64,000 bases of DNA from Saccharothrix carnea (GTDB taxonomy: Bacteria; Actinomycetota; Actinomycetes; Mycobacteriales; Pseudonocardiaceae): contig NZ_PYAX01000004.1 in assembly GCF_003014735.1 (NCBI RefSeq), positions 310,001 through 374,000 of the forward strand. The letters are read 5' to 3'. The notes under the pieces are model-generated. The model saw only the letters and a list, made by a program, of their open reading frames with translations, was not told the origin of the DNA and ran no database searches. Both the position numbers and the translations under genes were made by a program. Positions 1 to 64,000 of this stretch are shown piece by piece. Within the stretch, counting starts at the first letter, position 1, and every line of letters begins with the position of its first letter.

Positions 1-62
1 TTGCGCCACGCCCGGACCGTGCCCAGCAGTTCCACCCTGACGGGGACGGGCACACCCGTCAC
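1..62 (-). CDS. SARP/AfsR-type regulator, N-terminal fragment (cut by window edge)
   Basis: A frame on the minus strand opens with GTG at 62 and reads to the window edge without a stop. The 20 visible residues (MTGVPVPVRVELLGTVRAWR) match the usual opening of SARP/BTAD and AfsR-type activators, whose OmpR-like DNA-binding domain begins with a strand of the form RxxLLGxVxxW. Only this start is inside the window, so domain content and length cannot be judged. The next gene on the same strand is also of the AfsR-like NB-ARC/TPR class, which fits a small regulatory island. The assignment rests on a short match and is tentative. Confidence 0.45.
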   Translation of the reverse strand, partial: MTGVPVPVRVELLGTVRAWR

Positions 63-375
63 CGCCGCCGCCCATCGCGGCCGGAATTCGCGGGTGAATG
101 CGGATTCGGACCGGGAATAAGTGCACGCGGCGGGACCCATTCCACCGGATGGGGAATGGCGTCCGCCGCACCTTCGACCGCCGACATCGGACCACCAGCC
201 CCCTCGTCCCTCCTGACCTGCGGAAATCGGTCGACTCACCGGAGCGACACGAACTCACTCAACCAACATAGCCACAGCGGACCACTCTCGGTCCGCGTGG
301 TATTCGTCAATAGCCCAAGGCGGACCAACCGGATCACCCGGCCACGCCCAATTGATACGCGGTGGCCGGATCGCG
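63..375. other. Intergenic region
   Basis: This 313-bp stretch separates the NB-ARC gene from the start of the SARP-like gene on the same strand. It holds the terminator-like hairpin listed at 338-369 and the upstream region of the SARP-like gene. Open frames on the plus strand here have no protein-like composition. The segment around 230-330 is less G+C rich than the genes, as expected for a promoter, but I cannot name a convincing -35/-10 pair. Confidence 0.5.
338..369 (-). terminator. Rho-independent-like terminator of the NB-ARC gene
   Basis: Inverted repeat CCGGCCAC (338-345) / GTGGCCGG (362-369) with a 16-nt loop, starting six bases beyond the stop codon of the NB-ARC gene. There is no U-tract, as is common for actinobacterial terminators. 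Confidence 0.5.
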
Positions 376-2529
376 TCACCGCGGCGGACCGAGGCGGTAG
401 GCGCCGGACGGGTGCCCCGTCGTGGTGAGCGACCGCCGGACCCGCTCGGCGTCGTGGTCCCGCCGCTGCCGCTGGTAGTGGTCGAGCGCGACCCGCCAGG
501 AGCGGTCGGCCCGGTCGCGGTCGCCGAGGGCGGCGTGCGCGTGGCCGAGGCGTTCGAGGATCTCGGCTTCGCCGTAGGTGTGGCCGAGTCGGCGGCGCAG
601 GGCCAAGGCCCGTTCGTAGTGCCGCACGGCGTCGCGGTGGCGGCCGTGGACGTAGTCGACGTAGCCGAGGCCGTCCAGGGCGGTGGCCTCGCCGTCGGGG
701 TTGCGGTGTCGCCGGTGCAGGGGCAGTGCCGCCCGGAGGTGGTCGTGCGCGCTGTCGTGGTCCCCGAGGTGGGCGGCGTACCAGCCGATCTGGTTCAGGG
801 TGTCGGCCCGCGGCACGGGTCGGTCGAGCCGGTCGTGCAGGGCCAGTGCCCGTTCGGCGTGGTCCAGGGCCCGGCGGAGGTCGCCGCGCCAGTGCCACGC
901 CCAGCCGAGCATCTGGTGGGTCCGGGCCTGCTGGACGGGGTCGTCGTGCTGTTCGGCGAGGGCGAGGGACCGGTCGAGGTGCGTGATCGCCCGGGTCGGG
1001 TGTTCCAGGACGGCGTAGGCGATGCCGAGGTTGCGGTGGGCGCTGATGCGGGCCGCGGGGTCGGGGAGGTGCGCGGCGGCGTCGAGGGCGGCCCGCCAGA
1101 CGGCCACCCGGTCGTCGCGGTGGCCCCGCCGGAAGTGGAACGTGTCCAGCGCCCGCGCGAGGTGCCACACGACGCGGTGCCGTCCGCTGGTGGCGGCGGT
1201 GTGCGTCGCGGCCAGCAGGTTGGGGTGCTCGGTGTCGAACCAGGCCATGGCCTGGTCCTCGGCCGGTAATCGGGGCACGAGGGTGCCGGGTGCCGGCCGT
1301 GCGGGCCGCAGGGGTTCGCGGTGCGGGTACAGCAGCCGGTCGGCGTGGTGGGCGGTGTGCAGGTAGTGGTCGACCACGCGCCGCAGGGCCCGGTCCCGTT
1401 CCGGTGCCGGCAGGTCGTCGGTGTGGCGGCGGATGAGGTCGTGCATGCGGTAACGGCCGCGGACGCCGTGGTCCAGCAGCGATGCCTCGTGCAGGGCGCG
1501 CAGGACCCGTGCGGTCCGGTCAAGCGGCAGGCCGAGGAGGGACGCGGCGGCGGTGAGGCCGATGTCCGGGCCGGGTGCGAGGGCCAGCAGGCGCACCGCG
1601 TGCCGGTGCTCGGCGGTCAGGGCGCGGAACGACGTGGCGAGCACCGCGGGCAGGCTGGCGGTGGGGTCGTCGTCGTCCAGGGCGGCCGTGCCGGACCGGT
1701 CGATGTCGGCGACGAGGTCCGCGACCGCCAGATCCGGGTTCGTGTGCGCCCGCCCGGCCGCGATCGCCAGCGCCAGCGGAAGCCCCCGGCACAGTGCGAG
1801 CAACCGCGTGACGGCGGCGGGTTCGGCGGACAGGCGCGGCCCGCCCAGGCGCGACTCCAGCGCGGCACGGGCCTCGTCGTCGGCGAGCACGTCCAGCGCG
1901 AGGTGCCGGGCGCCGTGCCGGGCCACCAGTCCGCTGAGGATCCGCCGACTGGTGACCACCACCGCGCACGACGGGCCACCGGGCAACAGGGGTTCCACCT
2001 GCTCGGCGGACACGGCGTTGTCCAGCACCACCAGCACGCGCCGGTCCGCCGTGACGCTGCGGAACAACGCGGCCTGCCCGTCGAGGTCCGGCGGGACGCG
2101 GCCGGGTTCCACGCCCAGCGCGGCCAGGAAGCCCTGCACCGCGGTCTCCGGCGCCACCGGCCCGCCCTTCGGGCTGAACCCCCGCAGGTCCACGAACAGC
2201 TGCCCGTCCGGGAACCGCTCCAGCCGCCGATGCGCCCACCGCAACGCCAACCACGTCTTCCCGATCCCGCCCGCGCCGCCGATGAGCGAGATCGCCGACG
2301 ACCGGTGCGCCCCGTCGTCCAGTGCCTCGTCGAGCGCGGCGAGCGCGCTCTCGCGACCGACGAACGCGGCCGGCATCGCGGGCAACTGCCGGGGCGGACC
2401 GACGACCGGCGCCCCGTGCACGTGCACCCCACCGTGCACGACGCCGGCCTGCACGACCGCACCGCCCACGACGGCCGTCAGCTCGTTGTGCACCACTGCG
2501 GGCGGCTCGGACCCTCCTGCGGCAACCAC
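376..2529 (-). CDS. NB-ARC / tetratricopeptide repeat signalling ATPase
   Basis: A 717-residue STAND-type ATPase. The N-terminus carries a short VHGGVHVHG motif seen in actinobacterial NB-ARC proteins. The NB-ARC domain follows, with Walker A GGAGGIGKT at about residues 84-92, Walker B-like LVVLDNA and a GLPLAL motif. The C-terminal half is an array of TPR units of the type found in AfsR. Unlike AfsR it has no SARP DNA-binding domain, so it probably acts as a nucleotide-switched scaffold or sensor and not as a direct activator. One leucine codon is the rare TTA (1267-1269), implying dependence on the bldA-type tRNA. It stands alone, 53 bp from the next gene. A shattered homologue of its C-terminal part lies at 19389-20242. 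Family certain; target unknown. Confidence 0.88.
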   Translation of the reverse strand: MVAAGGSEPPAVVHNELTAVVGGAVVQAGVVHGGVHVHGAPVVGPPRQLPAMPAAFVGRESALAALDEALDDGAHRSSAISLIGGAGGIGKTWLALRWAHRRLERFPDGQLFVDLRGFSPKGGPVAPETAVQGFLAALGVEPGRVPPDLDGQAALFRSVTADRRVLVVLDNAVSAEQVEPLLPGGPSCAVVVTSRRILSGLVARHGARHLALDVLADDEARAALESRLGGPRLSAEPAAVTRLLALCRGLPLALAIAAGRAHTNPDLAVADLVADIDRSGTAALDDDDPTASLPAVLATSFRALTAEHRHAVRLLALAPGPDIGLTAAASLLGLPLDRTARVLRALHEASLLDHGVRGRYRMHDLIRRHTDDLPAPERDRALRRVVDHYLHTAHHADRLLYPHREPLRPARPAPGTLVPRLPAEDQAMAWFDTEHPNLLAATHTAATSGRHRVVWHLARALDTFHFRRGHRDDRVAVWRAALDAAAHLPDPAARISAHRNLGIAYAVLEHPTRAITHLDRSLALAEQHDDPVQQARTHQMLGWAWHWRGDLRRALDHAERALALHDRLDRPVPRADTLNQIGWYAAHLGDHDSAHDHLRAALPLHRRHRNPDGEATALDGLGYVDYVHGRHRDAVRHYERALALRRRLGHTYGEAEILERLGHAHAALGDRDRADRSWRVALDHYQRQRRDHDAERVRRSLTTTGHPSGAYRLGPPR

Positions 2530-2582
2530 CAGGCCACCTTGCCACCGGTTCCCGGGTGGCGGGGCGAATCACCCGCCCCGGC

Positions 2583-3188
2583 TTACCAGGCTCGACCTCG
2601 AGGCAGGGCGGCCAGGCCCGGAGCGGACAGGTGGAGCACCTCGTAGCGTTCCGCGGCCGGCTCACCCGGTCCGACAGCGTCCTCCCACAGCACGAACCTC
2701 ATCAGCTGCCAGTGGTGCGGGTCGAACGCGAGGGCGACGGTGTGGACGCCGTCTCGGTCGGCGAGCTCGCGCGCCTCTCCGGCTTCCCGTCCGATCCACT
2801 CGGCCAGGCCGGAGCCGTCCGCCGAATCGGCGGGGATGGGCGCCAGGACACGGGAGGCCGCCCTGGGGTCCACTGCTCGCGCGGGACCGGCGTGGCAGGC
2901 GATCCCGGTCCAGTGGCGGGCGACCGGCCGCCCGAAGTCGCGGAGGATGTTCTGGAATCCCCCGCCGCCGACGAGGAAGTGGGCCATCGCACCGGTGTCG
3001 TGCCACAGGTAGAAGGGCGCGTACTGGTTTACCGGCGAGCCGCCGACGCCGCGTTCGCGGATGACGTAGGCCTTCAAGCCGAGCCCGGCGCGGTCGTCGA
3101 GGGCGTGGCCGCCGGCGGCCACCCTCTCGCGGATCGTGGTCATGTCGTAGTCGGCGGGCAGGGTGATCTCGTACTGCTTGGCGTACAC
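2583..3188 (-). CDS. DUF4865 family protein
   Basis: A 201-residue soluble protein whose opening (MYAKQYEITLPADYDM) and central segment (FYLWHDTGAM and FGRPVARHW) match DUF4865. This family is usually encoded beside TetR or LysR regulators and small oxidoreductases; its biochemical role is not established. No signal peptide or membrane segment is visible. It starts with GTG 29 bp after the stop of the TetR gene on the same strand, so both are probably one transcript under the palindrome at 3803-3826. The predicted fold is alpha/beta, ferredoxin-like, which would suit small-molecule binding, but that is inference. Confidence 0.8.
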   Translation of the reverse strand: MYAKQYEITLPADYDMTTIRERVAAGGHALDDRAGLGLKAYVIRERGVGGSPVNQYAPFYLWHDTGAMAHFLVGGGGFQNILRDFGRPVARHWTGIACHAGPARAVDPRAASRVLAPIPADSADGSGLAEWIGREAGEARELADRDGVHTVALAFDPHHWQLMRFVLWEDAVGPGEPAAERYEVLHLSAPGLAALPRGRAW

Positions 3189-3217
3189 GGAAGATCGTCG
3201 CCTCTCTTGCTCAGTGG

Positions 3218-3796
3218 TCAGCCGGCCGCCGGTCGGGACGTGTGGGCGGCGAGCAGGTCCAGCACGCCGGTGATCGCCTGCTCGAACGGCGCCGTGGACT
3301 CGGCGGCACGCGCCAGCACGTAACCGCCCTGCAGGACGGCGACCACGGTGGCGGCGGTCGTCCTCGGGTCCAGTCCCGGGGCCAGTTCGCCGCGTTCACG
3401 CCCTTCCTCCAGGACCTCGGCGATCCGGTCGCGCAGCCACGACAGGGTCTGCTCGACCGGAGCGCGCAGGCCCGGGTCGGCCATGACCTCCGGGTCCTGG
3501 GTCAACCGCCCGATGGGGCACCCCTTCAGGACGTCACGTTCGCGCCTCAGGTAACCGGTGATCCGTTCCATCGCGGTGCCGGGGACGGTGAACCCGGCTT
3601 CGGCCTTGGCGCGCATCTCCTCGGCGGTGCGGTTGATCGCCGCGAGCGCGAGGTCCGGCTTGCCGGCGAAGTGGTGGTACATGCTGCCCTGCCCGGCTCC
3701 GGCCCGGCGCTGGATCTCCTTCGGGCTGGTACCGGTGTAGCCGCGCTCCCACAGCAGTTCCCGCGTGCTCTCGATGAGGCGTTCGGCAGAACTCAT
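3218..3796 (-). CDS. TetR/AcrR family transcriptional repressor
   Basis: A 192-residue TetR protein. The N-terminal helix-turn-helix reads ...TGTSPKEIQRRAGAGQG followed by the typical SMYHHF recognition helix; the C-terminal domain is a ligand-binding helical bundle of the AcrR-like type. I chose ATG 3796 because an alternative ATG five codons upstream (3811) would lie inside the operator-like palindrome at 3803-3826. The gene is followed closely by the DUF4865 gene, so it probably represses itself and that gene. The inducer is unknown. Confidence 0.9.
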   Translation of the reverse strand: MSSAERLIESTRELLWERGYTGTSPKEIQRRAGAGQGSMYHHFAGKPDLALAAINRTAEEMRAKAEAGFTVPGTAMERITGYLRRERDVLKGCPIGRLTQDPEVMADPGLRAPVEQTLSWLRDRIAEVLEEGRERGELAPGLDPRTTAATVVAVLQGGYVLARAAESTAPFEQAITGVLDLLAAHTSRPAAG

Positions 3797-3802
3797 GCCC
3801 CT

Positions 3803-3826
3803 ACTGTACATACCAGTAGGTACAGT
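3803..3826. promoter_or_regulatory. Probable operator of the TetR-DUF4865 operon
   Basis: Perfect inverted repeat ACTGTAC (3803-3809) / GTACAGT (3820-3826) with a 10-bp centre, containing an inner TACCAGTAGGTA element typical of TetR/AcrR operators. It sits seven bases upstream of the repressor start, where bound repressor would block transcription. Confidence 0.75.
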
Positions 3827-3876
3827 CGACAGGCGAGGGCTTCCTGCCCCTCACCCTCGCCCACGAACGTGTCCGG

Positions 3877-5244
3877 TCACAGGAACCCGAACAGCGGCGG
3901 GAACGCCAGGACCACGACCCACGCCCACGCCGCGTACACCGGCAGGTACGCGGTCTGCCAGCGTTCCAGCCCGGCGAACGGCACCCGGCGCCGGATCAGG
4001 CCGGTCATCAGCCACGCCGACCACGCCAGGTTGACCAGCAGGATCACGTTCTCGCCCAACGCCGCCGCCTTGTTCGGCGTCGTCCCGTACTCCGTGATCC
4101 GCCCGGTGATCTCCCACAGCACCAGCACGTCGATGAGCAACGCGCTGACCACGAGCGCGAGTTGCAGCTTGTCGAACACACCGGCCGGCGCGAGCGGATC
4201 ACGCGCCGAGGCCGAGTAGAGCAGCAGCGCCAGCACCACGACGAGCAGCAGGTCGAACAGGATCAACGCTTCCCGTTCCACGTCGATCCCGGCACTGGTG
4301 ACGACGAAGGTGACCAGGAACGCCAGCAGCACGGCGGTGAACAGCGGCGTGAACAGCCGCGTCAACACCGGGGCGATGTTCTCCACCACGCTCTGCTTGG
4401 CCTCGACCAGCCACCCGGCCACCACCACGGCCGCTGCCGCGCCGCACGGCAGCACCCACTGCGCGATCACGGTCTCCGGCGAGATCCCGATGGCCTCGAA
4501 GGTGCCGAACACGAAACCGATCAGCACACCGCCGCCGAGCGCGATGAGGACGTAGTAGATGAACCACTCGCCGGTGAAGCGGACGAAGTCCATCCGCCGC
4601 CGGGACGAGCGCAGGTCGTCGGACACGTAGGCCAGGCCGACCACGAACCACAGCGCGATCGGCAGGTGGATGCTCGTCAGCACCAGCGATTGCGAGTCCT
4701 CCGCGAGCGGGTAGGCGTTGGCCGCCACGGCGCCGAGCGCGAACAACGCCACCAGCGCGCCGATCACCGCCGGCGCGGCACGACGGCGCCACGCCAGGAA
4801 CGCCGCCAGCCACGGCAACGCGAACAGGCCGACGTTGGGCCCGTAGAACGCGGCGTCGTCCTCCAGGGTCAGGCCGAACAGCTCCGGCGCCTTGACCGAG
4901 GCCGCCGCGCCGACCGCGCAGCCCACCATGACGAGCAGGTCCCGCCGCGACCGACCACTCGGCGTCGGGCCGTCCGCCCCGCCGGTCAGCACCAGCTGCT
5001 TCCACAGCCGTTCCGAGTGCTCCCGGGCGAACTCGCGGGACAGCTCGTCCAGGCTGCCCATGCGCTTGACGGCGACCAGGAACGCCTCGTCGGCGTGCAG
5101 GCCGGCGGCGACGAGGTCGTCGACCGAACCGCGCAGGTGGTCCTCGAGCTCGTCCACGTCGGCCTGCCGCAGCTCCCGGCGGCGCTGCACGTAGTGGCGC
5201 CACTGGGCGAACTGCGCCTCCAGCTCGCCCTGGTCGTCGGTCAT
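3877..5244 (-). CDS. HAAS-type permease-prefix / multispan membrane protein
   Basis: A 455-residue protein. The first 85 residues are a charged helical domain (QRRRELRQADVDELEDHLR and DEAFLVAVKRMGSLDELSREF) of the HAAS/permease-prefix kind, which pairs with PadR regulators. About 10 hydrophobic segments follow. The membrane part, with an ENIAPVLTRLFTPLF motif, resembles DUF4153 integral proteins. ATG 5244 overlaps the PadR stop as ATGA, so translation is coupled; a longer open frame reading back to 5901 would run through padR and is rejected. HAAS domains are proposed to sense or anchor partner factors at the membrane. Substrate unknown. Confidence 0.8.
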   Translation of the reverse strand: MTDDQGELEAQFAQWRHYVQRRRELRQADVDELEDHLRGSVDDLVAAGLHADEAFLVAVKRMGSLDELSREFAREHSERLWKQLVLTGGADGPTPSGRSRRDLLVMVGCAVGAAASVKAPELFGLTLEDDAAFYGPNVGLFALPWLAAFLAWRRRAAPAVIGALVALFALGAVAANAYPLAEDSQSLVLTSIHLPIALWFVVGLAYVSDDLRSSRRRMDFVRFTGEWFIYYVLIALGGGVLIGFVFGTFEAIGISPETVIAQWVLPCGAAAAVVVAGWLVEAKQSVVENIAPVLTRLFTPLFTAVLLAFLVTFVVTSAGIDVEREALILFDLLLVVVLALLLYSASARDPLAPAGVFDKLQLALVVSALLIDVLVLWEITGRITEYGTTPNKAAALGENVILLVNLAWSAWLMTGLIRRRVPFAGLERWQTAYLPVYAAWAWVVVLAFPPLFGFL

Positions 5245-5603
5245 GCGAAGCCTCCCAGCGGGAACGTGGTGAAGTCGGTGCGGGGCCAGATCTCCTTGAG
5301 CGCGTCCACCACCGTGGCCCACTGGCGGCGCTGCTCGGCCAGCTCGGCCAGCCCGCCGCGGGTGATCCGGTAGTACTTGCGCCGCCGCTCCCCCGCGACC
5401 GACTGCCAGCTGGACTCCACGTGCCCGAGGCGCTCCAGCCGGTGCAGCAACGGGTAGAGCAGCCCTTCGGTCCAGTCCAGCTCGCCGCCGGACAGCTCGT
5501 TGATCCGCCGGAGGATGGCGTAGCCGTAGCTGTCCTCCTCGGCCAGGATGCCCAGCACCATCGGGGTCGCCGAAGCGGCCACGAGGTCCTTGGTGACCTT
5601 CAA
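5241..5603 (-). CDS. PadR family transcriptional regulator
   Basis: A 120-residue PadR protein: winged helix with GILAEEDSYGYAILRRI, LYPLLHRLERLG and the hairpin wing RRKYYRITRGG, followed by a short C-terminal dimer helix. The TTG start is preceded by GGAGG eight bases upstream. It overlaps the downstream HAAS membrane gene by four bases, the usual arrangement in which PadR controls expression of the membrane partner. The A+T-richer stretch at 5641-5690 with AGTACT and CTAG elements is its likely promoter and operator. Confidence 0.9.
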   Translation of the reverse strand: MKVTKDLVAASATPMVLGILAEEDSYGYAILRRINELSGGELDWTEGLLYPLLHRLERLGHVESSWQSVAGERRRKYYRITRGGLAELAEQRRQWATVVDALKEIWPRTDFTTFPLGGFA

Positions 5604-5788
5604 CGAAACCTCCTCCCGACTCCCGAAGATCCTGCCGATCTACCCTAGATGTGCAAGGCATAGTACTTCTAGGTATCGTGGCGTAGCAAATGACGCGGAA
5701 CGGACCATGTGGGACGCGGGCGGCGGAACCCCGATGGTCGGCGCCCTCATCACGTTGACCGAACACCCCGAAGTGGGATTCTGGTGGC

Positions 5789-6478
5789 GTGCAGGGCAAC
5801 TCCAGATCCTGGCCGGCCAACTGCTTCCGGTTGCTGCTGGTGGAGGACGACCGCGAGCTCGTGGAGTTGCTCGGCGCCGCGCTGCGCGACGAGGGGTACA
5901 CCGTGGACGTCGCGCTGGACGGCCAGCGCGGACTGCACCTCGGCCTGACCCGCCCCTACGACGTCGTGGTCATCGACCGGGGCTTACCGGCGCTCGACGG
6001 GCTGGACCTGCTGGTGCGCCTGCGGGCCAAGGCGGTGCGGGCGCGGGCGTTGATCCTCACCGCGCTGGGCACCGTGCACGACCGGATCGACGGCCTCGAC
6101 GCGGGCGCGGACGACTACCTGGTGAAGCCGTTCGACCTGGACGAGCTGAGCGCGCGGCTGCGGGCGCTGTGCCGTCGTGCGCTGGAACTGGCCGACGTGC
6201 TGCGGATCGGCGCCGGGCACCTCGACGTCGAGCAGCGGGAGGTGGTGCTGCCCGACGGCGGACGGGTGCCGCTCACCACCCGGGAGTTCACGCTGCTGCG
6301 CGTGCTGGCCACCTATCCAGAGACCGTGCACACGCGCGCGTCGTTGCGGCGGGTGGTGTTCCCGGACGCCTCGGCAACCTCCATTGTGGACACTTACGTG
6401 TACTACCTGCGCACCAAGATCGACCGTTCGGTGGTGCACACCGTGCAAGGGCTCGGTTACCGGTTGGGGGCGTTGTGA
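5789..6478 (+). CDS. OmpR/PhoB-type response regulator
   Basis: A 229-residue response regulator: receiver domain with the acidic pair in LLLVEDD, phosphoacceptor Asp63 (VVIDRGLP), switch Thr in LILTALG and the conserved lysine in VKPFDL; C-terminal winged helix with LTTREFTLLRVLA and the wing VHTVQGLGYRLG. It is coupled to the sensor kinase gene by a GTGA overlap. The leucine codon right after the phosphorylation site (5984-5986) is TTA, so translation probably needs the bldA-type tRNA. The GTG start has no strong Shine-Dalgarno, and an internal TTG at about 5832 is possible. Target genes are unknown; the adjacent ammonia-lyase operon is one candidate. Confidence 0.92.
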   Translation: MQGNSRSWPANCFRLLLVEDDRELVELLGAALRDEGYTVDVALDGQRGLHLGLTRPYDVVVIDRGLPALDGLDLLVRLRAKAVRARALILTALGTVHDRIDGLDAGADDYLVKPFDLDELSARLRALCRRALELADVLRIGAGHLDVEQREVVLPDGGRVPLTTREFTLLRVLATYPETVHTRASLRRVVFPDASATSIVDTYVYYLRTKIDRSVVHTVQGLGYRLGAL

Positions 6479-7740
6479 GTCGTTCGTGGGTCGAGGCGGA
6501 ACGTGCGGTCATCCGACGGGCACGCCTGCGGATCAGCGTGCTGGTCGCGCTGGCGATCACGGTGCTGGTCGCGTTCGTCGGCGGTATCGCCTACGCCGTG
6601 ATGGTGCACGCCCAGGAAGCGCAGGTGACGCGCGAGCTGCGGTACAACGCCCAGTTCGGCGCGCCGTCGACCCCGCCGGGCTGCACGTGGCTGTTCATCC
6701 TGGAAAACGGTGTCCTGGACGACGGCGTGCTGAAGGTGCCGCCCGGGTTCCCGCTGTTCGAGGACCTCGACGCGGTGGACGCGACCGGCGAGACGATCGA
6801 ACGCGCCCTCGAACGCAACGGCACGCAGTACCTGGTGCTGACCCGGCGCGGCCCGGCCGACCGCACGGTGCAGGCGGTGTTCGACACGCGCTACCAGCTC
6901 GCCGACCGGCGGCACCTGTTGCTGGCGCTGGGGATCGCGGAGGTCGGCGGCCTGCTCGCGGCGGCGCTGCTGGGCCTGTGCGTGGGTCGCGGCACGGTCG
7001 CGCCGCTGGCGGAGGCGTTGGCCCGGCAGCGCCGGTTCGTCACCGACGCGAGCCACGAGCTGCGGACGCCGATCGCGCGGGCGTACACGCGGGCGCAGCT
7101 GCTCGCCCGCTGGGCCAAGGCCGCGGACCTGCCCGACGACCACCGCGACGGCCTGGACAAGCTCGCCACCACCATCCGCGGTCTCGGTGACGTGGTGGAC
7201 GACCTGTTGCTGTCGGCACGGCTGAGCCGGCAGCCCGAGGACCTGACCGGTCGGTCGGTGGACCTGGCCGCGGTGGCGGAGGCCGCGGTGGCGACGGAGG
7301 AGGACCGGGCGGCCGAACGGCGGATCACGCTCACCGTGACCCGCCCGGACGGTCCGGTGGTCGTGCACGGCGTCGAGACCGCGTTGCGGCGCGCGGTGGA
7401 CGAGCTGCTGGCCAACGCGGTGCGCCACACCCCGGAGGGCGGCCGGATCGACGTGCTCCTCGGGCTGCGCGACGGGCGGGTCGAGCTGACCGTCGCCGAC
7501 ACCGGCGAGGGTTTCGACCCGGTGGAGGCGGACCGGCTGTTCGACCGGTTCCACCGCGGACCGGGCGGGCCGGAGCGGCGGTTCGGCCTGGGCCTGGCGC
7601 TGTTGCGGGAGATCGTGACGAGCCACGGCGGCACGGTGGAGGCGGTCGGCCACCCCGGCCAGGGCGCCCGGTTCACCCTGCGCCTACCGCTCGCCACCAC
7701 CACCGCCGAGGTCCGGGAGATCAGTACCGGCCCGCGGTGA
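6475..7740 (+). CDS. Sensor histidine kinase, partner of the upstream response regulator
   Basis: A 421-residue membrane kinase. Two membrane segments (about residues 20-42 and 150-172) flank a roughly 100-residue extracytoplasmic sensor with one cysteine (PPGCTWLF). The HisKA box SHELRTP has its His near residue 194; the catalytic domain shows N box ELLANAVRHTPEG, G1 DTGEGF and RFGLGLALLREIV. A recognisable HAMP linker is short or missing. The GTG start overlaps the regulator stop. The end overlaps the convergent ammonia-lyase gene by 20 bp. The signal is unknown. Confidence 0.9.
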   Translation: MSRSWVEAERAVIRRARLRISVLVALAITVLVAFVGGIAYAVMVHAQEAQVTRELRYNAQFGAPSTPPGCTWLFILENGVLDDGVLKVPPGFPLFEDLDAVDATGETIERALERNGTQYLVLTRRGPADRTVQAVFDTRYQLADRRHLLLALGIAEVGGLLAAALLGLCVGRGTVAPLAEALARQRRFVTDASHELRTPIARAYTRAQLLARWAKAADLPDDHRDGLDKLATTIRGLGDVVDDLLLSARLSRQPEDLTGRSVDLAAVAEAAVATEEDRAAERRITLTVTRPDGPVVVHGVETALRRAVDELLANAVRHTPEGGRIDVLLGLRDGRVELTVADTGEGFDPVEADRLFDRFHRGPGGPERRFGLGLALLREIVTSHGGTVEAVGHPGQGARFTLRLPLATTTAEVREISTGPR

Positions 7741-9217
7741 CCAGGTCCGCGGCCAGGCGGACGTCGGCGTCGAGCGGTCGGTCCGGGTCGACCGGCGCGA
7801 TGGCGTCGGCCAGCGCGTCCAGCAGCGCGGCGCACCGGGGCGCGGTCGGCCGCCGGCCACCCACGTGGACGGCCTGCCGCAGGCCCAGCGCCAGCGAACC
7901 GCACAGCAGCCGGAGCAGTTCGGCGAGGTCGTAGGAGCGCAGCGCGGCCTGGGTGCCGAACGGCACGACGTCCTGGTTGTGCAGGTTGGTCGGCAGGCTC
8001 TGGGTGCTGGCGGGCACCACGGCACGGCGGATCTCGGCGACGAACGCCGTCGTGGCCAGCTGCACGCCTTGCAGCCCGTGCTGCCGCCCGGGGCCGGCGG
8101 CCAGCATCGGCGGCAGGCCGGTGTTGCGGGCCGGGTCCACCAGCAGGTCGAGCTGCCGTTCGGCGAGGTTGCCCAGCGACGCGGTGACCATGGCCAGCAC
8201 GTCGGCGGCGAACGCGGCCGGTTGGCCGAAGAAGTTGCCGCCGTGCGCCACGAGGTCGTCGTCCGGGAAGAACAGCGGGTTGTCGCTGACACCGCCCAGA
8301 TCGGCCGTGACGACACCGTCGACGTAGCGCAACGCGTCCTCCGCCGCACCGAGCAGCTGCGGCGAGCACCGGAGGCTGTAGGGCTCCTGGAGGGCACGCC
8401 CGCCGCTCGGGACCGTGCCGACCAGCGTCGCCCGCATCCGGTCGGCGACGGTGATCGCGCCGGGGTGGCCGTACGCGGAGATCAGGCGTGGGTCGAGGAA
8501 TGCCGGGTCCGCACCCAGCAGGTCCACGAGCAGGCACGTGAGGTCCTGCACGGCGCGGTGCGAAGCACGCACGCTCGCCAACGCCAACGCCGTGGCGGCC
8601 GTCGTCACGGACGTGCCGTTGACGAGCGCCAACGCGTCACGGCCGTCGAGGGTGAGCGGGGTCAGCCCGGCCCGGCGCAGGGCCTCGTCGGCGGGCATCC
8701 GCTCCCCGTCCACGTAGGCGTGGCCGCGGCCGCGCAGCGCCTGGGTCGCGTAGGCGAGCGGGATGAGGTCGCCGCTCGCGCCGACCGAGCCGTAACGCGG
8801 GATCGCGGGCACGAACGTGGTCGCGAACATCGCCGCGAGCCCGTCCACGACGTGCGCGGACACCCCTGAAACGCCTTGGGCCAACGACCACGCGCGCACG
8901 AGCAGCGCGGCGCGGGCGATGTCGGCGGGCAGGTCGGGCCCTTGCCCGGCGCCGAGGTGTGCGAGGGTGTTGTCGCACTGGTCGGCCTCGTCCTCGCGGC
9001 CCGCGAAGCCGATGAGGGCGCCGAACCCGGTCTTGGCCCCGTAGACGGGGCGTTCGTCGTCGGCGAGCACGGCGCGCAGGTACTCGCGCCCCCGCTCGAC
9101 CCGGTCCCGAACCGGAGGGCTGATGAGCAGCGACAGCGGTGCCGCCGCACGGATGAGGTGGTCGCCGGCCAGCGGTGCGCCGAGGTCCACGGGGGCGTCG
9201 GTCACGGTGGTGGTCAC
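7721..9217 (-). CDS. MIO-dependent aromatic amino acid ammonia-lyase, tyrosine type suspected
   Basis: A 498-residue member of the HAL/PAL/TAL family. The Ala-Ser-Gly triad that cyclises to the MIO cofactor is in GSVGASGDLIPLAYA; other signatures are YGAKTGFGAL (catalytic Tyr), LALVNGTSV, YSLRCSPQ, SDNPLFF and GNFFGQPAAFAAD. At the specificity position the protein reads AHLGAGQG, which aligns to the His-Leu pair of Rhodobacter tyrosine ammonia-lyase, not to the Ser-His of histidine lyases or Phe-Leu of plant PAL. The likely reaction is therefore tyrosine to p-coumarate, although an aminomutase cannot be excluded. It is divergent from the six-gene operon starting at 9281, across a shared palindrome. 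Confidence 0.88.
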   Translation of the reverse strand: MTTTVTDAPVDLGAPLAGDHLIRAAAPLSLLISPPVRDRVERGREYLRAVLADDERPVYGAKTGFGALIGFAGREDEADQCDNTLAHLGAGQGPDLPADIARAALLVRAWSLAQGVSGVSAHVVDGLAAMFATTFVPAIPRYGSVGASGDLIPLAYATQALRGRGHAYVDGERMPADEALRRAGLTPLTLDGRDALALVNGTSVTTAATALALASVRASHRAVQDLTCLLVDLLGADPAFLDPRLISAYGHPGAITVADRMRATLVGTVPSGGRALQEPYSLRCSPQLLGAAEDALRYVDGVVTADLGGVSDNPLFFPDDDLVAHGGNFFGQPAAFAADVLAMVTASLGNLAERQLDLLVDPARNTGLPPMLAAGPGRQHGLQGVQLATTAFVAEIRRAVVPASTQSLPTNLHNQDVVPFGTQAALRSYDLAELLRLLCGSLALGLRQAVHVGGRRPTAPRCAALLDALADAIAPVDPDRPLDADVRLAADLVTAGRY

Positions 9218-9231
9218 CGCACCGACGGTAG

Positions 9232-9265
9232 GCAGCCGATCTCAGAGAGTTCTGAGATCGGCTGC
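9232..9265. promoter_or_regulatory. 34-bp perfect palindrome between divergent operons (operator)
   Basis: GCAGCCGATCTCAGA (9232-9246), spacer GAGT, then its exact reverse complement (9251-9265). It fills the 63-bp gap between the ammonia-lyase start (9217) and the first flavoprotein start (9281), 14-15 bases from each start codon. A symmetric site there can control both directions at once. No local gene encodes an obvious cognate repressor. Confidence 0.75.
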
Positions 9266-9280
9266 GTAGCTTCCTGGCTC

Positions 9281-10831
9281 ATGGCGCACGACTACCTGAT
9301 CATCGGAGCAGGACCGGCCGGGTTGCAGCTCGCCGCCCTGCTGGAACGCGACGGTCGCGATTACGCGGTCCTGGAACGCGGCTCCGGCCCGGGTACCTTC
9401 TTCACCCGCTACCCGCGGCACCGCACGCTCATCTCCATCAACAAGGTCCACTCCGGGTACACCGACCCGGAGCAGCGGCTGCGGATGGACTGGAACTCGT
9501 TGCTGTCCGACGACCCCGCGCTGCTGTTCACCCGCTACAGCGGCCGGTACTTCCCCGCCGCCGACGACCTGGTCCGCTACCTGGCCGATTTCGCCGCGGC
9601 CACCGGCGCCCGGGTCCACTACGACACCGAAGTCACCCGGATCTCCCGTGACGACGAGGGTTTCACCGTGCTCGACCGCGGTGGACGGACGTGGCGGGCC
9701 GCGCGGGTCGTCGTGGCGACGGGAGTTTCGCAACTCCACGAGCCACCCATCCCGGGCATCGAGCACGCCGAGCGGTACGACACCTTCGACACCGACCCGG
9801 AGTCGTTCACCGACCAACGGGTGCTGGTGATCGGCAAGGGCAACTCCGGCTTCGAGACCGCCGACTCCCTGGTGGAGCACGCGGCGGTCATCCACGTGGC
9901 CGGGCCGCACTCGGTGCGGCTGGCGTGGCAGACGCACTACGTCGGCCACCTGCGCGCGGTGAACAACAACTTCCTCGACACCTACCAGCTCAAGTCGGAG
10001 AACGCGGTCCTCGACGGCACGGTGGAGCTGATCGAGCCGCGGCCCGGCGGCGGGTTCCGCGTCCTGTTCCGGTACGCGCGCACGGCGGAGTCGTTGCGGG
10101 AACTGGAGTACGACCGGATCGTCGCGTGCACGGGGTTCCGGTTCGACGCCTCGGTCTTCGACGACACCTGCCGTCCGGCGCTGGTGATCGACGACCGGTT
10201 CCCCGAGCAGACGCCCGCCTACGAGTCGACCACCGTGCCCGGTCTGCACTTCGCGGGCACGCTCACCCAGCAGCGCGACTTCAAGAAGTCCACCAGCGGG
10301 TTCATCCACGGCTTCCGCTACGGCGTCCGGGCCCTGCACCGCATCCTCGCCGCACGCCACCACGGCACGCCGTGGCCGTCGACCGAGCTGGAGGCGTCAC
10401 CGGAGGCGATCGGTGACGCGCTGGTCGCCAGGGTGAACCGGTCGTCCGCGCTGTGGCAGCAGTTCGCGGTGATGGGCGACGTGGTGACGGTGTCCGGCGA
10501 CACCGCCCGCTACGAGGAGGAGGTGCCGGTGGCTTACGTCGCCGACGCCGGCCTCGGCCCGGCCGAGCACCGGTTCGTCGCGACCCTGGAGTACGGGCCG
10601 GACCACGACACCGTCGACCCGTTCGACATCTCGATCCCCCGCGTGGCGGAGAACGACGCGGCCAACGCGCAGGACGCGAGCTACCTGCACCCGGTGGTGC
10701 GCTACTACCGCGACGGCGCGCTCGCCGCGACCCACCACCTGGCGGAGAACCTGGAGAACCACTGGGACCTGCCCGCGGTGCACCAGCAGCCGCTGGCCGT
10801 GTTCGTGAAGGAATGCCTTGCCGGCGCGTGA
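9281..10831 (+). CDS. FOXRED2-like FAD/NAD(P)-dependent monooxygenase or oxidoreductase, copy 1
   Basis: A 516-residue flavoprotein with two dinucleotide folds: FAD site IIGAGPAGLQ at residues 7-16 and NAD(P) site VIGKGNSGFE near residue 185. The blocks FFTRYPRHRTLISINK and MDWNSLLSDD are characteristic of the subgroup that includes eukaryotic FOXRED2, distant from Baeyer-Villiger and ornithine hydroxylase types. It has no signal peptide. ATG 9281 is the first start after the palindrome. It is the promoter-proximal gene of a coupled operon and overlaps the ligase gene by 14 bases. Copy 2 at 12297 is closely similar along its whole length. The oxidised substrate is unknown; an aromatic acid or its thioester is a guess from context. 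Confidence 0.85.
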   Translation: MAHDYLIIGAGPAGLQLAALLERDGRDYAVLERGSGPGTFFTRYPRHRTLISINKVHSGYTDPEQRLRMDWNSLLSDDPALLFTRYSGRYFPAADDLVRYLADFAAATGARVHYDTEVTRISRDDEGFTVLDRGGRTWRAARVVVATGVSQLHEPPIPGIEHAERYDTFDTDPESFTDQRVLVIGKGNSGFETADSLVEHAAVIHVAGPHSVRLAWQTHYVGHLRAVNNNFLDTYQLKSENAVLDGTVELIEPRPGGGFRVLFRYARTAESLRELEYDRIVACTGFRFDASVFDDTCRPALVIDDRFPEQTPAYESTTVPGLHFAGTLTQQRDFKKSTSGFIHGFRYGVRALHRILAARHHGTPWPSTELEASPEAIGDALVARVNRSSALWQQFAVMGDVVTVSGDTARYEEEVPVAYVADAGLGPAEHRFVATLEYGPDHDTVDPFDISIPRVAENDAANAQDASYLHPVVRYYRDGALAATHHLAENLENHWDLPAVHQQPLAVFVKECLAGA

Positions 10832-12284
10832 CGCCGAGCCGTTCCCGCGCGCGGTGCTCGACGTGCTCGACGCCGCCGCGGACCGGCCGGTGTTCGAACA
10901 CGGCACGCGCGTGGTGACCGGAGCGGAGGTGCTGGACCTGGTCGCCCGGATCTCGACCGGTCTGCGCCGGGAAGGACTGGGCCCGGGTGACGGTGTCGCG
11001 CTCCTGCTCGGCGTGAACCCCGAGGCGTTCGCCACGGTCCTGGCCGCGCACGCGGTGGGAGCACGGGTTCTGGGCGTGCGGCCGGGGCTGCCCGACGAGC
11101 AGGTGCACCACCTGCTGAGCCTCGACATCACCGCGATCATCACCGACTCCGCCGTGCCCCGGACCGACCCCGCCCCGCGCACGCTCACCGTCGACAAGTT
11201 GCGCAAGACCCGTGCCGACGGCCCGCCCCGGTGCGACGGCAGGCCCGGTGACGTCGCCCGGCTCATCCACACCAGCGGCAGCACGGGCGTGCCCAAGGCG
11301 TGCGCCCAGACCTACGCGGCGATGACCGACGCGTGGGCCGCGCGACCGGACGCCTGGCCGCCCGCGATCCGCGAGCTGGCGTCCCGGCTGGAGCGGTACC
11401 TGGTGTTCGGGTCGCTGTCGAGCCAGGTGATGTCCGAGTACGCGGTGGTGGCGATCACCGCCGGCGGCACCGCGGTCGTCGCCGACCGGCCCGGGTTCCC
11501 CGACGCGATCACCCGCCACCGCGCCTCGGCGAGCGTGATCACCGTGCCCCGGTTGGTCAAGCTCGTCGCCGCCCAGCGCCGTGCCCCGGCCGACCTGTCG
11601 ACGTTGCGCGCCCTGATGGTGTCCGGGTCACCGCTGACCGCCGCCCGGCACCGCGAGGCGTTGGACGTGCTCGGACCGGTCGTGTTCCACGGCTACGGCC
11701 AGACCGAGACGGGCATGATCGCGATGGCGACCCCGGCCGACCCGCCCGGCACGGTGGGCCGACCACCGGCGGCGGTGCGGGTCGAGATCCGTGCGGCGGA
11801 CGGCACCCCGGTGCCGCCGGGGGTCGACGGCGAGCTGTTCGTCCGCACCCCGGCGCAGGCCGACGCGTACTGGGGCGACGCGGTGCGGTCGGCCGAGGTG
11901 TTCGCGGGCGGCTGGGTGCGCACCCGCGACCTGGGCCACTTCGACGCCGACGGCCACCTGCGCCTGACCGGCCGGACCAGGGACGTCGTCATCGTCAACG
12001 CGAACCTGCACTACGCGGGCCCGATCGAACGGGTCATCGCCGAGCACCCGGACGTCGCCGAGGCGTACGTGGTCGCCGTGCCCGACGAGGACACCGGCGA
12101 GGCGGTGCACGCGTTCGTGGTGCCCACCGGTGACCGCCCGCCCGACCTCGACGCGCTGCGCGCGCTGGTGACCGCCCGGCTGGGTGCCGCGTGCGCGCCG
12201 GTGCGGGTGACCGCGATCGCCGAACCGCCGCTGGCACCCAGCGGCAAACCGGACAAGCGCCTGCTGTCCCCCACCCGGACGTGA
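10818..12284 (+). CDS. AMP-forming acyl-CoA/aryl acid ligase
   Basis: A 488-residue ANL-superfamily enzyme. Motifs: phosphate-binding loop HTSGSTGVPKA, GYGQTETGM, hinge RTRDLGHFDADGHL, and the C-terminal catalytic lysine in PSGKPDKR. The segment VNANLHYAGPIE replaces the usual GYNVYPAEIE of ligases, and an early residue stretch around RPGLPDEQ is compact. Start TTG 10818 overlaps the flavoprotein by 14 bases; it keeps the normal N-terminal helix. Lying between two flavoproteins and opposite a tyrosine-lyase-like gene, it may activate p-coumarate or a derivative as adenylate or thioester. No carrier protein gene is nearby, so CoA is the more likely acceptor. Confidence 0.85.
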   Translation: MPARDAEPFPRAVLDVLDAAADRPVFEHGTRVVTGAEVLDLVARISTGLRREGLGPGDGVALLLGVNPEAFATVLAAHAVGARVLGVRPGLPDEQVHHLLSLDITAIITDSAVPRTDPAPRTLTVDKLRKTRADGPPRCDGRPGDVARLIHTSGSTGVPKACAQTYAAMTDAWAARPDAWPPAIRELASRLERYLVFGSLSSQVMSEYAVVAITAGGTAVVADRPGFPDAITRHRASASVITVPRLVKLVAAQRRAPADLSTLRALMVSGSPLTAARHREALDVLGPVVFHGYGQTETGMIAMATPADPPGTVGRPPAAVRVEIRAADGTPVPPGVDGELFVRTPAQADAYWGDAVRSAEVFAGGWVRTRDLGHFDADGHLRLTGRTRDVVIVNANLHYAGPIERVIAEHPDVAEAYVVAVPDEDTGEAVHAFVVPTGDRPPDLDALRALVTARLGAACAPVRVTAIAEPPLAPSGKPDKRLLSPTRT

Positions 12285-12296
12285 AGGAGAAAAGTC

Positions 12297-13877
12297 GTGT
12301 CCAGCGAGGTTTCCACGGACTGTCTCGTGATCGGCGCCGGCCCGGCCGGGCTGCAGGCGTCCTACCTGCTCACCCGCTCCGGGCGGGACCACCTGGTGCT
12401 GGAGGCCGGTGACGCCCCCGGCACGTTCTTCACCCGCTTCCCCCGCCACCGCACCCTGATCTCCATCAACAAGCCCAACACGGGGTGGGACGACCCCGAG
12501 CTGAACCTGCGCACCGACTGGAACTCGCTGCTGTCCGACGACCCGTCGCTGCTGTTCACCGGCTACACGCCGCGCTACTTCCCGCACGCCGACGACCTGG
12601 TCCGCTACCTGGCCGACTTCGCCGCGAAGCACGACCTGCCGATCCGCTACGGCACGTCGGTGGTGTCGGTGACCCGCCCGGACGACCAGTTCGTCGTGCA
12701 CGACCAGCACGGCCGCACCTACCGGGCAGGGCGGCTCATCGTCGCCACCGGTGTGTCCCGGCCGTACGTGCCGCCGATCGAGGGAGTGAAGCACGCCGAG
12801 CGGTACGACGACGTGTCGGTGGACCCGGCCGACTTCACCGGGCAGAAGGTGCTGATCATCGGGCGCGGCAACTCGGCGTTCGAGACCGCCGACAACCTGA
12901 TCGAGACCGCGTCGGTCATCCACGTCGCCGGACCCGGCTCGTTGAAGCTGGCGTGGCAGACCCACTTCGTCGGCCACCTGCGCGCGGTGAACAACAACTT
13001 CCTCGACACCTACCAGCTCAAGTCGCAGAACGCGCTGCTGGACGGGCGGGTGCTCGACATCCGCCGCGACGGTGACTCCTACCTGGTGCGGGTCAGCTTC
13101 CAGCGCGTGCAGGAACGGGTGAAGGAGATCCGCTACGACCGGGTGATCCTGGCGACCGGCTTCCGGTTCGACGCGTCGATCTTCGCCGCCGGGTGCCGCC
13201 CCCGGTTGACGATCAACGACCGGTTCCCGGACCAGACCGCCGCCTGGGAGTCGGTGAACGTGCCCGACCTGTTCTTCGCGGGCACCATCACGCAGGCCAG
13301 GGACTTCAAGAAGTCGACGAGCGGGTTCATCCACGGCTTCCGCTACGGCGTCCGCGCCCTGCACCGCATCCTGGAGCACCGCTACCACGGCGTGCCGTGG
13401 CCGACCCGGGACCTCGCCCGGGACGCGGTGACCGACACCGTGATCGAACGGGTGAACCGCACCTCCGCGCTGTGGCAGCTGTTCGCGTTCCTGGCGGACG
13501 CCGTGCTGATCGGGTCGGACGGCACCCTGCGCTACGCCGAGGAGGTGCCGTTGGCGCACCTGCACGAGGCGGTCGGCCGGGGCGACTTCGGCGACGTCGA
13601 GTCCTACCTGGCGGTGACGCTGGAGTACGGCGCGGACCACGACCGGGTCAACCCGTTCGACGTCACCGCGGGCCGGACGTCCCAAGAGGACACCAGCGGG
13701 CTGGACGGCCGCTACCTGCACCCGGTGGTGCGGCACTTCCGCGCCGGGGTGCTGCTCGCCGAGCACCACCTGACCGAGAACCTGGAGAACGAGTGGGACA
13801 GCGAGGACGTACACCGGGCGCCGCTGCGGGCGTTCCTGCACACCCGGCTCGCCCCGGCCGGAGTGGGGTCGCCGTGA
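12297..13877 (+). CDS. FOXRED2-like FAD/NAD(P)-dependent monooxygenase or oxidoreductase, copy 2
   Basis: A 526-residue paralogue of the 9281 protein. FAD site VIGAGPAGLQ near residue 12, NAD(P) site IIGRGNSAFE near residue 187, and the same FFTRFPRHRTLISINK and TDWNSLLSDD blocks. The C-terminal segments GLDGRYLHPVVR and HHLTENLENEWD correspond to those of copy 1. GTG 12297 is preceded by GAAGGAG. It follows the ligase by 12 bp and overlaps the FMN oxidase as GTGA. Keeping two full copies around one ligase suggests either sequential oxidation of one scaffold or a heteromer. Confidence 0.85.
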   Translation: MSSEVSTDCLVIGAGPAGLQASYLLTRSGRDHLVLEAGDAPGTFFTRFPRHRTLISINKPNTGWDDPELNLRTDWNSLLSDDPSLLFTGYTPRYFPHADDLVRYLADFAAKHDLPIRYGTSVVSVTRPDDQFVVHDQHGRTYRAGRLIVATGVSRPYVPPIEGVKHAERYDDVSVDPADFTGQKVLIIGRGNSAFETADNLIETASVIHVAGPGSLKLAWQTHFVGHLRAVNNNFLDTYQLKSQNALLDGRVLDIRRDGDSYLVRVSFQRVQERVKEIRYDRVILATGFRFDASIFAAGCRPRLTINDRFPDQTAAWESVNVPDLFFAGTITQARDFKKSTSGFIHGFRYGVRALHRILEHRYHGVPWPTRDLARDAVTDTVIERVNRTSALWQLFAFLADAVLIGSDGTLRYAEEVPLAHLHEAVGRGDFGDVESYLAVTLEYGADHDRVNPFDVTAGRTSQEDTSGLDGRYLHPVVRHFRAGVLLAEHHLTENLENEWDSEDVHRAPLRAFLHTRLAPAGVGSP

Positions 13878-14968
13878 GCACCGGGCCCCTCGCCGAGCTG
13901 CACGACAAGGCCCGCGCGGTGCTCGACCCCGTGCACTACGACTACTACGCGGGCGGTGTCGGCGACGAGGTCGTGCTCGGGGAGAACGAGGCGGCGTTCC
14001 GGCGGCTGGCCCTGCTGCCGAGGGTGTTGCGCGGTGCGCCGACCCGCGACCTCGGTGTCGACCTGCCCGGCGGGCACCTCGACCTGCCGGTGCTGGTCGC
14101 GCCGACCGCGTTCCACCGGCTCGCGCACCCCGAGGGCGAGTTGGCGACGGCACGGGCCGCGGCGGCGGCGGGAACGGTGCTGGTCTCCGGCGTGGCCTCG
14201 ACGGTGGCGATCGGCGACGTGGTGGCGGCGGCACGGGCCGTGCGCGCCGAGGCGTCGGTGTGGTTCCAGCTCTACCCGCAGCCCGACCAGGACGTGACGG
14301 CGTGCCTGGTGGAGCGGGCGGAACGGGCGGGCTGCACGGCGCTGGTGGTGACCGCCGACTCGCCGGTCTTCGGCCGGCACCGCCGCGACGCCGAGCACGG
14401 TTTCCACGACCTGCCGGCCGGGCTCGCGGCGGAGAACATGCGGGACCTGCCGGGCGGGCCGCCGGGAGGTGTCCGGGACATCGGGATGTCGCCGTCGGTG
14501 TCGTGGCGGGACTTGGACCGGCTGCGGGAGCTGACGTCGTTGCCGTTGTGGCTCAAGGGGGTGCTCCACCCGCGTGACGCGGTGCTGGCGGTCGAGCACG
14601 GGGTGGCCGGGGTCGTGGTGTCCAACCACGGTGGCCGCCAGCTCGACCTCGTGCCGGCGGCGGTGGAGGCGTTGCCCGCGGTGGTGGACGCGGTCGCCGG
14701 ACGGGTGCCGGTGCTGCTGGACGGCGGGGTGCGCGGCGGCGGTGACGTCGCGGTGGCGCTCGCGCTGGGCGCGGCGGCGGTCGGTGTCGGCAGGCCGGTG
14801 CTGTGGGGCCTGGCGGCGGACGGCGAGGCCGGGGTGTCCCGGGTGCTCGCCGTGCTGCGCGACGAGGTGGACCACGTCCTCGCGCTGTGCGGCGGACGTG
14901 ACCTCGCCGACCTCACCCCGGACCTGGTCGTCAGCCGCGGGACGGGGGTGTCCGGGCGGTGTGGTTGA
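13874..14968 (+). CDS. FMN-dependent alpha-hydroxy-acid oxidase/dehydrogenase
   Basis: A 364-residue TIM-barrel protein of the glycolate/lactate/hydroxymandelate oxidase family. Landmarks: YDYYAGGVGDEVVLGENEAAF at the start of the barrel, WFQLYPQPD, the FMN lysine in PLWLKGVL, the catalytic SNHGGRQLD (His as base, Arg for the carboxylate) and VLLDGGVRGGGDV. It would oxidise an L-2-hydroxy acid to the 2-oxo acid; in natural product clusters relatives act on 4-hydroxymandelate. GTG 13874 overlaps the previous stop, and the end overlaps the P450 start by 10 bases. With an aromatic ammonia-lyase nearby an aryl hydroxy acid is a plausible substrate, not proven. Confidence 0.87.
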   Translation: MSTGPLAELHDKARAVLDPVHYDYYAGGVGDEVVLGENEAAFRRLALLPRVLRGAPTRDLGVDLPGGHLDLPVLVAPTAFHRLAHPEGELATARAAAAAGTVLVSGVASTVAIGDVVAAARAVRAEASVWFQLYPQPDQDVTACLVERAERAGCTALVVTADSPVFGRHRRDAEHGFHDLPAGLAAENMRDLPGGPPGGVRDIGMSPSVSWRDLDRLRELTSLPLWLKGVLHPRDAVLAVEHGVAGVVVSNHGGRQLDLVPAAVEALPAVVDAVAGRVPVLLDGGVRGGGDVAVALALGAAAVGVGRPVLWGLAADGEAGVSRVLAVLRDEVDHVLALCGGRDLADLTPDLVVSRGTGVSGRCG

Positions 14969-16350
14969 CCGGGTTGCTCGCCGCCGCGGTGGTGCTGACC
15001 GCGCCGCGCTGGCTGCCGGCGCGGGTGGTCGCCCTGCGCGCCAAGATGTTCGAGAAGGTCAACGGGGACAACGCGATCACGTTCCCGAACGCCGTCGTCG
15101 GCCCGGACCGGTTCCAGGAGGTCTACGGCCACCCCGCGGCGAACGGCCGCAGCCGGGGCGCCGGGCTGTCCGACCTGTTCTGGTACTGGCTCTCCCCCGG
15201 CCCCGAGGTGCACCAGGAGCACCTGGAGGCCGGTCCGCGTTACGACGACGTCGCACGCACGACGCGCGCGCTGCTCGCCGGTCCGGGTGACGAGCTGTCG
15301 GCGTTGGCGGCCCGCTGCGCCGGGCGGGTGCTCGACGAGCGGGTCACCGGTCGGGTCACGCTGGTGCGACTGCGGGACCTGATGATGCCGGTGTGGGCGG
15401 AGTACTTCCACGAACTGGTCTTCGGCGAGCCGTGCCCCCGCAAGGCACGCGACCTGATCGTGGGGCACGCCGACGACGTGGTGACGTCGTTGAAGTGCAC
15501 CGGCCTGCGCCACCCGGCCCGCCGCGCCCGGCTGACCCGCTACCTGGCCCGCCGGGTCGCGGCGGGCGACGTGCGGCGGCCGTTGCCCGCGAGCCTGTCG
15601 CCGACCGAGCAGGTGCACTACCTGCAGGGCACGTTCTTCAACACCGGCGTGGTGCAGATGTCCGAGGCGATGGCGCACGTGCTGCTGGCGCTGGCGCAGC
15701 ACCCGGAGGCGGCGGCGCGGCTGGCGCGTGACGACCGCTACTTCGGCCACGTGCTGGACGAGACCATGCGGCTGTACCCGCTGTTCGGCATCGCGCACCG
15801 CATCGCCACCGCCGAGATCGCGCTGGACGAGCGGACCACGCTGCCCGCCGGGTCGGTGCTGTGCTTCAGCTACCCCGACTACCACGCCACCGGCTACGCG
15901 CGGCCGGACGTGTTCGACCCGGACCGCTGGGACCACGTCGGGGCCCGCGAGGCGCACCACATCCCGTTCGGCGTGGCGGCCAACCGGCCGTGCCCGGCGT
16001 GGCGGCTGTCGCCGTTGGCGCTGCGCGCGGCGACGCGCGAGGTGCTCCGCCGGGTCACGCTGCACTCCACGGTCACGCACACCCGGTCGATGCCGAGCCG
16101 GGGGCCGTGCCTGCTGGTCCGGGTGGACCAGCCGCTGCCACCGGGTCGCCTGGCCGTGCTCGGCGCGCTGCTGCGCGTGCGGGACCGGTGGGAGGACGTG
16201 TGGCGCAGCGTGGTCCAGCTCGTGCTCGGCACGGTCATGGTCCTGCACGCCCACCGCCTGCGCCTGGCCGGGCGGTACTTCGACACGCACGACACCCAGG
16301 GTCGTCCGTTGCGGCACCGGCCGCCTTCCCCACAGGAGATCACCGAGTGA
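14959..16350 (+). CDS. Membrane-anchored cytochrome P450 with atypical I helix
   Basis: A 463-residue P450-like protein. An N-terminal hydrophobic helix (WLTGLLAAAVVLTAPRWL) suggests membrane anchoring, unusual for bacteria. The ExxR motif is present (ETMRLYP), and the heme loop IPFGVAANRPCPAWR holds the cysteine ligand. The I helix reads FFNTGVVQMSEA where most P450s have [AG]Gx[DE]T, so the acid-alcohol proton relay is missing. A C-terminal tail of about 90 residues follows the heme loop. This pattern is known for P450s that use peroxide or catalyse non-hydroxylating reactions, but may also mean altered function. It overlaps both neighbours (10 and 4 bases) and is clearly part of the operon. 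Confidence 0.82.
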   Translation: MWLTGLLAAAVVLTAPRWLPARVVALRAKMFEKVNGDNAITFPNAVVGPDRFQEVYGHPAANGRSRGAGLSDLFWYWLSPGPEVHQEHLEAGPRYDDVARTTRALLAGPGDELSALAARCAGRVLDERVTGRVTLVRLRDLMMPVWAEYFHELVFGEPCPRKARDLIVGHADDVVTSLKCTGLRHPARRARLTRYLARRVAAGDVRRPLPASLSPTEQVHYLQGTFFNTGVVQMSEAMAHVLLALAQHPEAAARLARDDRYFGHVLDETMRLYPLFGIAHRIATAEIALDERTTLPAGSVLCFSYPDYHATGYARPDVFDPDRWDHVGAREAHHIPFGVAANRPCPAWRLSPLALRAATREVLRRVTLHSTVTHTRSMPSRGPCLLVRVDQPLPPGRLAVLGALLRVRDRWEDVWRSVVQLVLGTVMVLHAHRLRLAGRYFDTHDTQGRPLRHRPPSPQEITE

Positions 16351-17630
16351 ACCAGATCCAGTTCGCGTTGCGGGTGTTCGCCGCGCTGGCGGTCGTGCTC
16401 GCGGCGACGACGTTGTGCGGGCGCCTCGCCATGCTGGTCAAGCAGCCCAGGGTCGTCGGCGAGATGGTCGCCGGTGTCCTGCTCGGGCCCGCCCTGCTCG
16501 GCGCGGTGGCACCCGGCGTGCAGGCCCAGATCTTCCCGGCGGACGTCAAGGACACCCTCTACGTGCTGAGCACGATCGGGTTGACGTTCTACATGTTCCT
16601 GGTCGGGTCGTCGCTCGACCACAGCCTGGCCAGCGGGCAGCGGATGCGGCGGGCGACGGCGCTGGCGGTGTCGGGCATCGTGCCGACGTTCGCGCTGGGC
16701 GCGGCCGCGGCGGCGCTGTTCTTCGGCACGCTCAGCCCGGACGGCACCAGCCGGTGGGAGTTCATGCTGTTCGTCGGCGGCGCGCTGTCGATCACCGCGT
16801 TCCCCATGCTGGCCCGGATCCTGCAGGAGCGCGGTATCGCGAACACGCCCATCGGCGGCCTGACCCTGGTCGCGGCGGCGATCGACGACGCGGCGGCGTG
16901 GGTGATCCTGGCGGTGATCATCGCGGTGGCGGCGGCGGGCAGCCCGTTCGACGCGCTGGTCACGGTGGCGGGCGCGGCGGTGTTCGCGGTGCTGATGCTC
17001 ACGGTGGGGCGCGGCCTGTTCGCCAGGCTGGGCGCGCGGGTGGAGCGGGAGGGCAAGCTGAGCCGGGACGTGATGGCGCTCGTCCTGCTCGTCGTGCTGC
17101 TGGCCGGGTGGTTCACCGACTACATCGGCGTGTTCTCGGTGTTCGGCGGGTTCATCACGGGCCTGGCGATGCCGCAGTCGCAGGTCGTGCGCCGGGAGCT
17201 GCAGACCCGGTTGACGGACCTGAACTCCATCCTGCTGCTGCCGGTGTTCTTCGCGTTCAGCGGGCTCAACACGGAGGTGTCCGGGTTCGGCGCGGGCGGC
17301 GCACTGTGGTGGCCGCTCGCGGTGATCATGGCGGCCGCGTTCGCGGGCAAGTACCTCGGTTGCGCGGCGGTCGTGCGCGCCCAGGGCTTCTCGTGGCGTT
17401 ACGCGTCGGCGGTCGGCGGGCTGATGAACGCGCGCGGGCTGATGATCCTGATCTTCATCAACATCGGTCTCGCGTACGGCCTGGTGACCCCGGAGCTGTT
17501 CGCGATCCTGGTGGCCGTCGCGATCGTCACGACCGCCGCCGCGATGCCGATCTACCGGGCGTCGCTGCCCGAGAACGTGGAGCGCGCGGCGACCGACGTC
17601 GAGCCGGTGCCGGCCGTGAACCGCTCCTGA
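16347..17630 (+). CDS. Cation/proton antiporter, CPA2 (KefB/NapA-like)
   Basis: A 427-residue integral membrane protein with about 12 hydrophobic segments and the monovalent cation:proton antiporter 2 pattern: KQPRVVGEMVAGVLLGP near the N-terminus, FMLFVGGALSITAFPML, and AAAIDDAAAWVILA, which holds the paired aspartates of the transport site. There is no TrkA-N/RCK domain. GTG 16347 overlaps the P450 stop, with AGGAG nine bases upstream. Its place at the end of the oxidative operon suggests that it manages pH or cation stress or exports an acidic product; relatives at the end of biosynthetic clusters are often annotated as resistance or export genes. Confidence 0.87.
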   Translation: MNQIQFALRVFAALAVVLAATTLCGRLAMLVKQPRVVGEMVAGVLLGPALLGAVAPGVQAQIFPADVKDTLYVLSTIGLTFYMFLVGSSLDHSLASGQRMRRATALAVSGIVPTFALGAAAAALFFGTLSPDGTSRWEFMLFVGGALSITAFPMLARILQERGIANTPIGGLTLVAAAIDDAAAWVILAVIIAVAAAGSPFDALVTVAGAAVFAVLMLTVGRGLFARLGARVEREGKLSRDVMALVLLVVLLAGWFTDYIGVFSVFGGFITGLAMPQSQVVRRELQTRLTDLNSILLLPVFFAFSGLNTEVSGFGAGGALWWPLAVIMAAAFAGKYLGCAAVVRAQGFSWRYASAVGGLMNARGLMILIFINIGLAYGLVTPELFAILVAVAIVTTAAAMPIYRASLPENVERAATDVEPVPAVNRS

Positions 17631-17758
17631 GCAGGCGATACAACGCGGATCTTGCGGTTCCGTGGCGCCACGGCGGCACGGTGGGCTGACCACGGCTCGT
17701 CAGGACGCTCCGAATCGCGGAACGAGCGGGCCGTGCGCACCGAACGGGAGGATCGGCC

Positions 17759-17929
17759 ATGCCCACCTCGTCGAACGTGATGGACCCGCGGTTGGTGGAC
17801 GACTTCGACCTGGACGTCCGTGAGATCACGGTGATCCAGGAGCAGCAGGAGGCGTCCGCTTCCGGCTTCACCTGCACGCTGTTCACCTGCCCGGCGCTGA
17901 CCTGCGGGAGCTCCTGCACCAGCTGCTGA
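17759..17929 (+). CDS. Class I lanthipeptide-type precursor peptide
   Basis: A 56-residue peptide. ATG 17759 is preceded by GGGAGG. The leader (about residues 1-36) contains DFDLDV, the FNLD-box used by class I dehydratases (LanB) to bind the leader. The core begins near Ser35-Gly36 and holds five Cys, each directly preceded by Thr or Ser, plus further Ser/Thr for dehydration. A remnant LanB gene lies downstream, beyond a strong hairpin. No LanC cyclase, protease or transporter is present in the window, so the mature product is either not made or depends on enzymes elsewhere. A thiopeptide-like fate cannot be excluded from the core alone. Confidence 0.78.
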   Translation: MPTSSNVMDPRLVDDFDLDVREITVIQEQQEASASGFTCTLFTCPALTCGSSCTSC

Positions 17930-17942
17930 CGGCCGGGCTGAC

Positions 17943-17984
17943 GACCCGGCGGCCGGTCGCGTCACGGCGACCGGCCGCCGGGTC
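17943..17984 (+). terminator. Strong hairpin between precursor and dehydratase
   Basis: Perfect 18-bp stem, arms GACCCGGCGGCCGGTCGC (17943-17960) and its complement (17967-17984), with a 6-nt loop, 14 bases after the precursor stop. Such partial terminators keep precursor mRNA abundant relative to the enzyme mRNA in RiPP operons. Confidence 0.8.
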
Positions 17985-18046
17985 CGCGCAGCCCGCGGTC
18001 ACAGCCACCAGGACCCCCGTCAGCCGGAGAGGGAGGACGTGCCGGG

Positions 18047-19365
18047 ATGACCAGCCGACCACTGTTCCACTGCGCCGACGTCGCGGTGCTGCGCGCGCCG
18101 GTGCACCCGGCCGCACTCGCCGCCGGACTGCCCGCGGCGGACGACGCGCCCGCCGCCGGGGTGCGGCTGCTGGCGGCCGACCCGCTGGTTCGGGAGGCGA
18201 TCTCGGTGTCCAGCCCGACACTCCCCCACCGGCTGGACACCCTGCTCGACGGGGCACCGAACGGCCCCGCACCGAGCGGATCGACGCCGAACGACGCGAC
18301 ACCGGACAGCCCGGCACCAAGCCGGGCGACACCGCACCACGCGGCCCTGGGCGGAGCGACGCCGGACGGCTCGGCACCGAGCGGCTCGGCATCAGGCGGA
18401 GCGATGCCGAGCGGAGCGGCACCGGGCGGAGCGATGCCCAGCACTGCCGACCTGCGGCGGGCGGTGCGGGCGTTGACGAGCTACCGGCTGCGGATGGCCA
18501 CCCGTGCCACGCCGTTCGGGCTGATGGCCGGTGTGGCGACCGACGTGTCCCGCGAACTCGTCGCCGTGCGGGACGACCTCGCGCGTTACGCGGCACTGCC
18601 GTTGGGGCAGGGGCGTGCGGCGCTGACCGCCGTGTGCGAACGGATGCGCGCGCTGGCACCGGGCGACCGGCCGGTCCAGGTCGACCTGGCGCTGGACGCC
18701 GACGTCGTGCTGCCCCGCGCGGTCGCCGACGAAGCCGAACGCGTGGCGGAGCTGCTGTGGCGGCTCTCGCCACGCCAACCGGCGACGGCCTCCTTGCGCC
18801 AGTACCACAACGACTTCCTCGAGCGGTACGGCCAGGGCAGGCTGGTCGGGTTGCGGGAACTGCCCGACCCGGACATCGGGCTCGGCGCACCGGCCGGCTG
18901 CCGGATGCCGCCCACGCCCCGGTTCCGCCGCCCGGAGCCCGAGCAGGACGGCGACCGGGACCGGGTGCTCGCCGGACTCGCCCAGGAAGCGGTGCCGGCC
19001 GGTGAGCCCGAGGTGGTGCTGACCGACGACCACCCGCTGCTGACGGCACCTGCCCGGCACGCGGTTCGGCCGCGGCTGACGGTGCGGCCCCGAGCCGCGA
19101 CGGGACGGCACCTGCCCGGTGGCGAATGGCTGTACGCCTCGGTGTACAGCTCGGCCAAGCGGCAGGACGAGCTGCTGCGGACCGTGCCCGCGCTGGTGGA
19201 GGGCCGCGCGGTCGACCGCTGGTTCTTCCTGCGCTACGGCATCCCGACCACCACCTCCGGCTGCGGTTCCACGGCTCGCCCGCCGCCCTCGCCGCGGACG
19301 TCCTGCCGCGGCTGACGTCGTGGGCGGCGGAGCTGCGCGACAGCGGGATGGTCCGGCGGCGGCCG
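18047..19365 (+). pseudogene. Broken LanB lantibiotic dehydratase
   Basis: The frame from ATG 18047 encodes the LanB N-terminal domain (RLRMATRATPFGLMAGV, QYHNDFLERYGQGRLVGL). After about residue 325 it jumps directly to the start of the C-terminal elimination domain (GGEWLYASVY, RWFFLRYG), so roughly 400 residues of the glutamylation domain are absent. At about 19241-19244 a one-base loss shifts the frame: expected RYGDPDHHLRLRF continues in the next frame (DPDHHLRLRFHGSPAAL, then LTSWAAELRDSGMV) while the original frame stops at 19315. The elimination domain then ends after about 50 residues. Full LanB proteins have about 1000 residues. A 195-bp minisatellite interrupts the N-terminal part. 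A sequencing error could explain the frameshift, not the missing parts. Confidence 0.82.
18251..18445 (+). repeat. 15-bp minisatellite (13 units) encoding pentapeptides
   Basis: Thirteen consecutive imperfect 15-bp units inside the broken dehydratase encode pentapeptides of the form xAPxG (GAPNG, PAPSG, STPND ... AMPSG, AAPGG, AMPST). The array separates two segments that are adjacent in normal LanB proteins (SPTLPHRLDTLL and LRRAVRALTSYRLRM). It indicates slippage expansion in a gene under little constraint. Confidence 0.8.
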
Positions 19366-19388
19366 ACCGGATCCTGGACCCGGACCGC

Positions 19389-20242
19389 CCACCGATCCCG
19401 CTGGACCCACCGCCCGCGGACGCGTTCGCGTTGGCCGACCTGCCGGCGGCGTTGGCCTGGCTGGACGCCGAGCACACCACCCTGCTGGCCGCCCAGCACA
19501 CCGCCGCGGCACTCGGTCGGCCGCAGGTGGTGTGGCAACTGGCGTGGAGCCTGTACACCTTCCACTACCGGCGGGGGCCACCACCACGCCAACCTCGCGT
19601 CCTGGCAACTGGCCTCGGACGTCGCCGACGACCTGCCCGACCCGTCCGCGCATCCCCTCATCCACCGCCTGCTCGGCATCGCCCACGCCCACCTCGGGCG
19701 GCACGACGACGCCATCCGCCACCTGCACCAGGCACTCGCCCAAGCCGAACAGCACCAGGACACCACCGAGCAAGCCAACGCACACCGCCAGCTCGCGTGA
19801 GTCCAGGAACGCCGCAGGGACGACCGGCAGGCGTTGGCCCACGCGGAACACGCCCTCGCCCTCTACCGCACGCTCGGCCAACCCGTCGGCGAAGTCCGCG
19901 CGCTCAACCAGGTCGGCTGGTACGCCGTCCGCCTCGGCGACTACGACACCGCCCGCGCCCACTGCCTGGCCGCATCTGCACAGCCTGGGCTGGATCGACC
20001 ACCACAGCGGTCACCACGAGCAGGCCGTGGACCACTACCGGCAGGCCCTGACCCTGTTCCAGGGCCTCGGTGACGAGGTCGGGGTCGTCGGCACCCTCGA
20101 CCACCTCGCCGACCCGTGCGCCGCCCTCGGCCGCCACGACGAGGCGCGCGACGCGTGGCACGAGGCACTGCGGCTGTACCGGCGGCAGGGACGCGACGCC
20201 GACGCCGAACGCGTCCAGAGCCGACTCGACGCCCTGCCCTGA
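19389..20242 (+). pseudogene. Shattered AfsR-like NB-ARC/TPR regulator (C-terminal remnant)
   Basis: Pieces of a TPR region homologous to residues of the intact protein at 376-2529 appear in three frames. Frame from 19389: ALAWLDAEHTTLLAAQ to YTFHYRRG (19577). Next frame: ANLASWQLASDVADDLPDP to NAHRQLA, ending in TGA at 19798-19800 where homologues have Trp; the same frame continues with RRRDDRQALAHAEHALAL and LNQVGWYAVRLGDYDTA. From about 19976 a third frame gives LGWIDHHSGHHEQAVDHY to the stop at 20242, with a deletion at the join. At least two frame shifts, one nonsense codon and a deletion make this a clear pseudogene. It abuts the broken dehydratase. Confidence 0.85.
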
Positions 20243-20548
20243 CCCCGGGGCCTGCCAGAGGGCTCGGTGACTGTGCGCACGCCGTCCTACCGCACGGCGG
20301 TGTCGCCGAAATGCCGTAGCGGCACACCGAAATTCATCACTTTCCGCCGCCGAAATCCGCCGCACCCACTCTTTCGTGCCGCATTTCCGGATGACACCGG
20401 ACGAGGTCTCGACCAGCGAAACGAGAGCTGACTCCGCACTCGACCCGGACGGGTGATACCCACTCCACCTGATCAGGGACTAACCGTTTCCGCGAGTCCC
20501 GCGATAGACCTCATGTCGTTCCTCGGCGTCTCGCAGAATGAGGTCGAC
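20243..20548. other. Intergenic region upstream of glutamate decarboxylase
   Basis: About 300 bp between the TPR pseudogene and gadB. It is less G+C rich around 20320-20480 and holds the small palindromes GGGTGATACCC (20451-20461 area) and CCTGATCAGG (20468-20477), which could belong to the gadB promoter. No gene is supported here. Confidence 0.45.
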
Positions 20549-21919
20549 ATGAGTTTGCAGCGCGTGATCACCGACGAGCGTGATCTGCAGGTCGCGCCCG
20601 TCTTCGCCCAGCGGATCGACGAGGACGTCATCCCGAAGGGCAGGCTGCCGGAGAACCCGCTGCCGGCGGACGTCGCGGCGGGCATCGTGCACTCGCGACT
20701 GCTGCTCGACGGCCGGGCGGCCCTCAACCTGGCCACGTTCTGCACGACGTCCGCCGAACCGGAGCTGGAGCGGATCTACGCGGACACCGCCGCGATCAAC
20801 CTCATGAACCGCGAGGAGTACCCGGCCAGCTCCGACATCGAGCAGGAGTGCATCAACGCGCTGGCCGACCTGTGGCACGAGGACGACGGCCGGTTCATCG
20901 GCTGCTCCACCAGCGGCAGCTCGGAGGCGGCCATGCTCGCCGGGCTGGCCATGCTGCGCCGCTGGCGGGAACGGGGCGGCACGGGCACGCCCAACATGGT
21001 GTTCGGCGGCCACGTCCACGTCTGCTGGCCGAAGTTCTGCAACTTCTGGGACGTGGAAGCTCGCACGGTGCCGCTCGAAGAGGGCCGCACGACCCTCGAC
21101 CCGGCGCTCGCCGCCCAGGCGGTGGACGAGAACACGATCGGCGTCGTCGCGGTGCTCGGCAGCACCCAGGACGGGCGCTACGACCCGGTCGCGGACATCG
21201 CGGCCGCGCTCGACGCCGTGGCGGCGGACCGGGGCGTCGACGTGCCGCTGCACGTGGACGCGGCGAGCGGCGGGTTCGTCGCGCCGTTCCTCGACGTCGA
21301 CTTCGCCTGGGACTTCGCGCTGCCCAGGGTGGTGTCGATCAACGCCTCCGGCCACAAGTTCGGCCTCGTCTACCCCGGGTCGGGGTGGTGCCTGTGGCGC
21401 GATCCCGAGTACCTGCCGGAGTCGCTCGTCTTCGACTGCAACGTGCTCGGCGGGCACCACCCGACGTTCACGCTCAACTTCTCCCGGCCGGCGTCCGGCG
21501 TGATCGCGCAGTACTACCAGTTCCTGCGCAACGGGATGGCGGGCTACCAGCTGATCGCCCAGCGGTGCCAGGAGGTCGCGCGGCAGGTCGCCAAGGGCGT
21601 CGAGGCAGTCGGGCCGTTCGAGGTCGTCGGCGACGGCGAGGACCTGCCGGTCGTGGCGTTCCGCCTGCGCGACCCGGAGGCCGCGGGGTTCACCGTGTAC
21701 CACCTGTCCGAGGCGCTCAAGGGCGACGGCTGGCACGTGCCCGCGTACAGCCTGCCGCCGAACCTGGAGCACGTGCACGTGCTGCGCGTGGTGTGCCGGC
21801 AGGGTTTCACGCTCGACCTCGCGGCCAAGTTCCTGGAGAGCCTGGCCAAGCACGCCGAACGGCTGGGCGGCCACCCGTTCCCGCTGCCCCGGCCGACCGC
21901 CCTGACGTTCACGGACTGA
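20549..21919 (+). CDS. gadB: Glutamate decarboxylase (PLP)
   Basis: A 456-residue group II PLP decarboxylase converting L-glutamate to GABA. Signatures: STSGSSEAAMLAGLAM for phosphate binding, PLHVDAASGGFVAPF (the Asp that pairs with the pyridine nitrogen) and INASGHKFG with the Schiff-base lysine at about residue 270. The length and the ending are typical of GadA/GadB; the family's acid-resistance tail residues are not distinctive here. I prefer ATG 20549, preceded by TGAGGT, over the in-frame ATG 20513, which lacks a ribosome binding site. It lies 4 bp upstream of a P450 gene, forming a two-gene operon closed by the hairpin at 23125. Confidence 0.92.
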   Translation: MSLQRVITDERDLQVAPVFAQRIDEDVIPKGRLPENPLPADVAAGIVHSRLLLDGRAALNLATFCTTSAEPELERIYADTAAINLMNREEYPASSDIEQECINALADLWHEDDGRFIGCSTSGSSEAAMLAGLAMLRRWRERGGTGTPNMVFGGHVHVCWPKFCNFWDVEARTVPLEEGRTTLDPALAAQAVDENTIGVVAVLGSTQDGRYDPVADIAAALDAVAADRGVDVPLHVDAASGGFVAPFLDVDFAWDFALPRVVSINASGHKFGLVYPGSGWCLWRDPEYLPESLVFDCNVLGGHHPTFTLNFSRPASGVIAQYYQFLRNGMAGYQLIAQRCQEVARQVAKGVEAVGPFEVVGDGEDLPVVAFRLRDPEAAGFTVYHLSEALKGDGWHVPAYSLPPNLEHVHVLRVVCRQGFTLDLAAKFLESLAKHAERLGGHPFPLPRPTALTFTD

Positions 21920-21923
21920 CGCC

Positions 21924-23102
21924 GTGGTCACGATCGCGGAACTGGAGACCGACCCGTACCCGGCCTACGCCCGGTTGCGGCGGGACGAGCCGGTCAGCTG
22001 GGTGCCGGAGGCCAACCAGTGGCTGGTGACCCGCTGGCGGGACGTCCGCACCGTGCTGACCGACACCGAGCGGTTCACCACGGACCAACCGGCGTCGTCG
22101 ATGCACGCGCTGTGCGGCGGCGCGCCCCTGCTGTTCCGGGAAGGGCCGTCGCACCGGGACGTGCGGGAGGCGTTCCGGCACGACTACGACCCGCACCGGG
22201 TGACGGACTACGTGGACACCGTCGCCCGGCCGGTCGCGCACCGCGTCGCCGACGAGGTGTTCCCGGCCGGCGGCGCCGACCTGGCCGCGGACTACTTCGA
22301 GCCGGTCGCGGCGATCGCCACGGCCACCCACCTCGGGCTCGGCCCCGAGGGCGCCGACACGATGCGGCGCTGGGGGCGGGTGCTCACCGGGGTGGCGAAC
22401 AACTTCGGGCGCGACCCGGCGGTGGACGCCGACGCGGCCGTGGTGATGGCCGACGACGCGGCCGTGACCTCGCTCGTCCGGCGGCTGCGGGAGGACCCCG
22501 ACCGGTCGGTGATCTCCCACCTGCTGCACGCGAACCGGCACGGCGACGGCGCGCGGGCGGACGCGGACGTGCTGCCGGTGCTCAAGCACATCGGGTTGAG
22601 CGTGATCGAGCCGGGCTGGCTGGCGGGCTGGACGCTGGCGGCGCTGTGGTCCGCGCCGGACCAGCTCGCCGCGGTCCGCGACGACCGCGCGCTGCTCGGC
22701 GCGGCGGTGTACGAGGCGCTGCGGTGGAGCGGCCCGGTCGGCGTGCTCGGCAGGCGCACGACGCGGCCCGTGAGGCTGGGCGGGCGGGACATCCCGGCCG
22801 ACACCACGATCGCCGCCGCCATCGCCTCGGCCAACCGCGACGAGGCGGAGTTCACCGACCCCGACCGGTTCGACCTGCACCGCGACGTCCGCACGCACCT
22901 CGGGTTCGGCGTCGGTCCGCACGGCTGCCCGGCGCACCCGCTGGTCACCGCCACCGCGCGGACCGCGCTGGACGTGCTGGTGGAGCGGATGCCCGGCGTG
23001 CGGCCGGCGCCGACCTGGCGGGCCGCGCCGCACGGCTGGAAGCTGCGGCTGCCGGGCCCGCTCGACGCGGTGTGGGACGTGGCGGCGAGGAAGGTGTCCT
23101 GA
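21924..23102 (+). CDS. Cytochrome P450 with Glu-Pro in the I helix
   Basis: A 392-residue soluble P450. ExxR is in YEALRWSGP and the heme loop is LGFGVGPHGCPAHP. In the I helix the usual acid-alcohol pair reads Glu-Pro (LSVIEPGWLAG), as in the CYP157-type protein at 26086 which has TEPE. The catalytic threonine is thus missing. GTG 21924 begins 4 bp after gadB, so the two are cotranscribed. A P450 next to glutamate decarboxylase is uncommon; whether it acts on a GABA-derived compound is unknown. The heme-loop pattern CPAxxP also resembles the conservon P450 more than typical bacterial hydroxylases. Confidence 0.85.
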   Translation: MVTIAELETDPYPAYARLRRDEPVSWVPEANQWLVTRWRDVRTVLTDTERFTTDQPASSMHALCGGAPLLFREGPSHRDVREAFRHDYDPHRVTDYVDTVARPVAHRVADEVFPAGGADLAADYFEPVAAIATATHLGLGPEGADTMRRWGRVLTGVANNFGRDPAVDADAAVVMADDAAVTSLVRRLREDPDRSVISHLLHANRHGDGARADADVLPVLKHIGLSVIEPGWLAGWTLAALWSAPDQLAAVRDDRALLGAAVYEALRWSGPVGVLGRRTTRPVRLGGRDIPADTTIAAAIASANRDEAEFTDPDRFDLHRDVRTHLGFGVGPHGCPAHPLVTATARTALDVLVERMPGVRPAPTWRAAPHGWKLRLPGPLDAVWDVAARKVS

Positions 23103-23124
23103 CCGGGTCGACGACGACAGAGCC

Positions 23125-23161
23125 ACGGCCGCGGCACACCGGAGGCATTTGCCGCGGCCGT
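23125..23161 (+). terminator. Terminator of the gadB-P450 operon
   Basis: Perfect inverted repeat ACGGCCGCGGCA (23125-23136) / TGCCGCGGCCGT (23150-23161) with a 13-nt loop, 22 bases after the P450 stop. Confidence 0.75.
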
Positions 23162-23474
23162 CGCCCCCCGGTCGGATCCGAACCGGGAGAACGACGTCGT
23201 CGCGCTGTGGCCTGATCACCCGTGAATTCACCCGACGCCACACCACCACCGGCCGCGAATACGGGCTGACCTGCGGAATCCACCCGGCGGAAACGCCGAT
23301 AGCCGGCCTGCGCGGAATGTCCTCAATGGACATATGGTATTGGTTTTCGCACGGTGGTTGCTCCATTGGAGGGAGACTGCGGCAACCACTTGGCGTCCGA
23401 TGAAGTCCCGTGATAGAGATCAGAGCCCTGCTGGCGCACTGGCATCCGGCAGGTCGCCCGCAGCAGAGGAATTG
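23162..23474. other. Intergenic region / conservon promoter region
   Basis: A gene-free stretch of 313 bp. The part at 23310-23400 is unusually A+T rich for this genome (for example GGACATATGGTATTGG), as expected of the promoter of the conservon operon. A ribosome binding site GAGGAATTG precedes ATG 23475. No other element is assigned. Confidence 0.5.
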
Positions 23475-24716
23475 ATGGACCGACAAACACCCGCGACGGC
23501 GTTCTGGATCCTGCTCGCCGTCGTGCTGATCGCCGTGTTCCTGCTGGTGCGCCAACACCGGACCACCCGTGCGTTACGGGTGCGGGCCGAACGGGCCGAG
23601 AACTGGGCACGGGCCCGGGCCGACGAGGAGCGACACCTGGTCGACGCCCGGCTGCCCGCCCTGGCCGAGTCGCTGGCCCACCGGCCCGTCGAGGTGCCCG
23701 GAGCGAGGAGCCCGGAAGCGGCCGAGAGCCACGAACGGGTGCTCGCGCAGTTCGCCGACTCCGTCCGGCAGGCGACCGAGCGGGGCGAGCAGTCGGCCCG
23801 CGCCACGCTGAAGTCGATGATGCGCGCGGTGCAGAGCCTGTCCAACGAGCAGCAGGTCGCCATCTCGGCCATGCAGGAGCGGCACGACGACCCGGACGTG
23901 CTGGCCGGCCTGATGCGCATCGACCACATGAACTCCCAGCTCAACCGGCGCGCCCAGGCCACCGCGGTGCTCTGCGGCTCGTGGCCGGGGCAGCAGCGGT
24001 CGGCGTCGCCGCTGACCGACGTGGTGCGCGGCGCCACCTCGCGGATCCGGGACTACCTTCGGGTCAACCTCCCGGCCGAGTCCGACGTCGCGGTGGTCAG
24101 CCGCGCGGTCGAGCCGGTCGTGCTGGCCGTGGCCGAGCTGCTCGACAACGCCGCCCGGCACTCGCCGCCCAACACCAGCGTCGAGGTCAACTTCCAGCAG
24201 GCGCACAACGGCATGGTCGTGATGATCGACGACGGCGGTGTCGGCATGACCGTCGAGGAGCTGCACCGCGCGGCCCGGCTGCTGGCCGGGGACGGCGGCA
24301 GCGACATCAACCGCCTCGGCGACCCGCCGCAGGTCGGTTTCGCGGTCATCGGCGTGCTGGCCCAGCGCTACGGCTTCCGCGTCTCGGTGGACACGCGCTC
24401 GCCGTACGGCGGTGTGCGCGCGGTGGTGTTCCTGCCGACCGAGCTGCTCACGCGGGTCAGCAAGCCCACCATGCCCGACAACGCCGTCGCGCTGCCACCC
24501 ACGCCGCGGCCGACCGGGGCCGTGGACGACACCGTGCTGGGGCGCACACCCGGCGGCCTGCCCAGACGACGGCGGACCCAGCCCGCCGACCAGGGCACGC
24601 CGCCGGCACCGGCCGACCAGCGGATCGCGACCGGGCTGGCCGCCTGGAAGCGCGGGACCGAGTCGGGCCGGGCCACCACCCCGCCGCCTGTCGCTGAAGG
24701 GAACACCCAGGCATGA
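23475..24716 (+). CDS. cvnA: Conservon sensor-kinase-like protein CvnA
   Basis: A 413-residue membrane protein: one N-terminal membrane helix (residues 9-27), a coiled-coil region (about 40-150), a DHp-like helix with RIDHMNSQLNRR, and a GHKL ATPase domain (ELLDNAARHSPP, IDDGGVGMT) followed by a proline-rich tail of about 90 residues. CvnA proteins of Streptomyces conservons have this layout and form a membrane complex with CvnB, C and D that resembles eukaryotic G-protein receptor systems. ATG 23475 has GAGGAATT in front. ATGA overlap with cvnB. Confidence 0.9.
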   Translation: MDRQTPATAFWILLAVVLIAVFLLVRQHRTTRALRVRAERAENWARARADEERHLVDARLPALAESLAHRPVEVPGARSPEAAESHERVLAQFADSVRQATERGEQSARATLKSMMRAVQSLSNEQQVAISAMQERHDDPDVLAGLMRIDHMNSQLNRRAQATAVLCGSWPGQQRSASPLTDVVRGATSRIRDYLRVNLPAESDVAVVSRAVEPVVLAVAELLDNAARHSPPNTSVEVNFQQAHNGMVVMIDDGGVGMTVEELHRAARLLAGDGGSDINRLGDPPQVGFAVIGVLAQRYGFRVSVDTRSPYGGVRAVVFLPTELLTRVSKPTMPDNAVALPPTPRPTGAVDDTVLGRTPGGLPRRRRTQPADQGTPPAPADQRIATGLAAWKRGTESGRATTPPPVAEGNTQA

Positions 24717-25135
24717 ACACTTTGGGTTGGATGCTCGACGACGCCCTGCAGATGCCGGAGACGCGGCACGCCGTCCTGCTGTCGGCGGACGGGTTGCTGA
24801 TGGCGCACTCCACCGGCATCGGCCGCGACGACGCCGAACGGCACGCCGCCGCGATGTCCGCGCTGCAGTCGCTGGCCCGCGCCACCGCCGAGTTCTGCGG
24901 TCAGACCGGCGCGGACTGGCAGCAGACGGTCAGCGAGTTCGTCGGCGGCTTCGTCTTCCTGGCCGCCGCCGGGCCGGGCGCGTACCTGGCCGTGTCGGCG
25001 ACCGACCGGGTCGACATGGAGGCGGTGTCCTTCCGGATCCAGGAACTCGTCCAGCGGCTGGGCAAGGAACTCACCAGCCCGCCCCGGCAGGCTGAACCCG
25101 GCCCGCCGCGGCGGGGTGCGGGCAGCACCGCGTGA
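24713..25135 (+). CDS. cvnB: Conservon roadblock/LC7 protein CvnB
   Basis: A 140-residue roadblock/LC7 domain protein (ETRHAVLLSADGLLMAHSTG, SALQSLARATAEFCG, GGFVFLAAAGPGAYLAV). In conservons and in MglB-type systems such proteins regulate the partner small GTPase (here CvnD). The C-terminal 20 residues are a Pro/Arg-rich tail. It overlaps cvnA by ATGA and cvnC by GTGA. Confidence 0.92.
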   Translation: MNTLGWMLDDALQMPETRHAVLLSADGLLMAHSTGIGRDDAERHAAAMSALQSLARATAEFCGQTGADWQQTVSEFVGGFVFLAAAGPGAYLAVSATDRVDMEAVSFRIQELVQRLGKELTSPPRQAEPGPPRRGAGSTA

Positions 25136-25485
25136 GCGGCGACCGGCACCTGCGTGGCCTGGTGCGGCCGTACGTGGTGACCGGCGGCCGGGCACACGCC
25201 AGCCGCAACACCTTCGACGCCGTCACGGTCGTGATCGCCACCCGCGAGCAGGTCTCCGGGCTGTCGCCGGAGAAGAAGCGGCTGATGGAGCTGTGCCGCG
25301 GCGGCGCGCTGTCGGTGGCCGAGATCGCCGCGCACCTCTCGCTGCCGATCAGCGTGACCAAGGTGCTGCTGTCCGACCTGGTCGACAGCGGGCACATCGC
25401 CACCCACGCCGCGGTCTCGCACACCGCCCGCCCCGACATGAAGCTGCTGAAGGACGTGCTCGATGGCCTCCGTGCTCGCCTCTGA
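25132..25485 (+). CDS. cvnC: Conservon DUF742 protein CvnC
   Basis: A 117-residue DUF742 protein, the third member of conservons. It has an opening LRGLVRPYVVTGGRA and a winged-helix-like half (CRGGALSVAEIAAHLSLPISVTKVLLSDL). Its role is unknown; DNA or partner binding is suggested by the fold. GTG 25132 overlaps cvnB; its end overlaps cvnD by 23 bases. Confidence 0.92.
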   Translation: MSGDRHLRGLVRPYVVTGGRAHASRNTFDAVTVVIATREQVSGLSPEKKRLMELCRGGALSVAEIAAHLSLPISVTKVLLSDLVDSGHIATHAAVSHTARPDMKLLKDVLDGLRARL

Positions 25486-26089
25486 CGGGCTGACCTCCGA
25501 CGGGCTCGCCGCTGACGGCGTCTACTTGCGCGACACCGTGCGGACGGCGGTGAAACTGCTGGTCGTGGGCCCGTTCGCGGTCGGCAAGACCACCTTCGTC
25601 GGCACCCTGTCGGAGATCAGACCGCTGCGCACCGAGGAGACGATGACGCAGGCGGGCGCCCTCGTCGACGACCTCGCCGGGGTCGACGGCAAGAGCACCA
25701 CCACGGTGGCGCTGGACTTCGGCAGGCTGACGCTGAGCGACGAACTGGTGCTCTACCTGTTCGGCGCGCCCGGCCAGCAGCGGTTCACCCGGGTCTGGAA
25801 GGACATCGCTTACGGCGCGCTCGGCGCGCTGGTGCTGGTCGACACCCGCCGGCTGGAGCAGTCCTTCGAGGTCATGGGCCTGCTGGAGGAGCTGCGCATC
25901 CCGTACGCGGTGGCGGTCAACACCTTCGACGGCGCGCCCGCCTTCCCCGGCGACGAGCTGCGGGACGCGCTGGACCTGCTGCCCGGGACACCGCTGATGT
26001 CGTGCGACGCCCGCGACGTGACCTCGTCCACGCAGGCGCTCGTCACCCTTGTCGAGTACCTGCTCACCCGCAACCAGGAGAACGCGTGA
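25463..26089 (+). CDS. cvnD: Conservon GTPase CvnD
   Basis: A 208-residue Ras-like nucleotide-binding protein. P-loop VVGPFAVGKTT (about residues 34-44), switch element TTTVALDFG, Walker B-like LYLFGAPGQQRF (DxxG equivalent) and VAVNTFDG in the position of NKxD. It is the predicted molecular switch of the conservon, regulated by CvnB. The N-terminus (residues 1-25) contains a short duplicated SDGL sequence. It overlaps the P450 gene cvnE by GTGA. Confidence 0.92.
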   Translation: MASVLASDGLTSDGLAADGVYLRDTVRTAVKLLVVGPFAVGKTTFVGTLSEIRPLRTEETMTQAGALVDDLAGVDGKSTTTVALDFGRLTLSDELVLYLFGAPGQQRFTRVWKDIAYGALGALVLVDTRRLEQSFEVMGLLEELRIPYAVAVNTFDGAPAFPGDELRDALDLLPGTPLMSCDARDVTSSTQALVTLVEYLLTRNQENA

Positions 26090-27462
26090 CCTCGCAAGCC
26101 GCCCCCGGGCAGGCATGTCCCGCACACCACGGCCGCAAGCCCTTGTACGGCCCCGAGTTCGCCGCCGACCCGGCCGCGACCTACCAGGCCCTGCGCGAGC
26201 ACGGCCCGGTCGCGCCGGTCGAGCTGGCGCCCGGTGTGCCCGCCAGCCTCGTGGTGGGCTACTCGGCCGCGCTGGACGTCCTGCGCAACCCCAGCGCGTT
26301 CCCGCGCGACCCGCGGCGGTGGCAGGCGAAGATGCCGCCGGACAGCCCCGTGCTGCCGATGATGATGTACCGCCCGAACTGCCTGTTCACCGATGGCGCC
26401 CAGCACGCGCGGCTGCGCGCCGTGGTCACCGACAGCCTGGCGCGGGTGGACGCGAACGCGTTGCGCGCCCACGTCGAGCGGACCGCGGACCGGCTGATCG
26501 CCCGGTTCGCCGGCAACGGCGAGGCCGACCTGCTCGGCGAGTACGCCCAGCTGCTGCCGCTGATGATGTTCAACCACCTCTACGGCTGCCCGCCCGCCCT
26601 GGGCGACCGGCTGGTCGCCGCCATGCGCGCCATCTTCGACATGGTCGAGCCGGAGCGGGCCAACGCCGAGCTGACGCAGTGCATGCTGGAGCTGGTCGCG
26701 CTCAAGCGTCAGCGGCCCGACCAGGACATGCCCTCGTGGATGATGGCGCACCCGGCGCGGTTGACCGACGAGGAGCTGATCCACCAGCTCATCCTGCTCA
26801 TGGGCGCGGGCACCGAGCCCGAGCAGAACCTGATCGCCAACGGCATCCGGCTGCTGCTGGCCGACGACCGGTTCGCGGGCAACCTCTCCGGCGGCAGCCT
26901 GCCGGTCGAGGAGGCGCTGGACGAGGTGCTGTGGACCGACCCGCCGATGGCGAACTACTCGGCGAGCTACCCGGTCGAGGACACCGACTTCGCCGGTGTC
27001 CGGCTGCCCGCCGCCGAACCGGTGGTGATCAGCTTCGCGGCGGCCAACAACGATCCCGCGCTGGCCGGCCAGCAGCGCTCGGGCAACCGGGCCCACCTCG
27101 CGTGGAGCGCGGGCGTGCACTCGTGCCCGGCCCAGCAGCCCGCCCGGCTGATCGCGTCGGTGGCGATGGAGAAGATCCTCGACGCGCTGCCCGACATGCG
27201 GCTGGCGGTCGGGGTGGACGAGCTGGTCTGGCGGCCCGGCCCGTTCCACCGCGCGCTCGCCGCGCTCCCCGTGCGCTTCACCCCGGTAGCCGTGCCCGTC
27301 CCGTCCGACGAGTCCCCTGGAGAAGCCCGATGGAACGCCCAGCCGACCCCGTCGTCCTCGATCCCAGCGGCCGTGACCTCCACGCCGAGTCCGCCGCCAT
27401 CGCCGCGCGAGGGCCGGCGACCCTGGTGGAGCTCCCTGGCCAGGTTGTTGCGTGGTCGGTGA
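26086..27462 (+). CDS. cvnE: Conservon-linked cytochrome P450, CYP157-like, lacking ExxR
   Basis: A 458-residue P450 directly coupled to cvnD. Where other P450s have ExxR it reads EVLW, so the invariant arginine is Trp, as described for Streptomyces CYP157 (EQSLW). I helix GAGTEPEQ has Pro in place of the oxygen-activating Thr. Heme loop WSAGVHSCPAQQP retains Cys. The last 45 residues form a Pro/Ser/Arg-rich tail that is read across the beginning of the next gene, a 133-base overlap that is unusually long. A natural tail or a frame shift near 27280 are both possible. In conservons of this type the two P450s are thought to work as a unit with CvnA-D. Confidence 0.88.
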   Translation: MTSQAAPGQACPAHHGRKPLYGPEFAADPAATYQALREHGPVAPVELAPGVPASLVVGYSAALDVLRNPSAFPRDPRRWQAKMPPDSPVLPMMMYRPNCLFTDGAQHARLRAVVTDSLARVDANALRAHVERTADRLIARFAGNGEADLLGEYAQLLPLMMFNHLYGCPPALGDRLVAAMRAIFDMVEPERANAELTQCMLELVALKRQRPDQDMPSWMMAHPARLTDEELIHQLILLMGAGTEPEQNLIANGIRLLLADDRFAGNLSGGSLPVEEALDEVLWTDPPMANYSASYPVEDTDFAGVRLPAAEPVVISFAAANNDPALAGQQRSGNRAHLAWSAGVHSCPAQQPARLIASVAMEKILDALPDMRLAVGVDELVWRPGPFHRALAALPVRFTPVAVPVPSDESPGEARWNAQPTPSSSIPAAVTSTPSPPPSPREGRRPWWSSLARLLRGR

Positions 27463-28550
27463 CCAGCCAGGAACTCTTACGCGACCTCCTCGGCGACCCG
27501 CGGGTCTCCAAGGACCCCCGGCAGCACTGGCCCGCCTACACCAGCGGCGCGATCTCCGCGGACTGGCCGCTGCACCTGTGGGTGTCGGTGCAGAACATGT
27601 TCACCGCGTACGGCGGCGACCACCGGCGGCTGCGGTCGTTGGTGTCCAAGGCGTTCACGGCGCGGCGCGTGGCGGCGATGCGGCCGTGGATCGAGCAGAT
27701 CACCGAACGGCTGCTGGACGGGCTCGACGCGGCGGAGGGTCCGGTGGACCTGCGGGAGGGGTTCTGCTACCCGATCCCGATCGAGGTCATCTGCCAGCTG
27801 TTCGGCGTGCCCGCCGAGGCGCGGTCGGACCTGCGGAAGGTGGTCGACGGCGTCTTCGACACCACGATCACCGCCGAGGCGGCCCAGGCGAACGCCGTGC
27901 GGCTGTACGGGATCATGCACGAGCTGGTCGCGGCGAAGCGGCAGAACCCCGGTGACGACCTGACCAGCGGGCTGATCGCGGTGCGCGAGGACGACGGCTC
28001 GAAGCTGGAGGAAGCCGAGCTGGTCGACACCCTGATCCTGGTGATCTCCGCCGGTTACGAGACCACGGTGAACCTGCTGGACCAGGCGATCACGGCGCTG
28101 CTGACCCACCCGGAGCAGCTGGCCGCGGTCCGGGCGGGCACGAGCGGGTGGGCGGACGTGATCGAGGAGACCCTGCGCTGGCAGGCCCCGGTCGCGAACC
28201 TGCCGCTGCGCTACGCCGTGGAGGACATCGAGATCGGCGACGGTGCCGTCATCGGCAAGGGCGAGGCGATCCTGGCGGCCTACGCGGCGGCGGGCCGGGA
28301 CAAGGCCGTGCACGGCGAGACCGCCGACCGGTTCGACATCACCAGGGCCGACAAGACCCACCTGGCGTTCGGCCACGGCGTGCACTACTGCCTGGGTTCC
28401 CCGTTGGCGAGGATGGAGGCGGAGGTCGCCCTCCCCGCGTTGTTCGCCCGGTTCCCCGGGATGCGGCTGGCCGTGGCGCCCGACGAGCTGAAGCCGGGCA
28501 ACTCGTTCATCTCCAACGGCCACGAATCCCTGCCGGTGACGCTGAAGTAG
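27330..28550 (+). CDS. cvnF: Conservon-linked cytochrome P450, CYP154-like
   Basis: A 406-residue P450 with all canonical motifs: ISAGYETT in the I helix, EETLRWQ for ExxR and [11 protein letters not shown] around the heme cysteine. Streptomyces conservons such as cvn9 end in a CYP157-CYP154 pair, which this reproduces. ATG 27330 has CTGGAGAAG upstream and lies inside the 3' end of cvnE. Codon 50 (27477-27479) is the rare TTA, so synthesis of this enzyme probably waits for the bldA-type tRNA. A GC-rich hairpin follows the stop. Confidence 0.9.
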
Positions 28551-28565
28551 CCGCACACCCGTGGA

Positions 28566-28601
28566 CCGGGGGCGCGTCACCGGCCGGTGACGCGCCCTCG
28601 G
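28566..28601. terminator. Bidirectional terminator after the conservon operon
   Basis: GGGCGCGTCACCGG (28570-28583) joins directly to its reverse complement (28584-28597); with flanking pairs and one G-U the stem spans 28566-28601. It lies between convergent genes ending at 28550 and 28602. Confidence 0.75.
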
Positions 28602-28889
28602 TCATTCCTCCGGCGGCCCCCACAGCAGGAACGGCACGGAACGCACGTACTCGGCGTAGGCGGGGTCGTCGGCCGAAGTCGCGATCCGTTCCAGCACCAG
28701 GGCGAACTCCGCCCGGTCGGCACCGGTCAACCCGTCCAGCGCGGCGCCGATGACCTCCGTGCACTTGACTGCCGTGTCGGGCTCGATCTCGTCGTCGCCC
28801 GCGTCGTCCACGAACGCCAGCGCGTCGACGATCGCGCGGACCAGCGGTGTGTTGTCCACCCCGGCGATGCTAACCGGGTGGAGGAGCAA
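28602..28889 (-). CDS. Hypothetical small acidic protein
   Basis: Up to 95 residues, acidic, soluble, with a helical middle (LVRAIVDALAFVDDAGDDE) and the ending RSVPFLLWGPPEE. I do not recognise the family. The first ten residues depend on a TTG start at 28889; a GTG at 28859 (MDNTPLVRA) gives an 85-residue form and may be the true start, since neither has a clear ribosome binding site. Convergent to cvnF, with a shared terminator between them. Codon use is normal for the genome, which supports it being coding. Confidence 0.6.
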   Translation of the reverse strand: MLLHPVSIAGVDNTPLVRAIVDALAFVDDAGDDEIEPDTAVKCTEVIGAALDGLTGADRAEFALVLERIATSADDPAYAEYVRSVPFLLWGPPEE

Positions 28890-28938
28890 CGGCGGCCACC
28901 GCGATGACGCAGTCCGGCCGGGCGCGCGGACCGACCCC

Positions 28939-28980
28939 GGGGAGCGGGTCCGCGACCGCCCCTCCCCGGACCCGCTCCCC
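28939..28980 (-). terminator. Terminator of the PPOX/oxidoreductase operon
   Basis: Perfect inverted repeat GGGGAGCGGGTCCG (28939-28952) / CGGACCCGCTCCCC (28967-28980), loop 14 nt, two bases beyond the stop of the flavin-reductase-like gene. Confidence 0.78.
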
Positions 28981-28982
28981 CG

Positions 28983-29489
28983 TCAGGCAGGCGGTTCGGC
29001 CGGTCCCCGGTCCCGGTCACCCCGCCAGATCCGGCTGCGCAGGTCGGCGCCCCGGATGACCTGGACGCGCCAGGGCGTCAGCCGCAGCACGTGCAGGCGC
29101 GGGTCCGAGGGTGCGGTCCAGAAGTTGCCGAGGTGGTAGCCGGCGCCGGGTGGGCTCGTCGCGCGGTACAGCTCCCACACGTGCTCCTTGGTCGGCAACG
29201 CGTTGTCCCACCTAGCCTCCGCGTCGATCGCGACGGAGTTGTTGCCCGATGCCCAGTACGAGAAGCTGGTGTGCGGGTTGCCGGCCAGGTGCGCCGCCTT
29301 GACCGGTGTCCGGTACGTGGCGAGCCACCCGAGCGGCTCGCCGTCGACGTTCTCCCACACGGGGATCAGCACCCGGGTCCGGGGGCGGTGCCGCGCGTCG
29401 ACGGTGACCATCGTGGCGTACTTGATCGCCCCGATCGAGGCGTCGAACTCCGCCTCCAGGTCGGCGAAGCGCCTGACGACCTCGGTCAC
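28983..29489 (-). CDS. Pyridoxamine 5'-phosphate oxidase family protein
   Basis: A 168-residue split-barrel flavoprotein of the PPOX family (KYATMVTVDARHRPRTRVLI, HTSFSYW, VAIDAEARWD). Members bind FMN, F420 or heme and reduce or oxidise small molecules. GTG 29489 overlaps the stop of the upstream dehydrogenase gene, so the two are translated together. The C-terminus after RVQVIRGADL is a charged tail. Cofactor and substrate cannot be assigned. Confidence 0.82.
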   Translation of the reverse strand: MTEVVRRFADLEAEFDASIGAIKYATMVTVDARHRPRTRVLIPVWENVDGEPLGWLATYRTPVKAAHLAGNPHTSFSYWASGNNSVAIDAEARWDNALPTKEHVWELYRATSPPGAGYHLGNFWTAPSDPRLHVLRLTPWRVQVIRGADLRSRIWRGDRDRGPAEPPA

Positions 29490-30352
29490 CCGCCACCGCC
29501 GAACGACTCGACGACCCGGGCGAGGCTCGCGGCGCCGTGGCCCTCGGCGACCTGCCGGTCGACCAGGTCCTGGAACGGCTGGAGGGTGGGTGCCGCGACG
29601 CCGAGCGACGCGCTGGCCCGCAGGATCGTGGCCAGGCCCGACCGGTTCATGTCCAGACTGGACTCCTCGGTCGCGTAGTCGCCGCGGTCGATCTCGTCGG
29701 CGAACATCGACAGCGCCGGGAAGATGCCGGTCAGCCACGAGACCAGCGGCGGGGTCAGCTCGGCGGCGTCGATCCCGCCTGCCCTGCCCATCGCGGCCGC
29801 GTGCAGGAACCCGCTCAGCATCCCGTACATCCCGGCGAGGATGGCCATGTCGAACGCCGACGCCCGCCCGGCGTCCGGGCCCAGGAAGGTGCCCTTGCCC
29901 AGGAGGTCCAGCACGGCCCGCCACTCCTCGTGGACGTGCGCGGCACCGCTGTAGTTCACCGTCGAGTCGTCGGTGCCGAGCGTCTGCGGCACGGCGTAGA
30001 CGGCGCCGTGGAGGTAGTCGGCGCCCTGCCCGGCGACCTGTTCGGCCAGGGTCCGCGCGTCGTCCGGTCCGCCGGAGGTCAGGTTCACCACCGCGCGGCC
30101 CCGTGCCGCCTCACCCACGCCGGCCAGCACGTCCCGTGCCGCGGCGGGGTCCAGCACGGCGACGACCACCAGCGGGCTCGCGGCGAACGCCTCGGCCGCG
30201 GTGGGCGCGGACGTCGCACCGGCGGCGACGAGTTCCGCCGCCTTGCCCGCCGACCGGTTCCACACCGTCGTGGGGTGGCCGGCGGCCAGGAAGACCCGTG
30301 CGACCGCACGGCCGAGGTTGCCGAGCCCGATCACGCTCACCGGGGCGTTCAC
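29486..30352 (-). CDS. NAD(P)-dependent 6-phosphogluconate-dehydrogenase-like reductase (imine reductase-like)
   Basis: A 288-residue beta-hydroxyacid-dehydrogenase/imine-reductase type protein: Rossmann start VSVIGLGNLGRAVARVFL, NRSAGKAAEL after strand 2, LTSGGPDDAR as substrate loop and YAVPQTLGTDDS in the hinge, followed by the helical dimer domain. The usual catalytic Lys of hydroxyacid dehydrogenases is replaced by a non-lysine residue in the interdomain helix (FDMAILAGMYGM), a feature of imine reductases. GTG 30352 overlaps the stop of a 30-codon micro-ORF, and its own stop overlaps the PPOX gene. Divergent from the GlxA-type regulator, which may control it. Confidence 0.83.
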   Translation of the reverse strand: MNAPVSVIGLGNLGRAVARVFLAAGHPTTVWNRSAGKAAELVAAGATSAPTAAEAFAASPLVVVAVLDPAAARDVLAGVGEAARGRAVVNLTSGGPDDARTLAEQVAGQGADYLHGAVYAVPQTLGTDDSTVNYSGAAHVHEEWRAVLDLLGKGTFLGPDAGRASAFDMAILAGMYGMLSGFLHAAAMGRAGGIDAAELTPPLVSWLTGIFPALSMFADEIDRGDYATEESSLDMNRSGLATILRASASLGVAAPTLQPFQDLVDRQVAEGHGAASLARVVESFGGGG

Positions 30353-30441
30353 GCGGCCACCTCCGCGTGGAGGAGGTGCTCGACGGCGACGATCGCCCCT
30401 ACACCGAGAACGGTCACTGGCCGGGGAACAGGGGTGGTCAT
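30349..30441 (-). CDS. 30-residue micro-ORF in front of the reductase gene
   Basis: ATG 30441 has a near-perfect AGGAG nine bases upstream, the best ribosome binding site of this operon, and the frame ends in TGA overlapping the reductase GTG. The product contains RPVTVLGVGAIVAVEH. This resembles the first strand and glycine loop of a Rossmann protein, so it could be the stump of a deleted paralogous reductase that now serves to load ribosomes for the downstream gene. No function is proposed for the peptide itself. Confidence 0.55.
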   Translation of the reverse strand: MTTPVPRPVTVLGVGAIVAVEHLLHAEVAA

Positions 30442-30574
30442 GTCGTTGCTCCTGAGAAAGTCCCGCGTCGAGGCGGGGTGGTGATCGACTGCCTCCACCC
30501 TCGCAACGCGCGCCCGCCCCGACCAGTGGCACTGATGACGGCCGTCACCAAATTCCTGCCATAGGATGGGCGGC

Positions 30575-31573
30575 ATGAGCGTGGGAACCGTCGCCCTGGT
30601 CGTGCCCGACGAGATCGACCTCGTGTCCTGGGACCTCTACGAGCTGACCATCCCGGCCACGGTGTTCGGCAAGCCCCAGCCCGATCTGGCCGACCCCTGG
30701 TACGAGCTGCGGCTGTGCGCGACCGGGCAGCGCTCCGGCGACGCGGCGCCCGGTTTCGGGCTGCGCACCCCGTACGGCCTGGACGACATCGTCGGCGCGG
30801 ACACCGTCATCGTGGCGTCGGTGCCGGAGGTCTGCGTCGACTCCGCCGCCCCGGTGCCGCGGGAGCTGGTCACCGCGCTGCGCCGGGCCCACGCCGCCGG
30901 CGCGCGGATGGTGTCGCTGTGCAGCGGCGCGTTCGCCCTGGCCGAGGCGGGGCTGCTCGACGGGCGCCGGGCGACCGCGCACTGGATGCACACCGCGGCG
31001 TTGGCCGAGCGCTACCCGAAGGTCGAGGTGGACGACTCCGTGCTGTACGTGGACGACGGTGACGTGCTCACCAGCGCCGGCATGACCGCGGGCCTCGACC
31101 TGTGCCTGCACCTGGTCCGCCGCGACCTCGGTCCGCACGTGGCCAACCAGCTGGCGCGCCGCATGGTCGTGCCCGCGCACCGACCCGGCGGCCAGGCGCA
31201 GTTCATCGACCTGTCGGTGCCCGCCACCGACGAGCGCGGGCTGACGCCCGTACTGGAGTGGGCCCGCGCCAACCTGGACCGGCCGCTGACCATCGAGGAC
31301 CTCGCCCGGCGTGCGGCCGTGAGCCCGCGCACGTTCTACCGGCGGCTGCAGGAGAGCACCGGCACCACCCCGTTGCAGTGGCTGCTCAACCAGCGCCTCG
31401 GCCGGGCCCAGACCCTGCTGGAGTCGACCGACCTCTCGGTGGAGAAGGTGGCGGAGCTCAGCGGCCTCGGCACCGCGAACAACCTGCGCCACCACTTCCT
31501 CAAGCAGGTTGGCGTGACCCCGAGCGACTACCGCCGCGCCTTCCCCCGCCATCCGTCCGCGGCGGCGGGGTAG
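30575..31573 (+). CDS. GlxA family transcriptional regulator (DJ-1/PfpI + AraC)
   Basis: A 332-residue regulator. N-terminal DJ-1/PfpI-like domain (DEIDLVSWDLYELTIPATVFG, SLCSGAFALAEAGLLDGR, ATAHW) with a nucleophile-elbow cysteine but probably a ligand sensor; C-terminal AraC domain with two helix-turn-helix units (TIEDLARRAAVSPRTFYR, SVEKVAELSGLGTANNLRHHF). A -10-like TAGGAT (30562-30567) lies seven bases before ATG 30575, suggesting a leaderless mRNA and this start over the ATG at 30566. It is divergent from the reductase/PPOX operon, the likely target. Confidence 0.9.
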   Translation: MSVGTVALVVPDEIDLVSWDLYELTIPATVFGKPQPDLADPWYELRLCATGQRSGDAAPGFGLRTPYGLDDIVGADTVIVASVPEVCVDSAAPVPRELVTALRRAHAAGARMVSLCSGAFALAEAGLLDGRRATAHWMHTAALAERYPKVEVDDSVLYVDDGDVLTSAGMTAGLDLCLHLVRRDLGPHVANQLARRMVVPAHRPGGQAQFIDLSVPATDERGLTPVLEWARANLDRPLTIEDLARRAAVSPRTFYRRLQESTGTTPLQWLLNQRLGRAQTLLESTDLSVEKVAELSGLGTANNLRHHFLKQVGVTPSDYRRAFPRHPSAAAG

Positions 31574-31654
31574 GGCGCCGGCGAAAACGGCTCGGCGGCG
31601 GTCCGGAGCGGCTGCTATCGTCGGGCCGGAGAGCCGTTCGCAGGGAGACTCGAC

Positions 31655-31684
31655 GTGATAGGCGAAGACGACATCTCCGGGTGA
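31655..31684 (+). CDS. Nine-residue leader peptide upstream of ABC-F gene
   Basis: GTG 31655 preceded by CAGGGAGA opens the reading frame MIGEDDISG. Its stop falls in the loop of a hairpin TCCGGG (31676-31681) / CCCGGA (31687-31692). A second hairpin with arms GGCCGC / GCGGCC follows at about 31699-31724. A -10-like TATCGT is at 31616-31621. Short leader frames that overlap hairpins are typical of ribosome-stalling attenuation in front of ABC-F resistance genes. Confidence 0.5.
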   Translation: MIGEDDISG

Positions 31685-31789
31685 GCCCCGGATGTGACAG
31701 GCCGCCGGCAGTGCCGCAGCGGCCGTCGAAGTCGTCCCCTCCTCCGCTGGGCACCGTCTGCCCGCAGCACACACCGAGGTCTCTCACCC

Positions 31790-33430
31790 ATGTCCGAAAC
31801 CTGCGTCGTCGTGTCCGGCCTGTCGTTCTCCTGGCCCGACGACACCCCCGTCTTCGCCGACCTGTCCTGCACCATCCCGACCGGCCGCACCGGGCTCGTC
31901 GCGCCCAACGGCGCCGGCAAGACCACCCTGCTCAGGCTGATCGCGGGCGAACTGCGGCCGTCCGAGGGCAGCATCACGGTCGACGGCGTGCTCGGCTACC
32001 TCCCGCAGGACCTGCCGCTGACCGGTGAACCGACCGTCGCCGAGGTCCTCGGCGTCGCGCCGGTCCTGCGCGCCTTGGCGGCCGTCGAGTCCGGTGACGT
32101 CGCCGAGGAGCACTTCACCACCATCGGCAACGACTGGGACGTCGAGGAGCGCACCCGCGCCCAGCTGGACCGGCTCGGCCTGGGCGACCTGAGCCTGGAC
32201 CGATCCCTGGGCACGCTCAGCGGCGGCCAGGTCGTCTCGCTCGGCCTGGCGGCCCAGTTGCTCAAGCGGCCGGACGTGCTGCTGCTGGACGAACCGACCA
32301 ACAACCTGGACCTCGCCGCCCGCCACCAGCTCTACGACGTGCTCGACGACTGGCCCGGCTGCCTGCTCGTGGTCAGCCACGACCGCGCCCTGCTCGACCG
32401 CGTGGACCGCGTCGCCGAGATCGAGAGCGGCGAGATCCGCTACTACGGCGGGAACTTCACCGAGTACGAGCGGGCGGTCGAGGCCGCGCGGGAAGTCGCC
32501 GAGAAGAACGTCCGCAACGTCGAGCAGGAGCTCAAGCGGGAGAAGCGGGAGATGCAGCAGGCGCGCGAACGGGCCGCGCGCCGGGCGAGCACCGCGGCGC
32601 GCAACCTCGGCAACGCCGGGCTGCCCCGGATCTTCGCCGGGACCATGAAGCGCAACGCGCAGGAGTCGGCGGGCAAGGCGAGCGGCACGCACGCGGCACG
32701 GGTCAGCGCCGCCAAGGCCAAGCTGGACGAGGCCGAGCGGGCGCTGCGGGACGAGCAGAAGATCACCCTGGAGCTGCCGCAGACCGCCGTCCCGGCCGGG
32801 CGGACGCTGTTCCTCGGCGAACGCCTGCGCGCGGCCTACGGCGGGCGGGAGCTGTTCACGGGCGAGGGCGTGGACCTGGCGATCCGCGGCCCCGAGCGGA
32901 TCGCCCTCACCGGGGGGAACGGCGTGGGCAAGTCCACCCTCCTGCGGATCGTCCACGGCGACCTGGAACCCGACCGCGGCGACGTCAAGCGGGCCGACGG
33001 CCGGATCGCCTACCTGGCCCAGCGCCTGGACCTGCTCGACGGCACCCGCACGGTCGCCGAGAACCTCGCGGCGTCCGCACCGGCGATGCCACCGGCGCAG
33101 CGGATGAACCTGCTCGCGCGGTTCCTCTTCCGGGGTTCCCGGGCGCACCTCCCGGTGGGCGTGCTGTCCGGTGGTGAACGGTTGCGCGCCACGCTGGCGT
33201 GCGTCCTGTTCGCCGAACCGGCGCCGCAACTGCTGCTGCTGGACGAGCCGACGAACAACCTCGACCTGCTCAGCACCGGGCAGCTGGAACGCGCGCTCAA
33301 CGCCTACCAGGGCGCGTTCGTCGTCGTCAGCCACGACGAGCGGTTCCTGAACGAGATCGGCGTCGACCGCAGGCTCCGGCTCGAAGGCGGACGGCTGCTG
33401 GAGACGGCGGCGCCGACCACGTCCGGCTGA
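31790..33430 (+). CDS. ABC-F family ATP-binding protein (ribosome protection type)
   Basis: A 546-residue soluble protein with two ABC domains and no membrane part. First: Walker A PNGAGKTTLLRL (about residue 41), signature LSGGQ, Walker B LLLDEPTNNLDL. Second: GGNGVGKSTLL, LSGGE, LLLDEPTNNLDL. The linker of about 85 residues is rich in charged helices (EQELKREKREMQQARERAARR), matching the P-site tRNA interaction motif that displaces ribosome-bound antibiotics. ATG 31790 has no good Shine-Dalgarno, and the mRNA carries a 120-base structured leader with a micro-frame, consistent with antibiotic-induced attenuation. Whether it gives antibiotic resistance or is a housekeeping translation factor cannot be decided. 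Confidence 0.9.
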   Translation: MSETCVVVSGLSFSWPDDTPVFADLSCTIPTGRTGLVAPNGAGKTTLLRLIAGELRPSEGSITVDGVLGYLPQDLPLTGEPTVAEVLGVAPVLRALAAVESGDVAEEHFTTIGNDWDVEERTRAQLDRLGLGDLSLDRSLGTLSGGQVVSLGLAAQLLKRPDVLLLDEPTNNLDLAARHQLYDVLDDWPGCLLVVSHDRALLDRVDRVAEIESGEIRYYGGNFTEYERAVEAAREVAEKNVRNVEQELKREKREMQQARERAARRASTAARNLGNAGLPRIFAGTMKRNAQESAGKASGTHAARVSAAKAKLDEAERALRDEQKITLELPQTAVPAGRTLFLGERLRAAYGGRELFTGEGVDLAIRGPERIALTGGNGVGKSTLLRIVHGDLEPDRGDVKRADGRIAYLAQRLDLLDGTRTVAENLAASAPAMPPAQRMNLLARFLFRGSRAHLPVGVLSGGERLRATLACVLFAEPAPQLLLLDEPTNNLDLLSTGQLERALNAYQGAFVVVSHDERFLNEIGVDRRLRLEGGRLLETAAPTTSG

Positions 33431-33433
33431 GGC

Positions 33434-34390
33434 TCACGCGGGGGAGGTCAGCGCTACGCTGTCCTCCCACAACGCGTCCGCCCGCGCGACGTCGTAGGAC
33501 TCGTCCGACGACCGCACGGCCCGGCGTCCGTCGAAGTACCGGCCCGTGGTGTCGGCCAGTTCCGGTGCGGTCGCGAGCCAGGCGAGCGCGCCACCCGACT
33601 CGGCCGCGGTGTGGACGTCGGTCGTCACCACCCGGCGCAGCAACCACTTCAGGTGCGGCAGGACGTGCTTGGAGGCGAAGCGGAGCGGGGCGGCGGCCTC
33701 GCGCTGCAAACCCGTTCCGGGGACCAGGCCGGGGTTGAAGGCGTTGGCGGTGACGCCGGCGGGCAGGCGGCGGGCCAAGGCGTAGGTGAAGTACACGTTG
33801 GCCAGCTTGGACGTGCTGTAGCGGCGTTGGCCGGCGGCGAACGGCTTGTCCGACGCGGCGGCGGGACCGAGTTCACCTCGCGCCAGGGCACGCGCGTCGT
33901 GCCACGCGGGAGCGGGAACGCCGAGCTTGCGCGCCGGGTCGTGCGTGTCGCTCGACACCACGACCACGCGCGCGGGCGCGACCAGCACCGGCAGCAGTTC
34001 GCGCACCAGGAGGAAGTGGCCCAGGTGGTTGACCCCGAAGGTGGACTCGAAGCCGTCCGCGGTCTCGGTCCGCGTGGTCCCGGCCTGCACGCCCGCGTTG
34101 CACACCACCGCGTGCAGCGGGGGCACGTCGCCCGACCGCACCCGGCCGGCCAGGTCTGTGGCGAAGGAGCGGACCGAGGCGAGGGAGGCGAGGTCCAGCG
34201 CCATGGCCGTCACCGCGTGACCCGTCCGGGTGACGCGGGCGAGCTCGTCGACGGCGGCCCGGGTGCGGCCCGCGTCCCTGCTCGCCACGACGACGTGCCA
34301 CGGCCCGTCTGTGGCGCGCAGGAGCGCGCTCGCCGCCGCGTACCCGATACCGCTATTCCCCCCGGTGATGACGATGGTCCCGGTCGACAC
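33434..34390 (-). CDS. Short-chain dehydrogenase/reductase (SDR)
   Basis: A 318-residue classical SDR: ITGGNSGIGYAAA for the cofactor, VVCNAGVQAG, catalytic Ser in VVVSSDTHDP and YSTSKLANVYF with the Tyr-x-x-x-Lys pair. Similar to retinol-dehydrogenase/WW-domain oxidoreductase types. GTG 34390 is preceded by AGGAG. It lies 20 bp after the HTH gene, a pairing common in actinobacteria, and converges with the ABC-F gene with only three bases between. Substrate unknown. Confidence 0.88.
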   Translation of the reverse strand: MSTGTIVITGGNSGIGYAAASALLRATDGPWHVVVASRDAGRTRAAVDELARVTRTGHAVTAMALDLASLASVRSFATDLAGRVRSGDVPPLHAVVCNAGVQAGTTRTETADGFESTFGVNHLGHFLLVRELLPVLVAPARVVVVSSDTHDPARKLGVPAPAWHDARALARGELGPAAASDKPFAAGQRRYSTSKLANVYFTYALARRLPAGVTANAFNPGLVPGTGLQREAAAPLRFASKHVLPHLKWLLRRVVTTDVHTAAESGGALAWLATAPELADTTGRYFDGRRAVRSSDESYDVARADALWEDSVALTSPA

Positions 34391-34410
34391 TGCACAGCTC
34401 CTGTCGGTCG

Positions 34411-35256
34411 TCAGACGGTCGTCCGGAAGTCCTGCGTGCCGATGACCCGCAGCAGTTCGAGCTTCTCGCGAGCGTCGGTGCCCTCGGTCGGGAAGAACGC
34501 CAGCACCTTGAGGTCGTCTTCGGGTGCCAGCAGCACCTCGCAGGTCAGGTGCAGCACGCCGACTTCCGGGTGCAGCAGCCGCTTGCGGTCCATCCGGCGC
34601 ACCGCGACCTCGTGCCGTTCCCACAGCTCGCGGAACTCCGTGCTGCGCTTCACCAACTCGTGCACCAGGTCGGTGACGTCGTCATCGCCGGCGCGCCGCG
34701 AGTAGGTCGCGCGCAGGTCGTTGACGTGCGCGATCGAGTGCCGCGGCCAGTCCTCCTCCGGGAACCGGGCGCGCAGCTCCGGCTCGGTGAACCACCGCCA
34801 CGCGAGGTTGCGCGCCCGTCCGACGCGGTGGTGCGGACGGCCGAGCACGACGTCGGCGAAGGCGTTCTGCCACAGCACCTCGCCCAGGTCGGTCATGACG
34901 CAGACCGGCACGTCGGTGAGCCGGTCGACCAGGCTGATCAGCCCCGGCCGGACGTGCCGACCGGCGCGGCGCGCCGGTGGCGCGAGGCCGGCCAGGTGGA
35001 ACAGGTGGTCGCGTTCGTCCAGGTCGCAGCGCAGCGCTCGGGCCAGCGCGGCCACGATCGGCTCGGACGGGTGCGCGCCGCGGCCCTGCTCCAGCCTGGC
35101 GTAGTAGTCGGTGGACATCCCGGCCAACGCCGCCACCTCGTCCCGCCGCAGGCCGGGCGTCCGGCGCCGCACCCCGTCCGGCAGTCCCACGTCGGCCGGG
35201 CGCAGCAGCTCCCGGCGGCGACGGAGGAAGTCGGCGAGCCCGGCGCGATCGATCAC
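34411..35256 (-). CDS. XRE-type regulator with MmyB-like ligand-binding domain
   Basis: A 281-residue regulator. The N-terminal Cro/C1 helix-turn-helix reads GLRRDEVAALAGMSTDYYARLEQGR; the rest is the MmyB-like PAS-type sensor domain (VMTDLGEVLWQNAFADVVLG, NLAWRWFTEPELR, LHLTCEVLLAPEDDLKVLAFFP), known from MmyB to bind lipids. It is transcribed with the downstream SDR gene and probably controls it. The start is GTG 35256; the intergenic region to the divergent GH3 gene is 156 bp. Confidence 0.9.
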   Translation of the reverse strand: MIDRAGLADFLRRRRELLRPADVGLPDGVRRRTPGLRRDEVAALAGMSTDYYARLEQGRGAHPSEPIVAALARALRCDLDERDHLFHLAGLAPPARRAGRHVRPGLISLVDRLTDVPVCVMTDLGEVLWQNAFADVVLGRPHHRVGRARNLAWRWFTEPELRARFPEEDWPRHSIAHVNDLRATYSRRAGDDDVTDLVHELVKRSTEFRELWERHEVAVRRMDRKRLLHPEVGVLHLTCEVLLAPEDDLKVLAFFPTEGTDAREKLELLRVIGTQDFRTTV

Positions 35257-35412
35257 GCACCCCAGTATCGGCCCGCGTCACCCGGTCAACCAGGGACGGC
35301 CAGTCCCTGGATGTGCCGCCCGTCCGGTGATGCGCCCGAACGGGCTCTGTCGCGGTCGGCCGTCGCTGCGTAGATTCCGAGGGAAGGTGATTTCCTCACT
35401 GTAGGAGCTAAC

Positions 35413-37167
35413 ATGAGGAAAATCTTCAACAGGCGGCAGGTGCTCGTCGCGGTGTCCGCGCTGCTGGTCGGCTCGGCGCCGGCGATGGCGGCCGGCGGTG
35501 ACGTGGTGGCGGACGCGTTGCGGCGGATGAGCCTGGAGGAGAAGGTCGGCCAGCTGTTCGTCACCTACGCCTACGGTGCCTCGGTCGACGCGTCCGATCC
35601 CGCCTCGGTGGCCGCGAACCGGCGGCAGCACGGCGTGGACAACGCGCGGCAGCTGATCGGGAAGTACCACCTCGGCGGCATCATCTACTTCGCGTGGTCG
35701 GGCAACACGGCGAACCCGGCGCAGGTGGCGGAGCTGTCCAACGGCATCCAGCGGGTGTCGTCGGTCCCCGCGCTGGTGAGCACCGACCAGGAGTACGGCG
35801 TGGTGACCCGGATCGGGGCGCCGGCCACGCTGTTCCCCGGGAACATGGCGCTCGGCGCGGCCCGCGACCCCGGGTCGGCGGGCACCGCGGCCCTGGTCGC
35901 CGGGCGCGAGCTGCGCGCGATGGGGGTCAACCAGGACTTCGCGCCGGTCGCCGACGTCAACGTCAACGCCCTCAACCCGGTGATCGGCGTCCGCTCGTTC
36001 GCCGAGGACCCGGAGCTCACCGCGCAGCTGGTCGAAGCGCAGGTGCGCGGGTACGAGCGGGGCGGGGTGTCGGCCACCGCGAAGCACTTCCCCGGCCACG
36101 GCGACACCGCGGTGGACAGCCACACCGGCCTGCCGGTGATCGGCCACAGCGTCGAGGAGTGGGAACGGCTGGACGCGCCGCCGTTCCGCCGGGCGATCGC
36201 GGCCGGGATCGACTCGATCATGACCGCGCACATCGTGGTGCCCGCGCTCGACCCGTCCGGCGACCCGGCCACGCTCTCCCGGCCGATCATCACCGGCGTC
36301 CTGCGCGACCGGCTCGGCTACGACGGCGTGGTGATCACCGACTCGCTCGGCATGGCCGGTGTGCGGCAGAAGTACGGCGACGACCGCGTGCCGGTGCTGG
36401 CGCTGAAGGCGGGCGTCGACCAGCTGCTGATGCCGCCGAGCATCGACCTGGCGTTCAACGCGGTGCTGACGGCCGTGCGCAACGGCGAGCTCACCGAACG
36501 CCGCATCGACCAGTCGGTCCGCCGGATCCTGCGGATGAAGGCGAAGCGCGGCCTGTTCGGCGGGCAGTTCGTCGACCCGGCCAGGCTGCCGGAGGTCGTC
36601 GGGACCGAGCAGAACCGGCAGACCGCGCAGCGGATCACGGACCGGACGACGACGCTCGTGCGCAACGCGCACCTGCCCCTGCCCACGCCACCGGCCTCCG
36701 TCTTCACCACCGGCTGGGGCACGACCGCCGACCCGGTGCCGCACCGGCTCGCCACCGCGGTCGCGAAGCGCTCGGCGGCCACGAACGCGCTCGTCACCGG
36801 CGCGAATCCGAACCAGGCGACGATCGACCGGGCGGTCGCCGGTGCGGCCGGTGCCGACCTGACGATCGTGGCGACCAACAAGGCGTGGACCGACGTCGGG
36901 CAGCAGAACCTGGTGAAGGCGCTGCTGGCCACCGGCAAGCCGGTCGTCGTCATCGCGGTCCGGGATCCGTACGACATCGCGTACTTCCCCGAGGCTCAGA
37001 CCTACCTGGCCACCTACTCCTACACCGAGATCTCGGTGGAGTCGGCCGTGCGGGTGATGTACGGGGAGCACGCCCCGGTCGGGAAGCTGCCCGTCACGAT
37101 CCCGGTCGCCGGTGACCCCTCGACCGCGCTGCACCCGTTCGGCCACGGCCTGACCTGGGAGGGCTGA
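35413..37167 (+). CDS. Secreted GH3 beta-N-acetylglucosaminidase (NagZ-like)
   Basis: A 584-residue glycoside hydrolase family 3 protein with an N-terminal signal peptide (RKIFNRRQVLVAVSALLVG, cleavage near AMAA). The catalytic domain has KHFPGHGDTAVDSH, whose His-Asp pair is diagnostic of NagZ-type hexosaminidases, and the nucleophile in VITDSLGMAG (Asp310). A C-terminal alpha/beta domain of about 200 residues follows, as in Bacillus NagZ. It would release GlcNAc from muropeptides. ATG 35413 has TAGGAG upstream. It is followed after 5 bp by an amidase-like serine hydrolase fusion, similar to the nagZ-amiE pair of Bacillus, so peptidoglycan recycling is the likely process. Confidence 0.9.
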   Translation: MRKIFNRRQVLVAVSALLVGSAPAMAAGGDVVADALRRMSLEEKVGQLFVTYAYGASVDASDPASVAANRRQHGVDNARQLIGKYHLGGIIYFAWSGNTANPAQVAELSNGIQRVSSVPALVSTDQEYGVVTRIGAPATLFPGNMALGAARDPGSAGTAALVAGRELRAMGVNQDFAPVADVNVNALNPVIGVRSFAEDPELTAQLVEAQVRGYERGGVSATAKHFPGHGDTAVDSHTGLPVIGHSVEEWERLDAPPFRRAIAAGIDSIMTAHIVVPALDPSGDPATLSRPIITGVLRDRLGYDGVVITDSLGMAGVRQKYGDDRVPVLALKAGVDQLLMPPSIDLAFNAVLTAVRNGELTERRIDQSVRRILRMKAKRGLFGGQFVDPARLPEVVGTEQNRQTAQRITDRTTTLVRNAHLPLPTPPASVFTTGWGTTADPVPHRLATAVAKRSAATNALVTGANPNQATIDRAVAGAAGADLTIVATNKAWTDVGQQNLVKALLATGKPVVVIAVRDPYDIAYFPEAQTYLATYSYTEISVESAVRVMYGEHAPVGKLPVTIPVAGDPSTALHPFGHGLTWEG

Positions 37168-37172
37168 ACCCC

Positions 37173-39185
37173 ATGCGCCGACTGCTGATCGCCGTCCTGT
37201 GCGTGCTGCTGGTCGCGAGCCCGACCGCGGCGGCGCAGTCCGAGACCCCCGGTCGTGCGGGCGTGCCGTTGACCGTGATGTCCTACAACATCCACACCGG
37301 CATCGGCGTGGACGGCAGGCTCGACCTGGCGCGGGTGGCCGCGGACATCGCCGCGGCCGGCGCCGACGTGGTGGGGCTGCAGGAGGTGGACGTCCACTGG
37401 ATGGCCCGCAGCGAGTGGCGCGACCAGGCGGCGGAACTGGCGGCGGCGGTCGACATGGCCGTCTACTTCGCGCCCATCTACGACCTGGACCCGGCCGAGC
37501 CCGGCAAGCCGCGACGGCAGTACGGTCTGGCGGTGCTCAGCCGCCACCCGGTGGTCGCCGCGGAGAACCACTGGATCACCCGGCTGTCCACGCAGGTGCC
37601 GAACCCGACGCCCGAACCGGCACCGGGGTTCCCCGAGGTCGTGCTGGACGTGCGCGGCGAACGCGTGCACGTCTACAACACCCACCTGGACTACCGCGCC
37701 GACCCGGCGGTGCGCCGCGCCCAGGTCACCGACATGCTGCGCGTGCTGGCCGAGGACCGCGGTGAGGCGCGGGTGCTGCTCGGCGACTTCAACGCCGCAC
37801 CGGACGCCCCCGAGCTTGCTCCACTGTGGACGGAGCTGGTCGACGCGTGGGCGGTGGCGAACCCGTCGTCACCCGGCCCGACCTACCCGGCGACGGCGCC
37901 CGCCAAGCGCATCGACTACGTGGCCGCCGGCTACCCGGCCCGCGTCCGGGACAGCCGGGTGATCACGACCGGCGCGTCGGACCACCTGCCGGTGCTGGCC
38001 GAGCTGACCGTCACCCGACGCCACGGGTCCCCTTGGGACGGACCGCTCCCCGACCACCGCCTGCGCTACGGCACGGCGCACCAGGCCGGGCTGGCGGCCG
38101 AGCACGTGGACCGACTGGTGCCCGACGTCGAGGCGGGCGTGCTGGCCTCACCCCGGGCGTTCCCGGGCGGCGTGGTGCTGGCCGCGCGCAACGGCGTCAT
38201 CGTCCGGCACGCGGCGGTGGGCGACGCGCTGCGCTACGGGCACGACGGTGCCGAACTGCCGCCGGACCAACGGATCCCGATGCGCGAGGACACCATCTTC
38301 GACGTCGCGTCGCTCTCGAAGCTCTTCACCACCGTGGTCGCGCTGCGGCTGGTGGAGCGCGACCTGATCGACCTCGACGCCCCCGCCGCGGGGTACCTGC
38401 CCGAGTTCGGCCAGAACGGCAAGCAGGACGTCACCCTCCGCCAGTTGCTGACCCACACCTCCGGGCTGCCCGCCGGGCTGGTGCTCGGGTCGTACCCGAC
38501 CGTGGAGCAACGGCTGGCCGCTGTCTACGCGGTGGCACCGCGGTCGCCGCCGGGCACCCGGTACGTCTACTCCGACCTGAGCCTGATCGTGCTGGGCAAG
38601 GTGCTGGAACGGGTCACCGGCCGGTCGCTGCCCGACCTGGTGGCCGCGGAGGTCACCGGGCCGCTGGGGTTGCGCGACACCACGTACAACCCGCCGCAGG
38701 AGCTGCGGCCGCGGATCGCGCCGACCCAGCACGGCGGCGCGCGCGGGCTGATCTGGGGCCAGGTGCACGACTCCACGTCCTGGTACCTGGGCGGCACGGC
38801 GGGCCACGCCGGGGTCTTCTCCACCGCACGCGACCTCGCCGTCTTCGCCCAGATGCTGCTCAACGGCGGGCGGTACGGCGACCGGCGCGTGCTGCGGACC
38901 GACAGCGTCCGGGCGATGACCACGAACTGGAACGCGGCCATCCCCGGCGCCGACCGCGGGCTCGGCCTCGACGTGAACAAGCCCGCGTTCATGGGCCTGC
39001 TCGCCACGCCGTACACCGTCGGTCACACCGGGTACACGGGGACGTCCCTGGTCATCGAGCCGGACAGCCGGTCGTTCGTGCTGCTGCTGACCAACCGCGT
39101 GCACCCGACCGCCGCCGGTCCGCCGACCAACCCGTACCGGCACGCCGTGGCCGACGACCTGGCGCGGGCCGTGCTGGAACGCTGA
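37173..39185 (+). CDS. Secreted fusion: endonuclease/exonuclease/phosphatase domain + beta-lactamase-fold serine hydrolase (AmiE-like)
   Basis: A 670-residue protein with a signal peptide (LLIAVLCVLLVASPTAAA). Residues about 35-285 form an EEP-fold metallohydrolase: VMSYNIHTG, GLQEVD, YNTHLDYR, LLGDFNAAPD and TGASDHLPV. Residues about 310-670 form a class C beta-lactamase-like hydrolase: nucleophile motif SLSK near residue 380, YSD (in place of YxN) and HTGYTG (in place of KTG). The second half resembles the Bacillus N-acetylmuramyl-L-alanine amidase AmiE, which works with NagZ, encoded just upstream. The phosphatase-like domain could act on a teichoic acid or lipid phosphate. The fusion is uncommon. 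Confidence 0.87.
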   Translation: MRRLLIAVLCVLLVASPTAAAQSETPGRAGVPLTVMSYNIHTGIGVDGRLDLARVAADIAAAGADVVGLQEVDVHWMARSEWRDQAAELAAAVDMAVYFAPIYDLDPAEPGKPRRQYGLAVLSRHPVVAAENHWITRLSTQVPNPTPEPAPGFPEVVLDVRGERVHVYNTHLDYRADPAVRRAQVTDMLRVLAEDRGEARVLLGDFNAAPDAPELAPLWTELVDAWAVANPSSPGPTYPATAPAKRIDYVAAGYPARVRDSRVITTGASDHLPVLAELTVTRRHGSPWDGPLPDHRLRYGTAHQAGLAAEHVDRLVPDVEAGVLASPRAFPGGVVLAARNGVIVRHAAVGDALRYGHDGAELPPDQRIPMREDTIFDVASLSKLFTTVVALRLVERDLIDLDAPAAGYLPEFGQNGKQDVTLRQLLTHTSGLPAGLVLGSYPTVEQRLAAVYAVAPRSPPGTRYVYSDLSLIVLGKVLERVTGRSLPDLVAAEVTGPLGLRDTTYNPPQELRPRIAPTQHGGARGLIWGQVHDSTSWYLGGTAGHAGVFSTARDLAVFAQMLLNGGRYGDRRVLRTDSVRAMTTNWNAAIPGADRGLGLDVNKPAFMGLLATPYTVGHTGYTGTSLVIEPDSRSFVLLLTNRVHPTAAGPPTNPYRHAVADDLARAVLER

Positions 39186-39192
39186 CCGCGCC

Positions 39193-39225
39193 GCTCACGC
39201 GGGCGGTGGCACAGCCGGCGTGAGC
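39193..39225. terminator. Terminator between convergent genes
   Basis: GCTCACGC (39193-39200) / GCGTGAGC (39218-39225), extended inward by GGC/GCC after one mismatch; loop nine bases. Lies between the fusion hydrolase and the GAF-ANTAR gene. Confidence 0.65.
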
Positions 39226-39268
39226 AGGCCCCGGCCGGCGCGACGGTGCCACGCGAACCGCCGGCACG

Positions 39269-40033
39269 TCAGTCGTCGCCGCCGAGGATGTCGTCGACGA
39301 ACCGCTCGGCGAACTCGCGCAGCTTGACGTTCTCCCGCTGGGACCGGTCGACCAGCAGCGCGAACGCCTCTTCCGCGGGCACCCGGTGCACCGCCATGAC
39401 GATGCCCTTGGCCTGGTCGATGACCGCGCGCGAGGTCAACGCCTGCCGCAGCTGGGCCGCCTGCCCACGGGCGCGCAGGTAGCGGCGGGCGTTGCGCAGC
39501 GCAGCCTCCGCGGCCGTGGTGTAGAGCTCCAGGAGGGCCGCGTCGAGCGCCCGGAAGCCGTCCGTCCGCGCGCCGTAGAGGTTGAGCGAGCCGGGAATGC
39601 CCTCGTCCACGCACAACGGCGCCGACAGGTAGCCGGTGACGCCGGACCCCGCCGCCTCCGCGTCGAACCCCGGCCACCGCCGCGGCACCTCGACCGCCAT
39701 CGCGTGCACGACCTGCCCGGTGCGGGCGGCGTGCAGGCACGGCCCCTCGTCCGCCCGGTACTGCGCCAGGTCCAGGTCCAGTGCCTCCTGCCGGGTCGCC
39801 GCACGCGTCACGGGCCCCTCGCCGGACAGCAGCGTCACGCTCACCATGTCCGCGCCGGGGATCGCCTGCGACACCTGCTTGCAGATCCGGTCGAGGATGA
39901 CCGCCAGGTCCTCCTCCTGCTCCAGGACCTGCGACAACCCCTCCAACGCCCCGGTGACGTCGTCCAGCCGCCGGATCAGCAGTTCGGCGACGTGGTCCTC
40001 CGCCGCTGCCCGCTGCCCGCCGCCCATCGCCAC
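39269..40033 (-). CDS. GAF-ANTAR RNA-binding antiterminator
   Basis: A 254-residue regulator. The GAF domain (residues about 40-170) has PGADMVSVTLLSGEG, DEGPCLHAARTGQVVH and SGVTGYLSAPLCVDEG. The C-terminal ANTAR domain has LRQALTSRAVIDQAKGIVMA and AEEAFALLVDRSQ. ANTAR proteins bind tandem hairpins in mRNA leaders and prevent termination. GTG 40033 is preceded by AGGAGGAGG, which favours it over the upstream ATG at 40105. It is a single gene; its RNA targets are not visible nearby. Confidence 0.9.
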   Translation of the reverse strand: MAMGGGQRAAAEDHVAELLIRRLDDVTGALEGLSQVLEQEEDLAVILDRICKQVSQAIPGADMVSVTLLSGEGPVTRAATRQEALDLDLAQYRADEGPCLHAARTGQVVHAMAVEVPRRWPGFDAEAAGSGVTGYLSAPLCVDEGIPGSLNLYGARTDGFRALDAALLELYTTAAEAALRNARRYLRARGQAAQLRQALTSRAVIDQAKGIVMAVHRVPAEEAFALLVDRSQRENVKLREFAERFVDDILGGDD

Positions 40034-40476
40034 CCGCCTCCTCCTAGGTGCCCTCGTCCTGCTCGCGCGGCCTCCCGTCCGGCCGCTGTCGTGACCGCTG
40101 CCCATCTCGACACGTCGTCACCCCCGCCGGCGCGTCCGGTCCGGTGGTTCGGCCTCGCCGGTCTCCTCGGTGACGTCCTGACCGGTCGGCGCGTCATCCG
40201 TCACGGCCGGCACCTCCGGGGACTCCCCCGACATCGGCCGGCGCGGCGGCGCGGGAGCCCGTTCCCCGGACTCGTGCGCGGACTCGGTCATGGCCCCGGG
40301 TTACCCACCGGTCGACCGCGTCACGCCGCACGATCAGCTGATGTGGACCGTCCGGCCGTGGTTTCGGCGGCCGGGCGGGGGTACTCGACCCGTACGTCGA
40401 ACAGTCGGCGACACGCACCCCCGTCGCTCCGGACGACCGCCGGTCGACGCGCGTTCCGAACCCACTGGACTTCGCC
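40034..40476. other. Intergenic region
   Basis: 443 bp without a supported gene, upstream of the GAF-ANTAR gene and the small gene at 40477. Several short open frames cross it on both strands, but their composition (Arg/Pro-rich) is that of chance frames in GC-rich DNA. A strong ribosome binding site for the GAF-ANTAR gene is at 40039-40047. I see no hairpin or repeat worth naming. Confidence 0.5.
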
Positions 40477-40728
40477 ATGGACATCCCACCTCGGCCCGAC
40501 TGCGGTGCGATCATCACCTACCTCAACCCGGACGCCCTCGACCCCACCGCCTTCCTGCGCGGCGTCGTCATCGGGGCCCACGTGGTGGACCCGCAGACCT
40601 CGCACGCGTGGGTGCCGGTGCTGCTGCCCGACCGCACGTTGTCCGTATTGGACACCAGGAACATCATCGAAGTGCAGGTGTCCGACGGCCCGTGCCCACC
40701 ATCGGGTGACATGGACGACATGCGGTAG
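40477..40728 (+). CDS. Hypothetical small protein
   Basis: An 83-residue protein with two strand-rich segments (AIITYLNPDALDPTAFLRG, WVPVLLPDRTLSVLD, NIIEVQV), reminiscent of a small beta-barrel. The amino-acid composition is protein-like. I do not recognise the family. ATG 40477 has only a weak ribosome binding site. It stands alone between the ANTAR gene and the DUF6223 gene. Confidence 0.58.
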   Translation: MDIPPRPDCGAIITYLNPDALDPTAFLRGVVIGAHVVDPQTSHAWVPVLLPDRTLSVLDTRNIIEVQVSDGPCPPSGDMDDMR

Positions 40729-40954
40729 CGGGAACAGCCGGCGGCGTCGCGCCGACCCTCGAACCAGCCTGGTGGACGTGAAGCCGGTCTCGGTGCGGGT
40801 CGCCAGACGCGTGTTCGACGCCACCGCGGTGGTAGTCCGGGCGGCGGGCGTACAACCCCGGTGGTAGGCCGATCGGCAACCCCGGCCGGACGACTCCGGC
40901 CACGTCCGTTCCTAGGCTTCGCCCGTACCCGTTGTCCGAGCGAAGGAATCCCCG

Positions 40955-41305
40955 ATGGTCGTCACCGATGTCCTTGCCGCCGCCAGTGTCCACAGCTTCG
41001 GTCCCGGGCGGCTCGGTGCCGCGGCGGGCGCCGTGCTGGGGCTGATCGGGATCGTCGTCGGCGTGCTGGCGCTGGCCCGTCCCGGCAGCCGCCTCGGTGT
41101 CGGCTCCGGGCGGCGCGGCGCCGTCCTGTCCCTGGCCGCGGGGGTGCTCGGGATGGCTCTGGGCGCGCTCGTCGTGGCCACGTCCGACGACGGCATCGGG
41201 ACCGGCAACGGGCGTGGCGGCGCCTACCTGGCCCTGGTGGTGGGGCTGGTCGCCGTGGTGCTCGGCGGGCTGGCCCTGAACCGCTCGCGCCGCGTGACCG
41301 CCTGA
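40955..41305 (+). CDS. DUF6223 family membrane protein
   Basis: A 116-residue membrane protein with three hydrophobic helices (LGAAAGAVLGLIGIVVGVLA, GAVLSLAAGVLGMALGALVV, AYLALVVGLVAVVLGGLAL), glycine-rich, and a short first segment before them. The pattern fits DUF6223 of actinobacteria; the function is unknown. ATG 40955 is preceded by GAAGGAAT. Monocistronic; convergent with the NarL-type two-component operon. Confidence 0.78.
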   Translation: MVVTDVLAAASVHSFGPGRLGAAAGAVLGLIGIVVGVLALARPGSRLGVGSGRRGAVLSLAAGVLGMALGALVVATSDDGIGTGNGRGGAYLALVVGLVAVVLGGLALNRSRRVTA

Positions 41306-41310
41306 GGCCG

Positions 41311-41378
41311 GTCGGGCAGCGGGGTCGGGCAGCGCGGCCCGGGGCGGCGGCGGGTCAGGGGCGGCGGGTCAGGGGTGG
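41311..41378. repeat. Short tandem repeats at the 3' end of the response regulator gene
   Basis: GGTCGGGCAGCG occurs twice in tandem (from about 41311), then GGCGGGTCAGG-type units occur three times (about 41350-41378). The last unit supplies the stop codon of the response regulator on the minus strand. Simple slippage repeats; no function implied. Confidence 0.55.
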
Positions 41379-42031
41379 GTCAGCCAGCCCGGCACGGTCA
41401 GGCCCGACTCGTAGGCGAGGATCACCAGCTGGGCCCGGTCGCGGACCTGCGTCTTGGTCATGATGCGGCTGACGTGGGTCTTCGCGGTGGCCGGGCTCAG
41501 CACCAGCCGTGCCGCGATCTCGTCGTTGGACAGGCCGGCGGCGACCAGCGCCATCACCTCGCGCTCGCGGTCGGTGAGCGCGGTCAGCCGCGGCTTGGGG
41601 TCGGGGTGCGTGGCGCGGGTGGCGAACTCGGCGATCAGCCGGCGGGTGATCGACGGCGCGATGAGCGCGTCGCCGCGGGCCACCACCCGCACGCCGTGGA
41701 TCAGCTCGGCCGGTTCGGTGTCCTTGACCAGGAAGCCGCTCGCACCGGCGCGCAGCGCGCCGTAGACGTAGTCGTCCAGGTCGAACGTGGTCAGGATGAT
41801 CACCCGGACGTTCGAGCTCGCGGTGATCTCCCGGGTGGCGGCCAGGCCGTCCAAGCCGGGCATCCGGATGTCCATCAGCACCACGTCCGGTCGCAGCCGC
41901 CGGGCCAGCTGCACGGCCTCGGCGCCGTCGGCGGCCTCCCCGACCACCTCGATGCCGTCTTCACCGTCCAGGATGGACCGGAAACCGGCGCGCACCAGGG
42001 TCTGGTCGTCGGCCAGCAGCAGGCGGATCAC
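41369..42031 (-). CDS. NarL/LuxR-type response regulator
   Basis: A 220-residue response regulator: receiver with acidic pair LLLADDQ, phosphoacceptor Asp54 (VVLMDIRMPG), Thr in IILTTFD and Lys in GFLVKDTEP; C-terminal LuxR helix-turn-helix (LTDREREVMALVAAGLSNDEIAARLVLSPATAKTHVSRIM, positions about 150-190). GTG 42031 overlaps the kinase stop as GTGA. Regulon unknown; the neighbouring small stress membrane protein could be a target. Confidence 0.92.
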   Translation of the reverse strand: MIRLLLADDQTLVRAGFRSILDGEDGIEVVGEAADGAEAVQLARRLRPDVVLMDIRMPGLDGLAATREITASSNVRVIILTTFDLDDYVYGALRAGASGFLVKDTEPAELIHGVRVVARGDALIAPSITRRLIAEFATRATHPDPKPRLTALTDREREVMALVAAGLSNDEIAARLVLSPATAKTHVSRIMTKTQVRDRAQLVILAYESGLTVPGWLTHP

Positions 42032-43134
42032 GCCGGCACCCGATCCGCGCGCAGCGGCAGGCGGGCGTGCACCCGGAAACCGCCGTCCGGCCGCGGTCCC
42101 GCGGTCAGCGAGCCGCCCAGCGCCTGCGCCCGTTCGCGCATCCCGAGGATCCCGTTGCCGGGCGTGCCCGGTGCGCCGTCGCCGTCGTCCTCGACTTCCA
42201 CGAGCACGGCGTCGTCGTCCGGTCGGACGCGGACCACGGCGGCGGTCGCGGCGGCGTGCCGCGTCACGTTGGTGAGCGCCTCCTGGACGATCCGGAACGC
42301 GGCCAGGTCGACCTCGGGCGGCAGCGGCCGGGTCTCGGCGAGTTCGACGCGGATCTCCAGCCCGGTCCGGCCCGCGGTGGTGATCAGGTCGTCGAGCCTG
42401 TTCAAGCCGGGCGGCACGCCGCCGTCCTGGCGCAACGCGGTGAGCGTGGTGCGCAACTCGCGCAGGGTTTCCTTGCTGGTCTGCTTGATCGCGGTGAGCG
42501 CCTGCTCGGTGCGTTCGGGGTCCGGGCGGTGCAGCGCGGCGCTGGCCTGGACGTTGATCAGCGAGAGGTGGTGGCCGAGCGCGTCGTGCAGTTCCCGGGC
42601 GATGCGCAGGCGTTCCTCGGTGGCACGACGGCGTGCCTCCTCCTCCATCCGCTGCTCGGCGGCGAGGGCGCGGGCGCGCGCTTCGGCGAGGTAGGCACGG
42701 CGGTTGCGCGTCACGCCGACGATGACCGCGACGAGCCAACCGGCGTGCAGGAACGTCGCGCCGTTGTTGGCCTTGGTGAAGCTGTCGGCGAAGGCGAAGG
42801 CGAGCACCGAGGCGAGGCCGAGTCCGATCGCGACGGCGAGGTGGCCTTCGTCGACCACGGTGTACAGCGCCACGACGAACACGACCATGATCGGGCCGGG
42901 TTGCTGCAGCAGCGCCCCGTACGCGGCGACGGCGGCCAACGCCACCACGCCCACCGGGATCGGGTGGCGGCGCCGGACGTACAGCGCGGCGGACGACACC
43001 AGCACGGCGGCCAGCGCGGCCCACTCGGCGGGTGTGTCGATGCCGCGTGCCTGCACCAGCAGGCCCAGGAGCGCGACCAGACCGGCGGCGAGCGCCAACG
43101 CGATGTCCGCCGTCCGGCCGCGCAGTCCCGCCAT
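42028..43134 (-). CDS. HisKA_3-type sensor histidine kinase
   Basis: A 368-residue kinase with five or six N-terminal membrane helices (residues about 10-150) and almost no extracellular loops. A DHp domain of the HisKA_3 family follows (RIARELHDALGHHLSLINVQ, His near residue 180), then an ATPase domain with IVQEALTNVTRHA and GNGILGMRERAQALGG. It phosphorylates the downstream NarL-type regulator. The architecture is that of DesK-like and LiaS-like kinases that sense membrane state. A hairpin at 43148-43171 separates it from the gene upstream. Confidence 0.92.
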   Translation of the reverse strand: MAGLRGRTADIALALAAGLVALLGLLVQARGIDTPAEWAALAAVLVSSAALYVRRRHPIPVGVVALAAVAAYGALLQQPGPIMVVFVVALYTVVDEGHLAVAIGLGLASVLAFAFADSFTKANNGATFLHAGWLVAVIVGVTRNRRAYLAEARARALAAEQRMEEEARRRATEERLRIARELHDALGHHLSLINVQASAALHRPDPERTEQALTAIKQTSKETLRELRTTLTALRQDGGVPPGLNRLDDLITTAGRTGLEIRVELAETRPLPPEVDLAAFRIVQEALTNVTRHAAATAAVVRVRPDDDAVLVEVEDDGDGAPGTPGNGILGMRERAQALGGSLTAGPRPDGGFRVHARLPLRADRVPA

Positions 43135-43147
43135 GCGCCGAAGCCTA

Positions 43148-43171
43148 ACCTCCCGCCCGTGAGCGGGAGGT
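43148..43171 (-). terminator. Terminator of the GlsB-like gene
   Basis: ACCTCCCGC (43148-43156) / GCGGGAGGT (43163-43171), loop six bases, 25 bases after the stop of the small membrane protein and just upstream of the kinase gene. Confidence 0.7.
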
Positions 43172-43196
43172 CAGGTCGGCGTGGTGGGGCTCCGGG

Positions 43197-43469
43197 TCAG
43201 GAGACGCGTTTGCGCGTGTAGACGCCCGCGGCCAGGCTGACGCCACCCGCGGCGAGGGCGATCTGGATGAGCAGCTCGATCCAGTCGATGCCGCCGGTGT
43301 CGCCCACGCCGAGCGCGTTGGCGATGAAGGTGCCGATGACGGCGGCGACGATGCCGACCAGGATGGTGAGCCAGATCGGAATGCTCTGCTTGCCGGGCAG
43401 GACGAGTCGACCCAGAGCGCCGATGATCAGGCCCACGACGAGGGCGCTGATGATTCCGGAGACGGTCAC
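43197..43469 (-). CDS. GlsB/YeaQ/YmgE-type stress membrane protein (transglycosylase-associated family)
   Basis: A 90-residue protein with three membrane helices (GIISALVVGLIIGALGRLV, IWLTILVGIVAAVIGTFIANAL in two pieces, LLIQIALAAGGVSLAAGV) and the family's LGRLVLPGKQ motif. Members respond to envelope or acid stress; the molecular role is unknown. I chose GTG 43469 because AAGGAG lies five bases before it; a GTG two codons upstream (43475) would overlap that ribosome binding site. Confidence 0.85.
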   Translation of the reverse strand: MTVSGIISALVVGLIIGALGRLVLPGKQSIPIWLTILVGIVAAVIGTFIANALGVGDTGGIDWIELLIQIALAAGGVSLAAGVYTRKRVS

Positions 43470-43566
43470 GTTCACTCCTTAGAGTCAAGTGAGCCTCAGG
43501 TACCCGATCACCGCGCCGCTCACTCCTCCGAGATCGGTCGCGCCGCCGAGCCGTGGCGTGCCGGCG

Positions 43567-44019
43567 CTACGACGCGCAGAACTCGTTGCCCTCGGGGTCC
43601 AGCATGACCCACCAGTGCCCGGCGGGCCCCTGGTCGTACTCGCGGACGCGGGTCGCGCCGAGCCCTTCCAGCCTGGCCACCAGCGCGTCGAGGCCGCCGG
43701 GCTCGCTGTGGACGTCGATGTGCAGCCGGTTCTTGACGGTCTTGGCCTCCGGCACGTCCTGGAACAGCAGCCGCCGGCCGCGCCCGACTCCGCTGGTCGG
43801 GTCGAACGGGTCGTCGGGGTGGCGGATGGCGGCGAAACCGCGGAAGTTCTGGCGGCCGTTGTGCTCGACGACCGCCTCCTCCCCGAGGTGACCCGCGGCC
43901 AGCAGTTGCCCGATGAGCGCGCCGGGGTCCTCCACCTCGTACTCCAGCGCCGCGGCCCAGAAGTCCGCGAGGACGGGCGCGTTCTTCGTGTCGATGACCA
44001 GCTTCCAGCTCAGTGCCAT
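43567..44019 (-). CDS. VOC superfamily (glyoxalase/bleomycin-resistance-like) protein
   Basis: A 150-residue VOC-fold protein: two beta-alpha-beta-beta-beta halves with KLVIDTKNAPVLADFWAAAL and KNRLHIDVHSEPGGLDAL, ending in WVMLDPEGNEFCAS, which supplies the usual metal-binding Glu. His in HIDVH and Glu in NEF are in the positions of metal ligands. ATG 44019 lies seven bases after a TATAAC -10 element, so the mRNA is probably leaderless. Substrate unknown. Divergent from the isochorismatase-like gene. Confidence 0.87.
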   Translation of the reverse strand: MALSWKLVIDTKNAPVLADFWAAALEYEVEDPGALIGQLLAAGHLGEEAVVEHNGRQNFRGFAAIRHPDDPFDPTSGVGRGRRLLFQDVPEAKTVKNRLHIDVHSEPGGLDALVARLEGLGATRVREYDQGPAGHWWVMLDPEGNEFCAS

Positions 44020-44040
44020 GTAACCGGTTATATCGGTTAC
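44020..44040 (-). promoter_or_regulatory. Promoter and operator-like repeat of the VOC gene
   Basis: Inverted repeat GTAACCG (44020-44026) / CGGTTAC (44034-44040) surrounds a minus-strand TATAAC (-10 element, 44027-44032). Transcription would begin at or next to ATG 44019. A symmetric element over the -10 box is a good repressor site. Confidence 0.65.
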
Positions 44041-44109
44041 AGCGGCGCCACCGCAACCCGAACGGAGCAACCGGACCGGTCGGCCGGGTCGCGGATACGC
44101 TGTGGTGGC

Positions 44110-44712
44110 ATGAGACCGGCACTCGTGATCGTGGACCTGCAGGAGATGCTGATCCCGCTCGTCTGGCGCGGCGAGGAGTTGGTCGACCGCGTCGCCGCGC
44201 TGGCCCGCGAGGCACGGCGCGGTGGCGTGCCGGTGGTCGCGTTGCGGCAGGTCGGTGACCGCGGCACGGAGTTCGACCCCGAGGCGCCCGGCACGCGGCT
44301 CAGTGCGCGGTTGGGGCTCCGGCCGACCGACGTCGTGGTGGACAAGACGGCCACCGACGCGTTCTACCGCACCGATCTCGCCGCCGTGCTCGCCGAACGG
44401 GACGTCGACACGGTGGTGCTCACCGGCCTGGCCACCGACTACTGCGTGGACGCGACCGCGCGGTCCGCGGTGAGCCACGGGCTGGACGTCGTGCTGGTCG
44501 GCGACGGCCACGCACCGGCCGCCGGCGGCGATCCCGACGCGGGCCTGACCGCCGAGCAGGTCATCGCCCACCACAACCGGATCCTCGGCACTGCCGTCCA
44601 CCCGGGCGGGTCGGTGCGCGTGGTCGCGGCGGCGGACGTCGTCTTCGCGCGGCCGGGGGTCGGTCCGGGTGGCGGCCCGGACCGACCTGGAGGCGGTGCG
44701 GTCAGCCGCTGA
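44110..44712 (+). CDS. Isochorismatase-like cysteine hydrolase
   Basis: A 200-residue cysteine hydrolase with the family triad: Asp in LVIVDLQ, Lys in VVDKTATDAFY and Cys in GLATDYCVDATARSA. The cis-peptide region is in this last motif. Such enzymes hydrolyse isochorismate, nicotinamide or N-carbamoyl compounds. A TACGCT -10-like element nine bases before ATG 44110 suggests a leaderless transcript. The last 25 residues are a Gly/Pro-rich extension that overlaps the end of the convergent GH12 gene by 11 bases. Confidence 0.87.
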   Translation: MRPALVIVDLQEMLIPLVWRGEELVDRVAALAREARRGGVPVVALRQVGDRGTEFDPEAPGTRLSARLGLRPTDVVVDKTATDAFYRTDLAAVLAERDVDTVVLTGLATDYCVDATARSAVSHGLDVVLVGDGHAPAAGGDPDAGLTAEQVIAHHNRILGTAVHPGGSVRVVAAADVVFARPGVGPGGGPDRPGGGAVSR

Positions 44713-45451
44713 CCGAGGCGGAGAAGTTGTTGACCGCCAGGCCGACGCCGCCGTTCCACGGCTCGAAACCGGCCTGGATGCTGGTCAGGTACCAGGACGA
44801 GGTGATCGCGCCGCGGTTGCGGACGTCGTTGATGAAGTCGAGCACGTTGAACGACCACGACGAGATCGGCGACGGCGCGACGTAGGAGATCACGTTGTTG
44901 GCGCCGTTGCTGCCGCGCCAGACCTGCCAGCTGCGACCGCCGATGGTGGTGTTGCCCACCGCGCTGCCGATCGGCTGGATCGGGCCCTGGCGGTTGAACC
45001 AGATCATGATCTCCATCTGGTTGACGCCGTTGGTCTTGGGCGTGGGGTCGAGCCAGATGTCGTAGGAGGCGTTGTAGGTGCCGCCGACGTAGCTGTAGCT
45101 GATCGAGGACGACGCGCTGCGGATCCGGCTGACCTGCATCGGCAGGTTGGAGCCCGGCGAGCAGTTGGTGTAGTGGCAGCCGAGGAACACCGACGGGTAC
45201 GACAGCGGTGCGCCGTTGGTCGGCGCCGAGCCCTGCTGCTGGGTGATGCGGAAACCGGTGGAGGTGACGTTGATGCACTGGGTGGCCGACGTGCCCCAGC
45301 GGTTGTTCTGGACCACGTAGCGGCCCTGGATGGTGGTCGATCCGTACTGCTCGCAGATCGTGGTGTCGGCTTGGGCCGGCCCGGCTGCGGCGACGACCGC
45401 GGAGGCGGCCATCAGCCCGGCGAGCACGAGGGCGCGGACGGTGCTTCGCAT
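44702..45451 (-). CDS. Secreted GH12 endo-beta-1,4-glucanase
   Basis: A 249-residue secreted enzyme: signal peptide (VRALVLAGLMAASAVVAAA, cleavage before DTTICEQ) and a GH12 beta-jelly-roll domain. Features: YVVQNNRWGTSA at the start, catalytic Glu in NQMEIMIWFNRQGP and the second Glu near the end in SIQAGFEPWNG. No cellulose-binding module is attached. It hydrolyses cellulose or related beta-glucans. ATG 45451 has AAGGAG. A perfect CebR box lies 40 bp upstream, so cellobiose or cellotriose should induce it. Confidence 0.92.
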   Translation of the reverse strand: MRSTVRALVLAGLMAASAVVAAAGPAQADTTICEQYGSTTIQGRYVVQNNRWGTSATQCINVTSTGFRITQQQGSAPTNGAPLSYPSVFLGCHYTNCSPGSNLPMQVSRIRSASSSISYSYVGGTYNASYDIWLDPTPKTNGVNQMEIMIWFNRQGPIQPIGSAVGNTTIGGRSWQVWRGSNGANNVISYVAPSPISSWSFNVLDFINDVRNRGAITSSWYLTSIQAGFEPWNGGVGLAVNNFSASVSG

Positions 45452-45490
45452 GGAACTCCTTCCGAAGGGTCCACGACGGCGGGGATCTCC

Positions 45491-45504
45491 TGGGAGCGCT
45501 CCCA
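45491..45504. promoter_or_regulatory. CebR operator (TGGGAGCGCTCCCA)
   Basis: Perfect 14-bp palindrome identical to the CebR consensus of Streptomyces, 40 bp upstream of the GH12 start. CebR is a LacI-type repressor released by cello-oligosaccharides. Confidence 0.88.
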
Positions 45505-45632
45505 GGGTAGACCGGAACCGCCCCGTTCGCATACCTCGGACAGGTGACGGCCGGCGGCGGCCGGGCCGCGCACCGGCGATGGCGCGCTCCGGCGGCGTCG
45601 ACGCGGTCGCCGGCCGGTCCTACCGTGATGCC

Positions 45633-46322
45633 ATGACCGTGTTCCGTGATCAGGACCTGGCCGGCGTGCGCGTGGAGCGCGTGCGGCTGCGCGGTGCCGA
45701 GCTGGTCGACGTCGAGATCAGCGGCGAACTGGTGAACGTCGTGGTGAACGGCGTGGACATCGCGCCGCTGGTGGAAGCCGAGCTGGACCGCCGCCTGCCC
45801 GAGCGGGCGAAGATGCGGCCGGACGACGCCGAGGGGTTCCGCGCGGCGTGGGCGATCCTGGAGCGGCTGTGGGAGGGCACCGTCGCGAAGGCGAGGACGT
45901 TGCCGGAGTCGGAGCTGCACCGCGGCGTCGACGGCGAGTGGTCGTTCATCCAGACGTTGCGGCACCTCAACTTCGCCAATGCGGCCTGGGTCGGCCGGAT
46001 GGTGCTCGGGAACCCGTCGCCGTGGCACCCGCTGGACCTGCCGTGGGACCAGGCGCCCGGGTGGGACGGCATCCCGTGGGACCGCGAGGCCCGGCCGTCG
46101 TTGGAGGAGGTGCTGGCGGTGCGGCGTGAACGGCAGGCGATGGTCCGCCGCGTCGTGGACTCGCTCACCGACGAGCAGCTGACCGCCCACGTGACCCGCA
46201 CCGAGGCGGGCTGGCCGCGGGCGGAGCACTTCCCCGTCGAGGACTGCCTGCGGATCGTGCTCAACGAGGAGTGGGAGCACCGGCTCTACGCCGAGCGCGA
46301 TCTGGGCTCACTGCTGGGTTGA
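45633..46322 (+). CDS. DinB superfamily protein
   Basis: A 229-residue protein. Residues about 1-60 form a small pentapeptide-like or beta-rich region (GVRVERVRLRGAELVDVEISG, VVVNGVDI). The rest is a DinB-type four-helix bundle with metal-ligand histidines in FIQTLRHLNFANAAWVG and EWEHRLYAER. Related proteins are thiol-dependent transferases or unknown. A -10-like TACCGT lies six bases before ATG 45633 (leaderless). The end overlaps the convergent membrane protein gene by 15 bases. Confidence 0.82.
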   Translation: MTVFRDQDLAGVRVERVRLRGAELVDVEISGELVNVVVNGVDIAPLVEAELDRRLPERAKMRPDDAEGFRAAWAILERLWEGTVAKARTLPESELHRGVDGEWSFIQTLRHLNFANAAWVGRMVLGNPSPWHPLDLPWDQAPGWDGIPWDREARPSLEEVLAVRRERQAMVRRVVDSLTDEQLTAHVTRTEAGWPRAEHFPVEDCLRIVLNEEWEHRLYAERDLGSLLG

Positions 46323-46664
46323 CGCCATCAGCAGACCCATTTCGTAGATGAACAGGGCGCCCATGTAGAACGGCGCGGCGAGCAGCAGCAGTGCCCAGAA
46401 CGGCGCCCTCATGCGTCGGGTGAGCAGCCACGACAGCAGTGCCGAGAGCAGCAACGGGACCGGCATGTGCACGGTGGCGTAGTCCAGGAGCAGCGCGCCG
46501 AACGAGAGCGGGCCCCCGGTCGGGACGAAGATCGTCACGACCACGAACAGCACGAGCGCGAACGCCAGGTGCGCGAGGAGGTAGGGGACGAACCCGGCCT
46601 TCGGCGGCACGGTCGGCGGGTGCTGCGACGTGCCGCGGAGGCGGGCGTGCGGATCCGAGTTCAT
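46308..46664 (-). CDS. Small membrane protein of unknown function
   Basis: A 118-residue protein with three hydrophobic helices (LAHLAFALVLFVVVTIFV, PVPLLLSALLSWLLT, FWALLLLAAPFYMGALFIYEM) after a polar 20-residue N-terminus. The composition and helix pattern support a real membrane protein. I do not recognise the family. It converges with the DinB gene and is divergent from the RDD gene. Confidence 0.7.
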   Translation of the reverse strand: MNSDPHARLRGTSQHPPTVPPKAGFVPYLLAHLAFALVLFVVVTIFVPTGGPLSFGALLLDYATVHMPVPLLLSALLSWLLTRRMRAPFWALLLLAAPFYMGALFIYEMGLLMASTQQ

Positions 46665-46767
46665 GTCCCGTCCCCCTGGGTCGTGGAACCCGGATCATAC
46701 GTATGCCGCCCGCCGCTATTCGACGTCGTGCAGAATGTGCCGGGTCCCGAACCGACTGGAGGACCTC

Positions 46768-47319
46768 GTGGCCGCTCCCGGTATCACCCGGCCGCCGACC
46801 AGGCTGGAGCTCGTCCGGGCCGAGATGGCGCCCGTCCTCGGGCCACGGGCCGCCGCGCGCATCGAGCCGTTCGACGACGGCACCCTGTACGTCCGGGCCG
46901 GTGCGCTGCGCCAGACGTTCGCGTGGCTGGTCGACTTCGTGGTCTTCCTGCTCGTGGTCGGCCTCGGCTACGCCATCGTCAGCGTGCCGTACAGCTCGGG
47001 CGCCGTCAGCGACAACCAGCTGGCCGTGGCCTTCCTCGTGACACCGCTGGCCGCGCCCCTGCTGTACGGCCTGTGCTACGGCAACGGCCGTGCCCTCGGC
47101 GCCGTGCTCACCGGTACCCGGCTGGTGCGGTTGTCCGACGGCGGCCGGATCGGGTGGAAGGCGCCGTGGGCGATGATGGTCCGCACCGTGCTGCTGCCGT
47201 TGCTGATCGGCACGTTCGTCGTCGGCGCGGTCGCCGGCGGCTCACCGCCCGGATCACCGGTCCGGGTCAGCATCGACCGCCGGGACACCGATCGACTGCG
47301 CGCCGCCGGCCACCGGTAG
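46768..47319 (+). CDS. RDD family membrane protein
   Basis: A 183-residue protein with a soluble first third and an RDD domain: the conserved Arg-Asp pattern in LRQTFAWLVDFVVFLLVVG and the second half LYGLCYGNGRALGAVLTGTRLVR, then a last membrane helix (LLPLLIGTFVVGAVAG). RDD proteins are multispan proteins, some acting as cation antiporters. GTG 46768 is preceded by GGAGG eight bases upstream, better than starts farther up. Confidence 0.82.
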   Translation: MAAPGITRPPTRLELVRAEMAPVLGPRAAARIEPFDDGTLYVRAGALRQTFAWLVDFVVFLLVVGLGYAIVSVPYSSGAVSDNQLAVAFLVTPLAAPLLYGLCYGNGRALGAVLTGTRLVRLSDGGRIGWKAPWAMMVRTVLLPLLIGTFVVGAVAGGSPPGSPVRVSIDRRDTDRLRAAGHR

Positions 47320-47491
47320 CCCACGAGCCGGCAGGCCGGCCGCGGACAGTCCACAGTGGACGGTCACGCCGGGGACCGGGACGCCGACCCGTTCGGCGGG
47401 GTGCGGCCACGCGAATGGGCGCTCCGGCGCGGCGACCCGCGGTGGGAGGATCGACCACTCACCCGCAGTCGTCGGTTCCCGGGGGTTCGTG

Positions 47492-48637
47492 ATGAGTTCC
47501 GCCGTCCTGGACGCGATCGCCGCCCTCGCACCGCGCTTGACCGACGCCGCCGCGCGGGCCGACGAGGACCGCCGGTTGGCCGACGACACCGTGGCGGCGT
47601 TGCGGGACGCGGGCACGTTCCGCGTCGCCCGGCCCACCAGGTACGGCGGCGAGGACGCCTCGATCCGCACGCACCTGGACCTGTCGTCGGCGGTGGCCCG
47701 GCTCGACGGCGGCGCGAGCTGGTCGACGGCGCTGTGGAACGGCAGCAGCTGGATCACCTCGCTGTACCCCGGGCAGGCGCAGGACGACGTGTGGGGCACC
47801 GACCCGGACGCCCTGATCAGCGGCACGCTGATGCCGACCGGTACGGCCGAGCCCGTGCCCGGCGGTTACCGGCTCAGCGGCGCCTGGACCTACGCCTCCG
47901 GCATCGGGCACGCCTCGTGGGGCCTGGCGGCGGCCACCGTGGAGGACGGCCTGGCGTGGCTGCTGGTGCCGCGCGAGGACTTCGAGGTCGTGGACGAGTG
48001 GTACGTGGCCGGGATGAAGTCGACCGGCAGCAACCGCTTCGTGGTGCGGGACGCGTTCGTGCCCGACCACCGCGTGCTGCGGCTCGGCCGGCTGGTGGCG
48101 GGCGCCAACGCCACGTCCGCCACCGCCGCCACGTTCCGCGCCGCGTTCGTGCCCTCGCTCGTGGTCATGGTCAGCGGCCCCCTGCTCGGGCTCGGCCGTG
48201 CGGCCCTGGCGCACGTGATCGACGCCAGTGCGGACAAGGGCATCGCCTACACCGGCTTCGACCGGCAACGCGACTCGGCCGCGTTCCAGCTCCTGGTCGC
48301 GGAGGCCGCTTCCGCCGTGGACAGCGCCGAGCTGCACGCCTACCGCGCCGCGGACCTGCTCGACCGGCACGCCGCCGAGTCCACCTACCCGCCCGAGCTG
48401 CTCCGGGCCCGCTGCCGCGCCGACGCCTCCGTGGCCGTGCGCCACGTGACCGACGCGCTCGACAAGCTGATGTACGCGCACGGTTCGCGCGGCTTCGCCG
48501 ATGCCAGCCCGTTGCAGCGGATCTGGCGTGACGCGAACGTGGCCGCCCGTCACGGGATGCTGCTCCCCCAGGTGAACCTGGAGCTCTACGGGTCGTTCCT
48601 GGTCGGTGCGGAGAACACCGTCAGCCCGTTCGTCTGA
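47492..48637 (+). CDS. Acyl-CoA-dehydrogenase-fold flavoprotein (HsaA/HpaB-like monooxygenase type)
   Basis: A 381-residue protein with the acyl-CoA dehydrogenase fold: helical N-domain (TVAALRDAGTFRVARPTRYGG), LSGAWTYASGIGHASW for the beta-domain flavin contact, MKSTGSNRFVV, and a C-terminal bundle ending in SRGFADASPLQRIWRDANVAARH. The last motif is that of flavin-dependent monooxygenases (HsaA, hydroxylating) more than of dehydrogenases, since the catalytic Glu is missing. A flavin reductase partner is not adjacent. Start ATG 47492 or the preceding GTG 47489. It ends directly against the convergent oxidoreductase gene. Confidence 0.82.
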   Translation: MSSAVLDAIAALAPRLTDAAARADEDRRLADDTVAALRDAGTFRVARPTRYGGEDASIRTHLDLSSAVARLDGGASWSTALWNGSSWITSLYPGQAQDDVWGTDPDALISGTLMPTGTAEPVPGGYRLSGAWTYASGIGHASWGLAAATVEDGLAWLLVPREDFEVVDEWYVAGMKSTGSNRFVVRDAFVPDHRVLRLGRLVAGANATSATAATFRAAFVPSLVVMVSGPLLGLGRAALAHVIDASADKGIAYTGFDRQRDSAAFQLLVAEAASAVDSAELHAYRAADLLDRHAAESTYPPELLRARCRADASVAVRHVTDALDKLMYAHGSRGFADASPLQRIWRDANVAARHGMLLPQVNLELYGSFLVGAENTVSPFV

Positions 48638-49564
48638 TCACCCGATCCGGAGCACGTGCTTGCCGCGCACGCCACCGGCTTCCAGCGCGCGGTGTGCCGC
48701 GGCGACGTCGGCGAGCGGGTGGACCGCGTCGACCACCGGCCGGACCGCGCCGCTCTCGACCAGCGCGGTGAGGTCGGCGAACAGCTCCGTCTTCGGGTTG
48801 CCGCTGAAGAACCGGACGCGGCGCGGGCCGAACACCGCGGACCCGAGCAGGTAGCCGACGTCCGCGGCGGAGCGGAAGGCGATGCCGACCATGCGGCCAC
48901 CGGGCCCGAGCAGGCGGCGGTACGCGCCGGGCGTGCTGCCGCGGGTGTCGAGGACGACGTCGAAGCGGCCGAGGTCGGCCGGGTCGGTGCGGTAGTCGAT
49001 CGCCTCGTCGGCACCGAGTTCGCGGACGAAGTCGAGCGTCGCCTTGCCCGCCAACGCGGTGACGTGCGCGCCGTAGGCCTTGCCCAGCTGCACGGCGACG
49101 CTGCCCACTCCCCCGCTCGCGCCGCGCACCAGCAGCCGTTCACCCCGGCGCAGCCGCGCCTTGTCGCGCAGGGCGGTGATCGCGGTGGTGCCGACGCCCG
49201 GCAGTGCGGCGGCCTGGACCAGGTCGAGGCCCGCCGGGCTGGGCGCGAGTTGGCGCGGGCGCACGACGACGTACTCGGCGGCGCTGCCGAACCGGCCGCG
49301 GGGCAGTCCTCCCCACACGTGCGCGCCCGGCGCGAAACCGGGGCCGGACACGACCTCGCCCGCGAAGTCGATGCCCACCCGCTTGGGGAACTCCCGGCCG
49401 AGCAGGAGCTTCAGCCGCCCCGAGCGGCCCATCAGCTCGCCGCCGTTGACGCTGGCCGCGTGGACGCGCACCAGGACGTGCCCCGGCCGGACCTCCGGGT
49501 CGGGCACGGTGCCCTCGTACAAGACCTCCGGCGGCCCGTACCGGTCGAACAGCGCTGCACGCAT
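48638..49564 (-). CDS. Medium-chain NADPH:quinone-oxidoreductase-like dehydrogenase
   Basis: A 308-residue MDR protein: N-terminal GroES-like domain (EVRPGHVLVRVHAASVNGGEL), IDFAGEVVSGPGFAPG, and the NADPH site LLVRGASGGVGSVAVQLGKAYG. Zinc ligands of alcohol dehydrogenases are absent, which fits the quinone oxidoreductase branch. It is divergent from a TetR gene, with two operator-like repeats between, and so is the probable target of that repressor. Confidence 0.9.
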   Translation of the reverse strand: MRAALFDRYGPPEVLYEGTVPDPEVRPGHVLVRVHAASVNGGELMGRSGRLKLLLGREFPKRVGIDFAGEVVSGPGFAPGAHVWGGLPRGRFGSAAEYVVVRPRQLAPSPAGLDLVQAAALPGVGTTAITALRDKARLRRGERLLVRGASGGVGSVAVQLGKAYGAHVTALAGKATLDFVRELGADEAIDYRTDPADLGRFDVVLDTRGSTPGAYRRLLGPGGRMVGIAFRSAADVGYLLGSAVFGPRRVRFFSGNPKTELFADLTALVESGAVRPVVDAVHPLADVAAAHRALEAGGVRGKHVLRIG

Positions 49565-49580
49565 CCCTCACCTCTCGCAC

Positions 49581-49639
49581 AAGTGGAAGCTGCCTTCCAC
49601 TTCGACGCTAACACGGAAAACGGAAGGAGCCTTCCACTT
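49581..49639. promoter_or_regulatory. Tandem operator sites between oxidoreductase and TetR genes
   Basis: Site 1: AAGTGGAAG (49581-49589), four bases, CTTCCACTT (49594-49602), a perfect palindrome. Site 2: GGAAGG AG CCTTCC (49622-49635) extended by ACTT on one side. Both share the half-site CCTTCCACTT and lie in the divergent promoter region. Confidence 0.75.
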
Positions 49640-49647
49640 GGGCTAAA

Positions 49648-50274
49648 GTGAGAGGCGTGGCCGGTGAGAAGACTCAATTGCGCGTGGACGCACGCCAGAA
49701 CCGCGACCGCATCGTGGCCTCGGCGCGGGAGACGTTCGCCGCTGACGGGCTGGACGTCTCGATGACCGAGATCGCCCGCCGGGCCGGGGTGGGCGTGGCC
49801 ACCCTCTACCGCCGCTTCCCGACCAAGGACGCCCTGGTCCGGGAGGTGTTCGCGGAACAGCTCGAAGCCTGCACGGGCGAGGTGCGCGGGGCGGCGGAGG
49901 ACCCCGACCCGTGGCGCGGCTTCTGCCGGGCGGTGGAGAAGCTGTGCGAGATGCAGGCCAGGGACCGGGGGTTCAGCGCGGCGTTCCTGACCGCGTTCCC
50001 GGAAGCGGTGCCGGTGGACGGGATGCGCGCGATGGCCGAGGAGGCGTTCGCCGGGGTGGTGACGCGGGCCAAGGCGACGGGCAGGCTGCGGCCCGACTTC
50101 ACCACCGACGACCTGACGCTCGTGCTGATGGCCAACAACGGCCTGGTCACCGACTCGGTGGAGGCCGCCGTGGCCGCGTCACGACGGCTGGTCGCCTACT
50201 TCCTGCAGGCGTTCCAGGCACGCGACCCGCTACCCCCACCGGTCAGCCTCGGCCTGCGCGACGCCCTCGGCTGA
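49648..50274 (+). CDS. TetR/AcrR family repressor
   Basis: A 208-residue TetR protein: helix-turn-helix SMTEIARRAGVGVATLYRRFPTKDALV and a ligand domain of the SbtR/TetR_C_33-like kind (VTRAKATGRLRPDFTTDDL). GTG 49648 is used, possibly nearly leaderless (GCTAAAG just upstream); a GTG three codons on (49657) is possible. It is divergent from the quinone-oxidoreductase-like gene. The twin CCTTCCACTT sites would give joint repression. Confidence 0.9.
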   Translation: MRGVAGEKTQLRVDARQNRDRIVASARETFAADGLDVSMTEIARRAGVGVATLYRRFPTKDALVREVFAEQLEACTGEVRGAAEDPDPWRGFCRAVEKLCEMQARDRGFSAAFLTAFPEAVPVDGMRAMAEEAFAGVVTRAKATGRLRPDFTTDDLTLVLMANNGLVTDSVEAAVAASRRLVAYFLQAFQARDPLPPPVSLGLRDALG

Positions 50275-50287
50275 GCGCCCATGGGAT

Positions 50288-50314
50288 CTCGGGTGCGGGA
50301 AAACCCCAACCGAG
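50288..50314. terminator. Imperfect terminator between convergent genes
   Basis: CTCGG (50288-50292) pairs with CCGAG (50310-50314), with a further GT/AC and GGG/CCC pairing inside and an AAAA loop. Between the TetR and siderophore-interacting genes. Confidence 0.45.
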
Positions 50315-50317
50315 CGC

Positions 50318-51136
50318 TCAGCCCTGCTCCTGCTCGACCCGCCGGTTCCACTCGCCCTTGGACGACTGCCAGCCGTCCTCGTCCGCGCCGAGCCGCCAGT
50401 AGCCCGAGATCGACATCTGCTCGCGCGGCACGCCCCGCTCCAGCTTCAGGTGCCCGCGCAGGTCCTTGACCATGTCCGCCTCGCCGTGCACGAAGACCTG
50501 GACCACGCCCTCGGGGAACGCCAACTCCTTCACCGCGTCCACCACCCGGCGCCCGCGCGGACCGCCGTCGCGGTGCAGCCACCGCAGCTCCACCCGGCCC
50601 GCCGACCGGACTTCCTGCTCGTCCTCGGGGCCGTCGACCTCGACGAACACCTCCGCCCGCGCACCGGCGGGCAACGCCTCCAGCGCCGCCGCGATCGCGG
50701 GCCACGCGCTCTCGTCACCGGCCATCAGGTGCCACGCGACGTCCGGGTCGGGCGCGTACCCGCCACCGGGACCGGCGAAGTGCAGCACGTCACCCGGCTG
50801 GGCCTTCGCGGCCCACGGACCGGCCACGCCGGAGTCGCCGTGCGTGACGAAGTCGAGCCACAGCTCGCCAGCCTCGGCGTCCCACCTGCGCACGGTGTAC
50901 GTGCGGGTGCGCGGCCACTGGTCGCGGGGCATCGTCGCGCGGATCGCGCCGAGGTCGAACGGCTCGGGGTAGAGCACGTCGTCCAGCGGGAACGCGAGCT
51001 TGACGTAGCTGTCGGTGTAGGGACCGACGGCGAAGTCCGCGAGCCCTTCCCCGCCGAGCACCACGCGGATCATCCGCGGCGCGATCCACTCGGTGCGCAC
51101 CACGCGCCCGCTCCTGCCCCGGGACCGTTCGGCCAT
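50318..51136 (-). CDS. Siderophore-interacting protein (ferric-siderophore reductase family)
   Basis: A 272-residue SIP-type flavin reductase: FAD-binding motif RTRTYTVRRWD, LDFVTHGDSGVAGPWAAKA, LHFAGPGGGYAPDP, NAD(P)-binding half with MAGDESAWPAIAAALEAL, and a C-terminal ISGYWRLGADEDGWQ typical of ViuB-like proteins. It releases iron from siderophores by reduction in the cytoplasm. ATG 51136 follows GAGGAGT. No siderophore transporter is next to it. A CebR-like box lies 93 bp upstream, which is unexpected for iron metabolism. Confidence 0.9.
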   Translation of the reverse strand: MAERSRGRSGRVVRTEWIAPRMIRVVLGGEGLADFAVGPYTDSYVKLAFPLDDVLYPEPFDLGAIRATMPRDQWPRTRTYTVRRWDAEAGELWLDFVTHGDSGVAGPWAAKAQPGDVLHFAGPGGGYAPDPDVAWHLMAGDESAWPAIAAALEALPAGARAEVFVEVDGPEDEQEVRSAGRVELRWLHRDGGPRGRRVVDAVKELAFPEGVVQVFVHGEADMVKDLRGHLKLERGVPREQMSISGYWRLGADEDGWQSSKGEWNRRVEQEQG

Positions 51137-51228
51137 GTCGCGTACTCCTCGGTGATTCGAACGGCGCAACCAGCTTTCACCGTACGTGCCGGCCGCCCGC
51201 CGCCGCCCTTCACCCACCGCACGCATCT

Positions 51229-51242
51229 CGGGAGCGCTCCCA
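51229..51242. promoter_or_regulatory. CebR-like box (one mismatch)
   Basis: CGGGAGCGCTCCCA differs from the CebR consensus only in the first base. It lies 93 bp upstream of the siderophore-interacting protein gene and after the end of the MetE-like gene. Confidence 0.6.
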
Positions 51243-51329
51243 GCACGCGCCGTTCCGACCACCGCTTCCGCCACGCCGTCACGATCCAGCGGGCGGGGGC
51301 CGGCCTCGGTCCGGTCCCCGCCCCACCCG

Positions 51330-52421
51330 TCAGCGCAGGCTCCACTCCCGGGCCAGCTGGGCGGCCAGCCCGAGGTTCGCCGCGGCGGCGTCCTCGGTGC
51401 GCCGGCCGTACCCGCACGCGGCGGCGACACCGGCCACCGGCGCACCCAGCGCCTCCTCGGTGAGCCGCAGCGCTTCACGCGTCTCCTCGGGGTGGTCCTC
51501 GGCGACCACGCCCGCGATGACGTCCACCCCGGGCCGCAGGTGCCGCAGTCCGTCGTAGAACGCCGGGTCGGTGGGCGGCGGGCTGTCACCGCTGGTCACC
51601 GGCAGGTGCACGGTCGGCATCGGGACTCCCCGTCCGGCCAGCGCCTCGGCCAGCGCGTTGAGGAAGCGCACCGGCGGTTCCAGGTCCTCCGGGACGAACA
51701 CCGGCACGTGCTCCAGGTCTCCGTAGCACAGGTGCAGCACCCACCGGGTGCGCGGTGCGGCGGCCAGGACGTCGGCGACCTGGCGGCTGAGGTCGGTGGT
51801 CAGCATCGGCCAGGCCTCCGGCGGGGTGAGGTGGTAGGCCACCAGCACGGCGGGCGTTTCCAGCTGGAGTTGCAGCCGGTCGCCCCACCGGGCGACCAGT
51901 TCGGTGACCTCGTGCACCACCGCGGTCTGCATGGTGGGCATCCACTCGCGGGCGGCGTCGATCGAGCCGAACGCGAACGCCGCCAGGTCCAGCGCGTTGG
52001 GGATGCCCACCTGCACGCGCAGCGGTTCACCGGTTCCGGTGATGGGCAAGCGGTCCAGCGCCGCGAACGCCGCCTCGGCCTGCTCGACGCGGGACAGGCC
52101 GACCTCCTCCGCGCACAGCCGCTGACCCGGCCGGACGCGGTAGTACGGCATGTCGTCGTAGCCGCGGCTCGCGCCGCCGCGCACCTGTTCGAGCGACGGC
52201 ACGGCGGACATGTGGTGGGTGAGCCAGTCGATGATCCACCGCGGGTCGCGGTCGGACGGCAGGGCGGTCAGCGCGGCGTCGCCCCGGTGCCGGAGGAACC
52301 AGTCCATGGCGGTGGCGGGATCGTCGCACAGCGGGTGCGGCAGCGAGCCGACGAGGTGGACGGGCAGCGGACGGCGGTCGTGCTCTCGATCCGGGGTCTT
52401 CGTGGGTGCCTGTGCGGTCAT
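51330..52421 (-). CDS. Cobalamin-independent methionine synthase-like (MetE C-terminal fold) protein
   Basis: A 363-residue TIM-barrel protein resembling the catalytic half of MetE: opening VHLVGSLPH, WVLHLCYGDLEH and the ending ACGYGRRTEDAAAANLGLA, whose Cys is in the zinc position. Full-length MetE has about 750 residues; such short forms are usually called UROD/MetE-like and may use a corrinoid or other methyl donor. ATG 52421 lacks a clear ribosome binding site. It is followed by the CebR-like box and stands alone. Methyl transfer is inferred from the fold only. Confidence 0.75.
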   Translation of the reverse strand: MTAQAPTKTPDREHDRRPLPVHLVGSLPHPLCDDPATAMDWFLRHRGDAALTALPSDRDPRWIIDWLTHHMSAVPSLEQVRGGASRGYDDMPYYRVRPGQRLCAEEVGLSRVEQAEAAFAALDRLPITGTGEPLRVQVGIPNALDLAAFAFGSIDAAREWMPTMQTAVVHEVTELVARWGDRLQLQLETPAVLVAYHLTPPEAWPMLTTDLSRQVADVLAAAPRTRWVLHLCYGDLEHVPVFVPEDLEPPVRFLNALAEALAGRGVPMPTVHLPVTSGDSPPPTDPAFYDGLRHLRPGVDVIAGVVAEDHPEETREALRLTEEALGAPVAGVAAACGYGRRTEDAAAANLGLAAQLAREWSLR

Positions 52422-52644
52422 GAGTGGTGTTCTGCTTTCGCGACGAAGAGCGTGAAGTGCCCGGGAGTGCCGCAGGATCTCCGCGCCCGACGTCCCGGCG
52501 TCCACCTCATCGTGACCCGGCCGGCCCGCCACGTCCACTTAGGATGATCAACAAAAGCCGACCGTGCACATCATCCACGCGATAGTGTGATTTCCCGCTG
52601 ACGGTAAGGAAATTCTGAGCCGTTATCGGAATCACCGTTACCGT

Positions 52645-52905
52645 TCACCGCAGGGCGTCCGCGATCGCGGCGACGCCGTCGACGATGTCGGTCGGCGCGC
52701 TCGCGCCGTAGCCGAGGACCAGCCCCGGTCGGCCGGGCCGCTGCCGGTGCCACGACAAGGGCTGCGCCTTCACACCGCGGGCGAGGGCCGCGGCGGCGAG
52801 GTCGGTGTCGGACACGCCGTCGTCGAAGGTGATCAGCAGGTGCAGCCCGGCGGCGGCGCCGTGCACGACCGCGCCGGGCAGGTGCCGCCCGATCGCCGCG
52901 ATCAT
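52645..52905 (-). pseudogene. MocR/PdxR-type regulator, C-terminal remnant
   Basis: The minus-strand segment encodes the last 85 residues of a GntR-aminotransferase fusion: GAAAGLHLLITFDDGVSDTD, ARGVKAQPLSWHRQRP and LVLGYGASAPTDIVDGV. Everything before it, including the DNA-binding domain and PLP lysine, is missing; upstream the frame runs into a LysE-type remnant on the opposite strand. This looks like the scar of a deletion across a divergent MocR-LysE pair. Confidence 0.75.
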
Positions 52906-52924
52906 GGCGTCGCGCCTGCGCGGG

Positions 52925-53017
52925 CCGGCCGCGCTGCTGAACGCGAGCACGCCCGCGTTCCAGGCCCTCAAGCACCTCGGCGTCGCCTACCTCTTCTACC
53001 TGGCGTGGACTCGGCAC
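52925..53017 (+). pseudogene. LysE-type exporter, short remnant
   Basis: The plus-strand frame contains LLNASTPAFQALKHLGVAYL followed by FYLAWTRH, the characteristic helix of LysE/RhtB amino acid exporters. Only about 30 residues remain, with no start and no continuation. It abuts the MocR remnant head-on. Confidence 0.65.
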
Positions 53018-53148
53018 GATGCCGGCGTTCGCCTGAGGACGACCCGTCCGGCGAGGACGCTTTTCAAGCTTCTGATCTCTTCGCGCCTACACGCTCCGAA
53101 CACACACCAGGACACGCGCGCAGCCGGACGGACTACTAGGCTCCCCGC

Positions 53149-53769
53149 ATGGCCAGGTACTTCGACGTGCACCCGGTGAACCCGCAGCGCAGGTCCATCG
53201 ACCAAGCGGTGGAGCTGATCAAGTCGGACGGCCTGATCGCCTACCCGACCGACTCCTGCTACGCGCTGGGCTGCCGACTGGGCAACAAAGCGGGCCTGGA
53301 CCGGATCCGGCAGATCCGGCACTTGGACGACCGGCACCACTTCACGCTCATGTGCCGCGACTTCTCCCAGCTCGGGCAGTTCGTGCACGTGGACAACGCG
53401 GTCTTCCGGGCCATCAAGGCGGCCACCCCGGGCAGCTACACGTTCATCCTCCCGGCGACCACCGAGGTGCCGCGCCGGTTGATGCACGCGAAGAAGAAGA
53501 CCGTGGGCGCGCGCATCCCCGACCACCCGGTGGCGCAGGCGCTGCTGGCGCAGCTCGGCGAGCCGCTGCTGTCCAGCACGCTGCTCCTGCCCGACCAGGA
53601 CGAGCCGCTGGTCCACGGCTGGGACATCAAGGAACGGCTGGACCACGTGGTCGACGCGGTGCTGGACGCGGGTGACTGCGGAACCGTGCCGACGACCGTG
53701 GTCGACTTCTCCCAGGGCGAGCCGGAGGTCGTCCGGCACGGCGCGGGCGACCCGTCCCGGTTCGAGTAG
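53149..53769 (+). CDS. YciO/Sua5/YrdC family protein
   Basis: A 206-residue YrdC-fold protein: LIAYPTDSCYALGC, KAGLDRIRQIRHLDDRHHFTLMC and TPGSYTFILPATTEVPRR, with a KKKTVGARIPDHPVAQALL segment. The length and sequence match YciO, not the tRNA threonylcarbamoyl-AMP synthase TsaC, whose KxR and SxN sites are partly kept. The role may be in threonylcarbamoyladenosine synthesis or unknown. ATG 53149 stands alone. Confidence 0.88.
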   Translation: MARYFDVHPVNPQRRSIDQAVELIKSDGLIAYPTDSCYALGCRLGNKAGLDRIRQIRHLDDRHHFTLMCRDFSQLGQFVHVDNAVFRAIKAATPGSYTFILPATTEVPRRLMHAKKKTVGARIPDHPVAQALLAQLGEPLLSSTLLLPDQDEPLVHGWDIKERLDHVVDAVLDAGDCGTVPTTVVDFSQGEPEVVRHGAGDPSRFE

Positions 53770-53850
53770 CGCCCCGCGACGTCGGGCAGAGTCCACGAAC
53801 CTCGAGCACATCCAGCGAACGGCTCAGTGGCGTTGCGCCACCCAGGGCTA

Positions 53851-53864
53851 TGGGAGCGTTCCCA
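53851..53864. promoter_or_regulatory. CebR-like box upstream of the secreted Cip1-like gene
   Basis: TGGGAGCGTTCCCA differs from the CebR consensus at one central base; 46 bp upstream of the start codon at 53911. Confidence 0.78.
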
Positions 53865-53910
53865 GAGCCGATAGCTTCCTGCTGCCCCCTCAGCGCAGAA
53901 GGAGCTACCC

Positions 53911-54687
53911 GTGCGGAAACGGTTGTCCACGGCGGTCCTCGCCGCCCTGCTGTCGGTCGTCGCCCTCCCGGTCGCGGACGCCGCCGGTCCGAACCATGAT
54001 CACCGGCTCAAGACGTGCGAGCGGGCCGGCCTGCTGTTCTGCGAGGACTTCCAGCACGTGCCCACGGGCGCGGGCACCAGCCTCAAGTGGGGCGTGGACA
54101 CCCGCAACGGCTCGCTGGAGGTCGAACGCGACCGGCGCGGCCAGAAGGTGCTGCACGTGCGCGCCGAGGGCAACGGCCGGGCGTTCCTCAAGGTCGACGA
54201 CTTCGCCGCGCCGGGCAACAGCTTCTACGGCCGGGTCCGGGTGCGCGTCGAGGCGTTCCCGGACGCGCCGGACTGGGCGCACTACACGTTGATCGAGGCC
54301 ACGGGCAGCGGCCCGGAGGTGGTGCGCCCGCTCGGCGGCCAGTACGTGCCCACGCTGGACAAGGCGTTGTGGGGCGTCGGCGCGGACGGCGGCCCGACCG
54401 GCGACTGGACGAACTGGCGCGAGTCGGCGCCGTCGAAGGCCGGCGTGTGGCAGTGCGTCGAGTGGCGGATGGACGCCTCCGACAACCGGATCACGCTGTG
54501 GTTCGACGGCAAGCCGAACCCGGACCTGACCGTCTCGACCCGCGAGCACGGCGGCAACCAGGTCGACTTCCTGTTCCCCGAGTTCGACACGGTCAAGCTG
54601 GGCTGGCAGCTCTACCAGCCCAACGAGGGCAGCTACGACATCTGGCTGGACGACATCGCGCTCGGCACCGACCGCATCGGCTGCTAG
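53911..54687 (+). CDS. Secreted beta-jelly-roll protein, Cip1-like/polysaccharide lyase-like
   Basis: A 258-residue secreted protein with signal peptide (LSTAVLAALLSVVALPVADA). The mature part is beta-rich: LLFCEDFQHVPTGAGTSLKW, NSFYGRVRVRVEAF, WQCVEWRMDASDN, LWFDGKPNP and KLGWQLYQPN. This pattern resembles Cip1, a cellulose-induced fungal protein with actinobacterial homologues, and glucuronan-lyase folds. Two cysteine pairs are likely. GTG 53911 is preceded by AGAAGGAG. The CebR-like box upstream supports a role in cellulose or plant polysaccharide attack. The exact activity is uncertain. Confidence 0.75.
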   Translation: MRKRLSTAVLAALLSVVALPVADAAGPNHDHRLKTCERAGLLFCEDFQHVPTGAGTSLKWGVDTRNGSLEVERDRRGQKVLHVRAEGNGRAFLKVDDFAAPGNSFYGRVRVRVEAFPDAPDWAHYTLIEATGSGPEVVRPLGGQYVPTLDKALWGVGADGGPTGDWTNWRESAPSKAGVWQCVEWRMDASDNRITLWFDGKPNPDLTVSTREHGGNQVDFLFPEFDTVKLGWQLYQPNEGSYDIWLDDIALGTDRIGC

Positions 54688-54741
54688 AGCCGGAGGAAAA
54701 CCAGGCGCGGGACGGGCGGTGGCGCTGCTAGCGTCGCCGCC

Positions 54742-54804
54742 ATGTCCTCGTCGTCGCCGGTCATGGCGCCCCGCCACGCGGGGCGGCCGACGCTGCACGG
54801 ATGA
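54742..54804 (+). CDS. 20-residue leader frame upstream of metG
   Basis: ATG 54742 lies seven bases after a -10-like TAGCGT (54729-54734), as in leaderless transcripts, and the frame ends in TGA at 54802-54804 just before a strong hairpin. The peptide starts MSSSSPVMAPRHAG. An inner 8-bp hairpin (54767-54785) lies in the frame. It may be an attenuation leader; it has only two Met codons, so direct methionine sensing is not obvious. Confidence 0.4.
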   Translation: MSSSSPVMAPRHAGRPTLHG

Positions 54805-54809
54805 CGAGT

Positions 54810-54837
54810 CCGAGGCCCCCGTCCCAGGGGGTCTCGG
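54810..54837 (+). terminator. Attenuator-like hairpin in the metG leader
   Basis: CCGAGGCCCCC (54810-54820) pairs with GGGGGTCTCGG (54827-54837) with one G-U pair and a six-base loop, between the leader frame and metG. There is no T-box consensus and no U-tract. Confidence 0.6.
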
Positions 54838-54864
54838 CCGGAGCCCCCGCACCAGGAGGTTCCG

Positions 54865-56361
54865 ATGTCGCGCTACTACGTGACCACCACCATCCCGTAC
54901 GTCAACGCGCGCCCGCACCTGGGGCACGCGCTGGAGTTCGTGCAGGCCGATGTGCTGGCCCGGCACCACCGCCAGCGCGGCGACCGGGTGCGGTTCCTGA
55001 CCGGGACCGACGACAACTCGCTGAAGAACGTGCTGGCCGCGCGGGCGGAAGGCCTGTCCACCGATGAGCTGGTCGACCGCAACGCGGCGGCGTTCGCCGG
55101 TTTGCGCGAGCCGCTGGCGTTGTCGTTCACCGATTTCCTCCGCACGAGCCGTGACGCCAGGCACCGCGCCGGTGTCGAACGGCTGTGGCGGGCGTGCGCG
55201 CACGACCTCTACCGCAAGCACTACGAGGGCCTGTACTGCGTCGGCTGCGAGCAGTTCTACACACCGGCCGAGCTGGTGGGCGGCAAGTGCCCCGAGCACG
55301 ACGTCGAGCCTCAGCAGGTGTCCGAGGAGAACTGGTTCTTCCGCCTCTCCCGCTACACCGACCGGCTCCGCGACCTGATCACCGACGGCACGGTCCGGAT
55401 CGAGCCCGCCGCCCGCCGCAACGAGGTGCTGGCGTTCCTCGCCGCCGGGCTGCGCGACTTCTCCATCTCCCGCTCACGTGCCCGCGCGCACGGCTGGGGC
55501 ATCCCCGTGCCCGGCGACCCGGACCAGGTCGTCTACGTGTGGTGGGACGCGCTGGGCAACTACATCACCAGCCTCGGCTACGGCGCGGACGGCTCGAACT
55601 ACCGCCGCTGGTGGGTGGAGGGCGACCGGCGCGTGCACGTGATCGGCAAGGGCGTGGTCCGCTTCCACGCCGTGTACTGGCTGGGGATGCTGCTGTCCGC
55701 CGGCGAGCCGCTGCCGACCGACATCCTGGTGCACGACTACCTCACCACCGATGGCCGCAAGATCAGCAAGTCGACCGGCGACGTGGTCGACCCGGTGGCG
55801 CTGTCGGACCGGTACGGCGCCGACGCCGTGCGGTGGTGGCTGCTGCGGGACGTGCCGCGCGTCGGCGACGCGGACTTCACCGAGGCACGCCTGGTCGCCC
55901 GCGCGAACGAGGACCTGGCCAACGGCCTGGGCAACCTGGTCAACCGGGTCACCGTCATGGTCCACCGCTACCGCGAGGGCCGACCGCCTGTCGGTGCCGC
56001 ACCGGATCCCGGGGCCGAGCCGCTGGCGCGGGCGTGCCGGAACGCGCCGGACCTGGTGCACGCCGCCATCGCCGACTTCGACTTCCGGCGGGCGACGGCG
56101 GCGGTGTGGCGGATCGTGGAGGAGGCCAACCGCTACGTGGAGCGGGTGCGCCCGTGGGACCTGGCCCGTGCCGAACGGGGCGGCGAGGTCACGGCGGGAC
56201 GGCGGCTCGACTCGGCCATCACGGCGCTGCTGACCGCGTGCCGCGTCCTGTCCACCGAGCTGACCCCGTTCCTGCCGACGTTGGCCACGCGGATCTCCGA
56301 GCAGTGCGTGACGCTGACGGGTCAGCTCCCCCAGCCGCAACCGCTGTTCCCGAGGCTGTGA
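54865..56361 (+). CDS. metG: Methionyl-tRNA synthetase
   Basis: A 498-residue class I synthetase: HIGH motif PHLGHA (residues 17-22), KMSKS motif GRKISKS near residue 300, a zinc-knuckle connective segment (CVGCEQFYTPAELVGGKCPE) and the anticodon-binding helical domain with TACRVLSTELTPFLP. There is no C-terminal tRNA-binding OB domain. It may be a second copy besides the housekeeping enzyme, since it stands alone next to accessory genes; only the full genome can tell. AGGAGG precedes ATG 54865. A structured leader with a micro-frame lies upstream. Confidence 0.92.
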   Translation: MSRYYVTTTIPYVNARPHLGHALEFVQADVLARHHRQRGDRVRFLTGTDDNSLKNVLAARAEGLSTDELVDRNAAAFAGLREPLALSFTDFLRTSRDARHRAGVERLWRACAHDLYRKHYEGLYCVGCEQFYTPAELVGGKCPEHDVEPQQVSEENWFFRLSRYTDRLRDLITDGTVRIEPAARRNEVLAFLAAGLRDFSISRSRARAHGWGIPVPGDPDQVVYVWWDALGNYITSLGYGADGSNYRRWWVEGDRRVHVIGKGVVRFHAVYWLGMLLSAGEPLPTDILVHDYLTTDGRKISKSTGDVVDPVALSDRYGADAVRWWLLRDVPRVGDADFTEARLVARANEDLANGLGNLVNRVTVMVHRYREGRPPVGAAPDPGAEPLARACRNAPDLVHAAIADFDFRRATAAVWRIVEEANRYVERVRPWDLARAERGGEVTAGRRLDSAITALLTACRVLSTELTPFLPTLATRISEQCVTLTGQLPQPQPLFPRL

Positions 56362-56400
56362 CCGCGGATCCGCCGGGTGGTGCGCCGGCGGATCCGCGGT
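56361..56400. terminator. Bidirectional terminator between metG and chitinase
   Basis: Perfect 16-bp inverted repeat ACCGCGGATCCGCCGG (56361-56376) / its complement (56385-56400), loop eight bases, between convergent genes. Confidence 0.85.
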
Positions 56401-56405
56401 GGCGC

Positions 56406-57899
56406 CTACCTGGGCAGGTAGGCGCGGTGCGAGCGGGAGAACTCGAAACCGTTGTAGCGGTCCCAGTTGACCGACCACGTCATCAGGCCGCGCAGGTTCG
56501 GGTAGACGGCCTTCGGCTTGTAGGTGCCGCAGTTCGCGCCCTTCATCAGGCAGTCCAGCGACTTGTGCACCTCGGCGACGGACGTGAACCCGTTGCCCGC
56601 GTTGATGCTCGCGGGCAGGCCGATGGCCACCTGGTCCTGCCGCAGGCCCGGGAACACCTTCGTCGCGTCACCGCGCACGGGGAACCCGGCCAGCACCATG
56701 TCCGCCATGGAGACGTGGAAATCATGCCCGCCCATGAAGTGGTACTGGTTGTCCAGGCCCATGATCGGCCCGGAGTTGTAGTGCTGGACGTGCAGCAGCG
56801 TGAGGTCGTCGCGCAGCGCGTGGATCACCGGCAGGTACGCGCCCGCCCGCGGGTCGGCGCCGCCACCACCGCCGTAGTGCTGGTAGCCGACCTGCACGAA
56901 GAACGTCTCCGGGGCCATGGTGAGCACGAACTTCGCGCCGTAGCGGGCTTTCAGCGTCTTCAACGCCTGGATGAGGTTGACGATCACCGGCGAGGTCGGC
57001 GCGCGGAAGTCGGTGTCGCCCGCGTTGAGGGACAGCGAGTGGCCCTCGAAGTCGACGTCCAGGCCGTCCAGGCCGTACTTGTCGATGATCGCCGACGCGG
57101 AGCGGACGAACGCGTCGCGCGCGGCCGTGGTGGACAGCTGCACCTGGCCGTTCGCGCCGCCGATGGAGATCAGCACCTTCTTGCCCTTGGCCTGCTTGTC
57201 CCGGATGCCCGCGATGAACTCGGCCTCGGATTCGACGTTCGGGCACTCGGCGACGGGGCACTGGGCGAAGCGGAGGTCGCCGGAGGTGGCGGAGGTCGGT
57301 TCGGCGAACGACAGGTTGACGATGTCCCAGTCGTCGGAGACGTCCTTCATCCGGATGTACCCGGAGCCGTTGGCGAAGCTCGCGTGCAGGTAGCCGACCA
57401 GGACCCGCTTCGGCAGGCCGGTGACCGGTGGCGTGGTGGTGGTCGTAGTAGTCGTGGTTGTCGTAGTAGTGGTGGTCGTGGTGGTTGTCGTCGTGGTCGG
57501 TGAACCGGCGCACGACGCACCGTTGATCTTGCAGTTGGCCGGGCTCGCGGTGCCCGCGGCGTTGAAGCCGAACGTCACCGTGGCACCGGGAGCGACGCTG
57601 CCGTTGTACTCGCGGTGGGTGAACGTGTAGTGCCCGGACGAGTTGGTCTGCAACGCGTCCCAGTAGGCGCCGACCGTCGTCCCGGCGGGCAGGTCGAACT
57701 CGACCTTCCACCCGGAGAGGGTCGCGCTGGTCTCGTTCTTGATCGAGAACTGCGCGGTGTAGCCGGTGTCCCAGCTCGACGACTTGGTGAACGTGGCGGT
57801 GACCGACGCGGCGTACGCGGGCGCGAAGCCGACCGCCGCCGCCGCGACCACCAACGCCCCCACCGCGGCCACCCTGGCGAACAGGACTCTTCGCGACAT
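56406..57899 (-). CDS. Secreted chitinase: CBM2 + poly-Thr linker + GH18
   Basis: A 497-residue enzyme: signal peptide (VAAVGALVVAAAAVGFAPA), an N-terminal CBM2-like module (SVTATFTKSSSWDTGYTAQF, GWKVEFDLPAGTTV), a linker of 22 consecutive threonines and a GH18 barrel (KRVLVGYLHASFANGSG, ISIGGANG, catalytic DGLDVDFE near residue 280, LTMAPETFF, HVQHYNSG). It hydrolyses chitin. ATG 57899 has GGGAGGAGA. A DasR-like box lies 43 bp upstream, so N-acetylglucosamine should induce it. Confidence 0.94.
   Translation of the reverse strand: MSRRVLFARVAAVGALVVAAAAVGFAPAYAASVTATFTKSSSWDTGYTAQFSIKNETSATLSGWKVEFDLPAGTTVGAYWDALQTNSSGHYTFTHREYNGSVAPGATVTFGFNAAGTASPANCKINGASCAGSPTTTTTTTTTTTTTTTTTTTTTTPPVTGLPKRVLVGYLHASFANGSGYIRMKDVSDDWDIVNLSFAEPTSATSGDLRFAQCPVAECPNVESEAEFIAGIRDKQAKGKKVLISIGGANGQVQLSTTAARDAFVRSASAIIDKYGLDGLDVDFEGHSLSLNAGDTDFRAPTSPVIVNLIQALKTLKARYGAKFVLTMAPETFFVQVGYQHYGGGGGADPRAGAYLPVIHALRDDLTLLHVQHYNSGPIMGLDNQYHFMGGHDFHVSMADMVLAGFPVRGDATKVFPGLRQDQVAIGLPASINAGNGFTSVAEVHKSLDCLMKGANCGTYKPKAVYPNLRGLMTWSVNWDRYNGFEFSRSHRAYLPR
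57432..57497 (-). repeat. ACN trinucleotide tract encoding 22 threonines
   Basis: Twenty-two consecutive ACN codons (mixed ACC, ACT, ACG, ACA) form the flexible linker between CBM2 and GH18. Synonymous variation shows selection on the peptide and not a simple slippage repeat. On the other strand the tract reads as poly-valine, which is a shadow. Confidence 0.9.
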
Positions 57900-57941
57900 A
57901 CGTCTCCTCCCAGCGGTGGCGGCCTCCAGGTGTGGGGAAAT

Positions 57942-57953
57942 TGGACTAGACCA
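57942..57953. promoter_or_regulatory. DasR-responsive element (dre) of the chitinase gene
   Basis: TGGACTAGACCA differs from the dre core TGGTCTAGACCA at one base, 43 bp upstream of the chitinase start. DasR is the GntR-type repressor of chitin and aminosugar genes. Confidence 0.8.
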
Positions 57954-58041
57954 CCATCGGTCTGTCAAGGCCACGTCGCGAGTGGTTGACCGAACGGCCC
58001 AGCGGGTACCTCGAACCGGCGTTCGAGGGAAGGAGAGGCAC

Positions 58042-58230
58042 GTGGACCGCAACCCGGAGAAGGACCCCCAGGACTGGACGACCGGCGACGAGCCGATGAC
58101 CGGGCCGCAGGAGTCCTACCTGCGCACGTTGGCGCAGGAGGCGGGCGAAGAGGTGCCGGAACGGCTGACCAAGGTCGAGGCCTCGCAGCTGATCGACCGG
58201 CTGCAGGAGAAAACAGGCCGGGGTCGGTGA
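58042..58230 (+). CDS. DUF3072 family protein
   Basis: A 62-residue acidic protein: the first half is polar (KDPQDWTTGDEPMTGPQ), then a helix pair (SYLRTLAQEAGEEVPERLTK, EASQLIDRLQEK) resembling a SAP-like or DUF3072 unit. Function unknown. GTG 58042 is preceded by GAAGGAGAG. Convergent with the small putative lipoprotein gene, with a hairpin between. Confidence 0.8.
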   Translation: MDRNPEKDPQDWTTGDEPMTGPQESYLRTLAQEAGEEVPERLTKVEASQLIDRLQEKTGRGR

Positions 58231-58270
58231 CGGTGATGACGCAGCGCGGCTCGCGGGGCTGATGACGCGG

Positions 58271-58300
58271 GTGCGGCACGCCGTCGCCGACGTGCCGCAC
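58271..58300. terminator. Bidirectional terminator
   Basis: GTGCGGCACG (58271-58280) / CGTGCCGCAC (58291-58300), loop ten bases, between the DUF3072 gene and the convergent small gene ending at 58305. Confidence 0.75.
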
Positions 58301-58304
58301 GCGG

Positions 58305-58472
58305 TCAGTTGTCGTCTTCCTGCTCGCCGTCCTGCTCGTCCTGCTGCTCGACGCCCGGCTGGTTGTCGTTGTCACCGTCGCCCTCGTTCTCACACCCGGC
58401 GCCGAGGGTGAGGAACAGCGCCGCACCGCTGACCAGCACGGCGAGTGACTTCTTCAGCACGTTCGGTTCCAT
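58305..58472 (-). CDS. Small secreted protein or lipoprotein with acidic tail
   Basis: A 55-residue protein: positively charged start (MEPNVLKK), a hydrophobic signal (LAVLVSGAALFLTLGAG) ending in a Cys that could be lipidated though the lipobox is not ideal, then 30 very acidic residues rich in Asp, Glu, Gln and Asn. I chose ATG 58472; a GTG at 58460 is possible. The longer frame from 58550 has an Arg-rich non-coding character. Function unknown. Confidence 0.65.
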   Translation of the reverse strand: MEPNVLKKSLAVLVSGAALFLTLGAGCENEGDGDNDNQPGVEQQDEQDGEQEDDN

Positions 58473-58519
58473 GCCGTCCCGGTACCCCGAACGGGCCGGC
58501 GCCAACCGGAGCAGCCCGC

Positions 58520-58618
58520 GTGTCCGGCTTCGGACCCCGACTCCGGACAACAGGACACGTTGTCCGGACGTTGTCCGGAGGATGAACGCCGGTCACGAAA
58601 ACTCTCCTGTCCGGAGGG
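58520..58618. promoter_or_regulatory. Array of TGTCCGGA motifs upstream of the ABC exporter operon
   Basis: TCCGGACAAC (58542-58551) faces two tandem copies of GTTGTCCGGA (58559-58568 and 58570-58579). Further TGTCCGG copies occur near 58521 and 58608. A -10-like TACCGT precedes GTG 58640 by about six bases (leaderless). The array is the likely binding region of the operon's regulator. Confidence 0.65.
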
Positions 58619-58639
58619 ATCGCCGGTTACCGTGCGCAG

Positions 58640-61102
58640 GTGCAGATCCCGTGGCGAGCCGCACCGCGCGCGGCCCTGTCGAGTCCGCTGACGTTGCTGG
58701 TCAGCGTGGTCACCGCGCTGTTGTTGAGCTTCGTGGTGGCCGCCGCCGTGCTGCACTCGGCCGCCTCCGGCAGCGCCGCGGTCGACTACCAGCGGGAGCG
58801 GCTGTGCGAGGAGGCGTTGCACCCGTCGCTGGAGGCCACCGGCATCCCGCACGAGCACGTCGCCGGCAAGATCCAGGCGGTCAGGGAGGCGGTGCCGCAC
58901 CATGAACCGCTGATCGGCACCTACGTCCGCGAGCAGCGCGCCGACTTCGGCGGCCTGCCGACCGAGGCCAAGTTCGGCTACCGGCCCGGCGCCACCGACC
59001 ACCTCCAGGTGCTCGAAGGCGGCGCCAAGGACGGCCTGTGGGTGCCGAAGAGCATCGCCGACACCATCGGCCTGGAGCTGGGCGGGCGCGGGATGGGCGG
59101 CAGGCTGCCACCGGTGACCGCGATCTACGCCGACCAGATCGACCCGCTGCCCGAGTGGTGGTGCTCCGAACGCCACTTCGTCATACCCAACGTGCTCGAC
59201 CGCGACGAGCTGGCGACCGGCGTGGTGTGGATGCCCAGCGCGGAGTCGTTCGCCGCGCTGCCGCCCGAGATCGCCGGCGTGACCGACATGAGCGTGCGGT
59301 TCCCGGCCGACGTGCCGCGCACGGTGGACGAGGCCGCGGCCCTGCTCGCCGAGGGCACCGCGCGCGTCGCCCCGCTCACCGGCGACTACAACCGGGTGGT
59401 CTCGCCGCTGGTCCTGCCGGTGGAGAACGCCAGGCAGACCGTGGCGAACGTGCGCTCCGCCGTCCTCGGCCTCACCCTGATCAGCCTGCTCATCGGCTTG
59501 GCGGGCGTCGCCACGGTGACCGTGCAGTGGGCGCAGCGGCGCCAGTCGGAGCTGCGGCTGCTGTGGGTGCGCGGCGCCGGGCCGCTCGCGCTCGGCGGCC
59601 GTGGCGTGCTGGAACTGGGCCTGCCGCTGGTGGTCGGCGGCGCGCTCGGGTTCGGCACGGCCCGCTTGCTGCTGCCCGTTTACGCACCTTCGGAGGTGCT
59701 GCCGCCGGGCACCACCACGACGGCGGCGGTGGCCGTGGTGGTGGTCGTGGTGCTGAGCCTCGTGGTCACGCTCGCCACCGGAGCGTCGCGCACCCACCGG
59801 ATGTTCCAGGTCGCGGGCCGAGGCAACCGGCTGCGCAAGGTGCTCACCGCCGTGCCGTGGGAGCTGGCCACCACCGGGCTGGCGGTGTGGGCGTGGGACC
59901 GGGTGCAGCACAGCGGCCTGTCCACCACCACGAAGGTCGGCGCCCTGCCGCGCATCGACGCCGCCGCGCTGGCGTTCCCGTTGCTGGTCGTGCTCACCGC
60001 GGCACTGGTGACGGCACGCCTGGCGCGGTGGGCGCTGGCCGCGTCGCACCGGGCGGAGCTGTGGTCGACGCCGGCCGCGCAGCTGGCGATCCGGCGGCTC
60101 GCGGCGGGCGCCGGGCCGGTGACCGGTGTGCTGCTGGTGGGTGTGCTGGCGGTCGGCACCATGGCGGTCGGCACCGCCATCGCCGGGTCGCAGGAGACCG
60201 CGTTGGAGGTGAAGTCCGGCATGTACACGGGTGCGAACAGCTACGCCCAGATCCCGTCGGAGGTCACCGAGCTGCCGGCGGCGTTGCGCGGGAACTCCAC
60301 CATCGTGGGTTTCGTCAAGCAGTACGACCGCACGGCGCTGGTGGTCGACCCGAGGACGTTCCGCGACGGCGCGTTCCCGTTCGAGATCGACCCGGCGCTG
60401 CTGGACGAGCCGCTGCGGGTGGGCAACGTGCCGCGCCGCGAGGTGCGACTGCCCGGGTTGCCGCCGATCGCGCCGACCGCCTGGGTGCCGACGTTCCCGA
60501 AGCTGGGCACGGCGGGCTGGGTGGTGCCGGTCGACCGGATCTCCGACCGCGACGAGGTCGGCTCCTGGTACGTGTGGTCGAGCAGGCCGTTGGCCGAGGT
60601 GACCGCGGCCCTGTCGGCGGACGGCGTGAAGCTGTCGCGCAACCTCGACGAGAAGAGCAGGGCCGTGCAGGGCCTGCCGTTCCTGACGATCCAGTGGACG
60701 TTCGGGTTCGTCACGGCGCTGGGCGCGGTGCTGGCGGTGGTGGCGTCGATCGCGCTGCTGCTGGCGGTCGAGGTGCGGCGGCGGCAGAACGCGCTGTCCG
60801 GCGCGTTCAGCACCCGGATGGGCCTGCTCCCGGCCGCGATGCTGCGCAGCCACCTGCTGGAACTGGGCGCGGTGGCGGGTGCGGCGGTGCTGGTCGGCCT
60901 GGCCGCGAGCGCGGTCAGCAGCGGCTTCACCGTGCCGAAGCTGGATCCCGCGCCACGGCTCACCCCGGGCCCGCAGGTGCCCGACGTCCTGCCGCTGCTG
61001 GTGACGACGGCGGTGGGGAGCGTGCTGGTGGTGCTGGTGGCGGCGTGGATCGCGGTGCGCGCGGTGCGTTCGGCGAAGATCGGAGAGCTGATCCGTGGGT
61101 GA
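58640..61102 (+). CDS. ABC transporter permease, FtsX/MacB-like
   Basis: An 820-residue permease with about ten membrane helices in FtsX-like arrangement: an N-terminal helix (LLVSVVTALLLSFVVAAAVL), an extracytoplasmic domain of about 230 residues, a first FtsX cluster (LGLTLISLLIGLAGVATVTV to VVVVVVLSLVVTL), a second extracytoplasmic domain (about residues 520-680) and a last FtsX cluster (FGFVTALGAVLAVVASIALL onward). It has two FtsX units in one chain. It is translated from GTG 58640 and overlaps the first ATPase gene by eight bases. Two different ATPases follow. Export of lipids, peptides or lipoproteins is possible. Confidence 0.88.
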   Translation: MQIPWRAAPRAALSSPLTLLVSVVTALLLSFVVAAAVLHSAASGSAAVDYQRERLCEEALHPSLEATGIPHEHVAGKIQAVREAVPHHEPLIGTYVREQRADFGGLPTEAKFGYRPGATDHLQVLEGGAKDGLWVPKSIADTIGLELGGRGMGGRLPPVTAIYADQIDPLPEWWCSERHFVIPNVLDRDELATGVVWMPSAESFAALPPEIAGVTDMSVRFPADVPRTVDEAAALLAEGTARVAPLTGDYNRVVSPLVLPVENARQTVANVRSAVLGLTLISLLIGLAGVATVTVQWAQRRQSELRLLWVRGAGPLALGGRGVLELGLPLVVGGALGFGTARLLLPVYAPSEVLPPGTTTTAAVAVVVVVVLSLVVTLATGASRTHRMFQVAGRGNRLRKVLTAVPWELATTGLAVWAWDRVQHSGLSTTTKVGALPRIDAAALAFPLLVVLTAALVTARLARWALAASHRAELWSTPAAQLAIRRLAAGAGPVTGVLLVGVLAVGTMAVGTAIAGSQETALEVKSGMYTGANSYAQIPSEVTELPAALRGNSTIVGFVKQYDRTALVVDPRTFRDGAFPFEIDPALLDEPLRVGNVPRREVRLPGLPPIAPTAWVPTFPKLGTAGWVVPVDRISDRDEVGSWYVWSSRPLAEVTAALSADGVKLSRNLDEKSRAVQGLPFLTIQWTFGFVTALGAVLAVVASIALLLAVEVRRRQNALSGAFSTRMGLLPAAMLRSHLLELGAVAGAAVLVGLAASAVSSGFTVPKLDPAPRLTPGPQVPDVLPLLVTTAVGSVLVVLVAAWIAVRAVRSAKIGELIRG

Positions 61103-61760
61103 GCACGTGTTGCGGCTGCGCGAGGTGGGCGTGGACTACCGCACCCCCGCCGGTGCGGTGACCGCGGTGTCGGACGTGTCGCTGGACGTGCCCGCGACGG
61201 GGTTGACGGTGCTGGCCGGGCCGTCCGGGTCGGGCAAGTCGACGTTGCTGCGGGTGTTGAGCCTGGTGGAACGGCCCACGCGCGGCGGGGTGGAGCTGCG
61301 TGGGATGGGCACGGCGCGGTTGTCGTCCGGTGCGCGGCGCAAGCTGCGGCGGCGCGATATCGCCCTGGTGCTGCAGAACCCGGCGGACAACCTGATCGGT
61401 CACCTGGACGTGGGCGACAACCTGCGGGCGGCGGCGCAGGCGGCGGGTCGGGTCGCGCGGGTGGACGAGCTGCTGGCGCAGTTGGGGCTGCCGGGCACGG
61501 CCGGGTGGAAGGTGTCGGCGATGTCGGGTGGGCAGCAGCAGCGGCTGTCGTTCGGGTGCGCGTTGGCGCGCGAGGCGACGGTCGTGCTGGCGGACGAGCC
61601 CACCTCGCAGCTGGACACGTCGTCGGCGGACCTGGTGCTGGAAACGTTGGCCGACCTGGCGCGGCGGGGCGTGCCGGTCGTGGTGGCCTCGCACGACCCC
61701 AGGCTGATCGCGCTGGCGGACACGAGGTTCGACCTGCGGAACGGGGCGTTGGCGGCATGA
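61095..61760 (+). CDS. ABC transporter ATP-binding protein (LolD/MacB type), first
   Basis: A 221-residue ABC ATPase: Walker A GPSGSGKSTLLRVL, Q-loop LVLQNPADNL, signature MSGGQQQRLSF, Walker B VVLADEPTSQLD and H-loop VVASHDPR. It pairs with the FtsX-type permease; GTG 61095 overlaps the permease stop. It overlaps the second ATPase by ATGA. Confidence 0.92.
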   Translation: MGEHVLRLREVGVDYRTPAGAVTAVSDVSLDVPATGLTVLAGPSGSGKSTLLRVLSLVERPTRGGVELRGMGTARLSSGARRKLRRRDIALVLQNPADNLIGHLDVGDNLRAAAQAAGRVARVDELLAQLGLPGTAGWKVSAMSGGQQQRLSFGCALAREATVVLADEPTSQLDTSSADLVLETLADLARRGVPVVVASHDPRLIALADTRFDLRNGALAA

Positions 61761-62455
61761 CGGACGTGGACGGCAGGGCGGACCTCGACGGCGTGACCGG
61801 CGTCGACGGCATGACGGCGTTGCGGGCGAAGGGGATCGAGCGGACGTTCCGGCACGCGAGCGGGCCGGTGCACGTGCTGCGCGGGGTCGACCTGGAGGTG
61901 GCGGCCGGTGAGCTGGTGACGTTGTCCGGACCGTCCGGGTCGGGCAAGAGCGCGCTGCTCGCGGTGCTGGCGGGGTTCGACCGGGCGGACTCGGGCGCGG
62001 TGGAGATGGCGGGCGAGGTGCTGACGTCGCCGCCGTCGTGGCGGGTGTGCGCGTTGCTGCCGCAGGCGTTGGGGCTGGCCGGTGAGCTGACGCTGGCGGA
62101 GAACGTGGCGCTGCCGATCCGGCTCGGCCGCACCGGCGGTTCCCTCGACCGGGTGACCGCGCTGCTGGACGAGCTGGGCATCGGCGAGCTGGCGCGGCGG
62201 TACCCGGCCGAGGTGTCGTTCGGGCAGCAGCAGCGGGCCGCGCTGGCCCGGGCCGTGGTCGGCGAGCCGAAGGTGCTGCTGGCCGACGAGCCGACCGCGC
62301 ACCTCGACCAGCGCAGCGCGCCCACGGCGGTGCGGGTGCTGCGGCGGGCTGCCGACGCCGGTGCGGCGGTGCTGGTCGCCACGCACCACGACGAGGTGCA
62401 CCGGGCGGCGGACCGCACGCTGGTGCTCAGCGGCGGGCGGATCTCCGTAGGATAG
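61757..62455 (+). CDS. ABC transporter ATP-binding protein, second
   Basis: A 232-residue ABC ATPase: Walker A GPSGSGKSALLAVL, Q-loop ALLPQALGLAGEL, signature VSFGQQQRAAL (SFGQQ in place of SGGQQ), Walker B VLLADEPTAHLD and H-loop VATHHDEV. The ATPases differ clearly, so they may form a heterodimer on the double FtsX permease. ATG 61757 overlaps the first ATPase stop. The altered signature may reduce ATP hydrolysis at one site. Confidence 0.92.
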   Translation: MTDVDGRADLDGVTGVDGMTALRAKGIERTFRHASGPVHVLRGVDLEVAAGELVTLSGPSGSGKSALLAVLAGFDRADSGAVEMAGEVLTSPPSWRVCALLPQALGLAGELTLAENVALPIRLGRTGGSLDRVTALLDELGIGELARRYPAEVSFGQQQRAALARAVVGEPKVLLADEPTAHLDQRSAPTAVRVLRRAADAGAAVLVATHHDEVHRAADRTLVLSGGRISVG

Positions 62456-62461
62456 GCGTCG

Positions 62462-63505
62462 ATGTCGCGCCGATCCGTGTCCGTTGCCCTGGTCTTCCCG
62501 TTGCTCGCCCTGTTGCTGCTGGTCAGCGACTCGCCGTACCCGGCGCTGCCGGGGCCGAAGCGGGACGCGCCGCGGGCCGTCGTGGCGCTCGGCGACAGCA
62601 CCATGGCCGGTGAGGGCGCCGGGTCCTACGAGCCGGGCACCAACGGCGAGAACGGCAACTGGTGCCACCGGTCGACGAAGGCGTCGGTGCACCACACGCG
62701 CGTCGAGGGCGTGGACCGGGTGTTCAACCTGGCCTGTTCCGGCGCGAACGCCGAGCAGGTCGGCCTCACCGACCAGGTGCGCAACACCGAGGGCTCGCAG
62801 GCCAGGCAGCTGGCCGCGATCGCGCGCGAGTACCGGGTGTCGGTGGTCGTGGTGGCGGTCGGCGCGAACGACGACCCGAGGTTCGCCGACGTGCTCGGGG
62901 CGTGCCTGCGGGCGTGGATCGAGCGCCGCGTGGACTGCGCGAAGGCCATGGCCGACGAGTGGAAGGCCCGGGTCGAGCGGATGACGCCGAAGGTGGAGCG
63001 CGCGCTGCGCGACGTCCGCCGGGTATTGCAGGACGAGGGCTACACGCCCCGCTCGTACACGTTGGTGCTGCAGTCCTACGCCGCGCCGGTCGCGCCGGGT
63101 CTGCCGTTCGACCTGCAGAACCTGGCCGGCTGTCCGCTGCGCACCGGTGACCTGCAGTGGGTGCGGGACGAGGCGGTCGAGCAGCTGTCGGAGGGCTTGC
63201 GGACGGCGGCGAAGGCGGCGGAGGCGCGGTTCCTCGACCTGTCGAAGGCGGGTGAGAAGCGCGAGGCGTGCACGGGTGGCGACGAGATGGACCAGGAGTG
63301 GTTCACCCGGCTCACGATCGACTTCGACGGCCTGCGGGACGAGGCACGGGCCCGGCACGCGTTGCAGGAGTCGTTCCACCCCAACGACCGGGGTTACGAG
63401 CAGTTCGGCCGGTGCATGTCGGAGTTCCTGGCCACGACGGCGCGGGAGGCGTCGTGCGTCGCCGGCGAGGACGGCAACCTCACCGCGGTGGAGGCGGAGG
63501 ACTGA
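62462..63505 (+). CDS. SGNH/GDSL-type secreted hydrolase
   Basis: A 347-residue protein with an N-terminal membrane anchor or signal (VALVFPLLALLLLV), and SGNH blocks: VVALGDSTMAGEG (Ser46), ACSGANAEQ (Gly block), VAVGANDDPRF (Asn block) and ESFHPNDRGY (Asp/His block). Four or more cysteines suggest disulfides. It is an esterase or acylhydrolase at the cell surface. It follows the second ATPase by six bases and is therefore part of the exporter operon; deacylation of the exported molecule is plausible. Confidence 0.88.
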   Translation: MSRRSVSVALVFPLLALLLLVSDSPYPALPGPKRDAPRAVVALGDSTMAGEGAGSYEPGTNGENGNWCHRSTKASVHHTRVEGVDRVFNLACSGANAEQVGLTDQVRNTEGSQARQLAAIAREYRVSVVVVAVGANDDPRFADVLGACLRAWIERRVDCAKAMADEWKARVERMTPKVERALRDVRRVLQDEGYTPRSYTLVLQSYAAPVAPGLPFDLQNLAGCPLRTGDLQWVRDEAVEQLSEGLRTAAKAAEARFLDLSKAGEKREACTGGDEMDQEWFTRLTIDFDGLRDEARARHALQESFHPNDRGYEQFGRCMSEFLATTAREASCVAGEDGNLTAVEAED

Positions 63506-64000
63506 CCAGCGCCGCGATGTCGGCCGCGGTCCAGTACGGGGTTCGGCGGGCGAGGTAGGCGGCGATCCGCTCGGCGGTCCAGCCGTGCGACTCGGCGAGG
63601 CCGGTCGCGAGCATGGTCAGGTAGTTGGCCGAGGGCTTGGTGTGCTCGACGTCGGCCGCGCTCCACGGTGCGGTGAACGTGAGCGCGGGGTGGCCGTCGT
63701 GCTCGCCGAGGTGGAGCAGCGTTTCGTAGCGGCCGGGCCCGAGGGCGTGCCTGCCGTCCGCCATCACCACGGTCAGGTCGAGGTCGGTGCCCGGTTCGCG
63801 GTACATCTCCTGGGCGGCGACGTCGGCGAACTGCGCCGTGGTGACCAGGTAGGCGCGGGCGGCGGTGGTGCCGGGCAGGTCGGGGTCGTAGAACGCGCGC
63901 CCGCCGAGCCAGACGGGCGACTCGGTGGCGAAGTAGATCCCGCCGGGCACCTCCACCGGCCTGGTCGCCAGGGGCGGGCTGGTGTCGCGGCAGCCCGGGT
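63480..64000 (-). CDS. Gamma-glutamylcyclotransferase-like protein, C-terminal part (cut by window edge)
   Basis: The frame is open to the right edge of the window and ends at 63480, 26 bases inside the end of the convergent hydrolase gene. Visible sequence: PGCRDTSPP, VPGGIYFATESPVWLGG, AFYDPDLPGTTAARAYLV and AAQEMYREPGTDLDL. It matches actinobacterial proteins that begin with a YGSN motif of the gamma-glutamylcyclotransferase-like fold (often misnamed histone deacetylase); that part lies outside. The catalytic residue cannot be seen. Confidence 0.65.
   Translation of the reverse strand, partial: PGCRDTSPPLATRPVEVPGGIYFATESPVWLGGRAFYDPDLPGTTAARAYLVTTAQFADVAAQEMYREPGTDLDLTVVMADGRHALGPGRYETLLHLGEHDGHPALTFTAPWSAADVEHTKPSANYLTMLATGLAESHGWTAERIAAYLARRTPYWTAADIAALVSPPPPPR

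Follow-up and report, generated by a model that had tools for sequence, protein, structure and literature searches.

A route from tyrosine towards a cinnamoyl amide has been outlined in Saccharothrix espanaensis, where the saccharomicin (sam) cluster encodes the tyrosine ammonia-lyase Sam8, which generates p-coumarate, and the hydroxylase Sam5, and where the aglycone is caffeoyl-taurine (as summarized in PMC3469384). The same summary puts the sam cluster at about 47 kb and 38 genes, ten of which encode glycosyltransferases. Amide bond synthetases, the enzyme class of McbA (marinacarboline) and ShABS, are introduced in PMC10804368 and PMC6282839. An aromatic lyase is combined with an ANL ligase in the bagremycin/ferroverdin, flexirubin and S. 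clavuligerus naringenin pathways.

The window analyzed here, a 64,000-nucleotide stretch of the Saccharothrix carnea genome, carries a seven-gene cassette that is predicted to share the lyase step from tyrosine to p-coumarate with sam, but that has no glycosyltransferase genes. It differs from the bagremycin/ferroverdin, flexirubin and naringenin pathways in that there is no ketosynthase among its genes; its lyase also falls far under the cut-offs for BagA/FevW (235 versus 1000 bits) and FlxA (236 versus 700 bits). Open-access text searches (titles and the first parts of abstracts) returned no described cluster with this gene set; the view of the earlier note that no known pathway matches thus holds for the open-access literature covered.

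All seven genes were found where the earlier note placed them, and their families were upheld by Pfam. The minus strand carries a MIO-type aromatic ammonia-lyase (7721–9217; PF00221, 435 bits), predicted to act on tyrosine. Diverging from it on the plus strand are (i) flavoprotein A (9281–10831; 516 aa; Pyr_redox_3, monooxygenase-like; PF13738, 154 bits), (ii) an amide-bond-synthetase-like ANL adenylating ligase (10818–12284; PF00501, 175 bits; PF13193), (iii) flavoprotein B (12297–13877; 526 aa; PF13738, 173 bits), (iv) an FMN-dependent 2-hydroxy-acid oxidase-type enzyme (13874–14968; PF01070, 383 bits), (v) a membrane-anchored, non-canonical P450 (14959–16350; a weak PF00067 match of 45 bits, cut-off 22.8), and (vi) a CPA2-type antiporter, the proposed exporter (16347–17630; PF00999, 148 bits). 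The close coupling of these six genes is borne out by their coordinates: neighbors overlap by 14 bp (flavoprotein A/ligase), 4 bp (flavoprotein B/FMN oxidase), 10 bp (FMN oxidase/P450) and 4 bp (P450/antiporter), and a single gap of 12 bp separates the ligase from flavoprotein B. The starts at 9281, 13874 and 16347 are the coupled ones used previously; for some genes the list of open reading frames includes longer, upstream starts. The two flavoproteins are indeed paralogues (about 60% identical), and a scan of the window's ORFs, which passed over a number of the small ones, detected no PKS, NRPS or carrier domain.

The operon and its divergent lyase are therefore confirmed as first described, but the true unit is larger, because a two-component pair at 5789–7740 that had been overlooked goes with it. 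The pair consists of an OmpR-type response regulator (5789–6478, plus strand; 229 aa; PF00072 and PF00486) and a sensor histidine kinase (6538–7740, plus strand, start approximate; PF00512 and PF02518), and the 3' ends of the histidine kinase and lyase genes overlap by 20 bp.

Conservation was examined within the genus and beyond it. All seven genes occur in the same order in 10 of 23 other same-genus genomes. In one more, flavoprotein A alone is missing at the locus; in three (G004, G012, G014) the two halves of the cassette lie at separate loci; in five only the second half was found, the criterion being that just one close flavoprotein is present; and in four there is no close flavoprotein. 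That the genes are kept together in this way argues against a chance association; a lack of co-conservation, the outcome that would have counted against the original grouping, was not what these genomes showed. In a sample of 394 genomes of the class, the P450 was detected in 13 and the flavoprotein in 18, including all 13 with the P450. A lyase scoring above 900 bits was found in seven, every one of which also encodes the P450 and two strong flavoproteins (lyase–P450 co-occurrence, Fisher p 6e-12, a statistic that ignores phylogeny). Relatives of the P450 are encoded in 331 stretches of a named collection, spread over Saccharothrix, Lentzea, Streptomyces, Nocardia, Nonomuraea, Actinomadura and other genera. 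The best 80 of these were taken as named loci, which consequently lean towards relatives of the window; the counts below of exporters, two-component genes and operators are over the 70 with at least 6 kb of flank on each side, the other 10 being excluded. Genes of the relatives were predicted with a codon-usage caller and their start codons are approximate.

The cassette consists of two separable modules: module A (lyase, flavoprotein A and ligase) and module B (flavoprotein B, FMN oxidase, P450 and exporter). The three module A genes lie away from the P450 locus in G054, G198 and G454, and flavoprotein A adjoins the lyase in the split loci L156–L158 as well. Since B is seen without A, while none of the 394 sampled genomes showed A without B, we regard B as the core and A as a feeder. 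On a P450 tree built from the window and 79 named loci (80 rows), the lyase label needs four changes, of which rows on truncated contigs (L125, L130) account for two; with truncated rows removed, two lyase-bearing clades remain, and their gene orders differ. In 20 of the 27 genomes with a lyase-free locus that were searched (28 had been selected; that of L085 is not among the 27), the lyases encoded are all weaker matches, scoring 276 bits at most, so that module B must use another substrate there. The exporter slot of the 70 named loci is filled by a CPA2 antiporter in 51, by a transporter cluster assigned to MFS from one scanned member in 12, and by neither in seven. In Actinophytocola oryzae, ligase and flavoprotein B form a single 1013-aa ORF.

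Neighboring genes differ at some loci: aldehyde and alcohol dehydrogenase genes lie near the core in L141, sulfotransferase genes in L061 and L062, and an NRPS gene in L085, which is without the ligase. The chemistry may accordingly vary by lineage, or be catabolic.

Which product the ligase would form was assessed from its relatives. The best-scoring solved relatives are McbA and then ShABS (6sq8/6h1b, followed by 8pyy/8ppp). Direct scores are 206 bits for McbA, 165 for ShABS, 137 for feruloyl-CoA synthetase and 98 for 4CL; the family profile gives 374, 315, 246 and 169, with FadD8 at 266 (a comparison by score). Because the top relatives are amide bond synthetases, an amide appears at least as likely a product as a CoA ester, the call on the acceptor resting on distant similarity and residue roles. 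The A8 loop, IVNA instead of the usual SGGEN type, is close to the IVEA of McbA and ShABS; at the position of N394, the McbA chain has Glu. The earlier note had suggested a small modified phenylpropanoid acid or CoA ester; the aromatic substrate stands, and an amide has to be set beside the CoA ester. A true 4-coumarate:CoA ligase, making a modified acid or ester derived from coumaroyl-CoA, is nonetheless a serious minority possibility: all 32 aligned members share the catalytic lysine, K477, and feruloyl-CoA synthetase and 4CL are also relatives. Against it, McbA and ShABS outscore the CoA ligases named above in both comparisons, and the A8 loop resembles theirs.

The cassette seems to be under the control of its own two-component sensor, acting by way of a single shared DNA site. 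As the earlier note had it, the lyase and the operon have a common control region: a perfect palindrome with 15-bp arms and a 4-bp spacer (9232–9265), the proposed operator of both divergent promoters, lies between their -10-like boxes. Its conserved core, TCTCAGA-N4-TCTGAGA (9240–9257), is 9 bp from the box on each side, namely TACCGT for the lyase (9225–9230, minus strand; GTG start 7 bp further) and TAGCTT for the six-gene operon (9267–9272, plus strand; ATG start 8 bp further). Both promoters are apparently leaderless. This layout, counting as a start codon any ATG, GTG or TTG 20–24 bp from the core, is common to all 50 lyase-bearing loci, window included: TANNNT lies 8–9 bp from the operator on the lyase side in 50/50, and the operon side reads TAGCTT in 44/50 and TANNNT in 50/50. 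At L066, no gene was called from the right-hand start codon, and the ligase is the first gene called there.

Within this genome, the operator is a single site at up to one mismatch. Response regulator and histidine kinase occur together in 46 of the 70 named loci (a histidine kinase homologue in 47), and all 46 have the operator at up to two mismatches (43 at up to one, only 20 at none). Of the 24 loci without both genes, two have the operator, both of them truncated; the remaining 22 lack it. Across the 394 genomes, the operator at up to one mismatch matches 69, of which 60 are without a P450 match, and a reversed control pattern matches 25. In five cases (L169–L173), an exact copy stands ahead of an unrelated protein that looks secreted. 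The palindrome could in principle be bound by a repressor encoded elsewhere, the two-component system being a mere neighbor; OmpR-type regulators often bind direct repeats, and a single operator serving two promoters is likewise typical of repressors. We consider this unlikely, given that the motif tracks the two-component genes across the named loci and that a regulator 57% identical to this one, from a genome with no cassette matches (L176), carries the exact motif 22 bp in front of its start.

Profile searches of the flavoproteins and the P450 against solved structures gave weak, general matches only; fold searches picked out no particular function, and matches barely cover flavoprotein B beyond about residue 401. 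As to the FOXRED2 likeness proposed in the earlier note, open-access literature yielded no paper joining FOXRED2 with "biosynthetic gene cluster". In an alignment of 49 A and B flavoproteins and kin, the two nucleotide-binding motifs are intact. Two candidate identities were rejected. Baeyer–Villiger/group B monooxygenases have the fingerprint FxGxxxHxxx(W/Y), while the column nearest to that His varies here, with L in 20, T in 13 and H in 10 of the 49; bacillithiol disulfide reductases (Bdr/YpdA) have a Cys in the first GxGxxG motif, where 48/49 sequences have Ala (A17) and 1/49 Gly.

The FMN oxidase has the catalytic Lys, His and Arg of FMN-dependent 2-hydroxy-acid oxidases (K228, H252, R255), which, like D162, are the same in all 21 aligned members. 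For the P450, an N-terminal helix is predicted at residues 2–34 (model pLDDT 89.5). Fold and heme thiolate are those of a P450, with the heme ligand C345 in 45/45 sequences and the ExxR residues E268 and R271 each in 44/45. The canonical acid–alcohol pair, whose role is outlined in PMC9112060, is replaced by V232-Q233 in 45/45, the positions having been assigned by eye against helix I of P450cam. The antiporter belongs to PF00999 and scores 136.9 bits against NCBIfam TIGR00932, under the cut-off of 238.3. Membership of the P450 among the CYP152 peroxygenases was rejected: these have Arg-Pro in helix I, at the place of N228-T229 here (positions equated by eye), and the scores of CYP175A1, CYP17A and others equal or exceed theirs.

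On balance, we favor a specialized-metabolite cassette of two modules, with no PKS or NRPS in the window and with its own two-component control, the chemistry being inferred. The cassette probably turns tyrosine into an oxidized, exported compound of the coumaric acid type. On stimulation of the histidine kinase, the response regulator would bind the palindrome core (9240–9257). As the palindrome stands in for the -35 region at each of the two promoters, lyase and operon would be switched on together. The lyase would deaminate L-tyrosine to p-coumaric acid, and the ANL enzyme would adenylate the acid and hand it to a nucleophile, an amine more likely than CoA. Flavoprotein A may oxygenate this acid or a conjugate of it, and further oxidation would fall to the module B enzymes, namely flavoprotein B, the FMN oxidase and the atypical P450. 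Speculatively, H2O2 released by the FMN oxidase could serve the P450, which lacks the usual oxygen-activation residues. Export of the product would be the task of the CPA2 antiporter or, elsewhere, of an MFS carrier. The fullest version of this proposal, a widespread actinomycete pathway under a dedicated two-component regulon with one operator per module, coupling a CoA-independent route from tyrosine to a coumaroyl amide with a new, peroxygenase-type membrane P450 fed with H2O2 by the FMN oxidase, is a long shot.

A catabolic or detoxification operon, in which the two-component system responds to an aromatic compound, the antiporter or MFS carrier transports it, and the ligase forms a CoA thioester for the flavin and heme enzymes to degrade, is improbable. 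Two-component control would suit such an operon, as would the dehydrogenase genes of L141, and ANL enzymes are often CoA ligases. However, Pfam assigned none of the seven genes to a thiolase, enoyl-CoA hydratase, aldolase or ring-cleavage dioxygenase family; beyond the core, the two-component genes and MFS, no neighbor cluster recurs in more than 13 of the 80 named loci, with a minority of those neighbors identified. Furthermore, a tyrosine lyase makes an aromatic acid rather than consuming one, and the best-scoring solved relatives of the ligase are amide synthetases.

The biosynthetic reading starts from the lyase, whose substrate is aromatic and probably tyrosine, the predicted selectivity resting on distant similarity and residue roles. 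Its best solved relative is 2o6y (247 bits), which we take to be the tyrosine lyase of Rhodobacter sphaeroides, although the record is titled putative histidine ammonia-lyase. Besides its PF00221 membership, the enzyme has the MIO triad Ala-Ser-Gly (A147-S148-G149), the His-Leu selectivity pair (H87-L88) and N414-Q415-D416, all invariant in 16 of 16 aligned members. H87-L88 aligns with the H-L of 2o6y, while the next match, 2o78, reads F-L. These tyrosine-type residues support the aromatic substrate proposed earlier. A histidine ammonia-lyase in a urocanate-based pathway is very improbable: HutH models top the NCBIfam ranking and several PDB relatives carry that title, but the HutH scores (362 and 351 bits) are below the cut-offs of those models (524 and 539), 2o6y is the best-scoring structure, and where the aligned 1gkm has S-H and QED, this lyase has H-L and NQD.

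The usual core genes of cluster detection are PKS, NRPS and carrier genes. Given that the cassette is short, that the window has no such gene, and that P450 relatives are widespread, a common metabolite may so far have escaped notice. The predicted one-site regulon offers a direct handle, in that activation of the response regulator could reveal the product. The cassette also offers three enzyme families for which searches of solved structures found no close characterized kin: the ~520-aa flavoproteins, the atypical P450 without an acid–alcohol pair, and the amide-synthetase-like ligase.

Finally, three P450 matches contain an in-frame TGA, which we considered as a recoded codon; in L030 (G037) it is an ordinary stop at the gene end, and those in G312 and G171 are presumed to be the same.

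The observation made in the earlier note, an unrecognised aromatic-acid operon at 7721–17630, is real. ORF and Pfam analysis places all seven claimed genes at the coordinates given for them: the lyase (7721–9217, minus strand) and the divergent six-gene operon (9281–17630, plus strand), the tight coupling of which is borne out by its junctions (overlaps of 14, 4, 10 and 4 bp, and one 12-bp gap). The gene set was nevertheless incomplete: an OmpR-type response regulator (5789–6478) and a histidine kinase (3' end at 7740), which adjoin the lyase, had been missed. The operon belongs to a conserved two-module pathway—module A (lyase, flavoprotein A, ligase) and module B (flavoprotein B, FMN oxidase, P450, exporter)—which appears to be self-regulating. 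The lyase is likely a tyrosine lyase, and amide formation is plausible. Text searches of open-access papers found no description of this gene set.

The proposed check, a genome-neighbourhood search for co-occurrence, was run on 23 other same-genus genomes using a flavoprotein B search and tblastn of 17 window proteins. The arrangements found were (i) all seven genes in full synteny (10/23), (ii) flavoprotein A missing at the locus (1/23), (iii) the two halves at separate loci (3/23), (iv) the second half alone, as judged by a single close flavoprotein, with the lyase searched in only some of these genomes (5/23), and (v) no close flavoprotein (4/23). A P450 profile scan of a named genome collection returned 331 stretches with a relative, of which the best 80 were kept; the closest named relatives at the cassette locus are Saccharothrix records (P450 identity 86–90%). 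Locus counts were taken from the 70 of these 80 with at least 6 kb on each flank. The FMN oxidase and P450 are present in all 70, a flavoprotein in 69, the ligase in 64, the kinase in 47, the response regulator in 46 and the lyase in 45; a CPA2 antiporter (51) or an MFS carrier (12) occurs, never both together.

Across these 70 loci, the lyase and the second flavoprotein go together. The lyase is accompanied by two flavoproteins in 41 loci and by one in 4, while lyase-free loci carry one (23), none (1) or two (1); in the last of these, L126, a lyase piece is cut by the contig end. The lyase, flavoprotein A and a ligase are clustered far from flavoprotein B, the FMN oxidase and the P450 in three Actinosynnema-type genomes (G004, G012 and G014), and the same separation is seen in G054, G198 and G454 (Nonomuraea basaltis). 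In G037 every part lies at one site, yet in another gene order. In Actinophytocola oryzae (L068, 5866–8907) the ligase and flavoprotein B are fused into a single 1013-aa ORF.

In a class sample of 394 genomes, 13 have the P450 and 18 have the flavoprotein, the 13 among them; nine have the lyase at E ≤ 1e-150. Seven of these lyases score above 900 bits, and each of their genomes also has the P450 and a pair of strong flavoproteins. The remaining two score 705 and 609 bits and come from genomes that have neither the P450 nor such a pair. Lyase and P450 co-occur (Fisher p = 6e-12 for seven lyases, 2e-10 for nine, relatedness being ignored). Genomes with a lyase-free locus argue against a strict link between lyase and module B. 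Among 27 such genomes searched, 20 have weaker lyases only (up to 276 bits) and seven have a stronger lyase at another site, which, in the five of the seven that were examined, adjoins flavoprotein A in G454 and in G433 (apparently the same genome as G014, contig and place being identical) and does not in G432, G438 and G446; module B can thus exist without the tyrosine lyase. The lyase label requires four changes on the 80-row P450 tree. Since the two lyase-free rows within the Streptomyces clade are truncated contigs, two lyase-bearing clades are left: Pseudonocardiaceae (21 rows, including one record titled Nocardia) and Streptomyces (29 rows), which differ in gene order.

The 63-bp gap between the lyase and flavoprotein A contains a perfect palindrome (9232–9265; 15-bp arms, 4-bp spacer), the core of which, TCTCAGA-N4-TCTGAGA (9240–9257), is found again upstream of the cassette in relatives. 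When two core mismatches are allowed, all 50 loci that have a lyase (49 named ones plus the window) carry TANNNT 8–9 bp from the core on both sides, the distance being 9 bp in 99 of 100 cases; the operon-side box is TAGCTT in 44. On both sides in all 50, a possible start codon follows TANNNT by 5–8 bp, mostly 7–8, which would put it at the expected transcription start. The predicted layout is a divergent leaderless promoter pair in which the palindrome occupies the −35 position, a regulatory architecture well supported by cross-genome sequence comparison. A sigma-70 consensus scan of the gap found no promoter, as expected if a −35 box is absent. In Saccharothrix sp. NRRL B-16314 (L066, 5655–5828), flavoprotein A looks as if it had been deleted, the operator, −10-like box and ATGGCGCA start being kept before the ligase.

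Allowing up to one mismatch, the motif occurs once in the 8.9-Mb window genome and in 14 of 16 genomes searched (no match in G125 and G178), four of which (G003, G037, G054 and G198) have an extra copy outside the cassette; a reversed control pattern has no match in the same 16 at this stringency. Among the 70 named loci, 46 combine motif and two-component genes at up to two mismatches, none has the genes alone, two have the motif without both genes and 22 have neither; the corresponding figures are 43, 3, 2 and 22 at up to one mismatch, and 20, 26, 2 and 22 at zero. The two exceptions are L078, whose flank holds only the regulator's end, and L126, which starts at a contig end. In the split genomes G054, G198 and G454 the motif lies at the lyase locus (0–1 mismatch) and a variant (1–2 mismatches) 43–52 bp before flavoprotein B at the P450 locus; in Actinosynnema-type genomes it lies at the lyase locus only. 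In L176 (genome G195, no lyase or P450 match in the class sample) an exact motif (6194–6211) stands 22 bp ahead of the start of a regulator that shares 57% identity with that of the window; a kinase with 42% identity comes next. Together, the co-occurrence, the split loci and L176 make the response regulator the likely candidate for binding the motif.

Non-cassette sites weaken the motif's specificity. At up to one mismatch it matches 69 of the 394 class genomes, 60 of them without a P450 match, versus 25 for the reversed control. The exact palindrome also occurs in five genomes from a different family (f34 g59; L169–L173, ~6130–6420 of each), in each before one secreted-looking protein of 575–587 aa, which appears similar in all five and is unrelated to the cassette. 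A small membrane protein near the motif in L176 resembles, by eye, one beside a spare motif copy in L175, a hint that regulators of this family may have had an older regulon.

Neighbours of other module B loci differ: sulfotransferase-type genes (PF17784) in L061 and L062, and an aldehyde dehydrogenase, a zinc alcohol dehydrogenase and a DUF6282 protein in L141; given these, the product may vary between lineages. Saccharothrix coeruleofusca (L085, 2–5755) has module B without a ligase at the locus, and nearby an NRPS gene that encodes condensation, adenylation, carrier and luciferase-like monooxygenase domains.

Elsewhere in the window, a 422-aa ORF (18047–19315) with a partial N-terminal and a short C-terminal lantibiotic dehydratase match (PF04738, PF14028) looks like the shortened remnant of a longer gene. 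A P450 gene (21924–23102) follows a glutamate-decarboxylase-like gene, and a conservon-like run (23475–28550) comprises a kinase-type ATPase protein, a roadblock protein, a DUF742 protein, a small GTP/ATP-binding protein, an unmatched ORF and a closing P450 (27330–28550).
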